From Albula goreensis (taxonomy: Eukaryota; Chordata; Actinopteri; Albuliformes; Albulidae), in NCBI GenBank assembly GCA_022829145.1, contig CM040747.1, forward strand, positions 36,844,052 to 36,908,051: a stretch of DNA of 64,000 bases. The letters are read 5' to 3'. The stretch's first letter is position 1. Each line of letters opens with the position of its first letter. Below the pieces are notes generated by a model. The model saw only the letters and a program-made list of their open reading frames with translations, was not told the DNA's origin and did not search any database. The translations under genes were made by a program, and so were the position numbers. This document shows positions 1-64,000 of this stretch, piece by piece.

Positions 1-921
1 ATATTCCCAGGCAAATAAACAATTCCAAAACCGACCATCTGTAATAAAAACTGCTAAGTCATAATGACCTGCAGGGTTGATATTAGATAAAATAACTTGC
101 ATTTATGTTTTAGAAAGGAAGCCCAGTTGAGTATTGAATTCTTTCAATAATTCATCGACCACCCCTTGACTGTTTGTGAGATTCTCCTATAATTCGTCCA
201 AGTACGTTTTCAGATGATCCAGCTAATTGTTACAGACAGGCCATTTCTCACTGAGAACTAATGTTGCCCCTTTAAGAATGCCAGAAGATCTGATTAGCCG
301 TTGGGATATTTTAGAAAACACCATACTAACCGATTGCTGGGGGCAGCAAACTGTTTCCTTCGCAATTCCAAGACCGGGCTGTCCGTCCCCAGCGACATGA
401 GCGAGCTGACCGCGGAATGAGAAGCTCCGGCGTTGGGTACAAGTGGCTACAGTATGAAACATTGATTTGACTGCATGCCGAATTTAAGTATGATTATCAA
501 ACCTACTTTACTGCTGTCTCTACTTCACTGGGCCGTCTATGATTGAGTTTACTTTGTAAAGGTACCAGAGTCAGACATGACGGCGCTATTTTGAGTCCCT
601 ATAGATTCACAATTCTAGCTCTGTGGTAACCCCTCATCACTCCATGTGGGACACAGCAAATAATTTTACCCGCAGTTACATTTATCCTAGTTACATAAAT
701 TAATGTAATGGAACTTGACACAACTAGGGAAGAGACAATGAAGTCACAACTGAAGTCAACTTAGGTTATGTGTCAGGAGGCTAAATTATGGCAATGACAA
801 GATTATAAAGCGAAATCTGTACAAAAACTATATGAACTCAAAGCAAGGCTTTTACTAAAACCTGACATCGCCAACAGCCAAGATGATTGCCAAATAGGCT
901 CAAACAAGCAGTGGTGCTTTA
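1..921 (-). repeat. Diverged copy of the L1-derived block at 60473-61877
   Basis: This left edge aligns by eye with 60473-61877, for example the shared start atattcccaggcaaataaa and later cgattgctgggggcagc, but lacks about 380 bases present in the other copy (60767-61145). In the right-hand copy the first part belongs to a minus-strand L1-like endonuclease remnant, so bases 1 to about 250 here are probably the same remnant. No open gene is visible. It ends where the LRR repeat array begins. Confidence 0.7.
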
Positions 922-1349
922 ATAATGAAATACAGTATAAATACTGATATAATGAAATACAATATAATACTGATAACTCCATCCTTTGCCCTGCTGTCCA
1001 CACTTGGCTCAGGGGCATGAGTAGGGCCATGAGTAAGGCTTAAAGCCCAGAGTTAGCCAGAAAAAGACTGTGGAAAAGGTAGCTGGGCCATTAACCCCAA
1101 TTCTGACAGAACTGAATAGAGGAAAAGGGGCTATTTGGGTCAGAAGCACAGCTGTAGAACTGTCAGACTTGAGCAGGACACCTTATTCTCAGGTGTAAAG
1201 TGCTACAGTTGCAGAGTGTAGCACAGACATCTTCCTCAGAACATTGTAGATCTTACAATCCTCATTATCACTCTTTAACAGTGAGCACTGTCGATACTAC
1301 ATTTAAAATATTAAGTGTTAATTATTTAATCATCACCTCTTTCTTTCAG

Positions 1350-1523
1350 ACTCGGCAGCTGTGGTCTTACAAAGGAGTCCTGTGAAATTGTGGCCTCAGC
1401 TCTCCAGTCATCAAACTCACCCGTGAGAGAGCTGGACCTCAGCTACAATAACCTGAGAGATTCAGGAGTGAATCTCCTCTGTGCTGGACTGAAGAGTCCA
1501 AACTGTAAACTACAGACACTGGG
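1350..1523 (+). CDS. NLR gene 1 LRR exon (array unit 1)
   Basis: A 174-bp exon between ttctttcag and gtgagt, the usual size for a fish NLR LRR exon that encodes two ribonuclease-inhibitor-type LRRs of about 29 residues. It enters in phase 2 and leaves in phase 2, so units can be added or lost without a frameshift. The translation runs [14 protein letters not shown] to [10 protein letters not shown], with the LRR core [10 protein letters not shown]. Unit-specific residues are [10 protein letters not shown], where units 2-4 read [10 protein letters not shown]. Exon boundaries are read directly; the family is recognised from LRR motif, exon size and phase. Confidence 0.92.
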
Positions 1524-3326
1524 GTGAGTAGTGCTGTGTACTTTGTGACCTTTCATAAATAGTTAGTGATTATGGCTCCAGACAGAGAAATGTTAAACAG
1601 CTCCTTCTCTCAATCAAACTTCTCCTCTCTCCAGCCTTCCTTCCTTTGTCCACATTGGTCCCATTCCTCTCTTCTTACTCCTCTATCACAGCAAAGTAAA
1701 GCAGAATCGGGTAATTCAGTGGTACAGTGCCACAGAATGAATTTATGCTAGATATATGACATTGACAGTGAGAGTTTAATCATCATTGAAAATATGGGTA
1801 TTTATACAGACTATACTGAAGTATGAAAGACTTTCCAGGTACTGGGAAAAATCACTCAATTCCAAAGAATTACTGAGCACTTTCCATCCAGCATATTATG
1901 AGAGTTTGAGGATAAGGAGACTGTGATACCTTTGGATGCTGAGCACATTGACCCAGAACCTGGTAAATGCTGGACTGTGATGCCAGTACAGGAGCAGGAG
2001 ACGTCAGGGCCGGTTGGAAGAGGCAAAGTGAACACAGAATTTGGAAATACTTTGGTTTCACACCAGTTTATCATTCATACAACTAGTAACACAACTAAAT
2101 ACAAAAATAAGGACCACAATAAAATTGAAAATGAGCTTTTCTAGCTGTTGCAACTTTGAGAAATGAATAATGCACTGATTTACAAGTGCCAAAGAAAACA
2201 TGTGAGCATGTTTTAAGATGCATAAAGTGCAATAAAATAATTTTCTTTCCTGAATCAGACTGATAATTGTGATTAAAATTTGGAATCACAATATTTACCA
2301 AAATAATAGGGATTATAATTTTAACCACAATCATTCATTTCTGAATTTCTGGCCAGTAAGTTGAACAGAAGCAACTGTGAATGTTCTGAAATGCAGACCT
2401 GATTATAAACAAGCTCTTAAACTGACTGATGCCTGAAAACAGGGAAAGCAGACTGTAGTAGCCTAGAATATTAATTGCTTTTTGGTTCTGTAATTTTGTT
2501 TTTAATTTTCTCAGAGAATGGCAGATAAGTACCAGAGAATAAATATTTTTGTTTCTTATCTGAGCACCTTAATTGTGTTTAACATCAAAAAATGACTTTT
2601 GTTTCCTGCTGATGGCTCAGTGATGTGCACTGTTTTGACATTGGTGTTCCTACGTTGGGGTTTTTTGGCAAAATTCATGAAAACAATAACCATCAAAAAG
2701 TTTGGTCACAGGTCATTGAGAAATGATCACCATCAGAACGGACACGCTGCACTGCTGATCAGATGTGAACTAAAAACCCCCTTGCCTTCCTGTGACAACT
2801 CCTGTGAACCTGTATCTGTGTGACAATGTTTGCTTTTTTACTCTCATTGGAAGGAAATACAAACTTCTCACAACTTGTCAAGCTAACTCACTATTCACTC
2901 TAAAGGCTGGAATTTACTTTAATAATGAAATACAGTATAAAAGGATCTGATAACTCCATCCTTAGCCCTGCTGTCCACACTTGGCTCAGGGGCATGAGTG
3001 GGGCCATGAGTGAGGCTTAAAGCCCAGAGTTAGCCTGAAAAAGACTGTGGAAAAGGTAGCTGGGCCATTAGCCCCAATTCTGACAGAACTGAAAAGAGGA
3101 AAAGGGGCTATTTGGGTCAGAACCACAGCTGTAGAACTGTCAGACTTGAGCAGGACATCTTATTCTCAGGTGTAAAGTGCTGCAGTTGGAGAGTGTAGCA
3201 CAGATATCTTCCTCAGAGCATTGTAGATCTTACAATCCTCATTATCACTCTTTATCAGTGAGCACTGTCGATACTACATTTAAAATATTAAGTGTTAATT
3301 ATTTAATCATCACCTCTTTCTTTCAG

Positions 3327-3500
3327 ACTCGGCAGCTGTGGTCTTACAAAGGAGTCCTGTGAAATTGTGGCCTCAGCTCTCCAGTCATCAAACTCACCCG
3401 TGAGAGAGCTGGACCTCAGCTACAATAACCTGGGAGATTCAGGAGTGAAGCTGCTCTGTGCTGGACTGAAGAGTCCAAACTGTAAACTACAGACACTGGG
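3327..3500 (+). CDS. NLR gene 1 LRR exon (array unit 2)
   Basis: Second 174-bp, phase 2-2 LRR exon, flanked by tctttctttcag and gtgagtagtg. It keeps LTKESCEIV like unit 1 and [10 protein letters not shown] like units 3 and 4, so it looks intermediate, as expected if neighbouring units exchange sequence. It contains no stop or frameshift. Confidence 0.92.
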
Positions 3501-5302
3501 GTGAGTAGTGCTGTGTACTTTGTGACTTTCAGTAAATAGTTAGTGATTATGGCTCCAGACAGAGAAATGTTAAACAGCTCCTTCTCTCAATCAAACTTCT
3601 CCTCTCTCCAGCCTTCCTTCCTTTGTCCACATTGGTCCCATCCCTCTCTTCTTACTCCTCTGTCACAGCAAAGTAAAGCAGAATCGGGTAATTCAGTGGC
3701 ACAGTGCCACAGAATGAATTTATGCTAGATATATGACATTGACAGTGAGAGTTTAATCATCATTGAAAATATGGGTATTTATACAGACTATACTGAAGTA
3801 TGAAAGACTTTCCAGGTACTGGGAAAAATCACTCAATTCCAAAGAATTACTGAGCACTTTCCATCCAGCATATTAGAGAGTTTGAGGATAAGGAGACTGT
3901 GATACCTTTGGATGCTGAGCACATTGACCCAGAACCTGGTAAATGCTGGACTGTGATGCCAGTACAGGAGCAGGAGATGTCAGGGCCAGTTGGAAGAGGC
4001 AAAGTGAACACAGAATTTGGAAATACTTTGGTTTCACACCAGTTTATCATTCATACAACTAGAAACACAACTAAATACAAAAATAAGGACCACAATAAAA
4101 TTGAAAATGAGCTTTTCTAGCTGTTGCAACTTTGAGAAATGAATAATGCACTGATTTACAAGTGCCAAAGAAAACATGTGAGCATGTTTTAAGATGCATA
4201 AAGTGCAATAAAATAATTTTCCTTCCTGAATCAGACTGATAATTGTGATTAAAATTTGAAATCACAATATTTAGCAAAATAATAGGGATCATAATTTTAA
4301 CCACAATCATTCATTTCTGAATTTCTGGCCAGTAAGTTGAACAGAAGCAACTGTGAATGTTCTGAAATGCAGATCTGATTATAAACAAGCTCTTAAACTG
4401 ACTGATGCCTGAAAACAGGGAAAGCAGACTGTAGTAGCCTAGAATATTGATTGCTTTTTGGTTCTGTAATTTTGTTTTTAATTTTCTCAGAGAATGGCAG
4501 ATAAGTACCAGAGAATAAATATTTTTGTTTCTTATCTGAGCACCTTAATTGTGTTTAACATCAAAACATGATTTTTGTTTCCTGCTGATGGCTCAGTGAT
4601 ATGCACTGTTTTGACATTGGTGTTCCTACGTTGGGGTTTTTTGGTAAAATTCATGAAAACAATAACCATCAAAAAGTTTGGTCACAGGTCACTGAGAAAT
4701 GATCACCATCAGAACAGACACGCTGCACTGCTGATCAGATGTGAACTAAAAACCCCTTTGTCTTCCTGTGACAACTCCTGTGAACCTTTAGCTGTGTGAA
4801 AATGTGTGCTTTTTTACTGTCATTGGAAGGAAATAAAAACTTCTCACAACTTGTCATACTAACTCACTATTCACTCTAAAGGCTGGAATTTGCTTTAATA
4901 ATGAAATACAGCATAAAAGGATCTGAGAACTCCATCCTTAGCCCTGCTGTCCACACTTGGCTCAGGGGCATGAGTAGGGCCATGAGTGAGGCTTAAAGCC
5001 CAGAGTTAGCCTGAAAAAGACTGTGGAAAAGGTAGCTAGGCCATTAGCCCCAATTCTGATAGAACTGAATAGAGGAAAAGAGGCTATTTGGGTCAGAAGC
5101 ACAGCTGTAGAACTGTCAGACTTGAGCAGGACATCTTATTCTCAGGTGTAAAGTGCTGCAGTTGCAGAGTGTAGCACAGACATCTTCATCGGAGCATTGT
5201 AGATCTTACAATCCTCAATATCACTCTTTATCAGTGAGCACTGTCGATACTACATTTAAAATATTAAGTGTTAATTATTTAATCATCACCTCTTTCTTTC
5301 AG

Positions 5303-5476
5303 ACTCGGCAGCTGTGCTCTTACAGAGGAGTCCTGTGAAATTGTGGCCTCAGCTCTCCAGTCATCAAACTCACCCGTGAGAGAGCTGGACCTCAGCAACA
5401 ATAACCTGGGAGATTCAGGAGTGAAGCTGCTCTGTGCTGGACTGAAGAGTCCAAACTGTAAACTACAGACACTGGG
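5303..5476 (+). CDS. NLR gene 1 LRR exon (array unit 3)
   Basis: Third 174-bp, phase 2-2 LRR exon. Differences from its neighbours are amino-acid changing: SCALTEESC instead of SCGLTKESC, and LDLSNNNL instead of LDLSYNNL. The splice acceptor tctttctttcag and donor gtgagt are intact and the frame is open. Confidence 0.92.
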
Positions 5477-7280
5477 GTGAGTAGTGCTGTGTACTTTGTG
5501 ACTTTCAGTAAATAGTTAGTGATTATGGCTCCAGACAGAGAAATGTTAAACAGCTCCTTCTCTCAATCAAACTTCTCCTCTCTCCAGCCTTCCTTCCTTT
5601 GTCCACATTGGTCCCATCCCTCTCTTCTTACCACTTTATCACAGCAAAGTAAAGCAGAATCGGGTAATTCAGTGGTACAGTGCCACAGAATGAATTTATG
5701 CTAGATATATGACATTGACAGTGAGAGTTTAATCATACTTCAAAATGTGGGTATTCATACAGACTATACTGAAGTATGAAAGACTTTCCAGGTACTGGGA
5801 AAAATCACTCAATTCCAAAGAATTACTGAGCACTTTCCATCCAGCATATTATGAGACTTTGAGGATAAGGAGACTGTGATACCTTTGGATGCTGAGCACA
5901 TTGACCCAGAAGCTGGTAAATGCTGGACTGTGATGCCAGTACAGGAGCAGGAGATGTCAGGGCCAGTTGGAAGTGGCAAAGTGAACACAGAATTTGGAAA
6001 TACTTTGGTTTCACACCAGTTTATCAGTCATACAACTTGTAACACAACTAAATACAAAAATAAGGACCACAATAAAATTGAAAATGAGCTTTTCTAGCTG
6101 TTGCAACTTTGAGAAATAAATAATGCACTGATTTACAAGAACCAAAGAAAAAATGTGAGCATGTTATAAGATGCATAAAGTGCAATAAAATAATTTTCTT
6201 TCCTGAATCAGACTGATAATTGTGATTAAAATTTGGAATCACAATATTTAGCAAAATAATAGGGATTATAATTTTAACCACAATCATTCATTTCTGAATT
6301 TCAGGCCAGTAAGTTGAACAGAAGCAACTGTGAATGTTCTGAAATGCAGACCTGATTATAAACAAGCACTGAAACTGACTGATGCCTGAAAACAGGGAAA
6401 GCAGACTGTAGTAGCCTAGAATATTAATTGCTTTTTGGTTCTGTAATTTTGTTTTTAATTTTTTCAGAGAATGGCAGATAAGTACCAGAGAATAAATATT
6501 TTTGTTTCTTATCTGAGCACCTTAATTGTGTTTAACATCAAAAAATGATTTTTGTTTCCTGCTGATGGCTCAGTGATGTGCACTGTTTTGACATTGGTGT
6601 TCCTTCGTTGGGGTTTTTTGGCAAAATTCATAAAACCAATAACAATCAAAAAGTTTGGTCACAGGTCATTGAGAAATGATCACCATCAGAACAGACACGC
6701 TGCACTGCTGATCAGATGTGAACTAAAAACCCCTTTGCCTTCCTGTGACAACTCCTGTGAACCTTTAGCTGTGTGATAATGTTTGCTTTTTTACTCTCAT
6801 TGGAAGGAAATACAAACTTCTTACAACTTGTCAGTCTAACTCACTATTCACTCTAAAGGCTGGAATTTGCTTTAATAATGAAATACAGTATAAAAGGATC
6901 TGATAACTCCATCCTTAGCCCTGCTGTCCACACTTGGCTCAGGGGCATGAGTAGGGCCATGAGTGAGGATTAAAGCCCAGAGTTAGCCTGAAAAAGACTG
7001 TGGAAAAGGTAGCTGGGCCATTAGCCCCAAATTGTGACAGAACTGAAAAGAGGAAAAGGGGCTATTTGGGTCAGAACCACAGCTGTAGAACTGTCAGACT
7101 TGAGCAGGACATCTTATTCTCAGGTGTAAAGTGCTGCAGTTGGAGAGTGTAGCACAGACATCTTCCTCAGAGCATTGTAGATCTTACAATCTTCATTATC
7201 ACTCTTTATCAGTGAGCACTATCAATACTACATTTAAAATATGAAGTGTTAAATATTAACACATCACCTCTTTCTTTCAG

Positions 7281-7454
7281 ACTCGGCAGCTGTGGTCTTA
7301 CAGAGGAGTCGTGTGAAATTGTGGCCTCAGCTCTCCAGTCATCAAACTCACCCGTGAGAGAGCTGGAGCTCAGCTACAATAACCTGGGAGATTCAGGAGT
7401 GAAGCTGCTCTGTGCTGGACTGAAGAGTCCAAACTGTAAACTACAGACACTGGG
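7281..7454 (+). CDS. NLR gene 1 LRR exon (array unit 4)
   Basis: Fourth 174-bp, phase 2-2 LRR exon. It reads LTEESCEIV and LELSYNNL; the other units have LDLS. It is the last unit of the array: repeat similarity stops about 180 bases after its donor, where unrelated sequence begins. Splice sites and frame are intact. Confidence 0.92.
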
Positions 7455-7633
7455 GTGAGTTGTGCTGTGTACTTTGTGACCTTTCGTAAATAGTTAGTGA
7501 TTATGGCTCCAGACAGAGAAATGTTAAACAGCTCCTTCTCTCAATCAAACTTCTCTTCTCTCCAGCCTTCCTTCCTTTGTCCACATTGGTTCCATCCCTC
7601 TCTTCTTACTCCTGTATCACAGCAAAGTTAAGC

Positions 7634-8459
7634 ATGATAAAACTCCATTAATCTTAGGGTTGCCAGCTGTGTGGTTCCTGACCAGAATTATCTTGTTTTG
7701 AAGTTCAGTGTGAAAGTGGGATTATTTGTGTGTTCTATCCATAGACTTGTGTCGAGACAGCAACATGCATTTTATGGTTATTTACCCTGCTCCCTTCTTT
7801 TATGGTCCCTTGCCATGCACCCAGACACGGCCTGAGAGGGATAAATGGACTCCACCCCCTTGTAAATACCCCTGAATCAGTGACCAAAGAGGCAACAGGC
7901 TTTTCAAGCATGGCAAGGAGCAGAGCTTTACTCAGAAACTAAAACGAAACACTTATGACAGCCAAAATGGATGTACATTTGGGGTTACCAGTTAAAAGCG
8001 GAATTGGGCGTGGTACGACCCTCTTTGTTGTTGGTAAGCCCTAAGATGCCCCCAAATGTAGAATCCTTTGATAAACATGCCCAACCACAGGGGGCTATCA
8101 CCTGTCTCTCTCCCTCGGGCTCCTTCCCCTTCTGGAGCACGTGTGTGCGTGTGCGTGCATGCGAACAGGTTCACAAACTATCCTGGAGTTACTTGTTATA
8201 ACACCTGCAGAGCCTGCAGCATGTAGGTAGGAGATAGTTTGTCAGACGTGGCGTGCCCTTTTCTTGGTGATCGCATCAGCACTGAAGCTCTAATAATTTG
8301 CAGAGCTTTACATGGGGAGAGGGAGATTAGACCCTGATTAGATAGCTATTCTATCATTCCCTGATGAGTATCTTTGTAAATTTTCCCATTTTCTGAGCAA
8401 TCAATAATTAATTTGAACAACATTCTCAGGCTCATATTTCAAACATTAGGCAGCACATC
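7634..8459. other. Intron stretch without a recognised gene
   Basis: Intron of NLR gene 1 between the LRR array and the LINE block. I see no exon, RNA gene or classifiable element. The short open frames at 7971-8201 and 7992-8174 overlap on opposite strands around a GTGTGCG-type simple repeat (about 8140-8165) and look accidental. Confidence 0.5.
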
Positions 8460-8960
8460 ATTTCAAGGTGCTTTATTGGCATGACATGGGCTGTGTTGCC
8501 AAAGCAAATGGTTCAGTTAACACAATAACAGAACAATTAACACAATTAATAATGGGGAAAAAGGAACAAACATGAATGCATACAATGAATGACTATTAAC
8601 TAACATTTATACATTTATTACATTCCTGCACTGGTGACAGGTTGCTACATATAGAGCAGCCAGGGAGGCTGTGTGTCCTTCACCCAGTAAGATTGGTAAT
8701 TGTCTCTCCAGAGGGAGTATTTCAAAATATTCTTTTACATTTTTCATAGAAGTCTTTGTGAATATTTGTGTAATTTGTGCAGGATAGGAGGAAGTGTGGC
8801 TCTGTCTCAGCCTCACCTGTCTCACAGTGATCACATATCCTCTCCTCTTTGGGGCGCCAGGTTTGCTTGTGTCTGCCTGTTTCAGTGGCCAGGCTGTGAT
8901 CAATTAGTCTGTATTTCTTCCAAAGTTCCAAATGTGACACAGAGGGCCACATAGGTATCT
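8460..8960 (-). mobile_element. Non-LTR retrotransposon (LINE) 3' end
   Basis: Read on the minus strand, this encodes a cysteine/histidine-containing C-terminal segment, RICDHCETGEAETEPHFLL, of the kind found at the end of a common fish LINE ORF2, followed by a noncoding tail reaching about 8460 (plus-strand motif tgctttattggcatgac). Frames are broken between 8607 and 8952. With the endonuclease fragment at 10033-10960, in the same orientation, it probably belongs to one element whose reverse-transcriptase middle is missing or replaced. Confidence 0.7.
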
Positions 8961-10025
8961 TTAGGATTCTGTTTGTGAAATAAATACATTTTAAAACTGC
9001 GCTGTAGGCGGTAGCAGGAATGTTTTATTAAAGGGTTATCCATTTTGTTTTTCTTTTCATTTAAATACCCTTATTGTTGCCCTTAAATGTTTTAATGTCA
9101 TGGGGGGGTGGTGGTGAATACTGTCAGCTGATGGTACCTGGGGAACCCGGTCAGCTGATCGGAGAAAGGGTGAAGCGCTGTCAGCTGATTTAACCGGGGA
9201 GAGAATGCGGCTGGAGGGAGGAAGACGAGAGGAGCGCGGGAGTTGGAAAGGGAAAAAAAGCGTGCGGTGGGGAGTCCAAGAGGGGACCTGCCTAAAGCTT
9301 CCAAAAGAAAAACTCCGAGAAGAGGATAGAGAACTGTGTAAGAGCACCCGAGCCACTGGACCCAAGCAACGAAACAGCGGGGTGAGCTGACCGGTGAGAC
9401 AAAACCTTTTTTTTTCCACTTTCGTTGCGGGTTTTTTTCCTTTTCATTCATTGACGGAGGACATTTTCTCGGTCTCCCTGCTGAGGGAGGTTATATATTT
9501 TTTTTTTGTTTGGAGGCTGGATTTGCTGGGATCTTGTTTCCCCTGGGAAGCGCGCGCAGAACCACGAACTGGGGTGTGGGAAAAAGGAATTGCTGGCCAG
9601 CATCATTGTTTGTTTGTTAGTTGTTTGTAAATACACAGAGTGAATGTCACTATTGCCTTGTTTGTTTGTTGTGTCTGGGAAGTCACTTTGTTACTGCAAA
9701 GATACATTTTTCGATGCGAATGCGTAATAATTCAGTTTTAACCCGTAATTAAAATGGTAACATTTCCCTATAGGGCAGATTGTTACACAAATAAGAATCT
9801 TTTGTTTGATTTATTAATTGGCTGATTTTAATTGAAGCAGTGCTGGTCTGAAACATGTCATAGTTCATATTGTTAGTTGTTATTTGGTTTGTTAGTTTAA
9901 TTGCCAGCTGACTGAGAGGACTTCTATTGGGGCTTAGCTCTTGGGATAGGAAGGCCTTATATTGGATTTAATTTGGCTAACTTGTTTTTAGATGAATCCA
10001 GAATTTTAATGCTCGTTTCTGAATG
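8961..10025. other. Unclassified GC-rich segment inside the LINE remnant
   Basis: This separates the LINE 3' end from its endonuclease end and resembles neither. It contains three copies of GTCAGCTGAT (CAGCTG cores at 9125, 9152, 9182), a purine-rich stretch at 9200-9370, and T-rich stretches at 9400-9500. It may be an inserted element's promoter or LTR; no coding domain or terminal repeat was found. Confidence 0.4.
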
Positions 10026-10032
10026 TTAATAA

Positions 10033-10960
10033 TCAAAGGGTAAGATCGTACAGCTTACTGGGCTGTGTCTGTATGTTGTCTGGCTCATTTGTTCTGTTTA
10101 TATATACAATGATTTGACTGTGGTCTGATAGGGAGGTTTGTTGCCTGACAGTGAATGCATTTATGGAGGAGGGGTCCACATCTGTAATGGCATAATCTAC
10201 CACACTGTTCCCAAGAGCTGAGCTGTAAGTGAACCTTCCAAAGGAGTCCCCTCTGATCCTACCATGAATGATATACAGACCCAAGGTTTGACAGAGATAC
10301 ACTACCTGTCTACCATTTTTATGAATTACATTGTTGTGGCTGTAGTTTTTATGATTGGAGTTTGGTACATAGGAGATTGGCCAAAGATGTGTATGTTTCC
10401 TTCAGTGGTGAGGAAGTCAGGGAGAGTACCTGTCCTGGTGTTTAGGTCTCCACAGAGCAGCACACTTCCCTGGGCCTGGAAGTGGCAGATGTCTGTGTGC
10501 AGATCATTAAAAATGGATGCATTGAAATAGGGAGAATCCAATGGGGGGTGTAGATTGCACATTGGTACATATCTTTTTTAGATGGAAAGATTTTTTAATT
10601 TATTTTTAACCAAAAGTAAGTGTCACCTGTTTTTACTGGGTCAATGAATTTATTTATTTCTTCCTTGTACCACACAATAATTCCTCCAGAATCTCTGCCA
10701 TGATTTATGTGCGTATGTTTAAGAGAAGGGAGAATTATCTCTCTAAAGTTGGATGGGCATTCTGTGGACACATCAGCACGACACCAGGTTTCACCGAGTA
10801 GCACAATATCAACATTTTCCAAACTACTTACAAATTCAGGATCTGTGCTCTTCAGATCAAGTGATGAGGACCACAGACCCTGGATGTTCCAGCTACAGAT
10901 TATTCTGTCGTCAAAATGTAAATATAAATGTATCGAAAAATTAAATAAACTACAAACATG
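10033..10960 (-). mobile_element. LINE ORF2 endonuclease remnant
   Basis: The minus strand shows the pieces of an APE-type endonuclease in order: ETWCRADVSTECPSNF (about 10780), GGIIVWYKEEI (about 10680), the catalytic-type LLCGDLNTRTG (about 10450), then HGRIRGDSFGRFTY, VVDYAITDVDP and SLSDHSQIIV (10270-10090). They lie in several frames, so the element is dead. The same family is present in the opposite orientation at 20235-20620. Confidence 0.82.
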
Positions 10961-11157
10961 AAACTATATATCTAATTGATTTACAAAGGATTTGCTTATG
11001 ATTGAACATATACATTGTATACTCTTAATTGTAATAATTATTATTATATATTTATTTATCTATTTTTTTTCTCACTACCCTCAAGGTTATTAATTTGTTG
11101 CAGATCAAACCCAGCAGTTGGCAGGTTTTTCTCATGTCAGAGCCAGCAGGGCTCTGA

Positions 11158-11390
11158 GTGGCTGCAGTATAGCTGAGTCCAGGCTGTGTGTGCTGGGCTG
11201 CAGCATAGCTGAGTCCAGGTTGTGTGTGCTGGGCTGCAGCATAGCTGAGTCCAGGCTGTGTGTGCTGGGCTGCAGCACAGCTGAGTCCAGGCTGTGTGTG
11301 CTGGGCTGCAGCATAGCTGAGTCCAGGTTGTGTGTGCTGGGCTGCAGCATAGCTGAGTCCAGGCTGTGTGTGCTGGGTTGCGGCGCTGAG
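11158..11390 (+). repeat. 36-bp minisatellite, about six copies
   Basis: Period exactly 36 (gagtcc at 11175, 11211, 11247, 11283, 11319, 11355). Because 36 is a multiple of three, both strands stay open and give spurious repetitive proteins such as CSIAESRLCVLG. Confidence 0.92.
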
Positions 11391-11694
11391 TGGGGGGTGG
11401 CAGCGTGGGCATCCTGCTGGGGACCAACAGGCATGTTTTTTAAATTTGAATCCTTTTTCCTAACCCGAATGTTCAACCGAACTGGTTGATCTCACCGCAG
11501 CACCCCGCCCCTCAAAGCTATGGGAGGAGAAATCACATGTCAGCAATGTCGCTCCTTTTTTCATGTTGTGGCACCACCAGTCGCACACTGCCTATGACGT
11601 CGGAGGAAGACATAGTCAGCATACAATTAGTTCGTGCCGCTGCAGGTGCCCAGGCAGCCCCGAGGAGGACCAATGAGAGATTATTCGCCCGCCC

Positions 11695-11850
11695 TACCCT
11701 GTATCGAACCCCCGGTGAGGCTGGCCAATTGTTGCCTGGCCATGGTTGGGAATGGCGAGGTCGGGAATCGAACCTCCGACCTAATCGAACCCCCGACCTA
11801 AGGACCCGTAGGCAGGAATTTATCCCACGAGCCACTTGTATTAGGACAGT
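11695..11850 (-). mobile_element. tRNA-derived SINE-like element
   Basis: On the minus strand there is an A-box-like TGGCTCGTGGG close to the 11850 end and, downstream, GGTTCGATTAG and GGTTCGATTCC, matching the RNA polymerase III B box GGTTCGANTCC. The B-box region is duplicated. The exact 3' end was not determined. Confidence 0.6.
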
Positions 11851-12698
11851 ACAATTGTGATAAATGTGATAAATGTTGGCCTTTTGAAATCCCATTCTTT
11901 TTATGCTTCTGAATTTCTCATATACCACAAGTCTGACAGGTTTATGTCTTTGTAGTTTAGAAAATTAAATTTTTAATTATTTGTTTGCCTCCTGTTGTTG
12001 CATAGTCAAGAATTACAGAATTAGTGCAATAATGCTGCTCGATTGCTCTAGCCTGGACGAGTTTGTGGAGTGTTTGTGGAGTGGAGTGGTCTCTGAGCTC
12101 TGTGCTCTTTCATTAATTCGCATTCATTAATTTGCATACTAATTAAAATAAAAGTTGGGGCTACTCACCTAGCTGTTAAATAAGGTAGGCTTGATCTGCT
12201 CCTAAAGTGTAATCTTTTGTTGCCATTAGGGGACAGGGAGGGAATTTTCCACTTTTTTTTCCTCCGTAGCTCTTCAGCAAATGCTGCTAATTCGGCGCAT
12301 AGTCGAGCTGACGAGAGGTTTTTTCTGTGGTTTTTCGCCCTCCCAGGAGCAAATCTTTAAATAGCAAATCTTTAAGGGACATACTCTAGGTCGTTAGTCG
12401 GGAAGTTAGTTAGTCAGTCAGCCAGTTCGCTTGTTTATTTATTTATTTATTTTTTTTACTGTTCTCCAGTGTTTGCTTTAAGGATGTCCCGATTCTGGTT
12501 GTGTTACCGAGTCTGCTTTTGCTTGCTGCTAGCGTATTTTTGTTGAATCTTGTATCTAGACACAGTGGCTTTTCCTGTGCTTGGTTTCTGCCTTTGGCTT
12601 CTCTGAGCCACCTCGGTGCTCTTAGCACTTTTTAGCCAGTAATTCTGTCTCGGCAGTACATCTTTGTTTAGGGAACGCGTGTTTAGTTAGGGGAGAAA

Positions 12699-13406
12699 AT
12701 GTGGCCAAAACTGTGTGAGAGTTGCCGGATGATCGGATACCTCGAGGATGAGTTCATCTGCGACCGTTGCCGACTAGTTGAGCACTTAGAGAGTAAGATT
12801 CTTGATCTCGAAGCCCAACTAGCTGGACTCCACAGTAATCCTGAATTGTTAGAGTTCCAGGAACTGTTTACTACACCCTATAGGGAGATAGTGCGCTCAC
12901 CAAAGCTGGGTAGGGAAGAAGATACAGACCAGACAGGGCAAGAGAGCTGGGTTACAGTAGGGCGTAAGCGTAGAAAGAGGCGCAAAATCCCAAGTGGGGT
13001 GGCATCTCCGGAGATTGCGGTGACCAACCGCTTCATGCCACTACATGACGAGTTGGCCCGCGATCCTGTGGGTGGGAGGACTGAAGAGCCCCAGGGCACC
13101 CAGGCGGCCTCATCCTCCAAGAAAAGGGAGTTAGTGATAGTGGGGGACTCAATCATTAGAGGGGTAGATAGCATAGTGTGTTCGCGCAACAAGGAGTCTC
13201 GTATGGTCTGTTGCCTACCTGGTGCCCAGGTTGGAGACCTCCTGGAGCGTACGGACAAGCTCCTGGCCAGAGCGGGGGAGGATCCAGTGGTCATGGTCCA
13301 TGTTGGGGCCAATGACATAGGAAAGGGTAGATTTGAGGTTCTGCAGGATAAATTTATCGAGCTAGCAGGAAGATTAGAGCAGAACCTCCACGGTAGTCTT
13401 CTCTGA
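12699..13406 (+). pseudogene. LINE ORF1: zinc-finger plus SGNH esterase protein, 3' broken
   Basis: A 235-codon frame begins ATG at 12699. Residues 5-25 hold paired cysteines (CESC, CDRC), a PHD-like zinc finger as in ORF1 of CR1/L2-type LINEs, followed by a short coiled coil (LESKILDLEAQL). From about residue 145 the SGNH-hydrolase blocks appear: VGDSIIRGVD (serine block), LPGAQVGDLL (glycine block) and HVGANDIGKG (asparagine block). The frame stops at 13404-13406, yet the final catalytic Asp/His block QDGLHLNRRG is found downstream in another frame (about 13552-13580), ending in a stop near 13636. So the ORF has suffered at least one frameshift. The element continues into the N gap. It is retroelement DNA inside the NLR intron, not host coding sequence. 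Confidence 0.82.
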
Positions 13407-13643
13407 ATTCTACCGGTACCACGTGCAAGCAAAGGGAAGCAAGCCTTTACATGGAGGTTTAACACGTGGCTACAAACCTGGTGCAGGAAAGAGGGGTACA
13501 GGTTTATGGGGCACTGGGACTCCCTTTTTGGAACAGGGGTGACCTGTACATGCAGGACGGGTTACACCTGAACCGGAGGGGTACAGCTGCATTGGGCCAG
13601 CGTATGCTTAGGGTAGCAGAGGGGTATTTAAACTAGGGACTGA
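13407..13643 (+). mobile_element. Frame-shifted C-terminus of the LINE ORF1
   Basis: Noncontiguous continuation of the preceding ORF1: the frame starting near 13527 reads WNRGDLYMQDGLHLN and ends at a TAG near 13636, eight bases before the gap. This is where ORF1 of such elements normally ends, so ORF2 may have been lost in the unsequenced gap. Confidence 0.7.
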
Positions 13644-14143
13644 NNNNNNNNNNNNNNNNNNNNNNNNNNNNNNNNNNNNNNNNNNNNNNNNNNNNNNNNN
13701 NNNNNNNNNNNNNNNNNNNNNNNNNNNNNNNNNNNNNNNNNNNNNNNNNNNNNNNNNNNNNNNNNNNNNNNNNNNNNNNNNNNNNNNNNNNNNNNNNNNN
13801 NNNNNNNNNNNNNNNNNNNNNNNNNNNNNNNNNNNNNNNNNNNNNNNNNNNNNNNNNNNNNNNNNNNNNNNNNNNNNNNNNNNNNNNNNNNNNNNNNNNN
13901 NNNNNNNNNNNNNNNNNNNNNNNNNNNNNNNNNNNNNNNNNNNNNNNNNNNNNNNNNNNNNNNNNNNNNNNNNNNNNNNNNNNNNNNNNNNNNNNNNNNN
14001 NNNNNNNNNNNNNNNNNNNNNNNNNNNNNNNNNNNNNNNNNNNNNNNNNNNNNNNNNNNNNNNNNNNNNNNNNNNNNNNNNNNNNNNNNNNNNNNNNNNN
14101 NNNNNNNNNNNNNNNNNNNNNNNNNNNNNNNNNNNNNNNNNNN
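13644..14143. other. Assembly gap, 500 N
   Basis: A run of exactly 500 N, the conventional placeholder for a gap of unknown length. The true distance and any LRR exons or LINE ORF2 sequence here are unknown. Confidence 0.99.
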
Positions 14144-17100
14144 GTTGTCAGTGATCTAGTCATGAGAAGTCTGAGGGGGGTGCCCTATGGATCAGATGAA
14201 CTTTTGACTACAGTTTGAGGTCTGGTCTGGCCCAGACTGGACTGTTTAGTCGTTTCAGACAGGAGCTGCTGTGGAAGGGTGATTCCTGGCTGTTACCCCC
14301 AGGTACCCTTGTGCTGTTCTGACAGAGACTGTTTATCCTGGTGACTGTATCAAGAAATGGAAATACAGAAATAATGATCTCATTTCTACAGTCCATCCTA
14401 GTTTGTGTGATATCCTAACCAGGAGATATATGTTAACAGTCTTACATTAGTGGTACTTCCTGAAGTCCAGATAATCACTGACTTACATGACACTGGGTCA
14501 GTGAGCAGCTACTCACAATGAGGAGGTGTTGTGAAAAATGTAAGAATGGGGCAGCACTCTAGGGATGTGCCCAATGCACCTGCAAAGATCATCCTGTAGC
14601 TGTGGTTGCCTGATTGGGCTGGGTTTAACAGTCTACAGTAACTGACTAAATTACCATTAATATATCTGATTAAATGGCTTAATCAACTAATGGTTAGAGA
14701 GAAATGGTTGCTGTTGTTACAGGCAAACCAAGCTGAGTAAAAATGACTCATGCAGCCCCCTTTGGTAAGGTGGAGTTGAACAAAGAGAAAAGAGAGTGAT
14801 GGAGGAGGAGAGGTACTCTGTTTGTAGGTTTCATTTTCCTGATGAGCATATGGGAACTTATGTTCCTTTCTAAGCAGTGCAGCTACTGTTAAACTGTTCT
14901 GAGCTTCCTTCCCCATCTGTGTCTGTACCTGTGGGTCTGCCTGAATTATCTTCTCCCCAATTTTTGCTGTCATTGGAAAAAGAAAATGGACCACAGTAAC
15001 ACTTTGGGCAAAAGGTTTTCTTAATGTGTTTTTGGGGCTCTAAGGTTCTGAAGGAGTGACTTGGCACTTGCTCTAGACCTTCTGGTCAACCTCAGTTTTT
15101 TCATTTGTGGCACGATACGCAGGGTGTCCCAAATGGTCTGGGCCTCCCTTTTAATCTTATGCATTGATTATTTATCTCTTGAGGACAAAACAACATGAAT
15201 ATGAATACAGGGGTGGAGGTTGTATAAGAAGAGAGATTTGAAAGTTTGACTCTCTTCTATACCTGGCTTGTCTCTACCCTGTATTTAGACATACTGTAGC
15301 AACACATTATTATTATTTATTTATTTATTTTGCAATTGACCATGATGCATCATGTCCACTCCATGCTGTGGAAGACATTTAGTTTAGTTTATTTTATTTC
15401 CAGTCTTGCCTGTTTTTATGTTTTGTGGTCTTTTGTGATGTTGTGTGTTTTTGTAAAATGAGGCCAGACTTTCTACTGTTTCTGTGTCATAGTGAATGCA
15501 CTTCAGGGTGAACAAATGAGCTGAAGGCATTTTCCTCCTCTGGCATGTATTTGCATAGGTCAGTGTGACAGTGAGCCAGTCAGATTTCACCTGAAATTTT
15601 TACAAAACTAATCATGATTGGCAGACAGATTGTTACGATGGGTGTTATTTCTTGGATAAAAATTACAGTACGGAACGTTGGCGCTGAATTTTTTCACATA
15701 TCCTGTTAGTATAGGCAATAAAATCAATGGCAGTTCTGCTCTGAAGAGTTGTGTTTTTTCCCCTCTAAATTATAAAAAGTATTGATGATGGTGTCAATAT
15801 TGTCTCAAACTGTTCAACAGCATCAGTGAGGTATCAATAAGATCTTAATGATACCCATCCCTAGTGAGAGGTAACTGTAGTGAAACACAGTTTGTGTTCC
15901 CTGTGTGGAGGGGATAAATCATATGATTGTCAGAAGGTTCATGCTGAGATCTTCTGGTCCCCCCTTTGGAAGGGTGCAGGATTAAAGACGTGAATAGACT
16001 GAAAGGTTTTGGTTAGAGGAAGTAGAAGAATGATGCTCAGAGCAGCCTGAGTTACAAGGAGACCCCCCTTTCCCCTTTTCACTGTGTGAAGAGTGAGATA
16101 TCAGCACATAGTCTGATGTGGTTTCCACTGAAACACTGCGTAGTGAATTAGAGTGGGACCTGAGGTCGGCTAGACCAGATATTAGACCCAGATCAGCATG
16201 CAAAGTGTTTCTGTGCACCTGGTTAAATGTGGCTCCTTGCAGAATTGAGGTGAGTGGGGATGAGACGTTCACCGCTGAAAGAAATGAAGGGGCATCATGT
16301 GACTGCAATACTGCAGAGCGTTCACTTTTATGATGGAAAAATTCCTCTCAGTAGGAGCAGAGATCTGATTTGGCAGAATGCAAATCATCTAGATACTGAA
16401 GAGCTTTTTTCTAAAGGTTTGTAGATCCTGGAGGATGTTTGTTTTGAGCTCTCAGTTTTACAATCTCACTTCCTAGTTACTCATTTGCAAAGGAGGGCAA
16501 GGCTGGCTTGCCTTGAGAGAGCCAAGACAGAGCATGACTATGTATTTTTCAGTTCAAATTAGGTTAATGGCAATTTAATAATACCATTAAATTTCAGAGG
16601 TACTGAAGACATTGGTATGCAAGTAAAATGACCAAATGGACAATTATTTTCATGATTCATATATAATAATAATCATGATTGTTCATAATCAATTAAAGCT
16701 GTTTCTTATAGTGATTTGAATGATTGAGGGTGATTAATAATACAAATAATGAATAACAATGCTTTTCTTCAAGTTTGTGTGGAATTGTCAATGTGTTACC
16801 AAGGGGAATTCACAACCACAGTGCGAGCTTTGCTTGCTGTAACTTCATTCAACTGCAGTAGACAGTGGCGTTTGAGAACATGTGCACCATCTAGTGGTCA
16901 ATGTGGGAAGTGGAATGATTTAAGTTAGAGGCTGCTTGGATAGGGGCCCCATTATCTGTTTTGTCAGGAGCCTCACTCCCTCCTTCTTCTCCAGGGGCCC
17001 CACTCTGCCTGTTTTCCAAAATTAAGTAGCATTTTTCTTTGTAAAAAAAATAAATAAATAAAAACAGCCAAATGATATTATCACAACATTGAATATGCCA

Positions 17101-17330
17101 AAATCTATCCTCACACATGAGGGCACCAAAAAGTGTACAGTAAATGTCCTATTCAGCACATGGGAAATATGAAGATAATGCTGTTCCTCACAAAGGCTCC
17201 AGTTAAATGCAGGTGAAGTGTATGCAGTGCAAGAACAAACAGATAACACAATATGTTCATCTTAACAGTCCCAGCACAAGGCATCAATTAAAAGTAATCA
17301 ATCTCATAAAATGACTCTCATCAAATCAAT
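14144..17330. other. Intron stretch without a recognised gene
   Basis: About 3.2 kb between the gap and the next LRR exon. It is AT-rich with a TTAT-type simple repeat near 15310. Open frames (14683-14994, 15982-16308, 16891-17118) show no domain and no splice support. Nothing was identifiable. Confidence 0.5.
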
Positions 17331-17440
17331 CTCATACAGTGTGTGTGTGTGTGTGAGTGTGAGACTCCAGCTGGCACAGGGACACTGAGTCATTATTCTG
17401 TCACAGTCCAAACCCAGTACAGAGGGTGTGTGTGTTTTCT

Positions 17441-17545
17441 CCACAGGCTGGGTTGGTGTATATTTATCGTATGTGTGTGTTTTCTCCACAGGCTGGGTTG
17501 GTGTATATTTATATTGTGTGTGTGTTCTCTCCACAGGCTGGGTTG
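17441..17545 (+). repeat. 45-bp minisatellite containing the 3' splice site of an LRR exon
   Basis: Three copies at 45-bp spacing (ccacaggctggg at 17441, 17486, 17531). Each has a T-rich tract, the acceptor ctccacag and the first exon bases gctgggtt. Only the third leads into the LRR exon. Distances of 45 and 90 are multiples of three and contain no stop, so the upstream acceptors are frame-compatible. Confidence 0.93.
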
Positions 17546-17710
17546 CTGTAATCTCACAGTGGGCTGCTGTGATGATCTGGCCTCAGTCCTGCATTCTCCC
17601 CACTCAGAGCTGAGATATCTGGTGCTCAGAGACAACGAACTGCAGGATTCAGGAGTGAGAGCGCTCTCTGCTGGACTGGAAGACCCACACTGTAAACTGC
17701 AGAGACTGGG
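17537..17710 (+). CDS. NLR gene 1 LRR exon
   Basis: A 174-bp phase 2-2 exon reading [15 protein letters not shown] to [10 protein letters not shown], with the LRR core [12 protein letters not shown] and the second-repeat motif [11 protein letters not shown]. It differs clearly from the array exons, so it is a distinct, older LRR module. The acceptor is the third copy of the 45-bp repeat. Use of the first or second copy would add 30 or 15 residues rich in Cys and Val in frame. The donor is gtgagtaaca. Confidence 0.9.
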
Positions 17711-18092
17711 GTGAGTAACAAACACAAACCCCCTCTTTCATGAAGGGATCAAACGTGACTAAATATCCCACTAATATCAATAATGACTCAGGCTAAAGCT
17801 TTCTGTTCTCTTTGCACAGTCAAACTGTCATGTTAAAATGTGTGTTTTTCCAACAGCAATTTCAGTGTTCATAAGGGAATAAAATACTGAATTGTTACTT
17901 TCGAAAATTATTCATTTCTGTATTACAATATTAATTGCATACCTTCAATTATAGACAACAAAGAAGTAAATGAGTCAGTCCCACTCATTAAAATAATGAT
18001 AAGGTGTATACTACTCATTCCACAGCCCTGTTATTTTATATTCAGATTCTGTAAGGTGTGTTTGTCCAGAGCTGGTCTCCTTCTCTCTGCAG

Positions 18093-18254
18093 GCTGTCAG
18101 GCTGTCGAGTCACAGAGAGAGGTTGTGATTCTCTGGCTTCAGCTCTGCGTTCAAACCCATCACACCTGAAAGAGCTGGATCTAAGCTACAATCACCCAGG
18201 AGACTCAGGAGTGAGAGCGCTCTCTGCTGCTAAACTGGACACACTTACACTGCT
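18093..18254 (+). CDS. NLR gene 1 last LRR exon, shortened
   Basis: The exon follows ttctctctgcag and reads [34 protein letters not shown], then KLDTLTLL. It is 162 bp, 12 bp less than the 174-bp family size. The missing part corresponds to the LEDPHC segment normally found before KL in these exons, so four residues appear deleted in frame. The donor gtaagtac at 18255 is followed by three more copies in a 45-bp repeat. Reading past the first donor meets TAA at once, so only the first donor keeps the B30.2 exon in frame. Confidence 0.87.
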
Positions 18255-18400
18255 GTAAGTACAGAGAGTTTCCACACTGCACCTCATAGCCACACTGCTG
18301 TAAGTACAGAGAGTTTCCACACTGCACCTCATAAACACACTGCTGTAAGTACAGAGAGTTTCCACACTGCACCTCATAGACACACTGCTGTAAGTACAGA
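18252..18400 (+). repeat. 45-bp minisatellite containing the 5' splice site of the last LRR exon
   Basis: gctgtaagtac recurs at 18252, 18297, 18342 and 18387 (period 45), giving four near-identical 5' splice sites. The repeat has a sequence unrelated to the acceptor minisatellite at 17441. Confidence 0.93.
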
Positions 18401-18453
18401 GAGTTTCCACACTGTGTGTCACTCAGTCACAGTCTGTTCTGCTGTTCCTACAG

Positions 18454-18500
18454 TGTGGACCATGGAGGAGAGAGCAGGAACAAACCAGGACCCAGGAAAT
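18454..18500 (+). CDS. NLR gene 1 linker exon before B30.2
   Basis: A 47-bp exon between cctacag and gtcagt, encoding VDHGGESRNKPGPRK. This is the characteristic short linker between the last LRR and the PRY part of fish NLR B30.2 domains. Phase 2 in, phase 1 out, which fits both neighbours. Confidence 0.82.
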
Positions 18501-18656
18501 GTCAGTCTGTCAGCACTGAACACTCACTCCCTCCATTTCCTCTCCTCCCTCTCTTCCTCTTTATTTCATATCTATTTTCAACTCTTTTTTCCAGCTCCTC
18601 TCTTCACCATTCTCTCTTTCATGCTCAGACAGAAGTCTGTCCATATTTAGAGCACT

Positions 18657-18895
18657 GTGTGTGTGTGTGTGTGTGTGTTTCTTATGGTCATTGAGTTCAG
18701 TTTGTGTTTGTTTGCAGACAGTGCTTACAAACATTCACCCAGGTTTAGATACCTACGCATAAACACACACACAAACAGCCCCACACACTCCAAACACACA
18801 CATGAACACACTCACACAGAGGTGCACACACATACAAACACAACCCTGTTTCTCTCTTTCTCTCACACACACACTCAGTCACACATCATGAGATG
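18657..18895. repeat. GT and CA microsatellites in the last intron
   Basis: A perfect GT run at about 18657-18678, followed by CA-rich sequence at 18760-18880. Simple-sequence DNA without a gene. Confidence 0.85.
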
Positions 18896-18941
18896 AATAT
18901 TTATTATAATAATTAATCTCATTAATGTCTCTGGTCTGCAG

Positions 18942-19520
18942 ATGGCTGTCAGCTCACACTGGATCCAAACACAGCGCACAGATTCCTGTCTCTGTCTGAG
19001 GGGAACAGGAAGGTGACACTCACAGGGAGAGAGCAGCCATATCCTGATCATCCAGAGAGATTTGACTGGTGGCCCCAGGTTTTGAGCAGAGAGAGTCTGT
19101 CTGGATGCTGTTACTGGGAGGCTGAGTGGAGTGAGTCTGAGAGGGGATGGGTTCATATAGCAGTGACATATAAAGGAATCAGCAGGAAAGGACGGGGTGA
19201 TGACTGTGTGTTTGGATGGAATAAAAACTTATGGAGTCTGGAGTGCTCTAAACACAGATACTATGTCTGGCACAATAAGAATCAAACAGACATACCTGCC
19301 CCCCCCCTCCCCATACCGCAGACTAGGAGTGTGTGTGTACAGAGTAGGAGTGTGTGTGGACCGTCTGGCCGGCACTCTGTCCTTCTACAGCGTCTCTGAC
19401 TCTGACACACTGACCCTCCTGCACAGATTGCACACCAACTTCACTGAACACACACCCCTCTGTGCTGGGTTTGGAGTGTATGAACCTAACACCTCAGTGT
19501 CCCTGTGCCAACTGGAGTAG
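18942..19520 (+). CDS. NLR gene 1 B30.2 (PRY-SPRY) exon, frame-shifted
   Basis: The exon starts after ctggtctgcag. PRY motif: LTLDPNTAHRFLSLSEGN; SPRY motifs: GCCYWEAEWSESERGWVHIA, VTYKGISRKGRGDDC and FGWNKNLWSLEC. In this frame translation hits TGA at 19397-19399. The expected end of the domain (LAGTLSFYSVSD, then SVSLCQLE and a TAG at 19518-19520) lies in the +1 frame, and the switch point is the run of nine C at 19299-19307. An extra base there, biological or from sequencing, explains the break. Just after it, a short duplication (VCVYRVGVCVD) is also unusual. B30.2 is the presumed ligand-binding module of these receptors. Confidence 0.85.
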
Positions 19521-19523
19521 AGT

Positions 19524-19558
<35 letters not shown>

Positions 19559-20180
19559 ATACATTCTCCCTGTGACACATATCCAATCCAGCTCACACCC
19601 TCACCCATAAAAACATGCTGTAACCAAAATGCAAACTGCTACACACACACACCCACTCCATACACTGTAAAATACATGCACACACAAACACACACACACT
19701 CACACCAGAACTGCTACACACAAACACACTGATACAACTGCAAATACAGTAGGAAAAGACTGTTTGTAGTTGATACTTCCACTCACACATAAATACACAC
19801 ATACACTCTCTTACACACACACTCACCTATACATACATAGACACACACACACACACACACCAAAAAATGCATGTTCACTCACAAACACAAACGTACAAAT
19901 GCACACATAACATGCACATACACACTGAGATAAATATACCCTCAACCAAATTCTGTTTCATGGCTCACACACAAACAGTAATTTATATATTTTTAAACAT
20001 GTGCATTTGGAAACACTCACAGATTTGTACATAGATACACTAGGTAGTAGTAAAGGTAGGAGAGAGACAGTTTCAGATGTCTCCACAGTTAAAGTTTTAT
20101 CCTGTATATCACAACGTGGCTTTTTAGCAGGTTCATTTGAAGAACTATTGTGTGATCATGTTTTATTTTATTACAATAAA
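19521..20180 (+). other. Probable 3' UTR of NLR gene 1 with poly(A) signal
   Basis: After the TAG come long CA-rich stretches (19529-19560, 19640-19720, 19800-19860) and then AT-rich sequence. AATAAA lies at 20175-20180 in ttacaataaaattc. The transcript end is inferred only from this hexamer. Confidence 0.5.
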
Positions 20181-20234
20181 ATTCTATTATAAATGTTAAA
20201 GGTGTATGTATGTAATTTTTTGATGTAAGACATG

Positions 20235-20620
20235 AATATCACACACAACCCCCTGAACCTAACACCAACTGTACCACAGAGAAACAGCCCTGACTGTGCT
20301 GTGAACAAAAACAATAGGGAGTTAGTGTGTCTCTGTGGAGCCTTAGGCCTGTACATGCTTAATGGCAGGATCAGAGAGGACTCTTTAGGGAGCTTCACTT
20401 ACTGCTCAGCTCTTAGGGCTAGTGTAGTCGACTATGCCATCACTGATATAGACCCCTCCGACATTAGTGCATTCACTGTCAGACCACAGACCCCTTTTTA
20501 CCACCACTGTCAAATCAATGTGCAACTGAACAGAACTGGAATTAAAGGCATTTGTTCTTCAATCTTTAGTTTAAGATAACCCCCAAAAAACTAAGAAAAA
20601 TAATCAGGAAATCTTAAATG
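20235..20620 (+). mobile_element. LINE ORF2 endonuclease fragment (same family as 10033-10960)
   Basis: The plus strand reads GLYMLNGRIREDSLGSFTY, VVDYAITDIDPSDISAFTV, then a decayed DHNQI-like end (FYHHCQINV). It closely parallels the minus-strand fragment at 10033-10302, showing two insertions of one family. Following sequence to about 20850 may be decayed ORF2. Confidence 0.8.
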
Positions 20621-21099
20621 CTAAAGAAAATGGTTTGATGATGAATACAAATCCATGAGAGAAAATGAGACTATTATTACATTTGAAGTATCTCAAAACC
20701 CAGGTTTTAACCTCAAATGTGAGATGTTTAAATTGGACAAGCATGCCTGAAAGTGAATTAAACCAAAATCATTCACAAAGCAATTGTACAACTTGAAGAG
20801 CATAGCAATTTGTACTAGTTTTTTGTCAATGTGTTTTTAATTTCTTCTCTGGGAAAAACTGAATAACTTAACTTACGAAATAAAATCAGAACTCCTACTC
20901 CGAAATGTACAGAAGTGGAGATAAACTCGGCCCCAGTAACTAATGTGTAATCTGTGTGAACAGTAACCTGGGGAATGTTTTCTGCTGTTTTCTCAATGCC
21001 TGAATACAGTCCTTCCTGACTGAAAACAATGTCTTGAATAAGAGTCAGTTTGGCTTTCTTCCAACACATTGTACGACTGGTTATTTATACCGTACACAC

Positions 21100-21292
21100 C
21101 TTAATTATGGTGATGGAGCTTATCCCAGCATGAATTAGGCAATGGGCAGGGAGGCACCCTGGACAGATGAGCACTTCCAAAACCCAGGCAAACACATGCA
21201 AGCTCAACACAGGGACTGCTGCCCATTCTGCCTGCCCACTGAAACTGTGAGGCCACAGTGCTAACCACTGAGCCACCATGCTGCCTGCAAAT
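21100..21292 (-). repeat. Fish interspersed repeat fragment (LINE/SINE tail type)
   Basis: Contains gctaaccactgagccacca and accctggacag, phrases typical of a widespread fish repeat. Decayed, exact family not assigned. Confidence 0.5.
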
Positions 21293-21389
21293 GGTACAGC
21301 TCAGTATATATTTCATAGTCCTGTGTCTCATTTGCAACTCTGAAATGCATCAATTAAACATGTTATTTAATCTGACAAACATATGTCAG

Positions 21390-21543
21390 TAGTGTAGTGT
21401 AATGGTTATGTTGCAGCAGGTCAAACTTTGTGATACAGGGTTTGATTCTCAGGTAGGCATTGCTGTTGTACCCTTAAGCAAGGCATGTGACCCAGATTGC
21501 TCCAATAAACATCCAGCTTCATAAACAGAAGATTCTGTGCTTT
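21390..21543 (+). mobile_element. tRNA-derived SINE fragment
   Basis: A-box-like tagtgtaatggtta and B-box-like gggtttgattctc at the usual spacing, followed by the tail phrases gtacccttaagcaaggca and ttgctccaataaacatccag. Confidence 0.65.
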
Positions 21544-21545
21544 GG

Positions 21546-21960
21546 GGCAGGGGTCCCCAACCACCGGGCCGCGGACCAGTACCGGGCCGTGGGTCATTTA
21601 GTACCGGGCAGCAAAAAAGAATAAAAATTTTTAATTTAATTAAATTAGTCCGTAAGGTATTTTATTTTGAAAAAATGACCACTGCTGTCCATGCTATTTA
21701 CATTCGTCCGCAGAACAGTGCATTCACATTTTACGTGAAGATGTGGTCCTGAAAAGCCTTCCATAAAGCAAAAGCATGTAAATCAAGTGTAATATCCCCA
21801 TTTAAATGAAAGGAAATGCTCGAGATGCATTCTGCGGTCACGTAACATCCACTAACTTACTCAAATTTGCGTATTTTAAGTTCGCGAAAAAGAAATGAAT
21901 GCACTCAATTATGCACTTTATTGTGTTTTGTTATGCGTGTGAACCCAACCCCCCCGCTTT
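21546..21960 (+). mobile_element. hAT-type DNA transposon remnant (left end)
   Basis: Begins caggggtccccaaccaccgg, a typical hAT terminal sequence, with a GC-rich subterminal region. The opposite terminal repeat was not found, so the right boundary is a guess. No transposase is recognisable. Confidence 0.5.
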
Positions 21961-22189
21961 AGGGCATCTGCTAAATATGACTAAATCATAACTGTCATGA
22001 CAACCCATTTTGTCTTGTGCCATTGAGGACAAGACTCAATATCATACAACAATTTTAGGTACCGGTTCTTCCAAATATTGTATGTTGCATCTGTTGCTCA
22101 TGATAAAAGTACATCATAACACAGGAGACCCAAAGCTGCTTAGACATGCTATCTGAAATATACTGTGATACCGTGTGATGCATGTACTG

Positions 22190-24480
22190 TGTACATGGAA
22201 TACATGAAAAAACATAGTATCAGACTGAGATGCATCAGCTACCAGAGAAAAAAGGACTGAGACTCAAACACAAAAAGGTATCAAAAAGATTACATGAATT
22301 ACACATAAAGTACACTGATCTGGGTACAACCCTCCTCTTATTTACCTTCTTCTTCTTCTTCTTCTTCTTCCATTTCTTTAGTCATCTGATTATGGTCCTC
22401 CACCTCGTCAGCACCTCACAAAAGTAGGTCCTCCCCAGGTAGCGGTGGATGGTCAGGCAGATAAGGGAGACAATTACAGCGAACACCAGAATCCAAAGCT
22501 GCAAGGCCATTCTGCTGGGAATGAGGGACATTCTGCAGAGACAGGATACTTGTGCGAGCACCGTTCAAAACCAGCCACAACTTGTCATTTTAAGTTTGCT
22601 TGATTTAAGTTTGCTTCAAGACAGGAGAAAGCACAAATTCACCTGGGCCCATCTCAAATGACTGTACTGTCTTTCTACCAGACACCATACTCACCATACC
22701 ATGCAACATCACCATGTAAATTACAGTCACTAAAATTACTTCGTTGCAACTAACCAAACTATTATTGACATAATTAACAACAAGGCACCTTTGGTTTTTA
22801 TGGAAAGGTACCATTTCATGTAAAGGTACCCCTTAGGTCTGTCACAACAATGCCCTGGATAATGCAGTGTTTTAGCTGAGCTACTAGAAAAATGTTATAG
22901 TGCAGAACTGGCTTTACTGAAGGAATAAATTCCATCATTTAATTTGCCAACTTCCAACCTTTGAGGATTTCTCTGTAGACATAACCTTCTTGTTTGGAAC
23001 ACAGTCCTAATCTCATTCATCTACTTTTAATATGCACTGATTTAACTGACTTCAGAATTATAGGCCAGATATGTCAAGCTTTAAGATATGATTCACATTT
23101 ACATTTACTATTCTGTCCTCATTTAACGTTTCTGTGCAAAGCTAGACAGATAGTTAACATAAAGGATCCAATAAAGGCTTGAGGTAAGTTAAGCGCTTTA
23201 CTGACAAATTCTCTTTCTTTCCTTCCTTTAATTTTTATTTTGTAAAACTGAAATGACAATACAAGAAAAGACATTAAATTAAATTCACTGTCTGAATAGT
23301 TATTCTTTCATGACATCAATAACCAGGCTAAACAAAGGAGAGTAGCTAATATGGATTTCCACACAAAATATTGAAACTAAGTTAACACTCTTAGAAAGCA
23401 CAACAGCTGAAATAATATTGAACAGATGTACCACCTAATACAGAATGTTTATAAAGACATTTTATGAATTAAACTTAGCATAAACTCATTAACCTTAAAG
23501 TATACTCGAATGAATAATTAGCTACGTGGCTAGGTAAGTACGAAACACAGCATAGCAAAATGCTACCGAAATACAAAGTAGCATGTTGAAATAAATGCTA
23601 CCTCGGTTAGCGCGTATGCTAACTTGCTAATAATTACAGAAAACTGTTCTAATTGGCGTAATCACAACAATATTTTAAAGTAGCTGTACTGCCTGACAAC
23701 TGCAACACAAATATAAAAAAAAATTTTGTGACTTACGGGCGTGTATTTCCGAGACCTAGCTGCGAGAAAAGTGAACGAACGATGTACAGACTAGCTTAAC
23801 CGAACTCATAACTCTAAAATGGAGGATAGATTAACAGGTTAATTCCAACAATACAAGAGCAGCAACAATTGCACCACTAGGGGGAGCCACATTAACAGAA
23901 TTAAGACCAGAACAATCATGTCGTAATTCATTATTTGATCTTCATTTCATAATGATACATTTTATTTCCAAACGGCTTTTTTCCGAGCAACCTGTTTTAA
24001 TTCATAATGAAACTTTTATTTCATAATGACAATTTTATTACAATTATTTGTGAAGGGAAAGTAATTTAGAGCAGAAATATGAGCACCTTATGGCAAAACA
24101 AGTTTGTACCAGCTCTGGTAATTTCTGTTAGATTCAGGCACAGAACTGATCAATTAGTTTTTAAGTAATAACAAAGAAACACTGCATTTGAGAGAAAGCT
24201 TGAGGTATCTACTTACAAGTCTGAAGGATGAAACTATCCAAGAAAATAGTGGTGGAACACAATATGGTCTTCTACAATACTAAGTGACTGGTACATTTTG
24301 GTAAGATATAGTTGCAATCGATGACAAGTCCAAATGACATATTAATTGATAGTTGTTTGCATTTTAAGAACATTCCTATTGTGACATCATAGAGGCTGAA
24401 ATACTGAAAATTCGAAACAACTTGAACCTACAACTGTTGCTGGAAAACAGAATAGATGTGAATTCTGTCCAATTCTATGT
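22190..24480 (-). repeat. Segmental duplication copy A (inverted)
   Basis: In reverse complement this matches two plus-strand blocks, 26140-27010 (copy B) and about 36600-39480 (copy C, which has a 1.3-kb insertion). Shared landmarks include catcagacttg-type start sequence, acttgttttgccataaggtg, catttgagatgggccc and the membrane-protein exon. A and B form an inverted pair separated by about 1.7 kb. Confidence 0.8.
22382..22531 (-). CDS. Hypothetical small membrane protein exon (copy A)
   Basis: A 49-codon frame, ATG at 22531-22529 and TGA at 22384-22382. It begins one base after an acceptor-like ctgtctctgcag. A single hydrophobic segment, residues about 12-28 (LWILVFAVIVSLICLTI), is followed by a basic, aromatic tail (RTYFCEVLTRWRT). 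The near-identical plus-strand copy at 39288 reads on to a splice donor, whereas here the frame ends earlier at TGA, so this copy is probably truncated. I do not recognise the family. A (TTC)n run lies just downstream at 22348-22369. Confidence 0.4.
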   Translation of the reverse strand: MSLIPSRMALQLWILVFAVIVSLICLTIHRYLGRTYFCEVLTRWRTIIR

Positions 24481-26139
24481 TGTAAATTTACAAGAATAAG
24501 TAAGTAATATCACACCTCGGTCGAAGGCACGAGGCCGCAGCCCGAGTGCCAAAGATAATCACAGCCATGCTGATATTCAGTATAACAGCAAGACCTTGAG
24601 AGTGATATTATAACAGCAAGACCTCCTCCTCCCCCATCTCCACCTCATCTTCTCCTTCTTTCTTCACTATAGGTACCTAATCCTAACTGTTCTCCCAAAT
24701 TCTTTCTGTCAAAAAAAAAAAGGGGGGGGGGGAAGGGTTTGCTCACCTTGATGACAGAACCACTCCTCCCCCTTAGACTCCAAGCCCAAGTTAATTCTCT
24801 ACAATATCCCTCATCAATAAACTCATTTAATGCTCTATTGTTGTCTGTGAATTTTGTACTACTGAATGCTTTTAACAGTCTGTTTATCAAATAACAATAA
24901 TCTGAGATAACAAATTATGTTTTTTGTTGTTTATTCAGCACTGCCAACAAAAATAGTTCCTTTAGAATTAAATTTACACATGTTGTCAAGCGACACAAAC
25001 AGGTTCTTGACTGCAGGTTAGTTAGCCCATTTTATCTGATGATCTGCCACAATAGAGAACGTAAAAAAACGTTTTCAGTTATAAGGCGCTAAAAATGTTA
25101 CAGAATGATGTATCAATGCATTTCCAGCAAATATTGAAATAATGAAGGGTGTCAATGAAATGTGTGCAGTGTCACATGTTTAGTGTAAATTGTTACATGA
25201 CCAGAGCTGTTTACTTCTTAGATGCACCATGACAAGAAGATGGCAGAATCAAAACTCCCAAACAAAAGGTGAGTAAAGTATGTCAACATAAATATAGGAT
25301 GAAGATTTTTGGTACACATCATCTTTAAGGTGTCTAGTATTGATACATGCATTTGCAATTACTCAACTTTGTTCAGTGTGGTCATAGAATGAGACATGAT
25401 GAAACATGTTGATGGCAACAATAGTGACCGGTGGGATAGCAGTATAGGTATACACATATTTATACACATACATAGTTGTTGTTCTACCTAACTTTCTACT
25501 CTATTCTACCTTTTAATTCAAAATATTCACAAAAATCTAAACTAATATTCACAAAAAAGTAAAATGATTGAAAGGAAAAACAAAATCTTATGATGATATA
25601 AACATTTTTTCTCTAAAATATGTGTGCCACAAATATTGGCACCCATAGAAATTATTTTGATTAAAATGCTAACTAAAGTATATTCCCATTCATATTTTAT
25701 GTTTTAAAGTTCACTTGAGGGATTAGGAACACTTAAATGGTCAGCCATCACCTCCTGTTTCACTGGGGTATAAATATGAGGTGACACACAGGCCAAGTTC
25801 CCCTTGTCATCCATAAATATGAGACAGTGAGAGTTACTATTGAACCACTGAAGCTCAGTGTGCTGGAGCAGAACCCCTCAGTGTCCCGGGTCAGTGCCTC
25901 TCCGGCGCCTCATATGTGGCCCAGGACTTGTACTTCTTTGAAAGTCGGCCCTCTCGTGCTGGTGCTAGTGCATTGCTTCCGATTATCAGCTTTTTTAGCT
26001 TTGCGGAACCAGGTGTTTGGCGGCTTGATGGAAGCGATGCCTTAAATTAGGCACTGAAAAGCCCAACAATGCAGCACAGACACTGGGCATGAATTGAGCA
26101 CTCATACAAAAATATTTTTTCACACCTTTGATGGGATCC
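24481..26139. other. AT-rich spacer between duplication copies A and B
   Basis: No gene was recognised. It includes a tccgaggcacgag-type GC-rich patch at 24520-24550, a doubled tataacagcaagacct at about 24580-24625, a G9 run at 24722-24730 and the Ig V-flank relic at 25827-25900. Confidence 0.5.
25827..25900 (-). pseudogene. Relic of Ig V-segment 3' flank
   Basis: About 70 bases match the sequence lying downstream of the V segments at 28680-28760 and 34050-34125, including aagctcagtgtgctggagc and cagtgtcccgggtcagtgcc. The match stops before the RSS, so only the outer flank of a lost fourth V segment remains. Confidence 0.7.
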
Positions 26140-27010
26140 TTCAGACTTGTAAGTAGATACCTAAAGCTTTTCCTCAAATGCAGTGTCTCTTTGTCATTTC
26201 TTCAAAATTAATTGATCAGTTCTGTAACTGAATACAACAGTTTTTTATGTTTGGAAATGACAGGAGTTTTAATGTTTTACCTTAATATAGCTTGTTTGCT
26301 AGCCAGCTATGTAGGGTAACTCAAGTAAGGGTGTCATATCATAAATGAGAATGGCCAATGTTGGTGCAAACTTGTTTTGCCATAAGGTGCTCATATTTCT
26401 ATTCTGAATTAATTACTATTCACAAGTAATTGTGATAAAAGTGACATTATGAAATAAAAGTTTCATAATGAATTAAAACAGGCTTTGCTCAAAAAAGCTA
26501 TTTGTGAAGAAAATGTATGATTATAAAATCAAGATCAAATAATTCATTACTACATCATTATGAAGTAAATGTACACATGGTAATGGTACTGTGAAAGTCA
26601 GTATGCTGAAATAATACTTTATCATACTGGGGTGAATGTTATTTATTGAATTCTTTCACAATTTATCAACTAATTTATTATTTGATTATGTGACTGTTCA
26701 TTACATAAACATTTTTGTTTATTTAATTTAGACTAAAATGGCATTCCATAACTAGGATGTCACAATGGGAAGGAAGTTCAAATGTAGAACATTGACAACT
26801 GATGCAGAATAGAACATAAAGAACAGACAGAAATTATTATGAATGACTGTCATTTACATGGTGATGTTGCAGAGTATGGTGTCTGGTACAAAGAGAGGAC
26901 AGTACAGTCATTTGAGATGGGCCCAGGTGAAGTTGTGCTTTCTCCTGTCTTATATTTGTATGCCATATAATTTGCACCAAGCTGAAGTTTCAAATTCCTG
27001 AATTCAGGAT
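26140..27010 (+). repeat. Segmental duplication copy B
   Basis: Matches copy C (38220-39200) and, inverted, copy A over ccttcagacttgtaagtagatac, the gactaaaatggcattccata segment and the catttgagatgggccc segment. Similarity stops before the membrane-protein exon, so that exon is absent from this copy. Confidence 0.8.
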
Positions 27011-28680
27011 ACATGCAAATTCTTTTCTATTTGAAAATAATATTCTCAGATTTATTGAAGCACACTGTTCTAACTACTATCCATGACAGAGCTGGGTGAA
27101 GGGAGTTATATCAGTGTCTGTATTTCATAACCAGTGATTATGCACATAGATCAGAGCAGATCAAGATGTTATGAATGAAAATTATAATTTACTGCTTTTA
27201 TGTACATTTAACTTTAAATATATGGGCATGCTGCTCAAATGAGTAGACCATGTTAGATTGAAAAACTATTAATTTCTCCAAGATTTTTAGCAGTCAGAGT
27301 AGAAAGACTCTCAGACACTTCTCACCTTACACTGCTAACATTTACCTTGAGTCTGATTTATGTAGGTCTAGCTCTGAGTTAGAGCTCTAGTTCACCCAGT
27401 CTGCTTGGCTCCACTTCATGAGCAGCCAGCCTCTGACTGTTCACCTCGTTCTCAGGCTCTTGCTGAGTCTGTTGAATTGTCTCCACACAGCAGTTCCTCT
27501 GCTTATGCCTCTGCTGGAGGAGATGATGTGGGGACAGAGGCTGAGAGTCTACCAAGGCTCTGTGCTCACGTGGCTCCTGGCCATCACCATGGAATCAGGA
27601 TGCCTCTACCTGCCAGCACACATGAGTCTCTCTCCTCTGTCTTAGGATGTCCTGATCAGCACCAGCTCCAAATAAATGCATTTGGTTACGCAGTAAGAGA
27701 GCGCCCACGCTACAGCGCTCACTATGAAATCATGCATATGATGTGAATAGTTGCAGATTACCATGAGCAAAGGGTATGTGTTATTCCATATGGTTATCTG
27801 TTTAAAGACTGTTTTGTGCTGACCTCATCAAATGAGGGCCATTTGATGCTAAGATTACAACATTCTGTTGTATGATTCAGACAAACCAATATGTATTTAA
27901 TAATATCAGTCTGGGCAACATACTGATAAATAACTAGTCAGGACAGCAACGATTTTGTACTGTACTTACACTTGATGATTTTCCACACCACAAGGGGGAG
28001 CCATCCTACTGTGATATATGAGGGGTTATATGGTCTCTATTTGAGAAGAACCACAGAGACACCATAATAATGATTATGAAACACCTCTGTAGAACACACA
28101 TCAGTCCAATGGAGGGGCCGATAGTGCCTCACTTTCACACTGTATTCAACACAAGGGACTGAGGTGGCACCCAAGTGACCGTAGTATTGTTGAGGATAAT
28201 ACAGGAACAGCTGTAAGGGTGAGGAAGAGTCAGCTCAGGTGTGAAGCTGTTGATGGAAACAGCACCGCTGTCCAATCCAGTTCAACACTACAGATCCTGA
28301 CTAGTTCAGTCTCTCTGACAGATTTAAGCTATGTTTCTAAATTATTCCTTAATTCATGTCCATACTTTCTGTCATTAAAAATGTAAAAGAACTTTCCTCT
28401 TATGGAAACATACCCAAAAAATCACATTTGATATGATGGTATTAATTGTGATTGGGAGTAATTGTGTTAAGTTCCTGTTCAAGCTTTTATTGAGAGTGAA
28501 TGCAGAAAACTGCTTCATGCATGTAATCCAGTTGCTAGTTTTCTGTACTGTGTTTGACTTGGATAAATTCACTTGTTTTTCAAAAAGGTGTTTCATACAA
28601 CCATAATTATCCATCCACTGGGCTTTGATACTGTTGGATGTACCGACATGAAAATGCACAAATATTGAATTTCTTGTGAG
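27011..28680. other. Intergenic stretch without a recognised gene
   Basis: The open frame at 27405-27746 has no domain and overlaps a second frame on the same strand. I found no J segment (no FGxG motif, no 23-spacer RSS) and no Ig constant exon here. Confidence 0.5.
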
Positions 28681-28825
28681 AGCATTTCTAAGTTATAACT
28701 GAAACAGTGAAGCTCAGTGTGCTGGAGCAGAACCCCTCAGTGTCCCGGGTCAGTGCCTCCCCCCTCAGCACCTGCAGTAGGTCCCAGCTGCAGCAGTGCA
28801 GTCTCTGTGCATTCTGACTGAGGGA

Positions 28826-28853
28826 GGTTTTTGTACGGCTCTCTATCACTGTG
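28826..28853 (-). other. 12-spacer recombination signal of V segment 1
   Basis: Minus strand: heptamer CACAGTG (28853-28847), a 12-base spacer, nonamer ACAAAAACC (28834-28826). Both are consensus. A 12-bp spacer on a light-chain V is the kappa-type arrangement and predicts a J with a 23-bp spacer. Confidence 0.95.
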
Positions 28854-29183
28854 TGAACACCCAGCTACTGCTGATCTCATGTACACTCTGACAGTAGTAA
28901 TCTCCTGCATCTTCAGCCTGGACTCCACTGATGGTCAGAGTGAAGTCAGTCCCAGATCCACTGCCACTGAATCGATCAGGAATCCCTGAGATACGCTGAT
29001 TTGCATACTTGATCAGGGGTTTAGGAGCTTCTCCAGGTTTCTGCTGGTACCAGAATGTGAAATGATTCCCATAAATGTCTTGATAAACTGCAGGGTTGGT
29101 TTTACAGCTCAGGGTGACAGTGTCTCCTATGAGAGCAGATTTACCAGCAGGAGTCTGAGTCACAGTCACCTGTCCTGTGCATT
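28854..29183 (-). CDS. Immunoglobulin light-chain V segment 1 (V exon)
   Basis: The exon follows an acceptor at 29185-29184 and ends exactly at the RSS heptamer. FR1 is [18 protein letters not shown] with LSC; CDR1 is long; FR2 [18 protein letters not shown]3 [19 protein letters not shown] and AEDAGDYYC; the germline CDR3 start is [14 protein letters not shown]. The canonical Cys, Trp and Cys residues are present and the frame is open. The kappa-like motif set fits a teleost IgL V gene of the antibody light chain, displayed as membrane or secreted antibody after joining to J and C. It is closely similar to V segment 3, implying recent duplication. Confidence 0.95.
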
Positions 29184-29358
29184 CTAAAGAGAAGAATAAA
29201 AACATATTCATATTATCCATAGGCACATTAGACTGTCACACGATTGCCCAGGCAGTTATTTCATACAAGTATTTCATACAGTCACTTTAAGCTCAATACG
29301 TCAATTTCATGAAACTAGAAAGTCACATATCTACTTGAATATTTTTCATGAATCTCAC

Positions 29359-29431
29359 CCTGAATGCAGAAAGCGAGTGCCCAGATGAAGATGGTGATAA
29401 AAATCATTGTTGCTGTGGGTTCTGTTGCCAT
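29359..29431 (-). CDS. Leader exon of Ig V segment 1
   Basis: ATG at 29431-29429, with an internal second ATG. It encodes MATEPTATMIFITIFIWALA and continues to a phase-1 donor ggtgaga at 29358. The hydrophobic stretch IFITIFIWALAF is the signal peptide core. It joins in frame to the V exon. Confidence 0.92.
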
Positions 29432-29527
29432 GAAGGACAGCTCTCAGTCATCAGGTGTTAAACTCACAGGACTATAAACACTCCCAGAGCACTGAAGCAT
29501 GTGCTGCCAATGCAAAGTGTCTTCTCT

Positions 29528-29535
29528 ATGCAAAT
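29528..29535 (-). promoter_or_regulatory. Octamer promoter element of V segment 1
   Basis: ATTTGCAT on the coding strand, about 97 bases upstream of the ATG, with TATA-like gtttatagt between (29477-29469). This is the light-chain V promoter arrangement bound by Oct factors in B cells. Confidence 0.88.
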
Positions 29536-29599
29536 GGTCTTCCTGGGTACAGCAGGCACATGTAGCCCAGCAGTGCTGTGGACTGGAGACTGTGGGCTG

Positions 29600-30430
29600 T
29601 GACAGAGAGAGAGTTCAACAGCAGCACCAGGACAGCCAGGAACAGATTTTTGGGATTTCACTGTCATATTCAGGGTATATATTGCACATAAAAATGCACT
29701 TTAACTTATGCAATTATGTTCTATGATCATTTGCATATGCCAATTCTGAATATTAATTAGTAAGACAGCAGAACAACATCCAATAGGGGACTTTTTAAGC
29801 ATATGTGTCTCAATATTTAGAATCTTCCTCTTCATACTTTCACTCTCTTTTTCCATCTTGGCTTTTTATCACGTTACCTAAAACCCTCTGGCAAACATCA
29901 GCTAGTATCAGTTTGATATTTGATTAACTCTCCTCTTTGTGAGAAACACAGGTCACTGCACTCCACATGAAAACATTTAACCAGCAACATGTGAACTGTG
30001 ATGAAGATGGACATACAGAACCCAGTGCTCACCAAAGATTATCAGAAGCACCTGGTTTTATTACTGACACAGTAGCTTTGAAAAGGGATGGGAGCAGAGC
30101 AGCTCTGTGTCCTGAGAAAAGGACTGGATCAGGGGAAAGTCTTGATGAGCTGAGTTAAGCTGCACTGATATAAACCATTAGCAGTGAGTGAGAGGCACCA
30201 TTACCTGAGTGTGGAATAAGTGAAGAGTCTTAAGACATCTCATGGCAAAAATAAGTCCACACTCTGTTTAGGGCTGTAAGGCTGTTTAATGATCATGCAG
30301 TATGACTGCAGTGTAGCTGGGTTTATTCTGCTGGGGGTGTGCTCTGGGAGGTACAGGGCTGGAGCTCTGCAGGTGGATGGGTGCTGGAGGAGCCCTGGGG
30401 GCTGGGCAGTGCTGTGAGGCTGGTGTGGAC
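29600..30430. other. Spacer between V segment 1 and LINE insertion
   Basis: About 0.8 kb without a recognised gene. The frame at 29967-30158 has no domain. Confidence 0.5.
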
Positions 30431-30439
30431 TTTAAGGAC

Positions 30440-31430
30440 GGTGACCCGTGGCGCAGGGGGGCTGCACCCTGACTCGGGCTGGATTGATGGTGCGGGGGCT
30501 GAGTGGGTTACAGCCCAATGCTACGTCTTTTAGACTTTTGGCAAAGAGCTTCACACCCTCATGGTGTAAATGCTGCCCATCGTAGAGGTGCCATGGGCTG
30601 ATGGTGGGGTGGTGAGCCAGGTGCAGCACGTCCTCTGGCCATCTCCACATTGATGTCTCTGATCACATGGGGGAGACGTCGGTGCGGGGCAGCAGGGTGG
30701 AGATGATCACCCGGCTATCAGGAGACTCCTGGGAGGCTCTCTCGGCTCCCCTCCTCTCTGCGCTGGCGGTGTTGTGGCGCAGGCGATGCAGGTCATTGGT
30801 CCCAGTGAATGCTCCCCAGTGTGTCCTGTTTGAGAAGCTCCAGGGCCCGTGCTGTGTTACTGCAGTACATAGCCTTTACTTTTTGGGCTGGGAATAGCTT
30901 TTTGGATTCAAAAACTTCCCATTGAGTCCATGAGAAGGACCTCTTCAGCTTCTGGTGGTGTTTGTTGTTTTCTGTTGGGGGTTGTAATGCAGAGAGGGGT
31001 GTGTGTTTGGGGAAGGGTGTGAGTCTGGGAGGGAGGGGGTGTCGGCCTGTGTGCTGGGGGGGCTGTTGGACTCTGTTGATTGCGTTGAGTCAGGAGGAGT
31101 GGTTGTGTCTCTCTGGGCCAGTAGTTTGGCAGGGGGCTGTGCACAGAGTGTAGTTTGTGTCATTGGAAGGTGTGTTGTTTTGAGGGGAATGGTTTGTGTG
31201 TCAGTGTGTGTGTTTCCAGTGGTACATAAAGTACATATGAGCTCCTGAAGCTGCTCTCATAGGTGCTGTATCTCCTTGATGAAAGATCTCTCCCTGTGTT
31301 GCATGTGCTCTTTTACAGCAGCCAGCTGGACTCTCAGGGCCTGGTTGTCCTGCCTCAGAGTGGCAGCCTCCTCTCTTAGCTCAGCGATAGCTCGGCTGTT
31401 CTCCCTGCTAACACTACTGCTTCTGTTCTA
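30440..31430 (-). mobile_element. Broken LINE ORF1 with SGNH-esterase remains
   Basis: On the minus strand, in order: a coiled-coil segment LREEAATLRQDNQALRVQL (about 31330-31390), a Pro/Thr-rich linker (30950-31150), LLMDSMGSF (about 30920), YCSNTARALELLKQ (about 30850), and the terminal Asp/His block HLYDGQHLHHEGVKLFAKSL (30490-30600). Frames change and stops occur, so it is dead. This is a different LINE ORF1 from that at 12699: no zinc finger is seen and the coiled coil is N-terminal. Confidence 0.75.
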
Positions 31431-32420
31431 CTGTTATACATGTGTTAAAGTGAAGGGCCAGATGAAAGGTGTGATTCTTTAGTTCTTTGGGTCCTGTTAT
31501 TTGTACCTTATTGGGTTGCACATTTCATGTGCTACTTGTACATACAACACAATGGGATCATCTTGCTCTCACATCCCAAAATATGTTTTTTTATGAAGAT
31601 AACAGCATTTAAGTGAAAACTTAAAATTAGATATAAAATGAAATAAACAACTAAAAAAACACCTGTTAGTTTTTCTGTCAAACTCAGCCAATTTGCAACA
31701 GAGAGCCAAATCAGACCACAAACACATGGAACAATATTAAATGTCATTAAACATTTTTACATGTATCACACAGTGTCACAGAATATTTCACACTGAGTGT
31801 CTTTGCAGCTTCAGGTCTCCTCTGTTATAATGCAGTTGTGTCATGAGCAACAGATGGGCTCTGTCTCCCTCCTCTGGTCAGTGTATGTAATAGCAGCTTA
31901 TGTGAGGTGTGATGGGGGAGAGCGCTTTGGACTGCCCTGCCTGGTGAACACTGCAACTGTTTTTTTGTATATTTTTGTATATAACATATGAGGACATGTT
32001 ATATGCAACTGCTTCATAGTCAAAACATGTATCATGAAAATACTTTTCATTAACTGGCACTGAGTAATCGGGGCAGTTTAGAATTTTTAGAATGTTTTTC
32101 ACACCGCCATTTTAATTTCCCCCAGGTGTCATTTAATGGCTTGGATTTTCCGGCAATTGAATTCAATGTCAATATATGATTGTTATTTTTGGAGTTCAGT
32201 GAGCGAATGGAGCTGTGTTTAAGTTGCAGATACACTGTATCAGTATGCAGAGTGTGAGAGAGTTATAACTGGACCACTGAAGCAGAACCCCTCAGTGTCC
32301 CGGGTCAGTGCCTCCCCCCTCAGCACCTGCAGTAGGTCCCAGCTGCAGCAGTGCAGTCTCTGTGCAGTCTGACTGAGGGAGGTTTTTGTACAGCTCTCTA
32401 TCACTGTGTGAACCCACTTT
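31410..32420 (-). repeat. V-segment downstream flank, duplicate of 33205-34230
   Basis: Matches 33205-34230 nearly end to end (tatacatgtgttaa, ggtgtgattctttagttct and the cacactgtgtg region), showing that V segments 2 and 3 arose with their downstream flanks as one unit of about 1 kb or more. Confidence 0.85.
32381..32408 (-). other. 12-spacer recombination signal of V segment 2
   Basis: CACAGTG (32408-32402), 12-base spacer, ACAAAAACC (32389-32381), all consensus. The spacer differs by one base from those of V1 and V3. Confidence 0.95.
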
Positions 32421-32720
32421 TGCTCTGCTGACAGTAGTAATCTCCTGCATCTTCAGCCTGGACTCCACTGATGGTCAGTGTAAACTGAGTCCCAGATCCA
32501 CTGCCACTGAATCGATCAGGAATCCCAGACTGGCGAGTTGTGGCATAATAAATGAGAAGTTTAGGGGCTTGACCAGGTTTCTGCAGGTACCAGTGAAGGT
32601 AAAGAGTGCTGGAGTAATCACTTTTAACACTCTGACTGGCTGTACAGCTGATAGAGACAGTGTCTCCCAGCTGAACAGACTGGGCTGGAGACTGAGTCAG
32701 AACTATTTCTGCCATTGATC
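32409..32720 (-). CDS. Immunoglobulin light-chain V segment 2 (V exon)
   Basis: The exon runs from the acceptor (AG at 32722-32721) to the RSS. FR1 is [20 protein letters not shown] with ISC; CDR1 [13 protein letters not shown]2 [21 protein letters not shown]3 [19 protein letters not shown] and AEDAGDYYC; germline CDR3 QQSKSGFTQ. Cys, Trp and Cys are intact and the frame is open. It is clearly more diverged from V1 and V3 than they are from each other and looks the most mammalian-kappa-like (EIVLTQSP). It is a different V subgroup in the same orientation. Confidence 0.95.
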
Positions 32721-32926
32721 CTGAAAAACAAAACATGGGAATGGATCTTAATATACATTAAATCTGGAAAAAAAAGGAAATGAAGTGCACACAATATAAC
32801 ATTATAGTCAACAATGATCTGATATCCTTGTACATTTAAGCTGAAATGACCATATTTCTTCAGCATAACCAATAATAGTATGAAAAATAATGATAAAGAA
32901 ATTAAAGTGTGATCAGTGTCTCTCAC

Positions 32927-32978
32927 CCTGAATAAGGAGTCCCAGCACTGCCAGCAGTAGAGAGAGTGACATCATCAT
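32927..32978 (-). CDS. Leader exon of Ig V segment 2
   Basis: Three consecutive ATG codons from 32978, then MMMSLSLLLAVLGLLIQ and a phase-1 donor ggtgaga. A short, strongly hydrophobic signal peptide, different from the leaders of V1 and V3. Start at the first ATG assumed. Confidence 0.92.
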
Positions 32979-33071
32979 TGTGCTGCCTGTGTCAGTGTGT
33001 GTGAAAGGGCTGGACAGTCACTGATCAGTACTGGGGTCTTAAAGTGTGTGAAGCAGAGAGGCAGGACAGGT

Positions 33072-33079
33072 ATGCAAAG
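33072..33079 (-). promoter_or_regulatory. Variant octamer of V segment 2
   Basis: CTTTGCAT on the coding strand: one mismatch to ATTTGCAT at the first position, about 94 bases upstream of the ATG, the same position as the perfect octamers of V1 and V3. Confidence 0.65.
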
Positions 33080-33204
33080 CCCCTTCCTCTATACAAATCC
33101 TGTCACACACAGTTAGAGGAGCTCTGAGGCGTGAACAGCACTGTGTCTATGGAGGGCTGGGACTCTCTCTGCTGTTTTCACACAGACAGAAAGCTTAATG
33201 TTTG

Positions 33205-34184
33205 GGCTAACAGTACTGCTTCTGTTCTACTGTTATACATGTGTTAAGGTGAAGGGCCAGATGAAAGGTGTGATTCTTTAGTTCTATGTGTCCTGTTATT
33301 TACACCATATTGGGTTGCATATTTCATGTGCTACTTCTACACATAACACAATGGGGTTATCTTGCTCTTTCATCCTAAAAATATGTCTTTTCAGTAAGAT
33401 ACAATTTTAGTGAAAACTAAAGAAATAAATAAAATCAAAAACACCTATTAGTTTTTCAAACTCACAACAAATTAGTTACAACTCAGCCAGTTTGTTTTAG
33501 AGAGCTAAAGCAGGCATTACTGCTACCAAAAACATATGGAACAATATTCAATATCAAAAAATGTTTTAAATGTATCACACAGTATCACAGTATATTTCAC
33601 ATTGTGTGTCTCTGCTGCTTCGGGTCTCCTCTGACATAATGTACGTGAATCATGAGTGACAGATGGGCTCTGTCTCCCTCCTGTGGTCTGTGTATGTAAT
33701 GGCAGCTTGTGTGAGGTGTGATGGGGAGAGTACTCTGGATTGCCCTGCCTGGTGAACACTGCTACTATTTCCTGGGACATGTTACATACCACTGCTTTAT
33801 AGTCAACAGATTTTTCTTAAAAAAATAAATTTCATGAACTGGCACTTATTCGTCTGGGCAGTTTCAATTTTTTTAGAATGTTTTTGAAATTGTGACTTGA
33901 ATTTCCCCCAGCTTTCATATGAATTGGCTTGGATATTCTGACAGTTGAATTCAAGGTCAGTATATGAGTGTTATGTTTGGAGTTCAGTGAACCAGTGGAG
34001 CTGTGTTTAAGTTGCAGCTACAACTGTGTCAGTATACAGAGTGTGAGAGAGTTATAACTGAACCACTGAAGCTCAGTGTGCTGGAGCAGAACCCCTCAGT
34101 GTCCCAGGTCAGTGCCTCCCCCCTCAGCACCTGCAGTAGGTCCCAGCTGCAGCAGTGCAGTCTCTGTGCAGTCTGACTGAGGGA
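33205..34184 (-). repeat. Downstream flank of V segment 3
   Basis: Partner of 31410-32380. It contains the same landmarks but not the LINE remnant, so the LINE lies outside the duplicated unit. Confidence 0.82.
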
Positions 34185-34212
34185 GGTTTTTGTACGGCTC
34201 TCTATCACTGTG
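34185..34212 (-). other. 12-spacer recombination signal of V segment 3
   Basis: CACAGTG (34212-34206), 12-base spacer identical to that of V1, ACAAAAACC (34193-34185). Confidence 0.95.
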
Positions 34213-34530
34213 TGAACACATAGCTACTGCTGATGTAGTGTAAACTCTGACAGTAGTAATCTCCTGCATCTTCAGCCTGGACTCCACTGATGGTCAGAGT
34301 GAAGTCAGTCCCAGATCCACTGCCACTGAATCGATCAGGAATCCCCGAGACACGCTGATTTGCCAACTTTATCAGGAGTTTAGGAGCTTCTCCAGGTTTC
34401 TGCTGGTACCAGATGAGCTGGTTGTTGCCATGCACAGCAGTGCTGGTTCTACAGCTCAGGGTGACAGTGTCTCCTATGAGAGCAGATTTACTAGAAGGAG
34501 TCTGAGTCACAGTCACCTGTCCTGTGCATT
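34213..34530 (-). CDS. Immunoglobulin light-chain V segment 3 (V exon)
   Basis: The exon runs from acceptor tcttttcag (AG at 34532-34531) to the RSS. FR1 is [18 protein letters not shown] with LSC; CDR1 [12 protein letters not shown]2 [19 protein letters not shown]3 [19 protein letters not shown] and AEDAGDYYC; germline CDR3 [14 protein letters not shown]. Open, with all canonical residues. Frameworks are almost identical to V1 while CDR1 and CDR3 differ, the usual pattern among members of one V subgroup. A four-codon difference in CDR1 length separates it from V1. Confidence 0.95.
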
Positions 34531-34696
34531 CTGAAAAGAAGAATAAAAATTAATATTAAAATGTTCTATTGGCATATTACAATGTCACACCATTGCCCCG
34601 ACAGTTATTTCATACAGTTAATTTCAGCCATATACTTCCCTTTAAATAGATATGATTTTTTTCATTTTAATCAAATATTTTTTTTGTGAATCTCAC

Positions 34697-34766
34697 CCTG
34701 AATGCTGAAAACGAGTGCCCAGATGAAGATGGTGATAAAAGTCATTGTTGTGGGTTCTGTTGCCAT
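34697..34766 (-). CDS. Leader exon of Ig V segment 3
   Basis: ATG at 34766-34764, encoding MATEPTTMTFITIFIWALVF to a phase-1 donor ggtgaga. Same leader family as V1, one codon shorter. Confidence 0.92.
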
Positions 34767-34864
34767 GAAGGACAGCTCTCAGTCATCAAGTGTTAAACTC
34801 ACAGGACTATAAACACTCCCAGAGCACTGAAGCATGTGCTGCCAATGCAAAGTGTCTTCTCTCT

Positions 34865-34872
34865 ATGCAAAT
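34865..34872 (-). promoter_or_regulatory. Octamer promoter element of V segment 3
   Basis: ATTTGCAT on the coding strand, about 99 bases upstream of the ATG, with the same TATA-like gtttatagt as V1 between them. Confidence 0.88.
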
Positions 34873-34949
34873 GGTCTTCCTGGGTACAGCAGGCACTTGT
34901 AGCCCAGCAGTGCTGTGGAGGCAGACTAGGGCTTATGGGCTGTGACACA

Positions 34950-35800
34950 GACAGAGCAGTTCAACACTGGTGTAACAGTGTCTGGACAGCAGGATAAAAA
35001 TTAAACCAACGTTCACATTTTGCCATCATATTTTTTTCTCTCATGTACCCCAGTTAAATGGCACACACCCCTCCTCTAACTCATCTCTACAGAAACAGAC
35101 TGAGTAGGTGAAATTGCACTACAAGTTTTTAAACATAGAAACCTTGGTTTTTGTCTCATTGTATGTTTTGTTCATTTTATGGGTTCAGTTAATTATTCTT
35201 CGCCTATCCTTACTGTATTGGTGATTATATCCCACTGTATTAAAGTGCCAGTCAGGTCTGGCTTCTGCAGCCATTGCTGTTTCTGCACTGCAGTGAATGA
35301 GGCTTTTGCTGCTTTCCTACATAAACATGCTAAATTAACTGGATGTGATCTGAACATTATCCTGATTGGTAATAACTCAGTTTCATTTAAACTGGGTAAT
35401 TCTGAGAGGGGAATAATCAAGCTCTGATCTGATGTGTTCCTGCTCAGGAGTGCCTCTCAGTGTAGGGTGAGAGTAACACACAGTAATATAAAGAGTACTA
35501 TAATGCATTTCAATTTCTGCAAAGTAAGTAATACAGTCATTTAACACTTTACTTGAAAAAGCCATGATGAGTACTGTGTAATATATTACAGGTTTTATGT
35601 GTGTGTATTTATAACATTAAATGAAACCCATGAATTTGTTCAATGGGTGTTTGAAGTACATTGGATTGTTTGAAGAATTGTCAGCTTATACGTTTGATTC
35701 AAGAAAAGGGTCATTCATTCATTTTTGCATCAGTATTACATTTTCAAATTCATATGCTTATCATGTATGAGAACTACACAGAAAAATGAATAATGAGTCC
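34950..35800. other. Intergenic stretch without a recognised gene
   Basis: Upstream of V segment 3. No further V, J or C exon was found. Overlapping frames at 35179-35427 and 35193-35420 on opposite strands lack domains. Confidence 0.5.
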
Positions 35801-35804
35801 TGTG

Positions 35805-36245
35805 ACACAGTGGCTGGTGTGGCCACTGGGTCGTGTGGCGAGTGGAAGGAAAACACAGAAGTTTAAACAAGAAGTGGCCAGCGTCCTTTTATTTGAGCCT
35901 TTTCCCAGGGAAAACCCAACAAAACAAATGGAAACAATGAAACTGAAAAACAGAACTGCCAGGGGAAAAACAAATAACACAAACCCGGTCCAAACCCAAA
36001 AGAAGTCCTCGTTCAGCCTCTCAGGCTGTGCTTAAATAAAAGGCCTAATTGAAGGCAAGTGCTCACAGCTGAGTTGATTAGAAATCACTCTCAGGTGAGG
36101 CTGCCTGTTTGTGAGGCCTCTGCTGCTGCAGCTCCAGTTAACTCTCCAGGCTGAGGGAGGGAACCAGGAGACTGACAGCAGTACAGTGGGAGGAGCTGAG
36201 GAGCTTGCTCCTCCCTCCACCTCCCCCAGCACCACAGTCCTATAA
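35805..36245 (+). repeat. Unclassified interspersed-repeat-like segment
   Basis: About 440 bases of higher GC content than the surroundings, running from gtgacacagtggctggtgtg to caccacagtcctata. Both strands show only short frames. It has the look of an inserted repeat, but no terminal repeats or pol III boxes were found. Confidence 0.4.
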
Positions 36246-36845
36246 CATTTGATGTCTGTTTATCAACTTTTGTTGGTTTTGTAAAAATGCAAGTTACAAT
36301 ATATGAAATATAAGTAATATTTCATCATAAAATGATATAATGTATGCAAATAAGCAATGAAAATACATTCCAACATGATATCACTTCCTTCTATATTTGT
36401 TACCAAGAGACTTTTACATTTTTATTCATTTGTATTTTATTTTTCTAAATAGCTCATATGAACACTTTTATTTTAAAACAGAATAAACAACACATCCACA
36501 TTTTTTTTTTTTTAATTTTCCTCATTTGGCCTACAAATTAAATCATACACAAATACTGTACCATCATAAAGACCACTGTGCTGGAATGTGCTTCAACATC
36601 AAAGAGTAAGTTAGACTGTTGTTGGTGCTCTTATTAAACTCTTGCTTGTTCAGCACTGTAAACTCTTACTGTTTTTATTCTTTTAAATTTAGAACATAGA
36701 ATTGGACAGAATTCACATCATTCTGTTTTCCAGCAACAGTAGTTTGTTCAAGTGGTTTAGAATTTTCAGTATTTCAGCCTCTATGATGTCACAATAGGAA
36801 TGTTCTTAAAATACAAACAGCTATCAATTAATATGACATTAGTTT

Positions 36846-38188
36846 GTTTGCCGAAGGCGCAAACTGCTGTTCTGCTATAGAATCTTTACTTCTTCTTATT
36901 ATTATTCCTGATTCTTTCGGATGTATCTCCTCCTACAGTTTTTAAGCTAGACTTACCAAACTTGACCACCAGAGGTGTGGATACACAAGTCAGGTTGCTT
37001 CTATTTTTCTAAGCTATATGATTCATACTTTTTAAACTATTAAGCTTTAAAAAATTGCCTCCATTGACTTAACATTGGTGGCATGTTGAGCATGCTAATG
37101 TGGCTAACGTTACTAAGCAACAATTGTAACGGTCATTCGCTGCTCGGCTCACAAACGGATTTAATGTGTCAGTATCTGAAATGTATGAACTACTTCAGCG
37201 GTAAGGATTTAAAGTCCTAAATATGATCTACTTTTTAAACTAGACTTACTAAATTTGGTAACTTGAATATATTGGCCAGGTTGCTTGTATTTTTCTACGC
37301 CATACGATATAGGTTTGCCACCTTTCAGAAATGAAAATAAGGGACGCCCACCACAACAACATTTAATTGTCAATTAAACGACGATTCCGAAGCTTTTTTA
37401 AAAAAAAAAAAAAAAAAAACGGTGTCCGTTGACTTAATATTTGTGTAATACTGAGCATGCTAACAAGCTAACGTTATTGACACGAAGCGACAATGATGAC
37501 ATGTAACGTTACTTTTAATTCAACGAATACCACTTCACCAGTAGCAGTCCAAAGTAGTACCTAATTTCCGATAATTTTAAGGTTACTGACAAAATAAAAA
37601 TATCCCAGCAGCATGCCAGCTACCTGACCGGGCTTGAAATTTTGTAATAACTTTCCATTTGACACAAAGATACTGGGATAACGTTTTCTCTCGCTATAAT
37701 GTTATACAACAGTAATGGAATGTGTCTCGGGCAATCACAACGCGCGGTCCCTGCTGTATAAAATGTGTTGTGTGTAATATATGTGAGTAATAAAGCTGCT
37801 TTGCGTTTTTGCTTGCAAAGAACTAATGCATACCTGAAGTACTGACTGCACAAGTGCACTGTAATAATAAACACTGCTGTTTACATTCATACTGCCTTGT
37901 AGTCTACAGATATTATAATTTATTGTGTACAAGTATGATACGGTAGCCTAGCACATATACTGACACTGCTGTGCTGTTCAGGTATAATGATCTTAAATGA
38001 ATAATTCATGTTTTGAACAGTACTCCTGCTGCTACTACTTCAGTGCTTGCCGTACCTACTAGAAGTTTCAATATACTAATAATAAGAAGTAGTCTTATTA
38101 TATGTTATATTATTATATAGTAGTCTTATTGTTAACTTTTAGTAGGTAGCCTACAGTTTTAAACATACTCTTAAAGCTTCCGGCAAGC
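36846..38188. mobile_element. Inserted DNA-transposon-like element
   Basis: The ends gtttgccgaaggc (36846) and gcttccggcaagc (38176-38188) form an imperfect 13-base inverted repeat, and the segment is absent from the matching place in copy A. The left part contains tcttcttattattattcctg, common in fish repeats. No transposase is seen. The boundaries come from the comparison with copy A. Confidence 0.55.
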
Positions 38189-39287
38189 AAACAGAGTTTC
38201 TCCTGGAACTCTATATCTAGTTATGAAATAAAGATCAAATAATTAATTACTACATCATTATGATGTAAAATTTAAACATGATATTGGTAATGTGAAAATT
38301 AGTGTGCTGAAATAATATTGTATCATAACGGGTTGAGTATTATTGAATTATTTTACAATTTATCATGTAATTAATTATCTGTGTGATTATTTATTTCATA
38401 AATAAATATATTTTGTTCATTTAATTTAGACTAAAATGGCATTCCATAACTATGGTTCACAATGGGAAGGAAGTTCAAATGTAGAACACTGACAACTGAT
38501 GCAGAATTGAACATAAAGGACAGACAGAAATTATTATGAATGACCACGTACTTCCTAGCTGCTGGGACTGTTTTTTTCCCAAAAATATTGAATCAACACT
38601 GAACATTCATTCAGCTTTGAGGGACTGTGGGACAGAATGTAGTGAATCATATCTTCGAGCTTGACATCTCTGGCCACTCATTCTGAAGTCAGTTAAATCA
38701 GTGCATATTAAAAGCAGATGAATGAGATTTGGACTGTATTCCAAACAAGAAGTGTATTCTCTACAGAGAAGTCCTCAAAGGTTGGAAGTTCACAAATTCA
38801 ATAATGAAATGTATTCTTTTTGTATCGCTGGTTCTGCACAATATACATTATACAAGTAGCCCAGTTAAAACACTGCATTATCCTGGGCATTGTTGTGACA
38901 GAGCTAAGGGCTACCTTTACATGAAATGGTACCTTTAAACAAAAATCAATGGGGCTTGTTTTGCCTTGTTGTTAGGTAAGTCAATAATGATTTGGTTCGT
39001 TCCAAACAGGGTTTGTATAGTCCAAACAAGTAAATTAAATGACTGTCAATTACATGGTGATGTTGCAGAGTATGGTGTCTGGTACAAAGACAGGACAGTA
39101 CAATCATTTGAGATGGGCCCCGGCAAATTTGTATTTTCTCCTGTCTTATATTTGAATGCCATATCATTTGCACCAAGCTGAAGTTTCAAATTCCTGAATT
39201 CAGGATACATGCAAATCAAAAATATCTATGACAAGTTGTTGTGGCTGGCTGTGAACGGTGCTCTCACAAGATGCCTGTCTCCTCAGA

Positions 39288-39454
39288 ATGTCCCTCATTC
39301 CCAGCGGAATGGCCATGGAGCTTTGGATTCTGGTGTTCACTGTAATTGTCTCCCTCATCTGCCTGACCATCCACCTCTTCCTGAGGAGGACCTACTTTCA
39401 TGAGGTGCTGACGAGGTGGAGGACCAGGGTCAAACAGGAAGAAGAGCGAAACAG
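39288..39454 (+). CDS. Hypothetical small membrane protein exon (copy C)
   Basis: The exon begins after acceptor-like ctgtctcctcag, ATG at 39288, and is open for 55 codons to a good donor, acaggtaagg, at 39455. One transmembrane segment (LWILVFTVIVSLICLTI, residues about 12-28) is followed by a charged tail with RRTYFHEVLTRWRTRV and a Lys/Glu-rich end. Near-identical to the minus-strand frame at 22382-22531. Retention of frame, acceptor and transmembrane segment in two copies suggests a real exon, but no following exon was identified. Family not recognised. Confidence 0.45.
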
Positions 39455-39844
39455 GTAAGGAAATCCCTCTAAGTAGTAAAAACATGATATTCAATATCAC
39501 AGAAAATGTAATATTTAACATGTCTGAAACAGATACAAATATCTTGACAAGATGTCCAAGATACAGCACAGATTAATTTAATCACTGTTAAATAAATGGC
39601 ACACATTACACACTAGGCTAGAATGCCATGTTAGCCAGTGACAGTCCTGTGTCTCACACACTTGCTCAGAAGCTAAAGAGCGAGCAGCACTCAGCTGCAG
39701 GGTCCCTGCTTGAGACAGGTTAAGGACAGAATATGGATTTAGGCAGAACTGAAGAATTGTGGGACAGTTATTCAGCTAAGTCACAATTATAGACAAACAC
39801 AATTTAAATAGTTGCACATTGTAAGTTTTATGTTGAACTATTTG

Positions 39845-39950
39845 TTTTGTCAGATTGTGTTCAGTTCAGTTCAATTCAAATTTATTGTCATGTGTATTGA
39901 AAATACAATGAAATCCGCATGCTTTGGCTCTCTCTGCCTTAACATAGAGG
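39845..39950 (+). repeat. Retroelement tail fragment
   Basis: cagttcaattcaaatttattgtcatgtg followed by acaatgaaat is a phrase found at the end of fish LINE/SINE elements. Only the tail is visible. Confidence 0.45.
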
Positions 39951-40107
39951 CACATCATCACAAGAAACTCAACAAAGGACACATTATTTACAAAATATAT
40001 CAGTGTACACATTATATGTATTTAAATATTATATACATAATATACAGTACACAATAGCAGTACATAATATACAACAACAGTGTGCAGTGTATACAAAGTG
40101 ACAACTT

Positions 40108-40863
40108 TTTGTCTCCTCCTTTGATGATGGCCGAATTGGATTAGCTGTTACAATTTTTGAATTATCTCCTCCTTTCCTCCACTCGTTTCCTCCCCTCCTT
40201 CCTTACTCCGGAAATATGTGGAGGAAAGGATTCGATGAGTCGCCCATCATCAAAGTCAATGTCGGCTATTGATGAAGTAATAATTTCGACTGACTCTGAG
40301 GATACCAAAGCCAGTCACGCTTCTTTAAAGCTGCCAGTCCTTTTCATGTATTAAAAAATAAATGTCAGTTTCTCGCATTCTGCTCATGATGTAACATGAA
40401 AATTTGTGTAAGGAATAAATAAACTTACCGCAACATAAACTCGCTTAATTTTACAATGGTAAAATTACCATTCCTATCTCAAGAACGTGAATATATCACG
40501 TCAATGTGGATATGTTTGAAAAACGCAAACAACAGTTTTCCCATTATTGTAAATTACTGGATAACTGTTCACTGTTCTGGCACTTATCCTTCAGTATTGG
40601 TAAATCCCTTGTCATGTTTTCAAAATTCTCGATGGTGAAATATTCAGTGGGATGGTCTTTTAATCTGACTGGTCGTGAGCACAATGATGTCACCCAGAAA
40701 TGTGAAAAGACTTCTGCGGTAGGATACATTGATGTTTCCTTCGTTTGGAGGAAAGGAGGAACGAGAAAGGAGGAAAGGAGGAGGCGAGATTTCGTTTTGG
40801 AACAGTGGAGAGAAGGAGGACACACAATCTGTTTGCGGGGCACTGAGGAAAGGAGGAGACAAA
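40108..40863. mobile_element. Candidate MITE with 15-bp perfect inverted ends
   Basis: tttgtctcctccttt (40108-40122) is repeated inverted as aaaggaggagacaaa (40849-40863). Pyrimidine-rich left and purine-rich right subterminal regions (40160-40210 and 40740-40860) could also pair. No transposase. The superfamily is unknown and the target-site duplication is not clear. Confidence 0.5.
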
Positions 40864-40934
40864 TTTGAGTATTGGAACGCAGCCAATATGATTAGAACCG
40901 CCACTGCTGCTCTACTTGTTGAGCTACTTGTATA

Positions 40935-41810
40935 ATAGAACCATGTTGTTGTAAAGCACTTATAATGAGGACATCTGCTGGTAGCCTACACAAATCAGCG
41001 ATATGTCCCCGTCATTCTAACTTCATCAAATCATTAGACATTGAATTCTTTTTGAATGCGTTTATTAAGGCGACGCAACTTATTTCCTCAGGAGACACTT
41101 TAAAACCAGCCTGTAGGCTGTGTTCCTCGTAGTAAACATGGGTCCTCTTTTTATTTAGTTACTGCATATAATGGACATAAAACGTACACATCTGCTGGCG
41201 AAGTATTAGCCTATGCAATGTACAGGCAATAAAGGTTATTTATTTCCTTGCAGTTTAAGCAATGCATTGTAAAGTGTGTAACGTTACAACAGTTGAATTA
41301 GGGTATGCATTTAGCTAATTAACTAAATAAATCCCTATGTCTAATTTTCTCCAGCTGGTAAAAGTGATGTTACATTCTATTGATAAGAGTGAAAATCTTT
41401 CTAGTTCTGATCCAAAAAGTAGAAGTCACCAACGAAAAGCCCAGATTGATAACCATCTGAACAGGCTACTTAGACTGTTAATAAAGCCACAGGGGAAAAT
41501 GCACTGGCACGGATCATTGTTTCGAAACGTTGGCACACCTGTTACCTCCAGAACAATTAAGACTGCTTCTAAATACTGTAAGTCATCTGACCCTTGGAAA
41601 AAATTAAATCACTGAAATAAACAACTTTTATTAATTAGCAACAAATTTGAAACAGAGTAGAGTAGGCCAGACACATTCATATAAAATGCTCTGGTTATTA
41701 TGCTGTATGCAGCTTGCAGGAGGAAGCTACATTAGTGAAGTGAAAGAAGAGGCTATGTGTCATTTTAAGAGGGTCGTAAAATATACACAGATGAGATTAT
41801 GCAATCCTGA
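40935..41810. other. Intergenic stretch without a recognised gene
   Basis: AT-rich. The frame at 41337-41615 has no recognisable domain and no splice context. Confidence 0.45.
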
Positions 41811-41817
41811 TATGTGT

Positions 41818-41820
41818 GTA

Positions 41821-41860
<40 letters not shown>
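41818..41860. repeat. GT/TA microsatellite
   Basis: A TG run followed by a perfect TA run, directly abutting the left end of the Tigger-type MITE. Confidence 0.92.
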
Positions 41861-41863
<3 letters not shown>

Positions 41864-42570
41864 TGTTCCCTCTCTGTATCGCGGTTCTGCTTTCGCTCCC
41901 TCAGTACATCGCGGTTTTTATGTACATTATATGTAATCCCATCTGGCGGAATATTCACTCTATCGCGGATTTTTGCGGTGTGTAAAATTTTTAAATTTCC
42001 AATATTTTCATGATTTTCGTCAAAAAATAATCATTTTCTAGTCTAAAAAGAAAAAAAAACAGTAAAAAAATAATAAATTAAGACATTTTGTAACACATAC
42101 ATACAGGGTATTGCAAAAAACAAACAAAAAAAAATCTGTACGTTCGGGTAATACTGTTCCTCACGCTGATTGGCTCATGGAGAGAAGTTTTTCAGCATCT
42201 CGCCTTGTCCGTCGTCCAGTAGTCTCGCATTTCTGTCATTCACTTCGCTCTCCGTCGCGTATCAGTGCATACTGTACACTTAGTGCTCTTGTGTTTTGTG
42301 AAAGTTTCCTAAACGCCCTGCATCCACTTCAGCTTCTGGTAGTGCAAACAAAAGAACCAGGTAAACGATTGTAAAGAAGGTAGAACAACATGTAAGAGTG
42401 TGGGAAAAGGTAATACAGTCTAGGGAGGGTTGATAACAGTGTGGGGGAGGTTCGTAAATGGTTAATATATACGTAAAAAATATAATAACTATCTCGCTTC
42501 TACTTCGCGGTTTTTCCCATCTCGCGGGCGTTCTTGGAACGTAACTACCGCGATAGGAGAGGGATCACTG
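41861..42570. mobile_element. Complete Tigger/pogo-type MITE
   Basis: A 710-bp element, left end cagtgttccctctctgtatc and right end in reverse complement cagtgatccctctcctatcg, with GCGGTT continuing on both sides. TA lies on both sides of the ends, as expected for Tc1/mariner-superfamily insertion. No transposase is encoded, so movement depended on an enzyme in trans. It sits at the end of the TA microsatellite, consistent with the TA target preference. Confidence 0.88.
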
Positions 42571-44039
42571 TATATATTTTATATGTATATACATATAAAA
42601 GAATCTCCAGTTCTTCAAAGCAGACTTATTCAGTAGTTGCTATGTAATAAAAGCTCTGATACAATACAGATTACAGTCAGAAAACTAAACCTAGTTACTC
42701 AGAATGGTCCAGTCCAAATGATGAAAGTGAAAGCATTTCTTTTCAAGCGCCATTTCGTAGACAGAAGAGTAAGGTAAGGAGAGAGGGAAGAAGCATGAGT
42801 GGAATAACATATCACAGTATTTACTGCGTGTGACAGAGAGTGTCGGTGTAAATGTATATTTTTGGTCAGAAGTATAAAGGCTTGCTCAACGTGGTTTCGG
42901 CTAGATAATGTAAAAATGACCAGGAAGTTAGAAACAGTTCCTCAACTCGGTCTAAGTAAATGTGAAAGTTAAAAATCTGAAACGTCATTTTAAATAAGGG
43001 GACAGATGAGAATGAAGAGAGAAGGAATACATTTAACACCGTAAGTATATTTAACAGGTGGTTATTCTGCCTTGGGGGTGGTGTGCCGGGATAAAATCGC
43101 TGGGGGTTCATTTAGGCAAATGTAAAAAATGTGGAGCGTCCGCTTCAGCTTGTAGAGTCGTTCATCGGTCGGAATCACTGTGTACCGATAACTAATCTTC
43201 TCATCGACAATCTTCTCATCTATAAAACAGACTGTAGCAAATCTATTTTAAATCCGATTGTCCGAGGCGAAATTTGCTTCTCGCAACTGAATTGTGAATC
43301 AAGTAAGTGTACGTATATATGATGAACGATGCTCACTTAACGGAAGTCAAGTTTCTGCTTTTACGTGACTTTTCAGGGGGAAAATCGAATATTAAACATG
43401 ATAGGCTACATGTCGCAAAAGAATCTTCTACCCCTTATAATCATATTTTCATTATAAGAAGCTGCAAAATGATGCATGCTAGCAAAAGCCTACGCAAACC
43501 ATGGATTTACCGCCAAAAAAGTGTTGATATTCATCAAGAACATTTAGGAACAGTCTAGTGTGTTTTTGGTTCTCAGATTAAAATGTCAACAGCTTTCCAA
43601 CCACGTTCCTCGAGATGTTGAAACATTATAGAATCCAAGTTATATGGTCATACATGCACAACCCTTTAATGATTTTTGATGATTTTTTAAAATGAATTAT
43701 TATTTGGTGCCAATACACAAGTTTTATTTAGCATTTAAATTTGGTTAATTGAATTTTGATTGGTTTTTGTGTCCATATTACACCACAATCACACAAAGGG
43801 CATTTTCCATCTTAAATGTCAAAAACCTTTCAACCACAACACTCAGCTTGTTGACCAAAGTTGTGTCAAGTGATATTGACATGTGGGTACAGCCCTTTGA
43901 TTTCCCTTCAATTTGGGCTCATGGCAACAAGGCGATTTTTAAGTGATGATCCCTTAAATGTCAGAGGGCTCTAGCAAAAAAACAAAATGTGGATAATGAA
44001 GCTCAAATGTTTATAATTTCTATTCCTGTGTGTTTACAG
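42571..44039. other. Upstream region of NLR gene 2
   Basis: No coding gene recognised. A strong donor aatcaagtaagtg (GT at 43303) follows mixed-composition sequence beginning about 43100 and could end a 5' untranslated exon spliced to 44040. This is inference only. The frame at 43749-43946 is unsupported. Confidence 0.35.
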
Positions 44040-44186
44040 GTCTGTTAGATCTGGGTCAGAACAGTTTCTTGGTCAGTTCTGATCAAGCATGTTCCAGTCT
44101 CCTGAGACAGGGGGCGCTGTCTCTAAAATGAGTCTCTCTGGGGAGCCAGAGACCAGCGCTGGAACCTCCAGCCCTAAAAGCAAGAG
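44040..44186 (+). CDS. NLR gene 2 first coding exon
   Basis: The exon starts after gtgtttacag and carries 49 bases of 5' UTR, then ATG at 44089. It encodes MFQSPETGGAVSKMSLSGEP and a short Ser/Thr-rich tail, ending in phase 2 before gtatga. The phrase KMSLSGE is the characteristic N-terminus of fish NLR-C proteins; a second Met lies inside it, so initiation could also occur there. Low-complexity N-terminal exons of this kind precede the effector domain. Confidence 0.82.
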
Positions 44187-44239
44187 GTATGAATACCTGG
44201 AACAGATTGTACTTTAATTAATACATTATAAATGAGTGA

Positions 44240-44635
44240 GAGCTGCAGTAAGAGGATGAGGTTAACTGGAAGCTCTGTCTCCATGTGCTGTGAGTTAGAG
44301 CTGCAGTAAGAGGATGAGGTTAACTGGAAGCTCTGTCTCCATGCGCTGTGAGTGAGAGCTGCAGTAAGAGAATGAGGTTAACTGGAAGCTCTGTCTCCAT
44401 GTGCTGTGAGTTAGAGCTGCAGTAAGAGGATGAAGTTAACTGGAAACTCTGTCTCCATGTGCTGTGAGTTAGAGCTGCAGTAAGAGGATGAGGTTAACTG
44501 GAAGCTCTGTCTCCATGTGCTGTGAGTTAGAGCTGCAGTAAGAGGATGAAGTTAACTGCCAGCTCTGTCTCCATGTGCTGTGAGTTAGAGCTGCAGTAAG
44601 AGGATGAAGTTAACTGGAAACTGTCTCCATGTTTT
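44240..44635 (+). repeat. 58-bp minisatellite in intron 1
   Basis: About seven copies; gagctgcag starts at 44240, 44298, 44356, 44414, 44472, 44530 and 44588. The array fills most of the intron between coding exons 1 and 2. Confidence 0.93.
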
Positions 44636-44643
44636 GTTCACAG

Positions 44644-44754
44644 GGTCAAGGTGGAGATAGCAGGGTCACGTGTACCCAGCTGTATATCGATGAAGAGTGA
44701 CTGGTCAATGGGTCACCCTCTCACCTTCAGAGGGGAATCCACTGCCGATCCAAG
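44644..44754 (+). CDS. NLR gene 2 second coding exon
   Basis: A 111-bp exon after ttgttcacag, phase 2-2, encoding SCISMKSDWSMGHPLTFRGE and ending at ADPR before gtaagt. SxxSMKSDxSM is a conserved short repeat-like motif of fish NLR N-termini, which confirms the frame. Confidence 0.87.
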
Positions 44755-44855
44755 GTAAGTAAACAGGATATTATTTACACAACTGTTTTATAATATCTCA
44801 CTCAGATGGGGGGGTTGAAAGCTGCACTGAGCCTGGCAGGGGGTCCAATGAGTTA

Positions 44856-45030
44856 GAGCTTCAGTAAGAGGATGAGGTTAACTGGAAGCTCTGTCTCCAT
44901 GTGCTGTGAGTTAGACCTGCAGTAAGAGGATGAGGTTAACTGGAAGCTCTATCTCCATGTGCTGTGAGTTAGAGCTGCAGTCAGAGGATGTGGTTAACTG
45001 GAAGCTCTGTCTCCATGTGCTGTGAGTAAG
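44856..45030 (+). repeat. 58-bp minisatellite in intron 2
   Basis: Three copies of the same 58-bp unit as in intron 1 (starts at 44856, 44914, 44972), separated from the first array by exon 2. The unit must have been copied across the exon, or exon and flank were duplicated and partly lost. Confidence 0.9.
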
Positions 45031-45373
45031 AGACTCAGTCTTTTAAGGTTGGAGATGAAAGTGCCTCTTTAGTTGTAGTCATGTTTCAATTCAGTAAAAT
45101 AGTTATGTCCATTTAATAAGTGTGCATTTTATAAATCTGGACAGAACATTTTAGAATGTAAACAGCTGTTCCTTACTTTAAATTAAAGGAAAATTGATTC
45201 ATCCAAACTTTCTAAATTAACAAACAACCTAGTTCATCGTTTAGAAGGAATATGCTGAGTTGGACAGTTTCATGATGCCTTGAATTGTGTGGCAATTTTC
45301 AACACCACTCACCAAATTGTCTGTAAAAACAAATATGCAATGTCTGTTTTGACTTTTTGGGTCCAGCAGAAAG

Positions 45374-45429
45374 AGCAGGGTCACCTGTACCCAGCTTTCT
45401 TAGAGCTGCAGGAAGAGGATGACATTAAG
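45374..45429 (+). pseudogene. Relic of exon 2 plus minisatellite
   Basis: agcagggtcacctgtaccc followed by agct repeats the beginning of exon 2 (44662-44684) with one mismatch, and 45402-45429 resembles the 58-bp unit. A short duplicated fragment; no functional splice sites are apparent. Confidence 0.55.
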
Positions 45430-48400
45430 ACTTTCTCAGGATGGTGGAAATTTACCATCATCTCAGGATGGTTGTAGATGGTTGTTTGTGGTTTAGTGAA
45501 AATGTTTTAGCTGTGACTCAGCCTGTTGAATCCAGTGGCATCATATCTCATTCCCTCCTTCAGCATGTTAGATTGATTCAAGTGACCCACACCCTCTGAT
45601 TATTAAGAGACTATTCAATGAAACAAGAAGTTTGGTTTTGCAAAATAGCCTAAACATCCATCCACATTTGAATGTACACAGATAAAAAATGTAGTAGGCT
45701 AATGAAAAATAGCAACCATAACAACAACAATATTGTCATTGACCCACATATTGAACTTAAGCAAATAAAAAAATCTAATAAAAACTGATTTTCGCCCACT
45801 TAACTGTCGACCAACAATCAATGAATCGAAAAATTGTTCTCATCATTTGTAGTTTTTGTGTCCTTTCTCCAAACACTGAGGGTGTAATTAGAGCCCAGGA
45901 GTCTCTGAGCCAAGTTTAGCTAGCCACATTGCTAACTTGGTTTGTGTGAGACATTGCCAAGTACTGCAGAATATGAAGAGAGGTATCTGACAGTTTTCTA
46001 GATTCAAGTATGTGGTCTTCATGTGTATCGAGTGTGTGGTCTTCAAGATAGCAACAACTGCATTTGTCATATACAGCATAAGCCAGCTATCTGCTGGTAC
46101 AGATGAAGCTGTGGTATTACGCTGTCTCCAATTTTGTCATATGGCTTGATAAAAGGTTTTATTTTCTTGAAGGGAAGTATTAAAGTAAGGTGTTTATACC
46201 TGATACCACAAAAATAATTGACCAGTTTTGTTTTTGTCGCATGTTTCTGTTTCCCCAGACACTGCGGGGATATTTGCTATAAATATGAGCAACCTTTATC
46301 ACTCCAGAAGCTCCACTCATAGCTGGAGTTTTGGAGATCTTACTCTTTTCTCCTGACTGTCCTGTTTTAATCAACACCTGCATTTTGAGACACTTCCCTA
46401 TATTATCAGTTTATTTAAAATGTTCAACACCCCATGCAACAATGACTGGAGGTTCAATTTGGTGAGGCAATGTTAGCACAGCCTAAACAGGTAAAAATAG
46501 ACTGTAAACCAGTGTATTTATCTGTCTCATTGCTCTAGTGCCCCCTACTGGCAAACTGGGGAACAAATTGGAGGAGCCACATGCATGGGTAGAAGGTTCA
46601 CAGCGTGGGGCTGAGAACATCATTTGAGAAAACACCCTCACTCCCTGTTGGATGAGGCATGGGCAGGTAGGAGTTCCTTTAAGAACTCTTAATCATGAAA
46701 TGGGGTTGTGGCAGTATGATCAAAGCCAGCAATGTATTTCATGTCTTAAACACACAACATACATATCCACACAAGCACATTAACACTATTGATGATATTA
46801 TGGTGGCTCATTTTGTCCAAACAATAGAGAACACAGCCAGTATTCTACACTCTCTCAACTCTGCTGTTCTTTTGAAAAATTCTACATGGTCGTTTCATGA
46901 AACTTACCAGTAGAGTTTCATATTCGTGTCATGCTAGTCACCTATTCTAGTTTTGTGCTATGTATTAGTACACTTGCAGCAGTTACTAATACAGTGCCAC
47001 AGAGTAGTAAATGTTAGAATAGTGTTTGCTGTTGCCAATGATGAAACCACATAAAACACAGGAACATGGCATAAAGGATCTTGCATCTATTCACTTTACT
47101 GCTAATCTACCTCTCTTTCTTAAATTATAGAGACTAATATAGGGACATGTCTTTTATTTACTTATACAGCATAACAAAATCACAGTTAAACCATTCATCT
47201 CACAGAAGTATGGTAAAGATATTTACTGCTGCAATGTTCAGCTTGTTAGCTCACCACTTAGCTTGGTAGGTGTTTGGTGATAAAGAATGGAAGTCTATCA
47301 CTCTGTGCAAGTACGATCCACCCATCCATGGTCTAGGGATGAAACAGGCCTTCCTCTTGTGGAAATCTGTGGGTAAATCTGTAATGATAAACCAGTGAGC
47401 TGAACTGGCTGCTGGGTAGATAAATACTGAGGATACTGCATCACCCCCTTTAACAATTTATTTCATTCTGTTTTAGAGAAAACAGAAGTAAAATACATGG
47501 TTCACCAGCTGGCTATGTGTTTTTCCTGCTTTGCTAACACCACCTCCTTTCCCCTGCAGAGCGTACAGCATCCTATAATATTTAAGCAGGGTCTGGCTGC
47601 AGCCACTCCAGACCTCGGCACACAGGCCCCTCCTCAGAGAGGCCCTGCTGCATGTGGAGCCCTGCATCGGCTTGCTCAGGGGCAGGTGGCTTTCTCCTGC
47701 ACAAACCAGAGAAGGTGTACGACATCTTCCTGGCCTGCAGGGTTCTGTGTTATATCACACAGTAAAACAGGGTGCCATTTTAGGACCATTTGCTCCTGGA
47801 AAACTGGTTTGTTGGTGTCACTGCCTCCACCATACACTCCTTAGTTTCCATAAGGCTGGGGAGACCCAGGCTTCTTCAGAGAAGCTTTTTATCAGGAGCT
47901 TTGTGCAGAGGGAACAGTTCTCACAGCAGGATATGTACAATGTTGAAGGAACTAAGACTGTACACCACCTTATAATGGGAATGATAAAATTAGCTGACGT
48001 GGCTGTTTTGGGATCTGCCCAGAGCATCACCTTTGATGTGTTTACATGAGCAGGTGCCTTCAGTGGACAAAAATCCAATCCCATTCTGCAAGAATTACAA
48101 TGTGGACGGTTCTTTCGTCAAAAAGGCACATAAACATCTGGTGTAACATATCAACAACTTCAGTTCCCTTCATCTTAACACAAAGAACAAGCTCTGCCTA
48201 AACCACAGGACCAGAATGTCACAGTGTGAAGGTTCTAACATAAGCAATATGATAAGCATTATACACAGAATTTTTCCTTCACAATTATGAAACAGAGCAG
48301 TTATCAAACACTCGGGATGTCATTTTGATAACCTTTAACATGAGGGACCCAGACTCTGGTGTTAGGGTCTTTTCCCATGCTGTTGAGAGAGGGTGCATCG

Positions 48401-48808
48401 GTGATGATGTTTCTTGAAAGGTTTAAATCGTGTTATCAAGTGCTTGAAGATACAGTTAAATTAGAGGCATGAGTAATCTAGTCTCATTATAAGGAAGTGA
48501 ACATTTCTTGAACAATTATCAACTTTTGTCTCATGCCCCAAAGGCTATTTCATTGGTTAATGATATGGTTAGGTACGTTTTACCCACAGGTTCACTGTTT
48601 GATATAAGTATGAGTGACCCAACCTACCCCAAACACCCTTACCCCACAAACCCCCCACCCCCCACATGGGTGTACCTGGTTTTTACAAGACAGAGGTCTA
48701 ATGATTGAGCTTCTCTAAAACATTTTAATACACTCTTCTTATGTATTTTTTTCTTAATTCACTGTTTCTTTCTGTCAGATCTCTGATTCCTCACAAACCT
48801 CTTTGCAG
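45430..48808. other. Long intron stretch without a recognised gene
   Basis: Intron 2 of NLR gene 2. Overlapping frames at 47497-47844, 47654-48049 and 47790-47975 lie in a GC-richer patch (47550-47930) that may be a decayed inserted sequence; no domain could be named. Confidence 0.45.
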
Positions 48809-48896
48809 GGTCCAGCAATCAGCAGAGTCCAGCTGTCTGGAACAGAAGAGTCCAGAGAGGAGAGAGCAGTGTATGGATGTAAACCCCACAAAAAAG
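48809..48896 (+). CDS. NLR gene 2 third coding exon
   Basis: An 88-bp exon after ctctttgcag, encoding RVQQSAESSCLEQKSPERRE to NPTKK. It enters in phase 2 and ends in phase 0 before gtgtga. The start RVQQ is usual for this position in fish NLR-C N-termini. Charged, low-complexity linker before the death-fold domain. Confidence 0.72.
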
Positions 48897-49254
48897 GTGT
48901 GATATCTCTTTATCTATGTATTAATCATCATGGGGTTTGGCTTGGAGAATACTCTTTATTTCACCTCTTTTCAGGCTCATAACTATTAGAATGACTAACC
49001 TCTCACTCTGATGTGGTGTAATTGCACACATTCAAAGGAAGTGCTCTGCTAAAAACCCCTAATTCTTATGAATCACAGTCTCATACAGATTACAGTATAG
49101 GCACATGTTTGTTATGGGACTCAAACTCCCAGCAGCACTGTTCCTGGCTATGGCAGGAAGTCCACTAGACGATTATTTAGAGATGGCAAACCACTATCAC
49201 AGACAAGACACACATACTACACTCTCTACTAGTGCAGGGTTTAGAATGCAACGG

Positions 49255-49712
49255 ACACACACACTGGGTGTAGGGTGCAGGGAACACACTCACAGGCCGT
49301 ACGGTGCAGGGTGCAGATTCACAGGTGTAGGGTGCAGGGAACACACTTGCAGGGTGTAAGATGCAGGGAACTCTCTCACAGGGTGTAGGGTGCAGGGAAC
49401 ACACTCGCAGGGTGTAGGATGCAGAGAACACACTCGCAGGGTGTAGGATGCAGAGAACACACTCACAGGGTGTAGGATGCAGGGAACACTCTCACAGGGT
49501 GTAAAGAACACACTCACAGGCTGTAGTGTGCAGGGAACACACTCACAGGGTGTAGGATTCAGGGAACACTCTCACAGGGTGTAGGGTGCAGGGAACACAC
49601 TCACAGGGTGGAGGGTGCAGGGAACACACTCACAGGGTGTAGGGTGGGGGGAACACACTCACAGGGTATAGGGTGCAGGGAACACAATCACAGGAAGTAG
49701 GTTGCAGGGAAC
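49255..49712 (+). repeat. 29-bp minisatellite in intron 3
   Basis: About 16 diverged copies; ggaacac starts at 49563, 49592, 49621, 49650 and 49679. Repetitive frames on both strands are artefacts of the array. Confidence 0.92.
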
Positions 49713-50100
49713 ACACTCCTCATTTGGAGGACAAGAACAAACACAGAGCTGGCTGGAATGTGGTTTCAGCCAATCATCCAGGACCAGATTCATCCCTTTC
49801 ATCATAAGCATTTTTAATGTTACTTCAATGTTTATGCCTTTTCTGGGGCATAAAAAATTCCTGGGACTGAAAAATGGCAAGCATTTGGGAACCTGAGAAT
49901 CTGCAGCGGACATGGAGAGCACAGTTTGTCTTGCATAATGATATGCAGCACTCTATTTATCCAGATTCACAAAACAATTCACTTACTCTCAGGGAAAGCA
50001 TGACTAATCTGAACTACTGCCTCTACAAAGTCATCAATTAAAAGCAAAAGCTGAACTTCAAAGAACTGGAGTGAATTATTGCACATCTCTTTATGTGTTT

Positions 50101-50304
50101 ATTTCAGTCACTGTGATACAGCATATCTCTTCATGTGTTTATTTCAGTCTCTCTGATACAACACACCTCTTCATGTGTTTATTTCAGTCACTCTGATACA
50201 ACACACCTCTTCATGTGTTTATTTCAGTCTCTCTGATACAGCACACCTCTTCATGTGTTTATTTCAGTCACTCTGATACAGCGCACTCTTCATGTTTATT
50301 TCAG
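50101..50304 (+). repeat. 40-bp minisatellite containing the 3' splice site of the PYD exon
   Basis: atttcag occurs at 50101, 50141, 50181, 50221 and 50261 (period 40) and again at 50298 (37 bases later). Each copy has a pyrimidine-rich tract followed by AG|TC, so six acceptor-like sites are lined up. Only the last continues into the PYD frame. Confidence 0.93.
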
Positions 50305-50545
50305 TCTCTCCAGCGCACTCTGATGAAGTTAAAGAAGGAGGAGTTGAAACAGTTTCACAGCCATCTGAGTCAGTATTACCCAGAATGCACTGAGAGACAA
50401 CAGGAGGACCTTGAGGCCCTGCATGTAGTTGAGAAGATGCTGGAGACCTGTGGCAGTGAGAGATCTCTGAAGATCACACTCCACATCCTGAGGACCATAA
50501 AGCAGAAGGATCCCGCAGACTCACTGGAGAGAGATGAGCAGAAGA
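50305..50545 (+). CDS. NLR gene 2 PYD (pyrin/DAPIN) exon
   Basis: The exon starts after the last acceptor atttcag and ends in phase 1 at donor gtaaga (80 codons plus one base). It reads TLMKLKKEELKQFHSHLSQY, then VVEKMLETCGSERSLKITLH and ILRTIKQKDPADSLERDEQK. These match the PYD pattern: L..L..EELK.F..HL at the start and LKIT..IL..I.Q.D.A..L at the end. PYDs recruit ASC-type adaptors by homotypic binding, so this receptor is predicted to signal through an inflammasome-like complex. Residues about 100-179 of the protein. Confidence 0.85.
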
Positions 50546-51060
50546 GTAAGACACTATTTTGTGCAAATAAGTAATTAGTATATCAGTATTAGCAACTGCA
50601 AACAAGCCACTAAAGAGTGAATGTGTTTGTGCTGTGACTATTCCTTAGTAAACCTGGCCCTGAGAGAGATGTGCTACACACAGGCCCCTTATGTAAGGAT
50701 ATAAATGTTGGAAAAAGCTCATTCATGCAGATTTAAAAAGCTGTGGCAGAATCAGTTTAGCAGTTTAATGTCTGAAAGAGAAGCAGATCGAGCAAAGTAC
50801 TGATTTAAAGCTTTGATGATGCACTGACCAATCAGGATGTTTTCCACATTCCCTTTAAATGAGTGGATGCATCACACATCCTTATTTTTCCATGTTTGTT
50901 CGTGCAGGTTTTTTGCCTCTACTTTTCTGTATCTCTTATTCCCTTAGTGTGGTGTCAAATGACCACAACAAGTTTGTGCAGTTCTTCATTAAGTGGCTGT
51001 AGTGCTCATTTAACACAACGCATTATAATTTTTTTAATATAAGTACATTATCTATAAGAA

Positions 51061-52266
51061 TAGACCGATTATCGGCGCCGATATTCGGCACTTTGACGGA
51101 TATCGGCATCGGCATTTTTTTAATTCGCCGGCTGATAAAAGATCAATTTAAAACTGATGATTTTGGCTCTGATGCAGTCGCGCATCTCTGTCTGCAGCCA
51201 CTACTCTGTCTCCAGCATTGTCCCACCCACAGCACCATCTGATTGGTTACACGCAGAATCATGGCACGGGTAACAGCCAATCAGCAGTGAAAGCTGTGCA
51301 TGAACAGTTCTGACACACAGCAGAGAGGAGAACAAGTTTTGCCGAGTGGAAAAGCTCCGGAGAGCAGATATATGTTTCGAAGGGAAATTAAGGCAGCAGA
51401 CTTTCCCGAAATTGTAATAAACATCCCAGTCCTCTACAGCTCATAACTCCTAGTAATGTTACTGTAAGCCCAATAACGTTATATAAATATAGGCGGCAGC
51501 TCTGCTCGATCGCAGTCCTTCCAGACGCGTCTGTTTATCACTTGAAACAAGGTTGCTGATAATATCGATATGGAAATAGTCCGTGATAGTCGAAGTATGT
51601 GTGTGTGTGAGAGAGAGAGAGTAAAAACCTAATGAACTCAGTTCAGTCCAGTTTTATTGCAGGAAAGCACGTTGAGGTGAAGGCTGATTAGCTTTTAGCG
51701 TAACGTTAGCCCACCGGTCCGCTTTCTCCTCCTCTGGCTCTACGCTCAGCAGACTGTAGCAATGGGGAGAATGTCTGTTATGGTAGAGAATAGCGTGTGT
51801 TTTGTGGAAGCCACATGAGAAACTCAACAACTCAGGACTACTAACGTTACTGTGAGGCCCAATACGTTAGCGGCAGCTGTCTGTTCCGATGATAAACACT
51901 GATTATTAAAGTGAAGATGCTGTAGGCTATTTAGTGTTTTTAATGGTTTAATCACTTGAAAACTATAAGACATGCTGCTGAGCCTGGGAGCTCCCTGCAC
52001 TTTTTGTTAGAATTTTAAAACAAAATGTCTATTGTCTAAGATAAAAAAACCTTTAACATGTTGCAAATCTAAAAAGCTGTTTAATAAACATATGCTTAAA
52101 GGCATTTAAACGAAGTTAAGTGTTGGAGTTTGTATTACTCAAAATTTTGACGCCAATATTTTCACTTTCACTGCAAATGAATATCGGCTCCAAATATCGG
52201 TTATAGGCCTCCTTGAATACTAATAATCGGTATCAGTATCGGCCCTGAAAAAACCATATCGGTCTA
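51061..52266. mobile_element. Non-autonomous DNA transposon in the last intron before NACHT
   Basis: Left end tagaccgattatcgg and right end reading in reverse complement tagaccgatatgg form an inverted repeat of at least nine bases. Both subterminal regions are rich in ATCGGC/GCCGAT motifs, a feature of a widespread vertebrate hAT-like repeat. No transposase is visible. It ends only 33 bases before the NACHT exon. Confidence 0.75.
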
Positions 52267-52299
52267 TCTGTAATTATCTGTCATATTTCCTCTTCTCAG

Positions 52300-54085
52300 A
52301 AAAACTCACAAGAGCCCAAAAGACACTGAAATCTGATCTGAAGAAGAAGTTTGAATGCATATTTGAAGGTTTGGTCCAGCAGGGCCTCCCAGCCCTCCTC
52401 AATGAGATCTATACAGAGCTCTACATCACAGAGGGAGGAGGTGGGGGGGTCAATAATGAACATGAGGTCAGAAAGATTGAGGCAGCATCCAAGAGACAAA
52501 CCACACAGGAGACTGCAATCCTCTGCAATGACATCTTTAAACCTTTACCTGGACAGGAGAAACACATCAGAACTGTGCTTACAAAGGGCATCGCTGGCAT
52601 TGGGAAAACTGTCTCTGTGCAGAAATTCATTCTGGACTGGGCAGAAGGAAAAGCCAATCAGGACATTGATTTAATCTTTAGTCTTCCTTTCCGAGACCTG
52701 AACTTGAAGAAGGAGAGAGAATTCAGTCTGATGCAACTCCTCCAGCACTACTTTCCACAGCTGAAAGAGATTGAAAGTGTTGAACGTGATGAAGTCAAAG
52801 TTGTGTTCATCTTTGATGGTCTGGATGAGTGTCGACTTCCTCTAGATTTCCAGAACATTGAGATCTGCTGTGATGTAACAGAGTCAGCATCAGTGGACGT
52901 GCTGCTGACCAACCTCATCAAGGGGAATCTGCTTCCCTCTGCTGTCCTCTGGATCACCTCCCGACCAGCAGCAGCCAATCAGATACCTCCTGAGTGTGTC
53001 CACCAGGTGACAGAGGTACGAGGGTTCAATGACCCACAGAAGGAGGAGTACTTCAGGAAGAGAATCAGAAAAAAGAACCTGGCCAGCAGAATTATCTCAC
53101 ACATAAAGTCATCCAGGAGTCTCTACATCATGTGTCACATTCCAGTCTTCTGCTGGATTTCTGCTACAGTTCTGGAGACATTGTTTGATAAAGCAGACAG
53201 TGGAGAACTGCCCAGAACTCTGACTGAAATGTACACACACTTCCTGCTCATTCAGACCAGTGTGAAGAATCAGAAGTATCATGGCACCAATGAGACAAAC
53301 CCAAAGACATCAGCGTCAGATACAGAAATGATCCTGAAACTGGGGAAGCTGGCTTTTCTACAGCTGCAAAAGGGCAATCTGATATTCTATGAAGAGGACC
53401 TGAGAGAGAGTGGCATTGATGTCAGTGAAGCTTCAGTGTACTCTGGGGTGTGCACAGAAATCTTTAAAGAGGAGTCTGGGTTGTATCAGGAGAAAGTCTA
53501 TTGCTTTGTGCATCTGAGCATTCAGGAGTTTCTGGCTGCCTTGTTTGTGTTTCATTCATGTGTAAATGAGAACAGAAATGCACTCAGACCAGAAGAGTCA
53601 AGACCTAAAACTGACAGAATGCAGCTGTTTAAGTTACACAGGAGTGCAGTGAAGAAGGCCTTACAGAGTAAGAATGGACACCTGGACCTTTTCCTCCGAT
53701 TCCTTCTGGGCCTCTCACTGGACTCCACTCAGACTCTCTTAGGAGAACTACTGACACAGAGAGGAAGCAGATCAGAGAGCATTGAAGAAACAGTCCAGTA
53801 CATTAAGCAGAAGATCAGAGAAGAGTCTTCAGCAGAGAGGACCATCAATCTGTTCCACTGCCTGAATGAACTGAATGACAACTCTCTCGTGGAGGAAATC
53901 CAGACTTCCCTGAGATCAGGAAGACTTTCTGATAAAGAGCTGGAACCACACCAATGCTCAGCTCTGGCCTTTGTGTTACTGATGTCAGAGGAGGTCCTGG
54001 ATGAGTTTGACTTGAAGACGTACAACACATCAGCAGCAGGTCAGCAGAGACTGATACCAGTAGTGAGGAACTGCAGGAAGGCCAA
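52300..54085 (+). CDS. NLR gene 2 FISNA-NACHT exon
   Basis: A 1786-bp exon, phase 1 in, phase 2 out (donor gtgagt). It begins [20 protein letters not shown], the FISNA domain, with LYITEGG and NEHEVRKIE (residues about 185-250). The NACHT follows: Walker A GIAGIGKT (about 276-283), [18 protein letters not shown], Walker [10 protein letters not shown] (about 348-356), sensor-1-like [23 protein letters not shown], and the winged-helix part [17 protein letters not shown]. It ends [11 protein letters not shown], which splices in phase 2 to LRR exons. Nucleotide-binding residues are intact and the exon is fully open, so this part appears functional. In the cytosol the NACHT binds ATP and oligomerises on activation. 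Confidence 0.96.
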
Positions 54086-55880
54086 GTGAGTACTGTTACA
54101 TCATTCATAATGCAGATTATTGACACTGATATTTGCATAAACAGTTTATAATTGTGTGAGAATAAAGTGCATGAACATAGCTCACCTATATCATGAGCAA
54201 AAGCCTGTGTCTACCTTCAGAAAATGTTAATGAATAATATTTCAGAAGGTAACATTTCTGTTCCATTTTCATATACCCCTAGGTGTACGTAGTAAAGAAA
54301 AACTAATGGTAAAATACTGTAATCTGAATGTTATATTGTAGTTGAACAATTGGCCATGTAGCATGCAGAAAATAGTCTTCAAATTTAAATTCATTCAATA
54401 GCATTTTTATACTTCCATCTTAAGTGTCAAACCTCACTGCAGTTTATGTCCTCCTCATCTCCACAGCATCCTCTACGAATGTGGAATTTGTGCTCTAGGT
54501 GTAGAGGTAGGGGTTGGGGGGTGACAGGGGTTGTGAGCTCACTGCATTTCCTGCACGGCTTGGGCATGCTGTGATAGCACACCCCATCCCTGTTGTTCCC
54601 CAGTGTGCTGGTTTTGGGGATGTGGCTCACTCTGCCTACTGCAGAGGGGTGGGGTTTGACATGGCCCAGCCATTTCCTGGCCCCTGTACAAACTCTGCCC
54701 TCTTCTAGGACCCTCCTGGTGTCACATTTGAACTAAACAAACCATGTTACAGCACTGAGGTCCTATATGGTGTCCTTAAATTGCTGCACAGTGACCAGTT
54801 TGTTCTCCATCTCAGACAGGGGCTCAGTGGTGAAATGACTGACGGACTCTTATCCTTCCCCTCTCTATAGAGGTTCCAGAACCTCTCCAGGGCATTAGCA
54901 TTTTAAAGCTAACCTCAAAGATGTCAGTGGGGCCTGGAACCTTCACCTCCAGACAGGTCATGCTGGGCATTTTGGTCTCTGTCTGTGGAGGATGGGTGGG
55001 GTGTTTAGCCATCCTGATTGTTCTGTCCACTGTCTCTGTCATGCCAAATTTGTTCCGGCCTGACACAAAAATGGGTTCTGAACAGCTGATATAGCGTCTC
55101 TATTGAAAAATAAAAAACTAAAAAAAGGCAAATACATATTTTACAAAGGGGCATGCTTTGTAAGTATTGGTGATTAAAGTCTTTGGTGAATTTATAGTGG
55201 CAAGCAAACAATGGTGGTGAACCTTAAGATTCAACCTGGTGGGTGTACAAATTCATGAGTCAAATTGCTGGTCACTCCTGAATGCTGGCCAGTGTGCATA
55301 TTTACTTACACAAACATAAACAGTAAATGCAGCGATCTGACCAGCTTTCCTGTGGTTATCTTCATTATGAAAGCCAAATAGTCAATATTACAGTGAAAAG
55401 AACATTCTGTCCATTGAAAATACATCATGATCCAGTGGTGTTCACTAGCTAGCATTTTTCATAGCTTTATGTTTGTCTGAAACAAACATTGTTTCTGTCT
55501 GCCTTTCCAATGGTTCTTTTTTTATTTTGACATTGAAAGACGGATACCGTTTTCTGTCGTTATCAGCTACTGGTTATCTTCACTTGTGTATTTAAGGTAT
55601 CTGTATGTGCTGTAGGTTTGATCTTTGAAAAATGAATGCTGGTGATAATGCAGGCCAGGCAACACTGTCAGACACAACATCTTAACTTGTCAGTCAGTCA
55701 TATTAGACGTCAGCTTCAGTGTAGTTACCATCATCTTCAATACATCCTCATTAATATTAGAAATCTCAAAACTGCACTAAAATTATTTAACTCCGCTCTG
55801 TTTGTGAGGTATTGTTAATCCCTCTGAGGTAGGGTCTTGCAAAACTGCGAGCGATTTACTTTCTTAAAGCGTGTGAGGAT
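54086..55880. other. Intron stretch without a recognised gene
   Basis: First part of the long intron between NACHT and LRRs. The minus strand at 54824-55211 and 54427-54630 has short frames in a GC-richer patch (54430-55050), possibly a decayed retroelement, family not identified. Confidence 0.45.
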
Positions 55881-56475
55881 AGCAAGACAGCATGACCATG
55901 GCTGCCTTGGCAATGAGGATATTGTAAATTGAATGGTGCAACGGAACGTGTCTTCAGGGACTGTTCCGACTTTTTTTTGCCCACGATGATGGCTGGCTCA
56001 TGAGTCGATTTTGCTTAACATGGCTGTACTCTTGGAACTCTGTGCTGAACTGGGATCGGTGCTGGAGTGCCCTACACGTTGTAACCATTGAATACCTGCC
56101 CATCTGAAAATCCTGTCAGCTCTGGGGTTCTTGGCCACGGGGAGTGTCCAGCGGGAAATAGCGGACCGGTCGGATATATCCCAGCCCTCATTCAGTCCAT
56201 GTCATACCATGGATGGTCCCTGAGTTCGATGTATATCAAGTTCCACTGCACAGAGGAAACATCAAAAAGCAATTTGCAGCGATGACCGGTTTTCCCTGTC
56301 ACACTGCTCTCACATTGCAATAAGGGCGCAGTCAGTGGATGAAGAGGTGTACATAAATCATAAGAATCCCCATTTAATAATCGTGCAAGTGATTTGCGAT
56401 GCACAAATAACACCGACATTATGTGGTGACATGATGGCCAGGGTCATTTCATGATTCGTTCACTCTGATGGAAAA
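55880..56475 (+). pseudogene. PIF/Harbinger transposase (HARBI1-like) pseudogene
   Basis: Across several plus-strand frames one reads the helix-turn-helix-like ALGFLATGSVQ and IADRSDISQPS remnants (about 56110-56190), then RAQSVDEEVYINHKNPH and VQVICDAQIT (56320-56415), and remains of the WPGSxHDSF block (56430-56470). These are in the order of the HARBI1 DDE nuclease. Multiple stops and frameshifts: inactive. Confidence 0.78.
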
Positions 56476-56499
56476 GTAAAGTTGGAAATCAGCTCCGAT

Positions 56500-56850
56500 A
56501 ATCATAGCCAGCCACTCATCAACGGAGCTCAGTGGTGGCACCCTCCATACCGCCGCCCGTTGCCCATATATATTGCCAGGTGGGCAAGTAGAAGCCTGTT
56601 TGCCTCAAGCTTGATGTTGGACCATCTTTTATTGAGTTTGATCTGCGTGCGGCTCTCTATACCTGAGAAATTGACAGCCGCTGTAACCTCCTGCCATGCA
56701 AGGTATTTTTGTATTTGTTACCCTGGAGCTGTGGCCACCTGAAATTATATTTTTTCTAATCTCTGTTTAGGAGACTAAAGCTTTGATCTTGCAGCTTCTT
56801 TCACAGTTTCTTTGTTTCCCCGTTCGCTGCCATTATAGCATTTAAAATGT
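56500..56850 (-). pseudogene. Harbinger Myb/SANT-like protein pseudogene
   Basis: The minus strand reads WQEVTAAVNFSGIESRTQIK, then LNKRWSNIKLEA, the Myb/SANT-like DNA-binding segment encoded by Harbinger elements next to, and convergent with, the transposase. Frames are broken. Confidence 0.7.
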
Positions 56851-57132
56851 ATTGCTCTGTTCTACACATTATTTATAGATCTTACTTAATTGATTTCGAC
56901 TTCTGGAGCAGCATATATGCTTAAATGTGGGCGTTTCAGGGTGTGGTTGTGGCGCGCGTTCACGCACACACAATTGCAGGATTAGTTGTGATTTATAACA
57001 GAAGACATGCCTGTGTGTTGCATACGCAATTTTTAGAAATCATATTTTTTTTTTGCGTACACAAACTCATAGGTTTTGGCGTACGTAACTATTTAGGCAT
57101 GAAAATATGAAAAGTTTTATAAATGAGGCCCC

Positions 57133-59000
57133 AGGTCCTCATGAGATGAACAGTGTTGATATCTGCAGGAGACTCAAGTACAATCCAAACACAGCTTGCA
57201 AAACCAACATTACAAGATTATTACATCTTTCACCACTAGGAGTAAGCAAAGGGTCTTTGCTATTCTGGCTAAAAGGACACTTACTCTAAAACTGTGACTC
57301 ACAGAAGAGATAATGATGGTACATTCTGTTATGCAGTCCTGTCTTTAAATATGATCGCATTGTGTGAAGCTGTTCTCTACACACAGAATGTATCTGATGC
57401 CCAGTCATTTGATTGAGTTAGGAACTCACTCACCACTTTCCTAACGGTCGTGTTAGCTGATGACATGCTCATGTATTTGACCTGTGTTTAGACACTCACC
57501 ACCAGGGTGCTGCTCACTCTCTCAAAAGCATATTGATTCTTTGGAGTTTCAGAAATGATCACTCTGGGAAACTAAAAATCCCACAGTTATGGAATTACAC
57601 ATTTTAAAAATTGTTTAAAAGATAAGAAAGAAAGAATGAGACATATGACATTCAATACAGGGAATTGTAGAGATTTGTTTTAATTTTGCATTTTATAACT
57701 TTCATGTTTTGGATATCATAAATATTTAATTATATTGTCTTACAGAATAAAAGAAAATTGCATTATGTGCATGATATTTGCCCAGCAGTAGAAATAAATT
57801 CAGAATAAAGTTCTGAATTTATTTTCTTCTGAATTTATATTATAACAGATTGAGGGTTAAAACATTTCTCTGACTTTTATAACTAACTGGCCACTTAGTT
57901 TCAACCAGAAACAATGTGAAATATTTGTAATAATAACAATATTACTTGATATATTTTACTTCATGATCATTTTCCACAATCAATTTTACAATATTAACAT
58001 TAAAAAGTGACAGTAGGTTAATATTTTCTGTAAAAAGTGACAGTAGGTGTTGCTGAATTGTGTTAAAAGCAGACCTGTCCTCAACACCTCTATTAGCTTT
58101 ATAGGCAAATTGCATTGGGTCTAGTAAACCCTCCGCTTTGCTATGTAGATTTTACTTGACCAATCTCTCAAATGATTTCATGACCAATGAGGTCAGTGTC
58201 TGGCCTCAGTGCCACTGAGTTCTTTGGGGGTTTTGTTCTTTGCTATGGGTAACAATGATTGACTCATTCTAGAGTTTGGGTACTCTCTTATCGTGCTATG
58301 GATAGGTTAAACTCATAGGAGAAAATATCACACAGCTGTAATTCACATATTTTAAGTAGTTTTCCAGTAATCCTATTTGGCCCAGGGCTTTTCCCAGTTT
58401 TCCATTTTCTGAACCTACCATTTAACATTTCAGGGACTGAACATGAACTCAGTAGACTTAGGGAGTACTTTTACACTTGGTCACCATGCATGTTGGACTG
58501 ATTGAATATATCCAACTGTGTAACACATTCCATTTACACTTGGCCCCATACCTGAGTCTCCATGAGACAGATATAAATCTGATTTGCTATCCATGCGTTA
58601 TAAGCAGTTATATGGCACTGTCTTCTGGAAGGTAGGCAGCCAAGATGATGCTGGGAGCCAAAATTTAGCTTCATGTCATTTTACAATTAAATTTACAATT
58701 TTGATTTTTCTCCAAACGTGTGAATCATCCATGCTGTTGTTTTGCACGTATTGACTGCGGGGGGTCCTAGTTGATAACTTCTGTGTGTTGATGTATTTCC
58801 ATTTGGGAGGCGTAAAGATTACAGCCTGAATGCAGTGTGTGAACTTGTAGGCCTACTTACTTTGTGTCAGCACATCTGATGTATAATAATCAGTTAATGA
58901 CCACATCAAACCTCCACATGGAAATCAAAACCAAAAATCACAGTATGATACAACCAACTAAAGCAGGGCACACATATCTACTACTATACATCTGCAGAGT
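57133..59000. other. Intron stretch without a recognised gene
   Basis: AT-rich. Includes a short duplication of aaaaagtgacagtaggt (about 58003 and 58033). No exon or identifiable element. Confidence 0.5.
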
Positions 59001-59577
59001 GATGTACTATATTCTATAGCTTGTCATCAAGCTAACATTTGCGGTAGAAGACGCCTCTGGCTCTGGTTGCTCTTCAGAGACGATTGGCTTAGATTTTTTG
59101 TTAAATGCTAAATTTGTGAGTAAGCTTCCTTGTTTTCTTTTTGACATATCTGTATGCTGACTACAAAACAGGGAAATGAATAAGGGCGATTCGGCGTGCA
59201 AACTGAGTGGGACTAAGAGAGTTTTTGTCTGATCATTGAGTTAAAGTGAATGAAGTTTATGATATTGTGCCGCCACGCTTTGATGGTGATGGCAAGAATA
59301 GCATGCATGTTGGTATCTTTATTAAAGTGAATTAGTGATGAATCACCCACATGCATAAATCATACATCATTAATATCCTAATTTTATGCATGATTCATGA
59401 TGATGAACATACAGAAAAATAGAAATGAATGGCAAAAATAGCGTTAATATTTTATATATTGTCAATATTTTAGAGACCCCCCAAAATTTCACAAATCATG
59501 TTTTCAGGGGAGCTCATGTCTTATTAAGAGGAGCCAAGCTCCCCCTGGCTCCCCTGTAGTTCACACCCTGCCTGAAT
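59001..59577 (-). mobile_element. hAT-like transposon 5' end with truncated ORF start
   Basis: On the minus strand a cagggtgtgaactacagggg end (59577) is followed about 370 bases later by an ATG frame beginning MSKRKQGSLLTNLAF, of the KRKQ-rich type starting some hAT/ZMYM-like proteins. It is cut short at 59007. The other end was not found; assignment tentative. Confidence 0.42.
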
Positions 59578-59879
59578 GACATGATACTGTTTCGTAGAAT
59601 TACTTGACAAGCTTTGACATTTCCATGGGTTTTTTTTTATCAAGATACCATTTAAATTTAGTTCAGATATTATGTTGTTGTTCCATTTTAAAAAGTAATT
59701 ACAATATGTTCACCTTCTTCCAGCCATTTAGAGCTTGTCCTTATGAAACTCCTTTGGCTTTATAGATGTACTGTTGACTCACCTTGCTTTTCAAATGAGA
59801 TAATTTAGTTCAGTTTTCTTCTGGTTTATATTCATTGTATGTACTTCAAAATGAAATAATATTGATGATCAATTCATTT

Positions 59880-60600
59880 TCCTCCCTTTTTCAGAACCTG
59901 ATTTCATTTCTAGGGTTTTGTATCTCAAATTTAGAAGGTCCTGTTCAGATCATATAATGTTTCTTGCTTTGCTTTATCCAGACAGAATTAATACATGCTG
60001 TAATTTAATATCTAGTAGACTCAAGTCCAAACAAAGAGGTATTATGTCTCCAGTAAGAGTGTCTTCTTTTTGGATGAACATCGTAAGTACTAAAAGCTAT
60101 TACAATAGTGTTCTGGTCCAACAGTGGTGTTGGAACAACCTCTACTTTTACAATGTTAGGGCATAATGAATGTGATATAAACCATCGGTTGATCCTAGAT
60201 TTAGATGGGCCAGTTTTATTACTCCAAGTAACCATTTGATCAGGGTTCCTGACTCTTAAAATGCTGATTGGGTCAAACATAGACATCATATTGGTTAAGG
60301 AGGTGTGATTACAGTTTTGTTGGGGCCTGTAAGGTCATAAATCCATGTTAATTTAGGGCTGGTTTAAAATCCCCACCTAATTAAATGTTCAGATTAGGAT
60401 TGATTTCTCAGAATTCATTATAAATAGCATCTAGGAAATAATTATTTCACTTATTTTGGCTGTAACCATAAATATTCCCAGGCAAATAAATAATTCCAAA
60501 ACTGATCATCTGTCGTGGCAACTGCTAAGTCATAATGACCTGCAGGGTTGAGATGAGATAAAATAACTTACATTTATGTTTTAAAAAAGAAGCCCAGCTG
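59880..60600 (-). mobile_element. L1-like LINE ORF2 endonuclease remnant
   Basis: Minus-strand reading gives, in order, a GGDFK version of the GGDFN motif (about 60385), MVTWSNKTGPSKSRINRWFI (about 60190-60240, matching the TW..SRID.WLIS pattern), LLDQNTIVI in place of SDHN.I, and RRHSYWRHNTSLF (about 60040-60060). Order and spacing fit the L1 endonuclease. Stops are present upstream of 60290. Confidence 0.82.
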
Positions 60601-61877
60601 AGTATTGAATTCTTTCAATTATTCATCGACCATCCCTTGACTGTTGGTGAGATTCTCCTGTAATTCATCCAAGTACGTTTGCAGATGATCCAGCCAATTG
60701 TTACAGACAGGCCATTTCTTACTGAGATCTAATGTTGTCCCTTTAAGAATGCCAGGAGATCTTATTAGTCCCAAATGAGCCTGTTATGATGCTATATATT
60801 TTTTGTTAAAATAATACATTTTAGATAATAATCTTTCATTATGTTAGATTTACTGAGTCATTTAAAAGCACCTTGGCTTGTTTAGATACAATGTTTTAGT
60901 TGACATTGTTTAATGAACGAGAGAGTGTTTTGACTCTGTGACCCGGAGAGTGATGAGTGAGTTGGATCGACGCTATTTCCAGTGAGGTTTGTGCGCGCAG
61001 TTCGGCAGCGTCTGGTAAATCCTGGAAGCGGATCTCCCAAAACTCGTCCATTCCACTTGAATATTGTTCTTTCCCCACGGTTTTCTTTTCCTTGTTCATC
61101 CTTAACCAACTAAATTGTGTGACAACGTGACGCTCAGCCCAGTCTGTCGGGATCTTTTAGAAAACGCTGAACAAACCGATTGCTGGGGGCAGCGAACTGT
61201 TGCCTTCACAATTCAATGACCGGGCTGTCCGTCCCCGGCGACAAGAGCGAGCTGGCCGCGGAATGAGAAGCTCCGGCGTTGGGTACAAGCGGCGGAGGCA
61301 ACGCCAGTCCTCTTTTCTTTCTTATTGTATTTAAACAAGCGGAGTGTATCAGCCGCAGGCCACTAAACTCAGCAACCTTATAGCCAGCATTGACGAATTT
61401 AAAGACAACCAGAGTAAGGTCAGGCATGCAGTATCTGCCCAGGGAGGCCGTGACACTATCAAGCTAGGAATATGTATCCTGTTTTACCACAAATATTTTG
61501 AATTCCACATCAATTGTAAGCTATTTTTCATATGACCATCTATGATTGAGTTTACTTTGTAATGTACCAGAGTCAGACATGATGGCGCCATCATCACTCC
61601 ATGTGGGACACAGCAAAATATTTTACTCGCAGTTACATTTATCCTGGTTACATAAATTCATCTTATGGAACTTGGCACAATTAGGTAAGAGACAATCAAG
61701 TCACAACTGAAATCAACGTAGGCTATGTGTCAGTAGGTTACATCATGGCGACTACAAGATTATAAAGCGAAACCTGTACAAAAACTATGTGAACTCAAAG
61801 CAAGGTTGTTACTAAAACCTGACATCGCCAACAGCCAAGTTGATTGGCAATGAGGCACAAACAAACAGTGGAGCTTG
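60473..61877 (-). repeat. Fuller copy of the left-edge block (1-921)
   Basis: Aligned partner of 1-921, including 380 bases missing there. GC-rich part at 61140-61310; a short minus frame at 60896-61109 starting MNKEKKTVGKEQYSSG is not assigned. It lies in front of an LRR-array unit in both places. Confidence 0.72.
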
Positions 61878-62585
61878 CTTCTCCTACCACAATAAAAGAC
61901 TCAACAGAGAAGCTTTTCTGCCAGAGATTGAGGGGGAGGCTATGTACCAGCTACCAAGCAAACTTATTCTATTAGCGAGGAACTCACTTGGCTACCCACA
62001 AGGTATCTGTTGAATATTCTGTTCTGTTTTACCCGAAATTGGTGACTTTGACAGATGAAACTTTAATTTGGATGTCATTAGTGGCTTGTGAAGTTGAGCA
62101 ACACAAACCGCGCACAGCCATAAGCGAGTGGTTCCTCTGCAATGCAGCACTTCATTATTATATCCTCATATAGTTTCCTGAATGTGTCAGCCTGTTCTCT
62201 GTGGAGGGATGACAAGTGGACTCATTTAGTAACTTTAGAGAGGAGCCAAAGCATTTAGATACAGCAAAACTGTTCTGAATAAGGGCCCCAATGGATCCAG
62301 CTTTGTGTGTTATTTCATTTCTGGTTTTATGCAACCAGTTAATGCTACGCTGTGTTGATTTTCTTGTAAAACTGAGTATTGTTGTTGTAGAGTTTCATTA
62401 TTTTCAGTTACACCAAAGTAAACACAACAAAAGATGGGAAAATGATGTACAGCCAAAATATTTACTTGCTTCTAACCCTAATCACAAAAGTTTGATGATT
62501 CAGACCTTGTGTAAAATTATATTTCAAATAATAAAGGGTTACACAGAATTTTCTGGCACACAACATCGGGTTGTATATTTGTCAA
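61878..62585. other. Unclassified segment before the second LRR array
   Basis: Absent from the left-hand copy, where the block passes directly into the array. Frames at 61988-62173 and 62291-62638 lack domains. Probably intron with decayed repeat sequence. Confidence 0.4.
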
Positions 62586-64000
62586 TTGGGTACTTCAGTG
62601 GTACAGTGCCACAGAATGAATTTATGCTGGATATATGACATTGACAGTGAGAGTTTACACTTCAAAATGTGGGTATTTATACAGACTATACTGAAGTATC
62701 AAAGGCTTTCCAGGTACTGGGAAAAATCACTCAATTCCAAAGAATTACTGAGCACTTTCCATCCAGCATATTATGAGAGTTTGAGGATAAGGAGACTGTG
62801 ATACCTTTGGATGCTGAGCACATTGACCCAGAACCTGGTAAATGCTGGACTGTGATGCCAGTACAGGAGCAGGAGATGTCAGGGCCAGTTGAAAGTGGCA
62901 AAGTGAACACAGAATTTGGAAATACTTTGGTTTCACACCAGTTTATCATTATCATTCATACAACTAGTAACACAACTAAATACTAAAATAAGGACCACAA
63001 TAAAATTGAAAATGAGCTTTTCTAGCTGTTGCAACTTTGAGAAATGAATAATGCACTGATTTAGAAGAGTCAAAGAAAAATGTGAGCATGTTTTAAGATA
63101 CATAAAGTGCAATAAAATAATTTTGTTTCCTGAATCAGACTGATAATTGTGATTAATAATTGTAATCACAATATTTTGCACAATAATTGGGATTATAATT
63201 TTAACCATAATCATTCAGTTCTGAATTTCAGGCCAGTAAGTTGAACAGAAGCAACTGTGAATGTTCTGAAATGCAGACCTGATTATAAACAAGCTCTGAA
63301 ACTGACTGATGCCTGAAAACAGGGAAAGCAGACTGAAGTAGCCGAGAATATTGATTGCTTTTTTTACATTACATTATCATCATTTAGCTGACACTTTTAT
63401 CCAAAGTGACTTACAGTTGATTAGGCTAACCAAGGGCCAAATCCCCCCTGGGAGCAATGTGGGGTTAAGGACGTTGCTCAAGGGCCGAACAGCAATGGTG
63501 TTCTTGCTGTGGCTGGACTGGTGGCTGAACCACCAACCTCTTGGGTCCCAGTCATTTACCTTAGCTGCTAGACTACAGGCTGCCCTTTTTATTTTGTCTT
63601 TAATTATTTCAGAGAATGGCAGTCAAGTATCGGAGTAAATATGTTAGTTTCTTATCTGAGCACCTTACTTGTGTTTGTTAAACAATATCAAAAAATTATT
63701 TTAGTTTCCTGCTGATGCCTCAGTGATGTGCACTGTTTTGACATTGGTGTTCCTACGTTGGGGTTTTTTGGTAAAATTCATAAAACCAATAACTATCAAA
63801 AGTTTGGTCACAGGTCATTGAGAAATGATCACCATCAGAACAGACACACTGCACTGCTGATCAGATGTGAACTAAAAACCCCCTTGCCTTCCTGTGACTA
63901 CTCCTGTGAACCTTTAGCTGTGTGATAATGTTGGTTTTTTACTCTCATTGGAAGGAAATACAAACTTCTCACAACTTGTCAAGCTAACTTAGTATTCACT
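62585..64000 (+). repeat. Start of a second LRR-array unit (no exon reached)
   Basis: From about 62588 the sequence follows the 1.98-kb unit of the left array, beginning at the equivalent of 1713 and continuing to the window end at the equivalent of about 4877. By that alignment the next 174-bp LRR exon should start about 430-450 bases past the window. One insertion at about 63360-63590 interrupts it. Confidence 0.88.
63360..63590 (+). mobile_element. Common fish SINE-like insertion
   Basis: Absent from the four matching array units, so its borders are clear. It carries the widespread fish phrases catcatttagctgacac, ttatccaaagtgacttaca and gaaccaccaacctcttgggt. Specific family name not assigned. 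Confidence 0.78.

What the first reader, a model, noticed from the sequence alone, without database searches (positions are those of the whole stretch)
28826..34872. Immunoglobulin light-chain V cluster lying between two NLR genes
Three intact kappa-type V segments on the minus strand lie between the 3' end of one plus-strand NLR gene (about 20.2 kb) and the 5' end of another (44.0 kb). NLR-C and IgL clusters are both multi-copy in fish, but I do not know of a described nesting of one in the other. The result could be co-residence of two rapidly evolving immune arrays, or a chimeric scaffold. A gap at 13.6 kb exists, but none lies between the V cluster and the second NLR gene.
Basis: partly seen in the sequence, partly recalled or inferred. 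Interest (0 to 1): 0.75.

Follow-up and report, generated by a model that had tools for sequence, protein, structure and literature searches.

The report
Antibody and NLR genes intermingled
In this fish, a few hundred antibody light-chain gene segments and dozens of innate-immunity NLR genes are shuffled together along five million bases at one end of a chromosome, so the cutting and joining that builds antibodies is predicted to flip whole NLR genes.

Summary
Three intact kappa-type V segments (minus strand), each with a perfect 12-RSS, lie without an assembly gap between the B30.2 end of one FISNA-NACHT-LRR-B30.2 (NLR-C type) gene and the start of the next. It is neither a chimera nor unique to this spot. 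In the window's own genome (932 Mb, unnamed) the window is C7:36.84-36.91 Mb. The surrounding 264 kb alternates five NLR genes with four V clusters. Over C7:36.38-41.66 Mb (to the contig's end) at least 39 NLR genes, 146 V segments and 19 constant exons are mixed as if at random (64 runs observed, 64 expected). All 19 constant exons have a J with perfect 23-RSS upstream, and the nearest scored V is on the opposite strand in 19 of 19, so V-J joining should be mainly by inversion. The nearest usable scored J-C for the window's V segments is 0.49 Mb away, beyond seven scored NLR genes, which such a join would invert. Kappa-type pieces also lie in or beside NLR arrays on C8 and C17. Each component is of a known kind; the Mb-scale intermixing is the new part, though one paper mentions NACHT and Ig V-set genes sharing a grass carp region. 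Expression, rearrangement and other species were not tested.

The parts
28826..28853 (-). 12-RSS of V1 (CACAGTG, 12-base spacer, ACAAAAACC)
   Evidence: exact consensus match
28854..29183 (-). V1 kappa-type V exon, open
   Evidence: V-set E 4.6e-15; antibody light chains in PDB; exon limits
29359..29431 (-). V1 leader exon (ATG to GT donor)
29528..29535 (-). V1 octamer ATTTGCAT
32381..32408 (-). 12-RSS of V2
   Evidence: exact consensus match
32409..32720 (-). V2 kappa-type V exon, second subfamily (63% aa identity to V1), open
   Evidence: V-set E 2.9e-17
32927..32978 (-). V2 leader exon
33091..33098 (-). V2 variant octamer ATTTGTAT
34185..34212 (-). 12-RSS of V3
   Evidence: exact consensus match
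34213..34530 (-). V3 kappa-type V exon, open
   Evidence: V-set E 3.7e-18
34697..34766 (-). V3 leader exon
34865..34872 (-). V3 octamer ATTTGCAT
25829..25903 (-). 75-base match (93%) to the V3 3' flank: possible trace of a lost V unit
1351..18246 (+). LRR exons of the left NLR gene (1351, 3328, 5304, 7282, 17538, 18094); its NACHT exon lies left of the window at C7:36839952-36841736
18941..19520 (+). PRY/SPRY (B30.2) exon of the left NLR gene; reading frame changes near 19.3 kb
   Evidence: PRY E 9.9e-24; frames
44089..44187 (+). first coding exon of the right NLR gene (MSLSGE... type)
   Evidence: resemblance to known fish NLR first exons is recalled
44645..44755 (+). N-terminal peptide exon (PSCISMKSDWSM... 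type)
   Evidence: resemblance to known fish NLR exons is recalled
50311..50538 (+). PYRIN domain exon
   Evidence: PF02758 E 4.8e-12
52305..54087 (+). FISNA-NACHT-winged helix-HD2 exon, open; LRR and B30.2 exons continue right of the window (C7:36908480-36923089)
35003..39149 (.). V-to-NLR spacer, duplicated with neighbouring V/NLR pairs at C7:36825087-36829221 and (inverted, in pieces) C7:36977838-36982166

Best explanation
The window is a piece of a 5.3-Mb array at the end of contig C7 in which a cluster-type Ig kappa locus (at least 146 V segments, 19 J-C units) and an NLR-C (FISNA-NACHT-LRR-B30.2) family are intermingled. SHOWN: the order of elements; collinear V-spacer-NLR copies in both orientations near the window; perfect 12/23 RSS; nearest scored V opposite to C in 19 of 19 cases. 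INFERRED: (1) a founder V cluster beside an NLR gene was amplified as a composite segment by repeated tandem and inverted duplication near a chromosome end, so both families grew together. (2) The V segments are working parts: RAG joins their 12-RSS to the 23-RSS of J segments on the opposite strand by inversion, as described for zebrafish IgL. (3) Because NLR genes lie between many V segments and their nearest usable J-C, joins from those V segments invert the NLR genes between. The window's V segments would invert about 0.49 Mb carrying at least seven NLR genes to reach the nearest scored plus-strand J-C. Inversion keeps these NLR genes in the chromosome, where deletion would lose them. (4) The NLR genes are presumably ordinary germline-expressed cytosolic sensors in other cells.
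For: 264-kb map: NLR / V x4 / NLR / V x3 / NLR / V x1 / NLR / V x2 / NLR. Genome map: 39 of 74 scored NACHT exons and 146 of 150 scored V lie on C7:36.38-41.66 Mb, with 19 C1-set exons. 64 NLR/Ig runs against 64.1 (sd 4.4) for random mixing. J: 56 of 99 perfect 23-RSS lie on C7:36.4-41.2 Mb; the reversed control has 1. 19 of 19 C exons have such a J upstream on the same strand within 5 kb. Three J-C loci read directly show J with 23-RSS, a C exon (99% identical in protein) and opposite-strand V with 12-RSS within a few kb. Nearest scored V opposite to C in 19 of 19; 71 of 146 V are separated from the nearest opposite-strand scored C by a scored NACHT exon; seven NACHT exons lie between V3 and the first plus-strand J-C. 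Spacer and NLR 3' tail duplicated. Five NACHT exons in 264 kb all open and 95-97% identical. Inversional joins in zebrafish: PMC3014032 (passages).
Against: No expression or rearrangement data. Hit lists are capped (150 of 634 V candidates, 74 of 358 NACHT, 150 of 165 C1-set scored), so neighbours are missing. Local V segments next to each J-C may do most of the work and far V segments, like those in the window, may seldom be used. 19 of the 56 perfect J-type RSS on C7 have no scored C within 5 kb; one of them, minus strand at 36.427 Mb, would give the window's V a deletional, not inversional, join if a C were there. Composite duplication was shown only near the window; the one distant spacer tried (L037) held NLR exons and a gap and gave no match. 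Of 27 V neighbours on the 5' side of NLR genes 8 are not divergent; on the 3' side there is no preference, 15 to 15. One of the five NLR genes in the 264 kb (36.94-36.97 Mb) has no B30.2 hit, and the fifth runs out of the stretch. None of the 150 scored V is on C8, which holds 21 of 74 scored NACHT exons, so NLR growth does not need V segments.
Confidence: 0.85

Rival explanations
1. Assembly chimera: an NLR contig and a kappa contig were wrongly joined.
For: 500-N gaps occur (one in the window at 13644; four in the 264 kb); both families are repeats that assemble badly.
Against: No gap lies between the NLR1 end, the V cluster and the NLR2 start. Other V/NLR junctions with the same duplicated spacer occur, one inverted. 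The mixing spans 5.3 Mb.
Confidence: 0.03
2. The window's V segments are an unused outlying group (relics) dispersed in an NLR array; only V segments beside J-C clusters matter, and no NLR-spanning joins occur.
For: No J or C found in the window. The nearest scored C, at 37.22 Mb, is on the same strand as the window's V in an order that gives no chromosomal coding join (reasoned from orientation). The nearest usable scored one is 0.49 Mb away. Broken V copies occur.
Against: All three have open frames, leaders, perfect RSS and octamers or a near-octamer. V1 and V3 frameworks differ by 4 bases in 70 codons while CDRs differ strongly. Mammalian kappa joins span megabases (recalled).
Confidence: 0.25
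3. Chance overlap of two unrelated expansions in a duplication-prone chromosome end: each family is inserted and duplicated independently, with no composite unit.
For: Zebrafish NLR genes outside chromosome 4 gather near chromosome ends, and those on chromosome 4 lie among another multigene family (PMC4852459, passages). C8 has an NLR array with few Ig pieces found.
Against: Spacer and tail sequences were duplicated together with V and NLR near the window. Kappa-type pieces also lie in or beside the C8 and C17 NLR arrays.
Confidence: 0.2

Closest known systems
Cluster-type teleost IgL loci (zebrafish V-J-C clusters, PMC3014032; review PMC5192425)
   Same: V often opposite to J-C, several J-C clusters on a chromosome, inversional joining (passages)
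   Different: Here the clusters are intermingled over 5.3 Mb with NLR genes; the words NLR and NACHT do not occur in the main text of either paper
Sterlet and spotted gar kappa loci (PMC5985310)
   Same: kappa-type 12/23 RSS; sterlet V1.1 segments end in GTGTTCA before the RSS, as do V1 and V3 here
   Different: described as translocon-type (passages), cluster-type with many J-C here; the word NLR does not occur in that text
Zebrafish NLR-B30.2 family (PMC4852459)
   Same: FISNA-NACHT-LRR-B30.2 plan, nearness to chromosome ends, interspersion with another multigene family (multi-zinc-finger genes) (passages)
   Different: the partner family there is zinc-finger genes, not immunoglobulin segments
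Grass carp male-specific region, as cited in PMC4852459
   Same: one passage says that this region held NACHT genes and also 'immunoglobulin V-set' and other immunity genes
   Different: no order, J-C, RSS or intermixing is given in that passage, and the V-set genes may not be Ig light chain; the grass carp paper itself was not opened

Membership tests
Ig kappa-type V gene segment | V-set domain, open, with leader exon and intron | tested here: met
   (all three); PDB comparison for V1 only
Ig kappa-type V gene segment | 12-spacer RSS directly 3' of V and 23-spacer RSS at J | tested here: met
   V; J:
Ig kappa-type V gene segment | placement in a kappa clade by a tree with known isotypes | not tested
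   no set of named fish IgL sequences was used
Ig kappa-type V gene segment | rearranged and expressed | not testable with these tools
   no RNA or B-cell DNA held
Cluster-type IgL locus | several J-C units interspersed with V | tested here: met
   19 C1-set exons, all 19 with a perfect 23-RSS J upstream, among V on C7
Cluster-type IgL locus | V in opposite orientation to J-C (inversional) | tested here: met
   nearest scored V opposite in 19 of 19
Translocon IgL locus | a single or few J-C at one end of a V array | tested here: not met
   J-C spread over 37.2-41.0 Mb
NLR-C / NLR-B30.2 family | FISNA, NACHT, winged helix, HD2 in one exon | tested here: met
   window copy
NLR-C / NLR-B30.2 family | LRR exons and C-terminal B30.2 exon in the same gene | tested here: met
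   exon order for both NLR genes of the window in the 264-kb map; transcripts not tested
Ig orphon cluster | V segments away from any J-C of the locus | tested here: not met
   same contig, inside the array, 0.49 Mb from a usable J-C

The most novel reading that the evidence does not exclude
Kappa recombination in B cells routinely inverts multi-gene NLR blocks, so each B-cell clone carries its own order and orientation of innate NLR genes. Selection keeps V opposite to J-C partly because deletional joining would destroy NLR genes. Shared V/NLR spacers may then let the two families share regulation in lymphocytes.
Probability: 0.15. Interest if true: 0.9.

Novelty: new variant of a known kind. 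Interest (0 to 1): 0.7.

Why it matters
Innate sensor genes and somatically recombined antibody genes are normally treated as separate genomic systems. Here they share one multi-megabase array, so germline copy-number change can hit both at once and somatic V-J joining may have to act across innate genes. That gives a natural test of whether RAG rearrangement alters neighbouring immune genes, of why teleost V segments often face their J-C in opposite orientation, and of how chromosome-end duplication drives two arms of immunity together.

Tried and rejected
Chimeric scaffold: rejected. J or C inside the window: none found. The 23-RSS-like site at window 20275-20313 (heptamer 6/7, nonamer 8/9) overlaps a LINE-like ORF, recurs at C7:36924481 and has no J motif beside it; treated as cryptic. 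Composite spacer test 2.3 Mb away (L037): inconclusive; the stretch held NLR N-terminal exons and a 500-N gap before the V. Species identity: not established; one paper search on a species guessed from recall gave nothing useful. PF14484 (FISNA) genome-wide, wanted as a less window-biased NLR map, did not complete. The V and NACHT queries come from the window itself, so their hit lists favour this array; PF07654 and the RSS patterns do not have that bias.

What is in print: paper searches in the held library only. Most of the listed papers were seen as listings and not opened; passages were seen of PMC3014032, PMC5192425, PMC5241823, PMC11223323, PMC5985310, PMC8423624, PMC4852459; no paper was read whole. 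Two passages bear against a strong novelty claim: PMC4852459 mentions NACHT and immunoglobulin V-set genes in one grass carp region, and a legend of PMC8423624 says that genes other than Ig and TCR in the bowfin Ig regions exist but are not shown.
Full report
Observation. The three V segments are as described. All are on the minus strand, open, V-set by Pfam, each with a leader exon, intron and a perfect 12-RSS. V1, the only one compared with the PDB, matches antibody light chains, kappa among them. V1 and V3 carry a perfect ATTTGCAT octamer; V2 carries ATTTGTAT. V1 and V3 frameworks differ by 4 bases in 70 codons while their CDRs differ strongly. The V units are diverged tandem copies (V1-V3 86% over 950 bases, V2-V3 79% over 1255) with short possible remnants of further units at 25829-25903 and 22088-22186. 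The NLR genes on both sides are of the fish FISNA-NACHT-LRR-B30.2 type. No gap lies between 14144 and 64000. No J or C was found in the window: no strict J motif, one relaxed match at 13507 without a consensus 23-RSS, no C1-set match among 112 ORFs over 19.9-45.0 kb.

Wider context. The window's own genome is held without a name: 931,924,363 bases in 208 contigs, window at C7:36844052-36908051. I fetched 100 kb on each side and mapped V and NLR exons. The order is NLR(-), four V(-), NLR(+), three V(-) [the finding], NLR(+), one V(-), NLR(-), two V(+) (one with a stop), NLR(+). The left NLR of the window starts at 36833039 and the right one reaches at least 36923089, so both have the whole exon plan from N-terminal exons to B30.2. 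Of the other three, the first also has B30.2, the fourth (36.94-36.97 Mb) has none found, and the fifth runs out of the stretch. The five NACHT exons are all open and 95-97% identical in DNA. Four 500-N gaps lie in the 264 kb.

Composite duplication. Window 35003-39149 (from upstream of V3 toward NLR2) matches C7:36825087-36829221 collinearly in pieces at 85-87%, and in reverse C7:36982166-36977838 in pieces at 84-93%. The 3' tail of NLR1 (19448-25472) matches the 3' tail of NLR2 in pieces at 77-96%. So at least near the window V cluster, spacer and NLR gene were duplicated together, in both orientations. NACHT exons are more alike (3-5% different) than spacers (about 13%), which fits homogenisation by gene conversion (inference; gene conversion in this family is reported in PMC4852459, abstract seen). 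The one distant spacer tried gave no match.

Chromosome scale. V1 as query: 150 of 634 candidates were scored, 146 of them on C7:36.4-41.66 Mb, one at 34.3 Mb on C7 and three on contigs C26, C54 and C68. NACHT as query: 74 of 358 candidates scored, 39 on C7:36.38-41.63 Mb, 21 on C8, 10 on C17, 2 on C24, 1 each on C10 and C13 (counted). PF07654: 150 of 165 candidates scored, 135 matches, 19 of them in the C7 array. Perfect 23-RSS in J orientation: 99 against 1 reversed control, 56 on C7:36.4-41.2 Mb. Perfect 12-RSS: 396 against 2 reversed controls; of the places listed (the list is cut) all but seven are on C7. Along C7, NLR and Ig elements form 64 runs; random mixing gives 64.1, sd 4.4; separate blocks would give 2-3. 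C7 ends at 41,661,071, so the array runs to the contig end.

Recombination geometry. All 19 scored C exons have a perfect 23-RSS J upstream on the same strand within 5 kb; 19 of the 56 J-type RSS have no scored C within 5 kb. Three J-C loci read directly have J with 23-RSS, then C, with V on the other strand within a few kb. For 19 of 19 scored C exons the nearest scored V is on the opposite strand, and for 15 it lies 3' of C. Joining is therefore expected mainly by inversion, as shown in zebrafish (PMC3014032, passages). For the window's V segments the first scored J-C on the usable strand is at 37.366-37.368 Mb; seven scored NACHT exons lie between. A J on the minus strand at 36.427 Mb could in principle give a deletional join, but no C was scored beside it. 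Over the array 71 of 146 V are separated from their nearest opposite-strand scored C by a scored NACHT exon; unscored C exons could lower this and unscored NLR genes could raise it. That such joins happen is inference.

Second and third loci. C17 carries two C exons 67.5-69% identical to the C7 C exon, each with a perfect 23-RSS J upstream, at 2.20 and 4.46 Mb, just outside the scored NLR array at 2.23-4.42 Mb; a third C17 pair lies at 5.97 Mb. The C8 array (scored NACHT at 35.9-40.7 Mb of 40.83 Mb) holds a V exon with a 49-aa match and perfect 12-RSS at 38.344 Mb and two truncated J-like pieces with perfect 23-RSS; none of the 150 scored V is on C8. IgL-like J-C pairs on C3 and C22 have no scored NLR on the same contig. 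Thus the association is recurrent but not universal.

Comparison with what is known. V segments, J-C clusters and NLR genes are each ordinary members of known families. Interspersion of zebrafish NLR genes with another family (zinc fingers) and nearness to chromosome ends are known (PMC4852459). The same paper mentions a grass carp male-specific region with NACHT genes and immunoglobulin V-set genes, a hint of the same co-residence without detail. I found no description of NLR and IgL intermixing in the searches named in Tried and rejected. The species is unknown, expression is untested, and other fish could not be searched.

Noticed in passing
window 18941-19520: The B30.2 exon of the left NLR gene changes reading frame near 19.3 kb beside a 21-base duplication, while two neighbouring NLR copies read through: pseudogene or assembly error.
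   Followed up: partly
window 1194-7460: Four LRR-exon units in near-identical tandem copies of about 1.98 kb, a possible sign of LRR-number change by unequal exchange.
   Followed up: no
window 44233-45032; C7:36963692-36969108: A 58-base minisatellite in the NLR N-terminal introns, greatly expanded in one neighbouring NLR gene.
   Followed up: no
window 20275-20313 and C7:36924481-36924519: A 23-spacer RSS-like site in a LINE-like ORF just downstream of two NLR genes, with no J motif.
   Followed up: partly
window 29620-32240: V1 and V2 lie 3555 bases apart against 1804 for V2 and V3: about 1.75 kb of extra sequence, origin not tested.
   Followed up: no
C6:188145 and C6:337497: Two perfect kappa-type 12-RSS near the start of another contig.
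   Followed up: no
C24:12401926-12522176: Ten closely similar perfect 23-RSS in one orientation, possibly another antigen-receptor array.
   Followed up: no
C19:7495862-7584984: Many C1-set exons in repeated blocks, most on one strand, possibly the heavy-chain locus (name is a guess).
   Followed up: no
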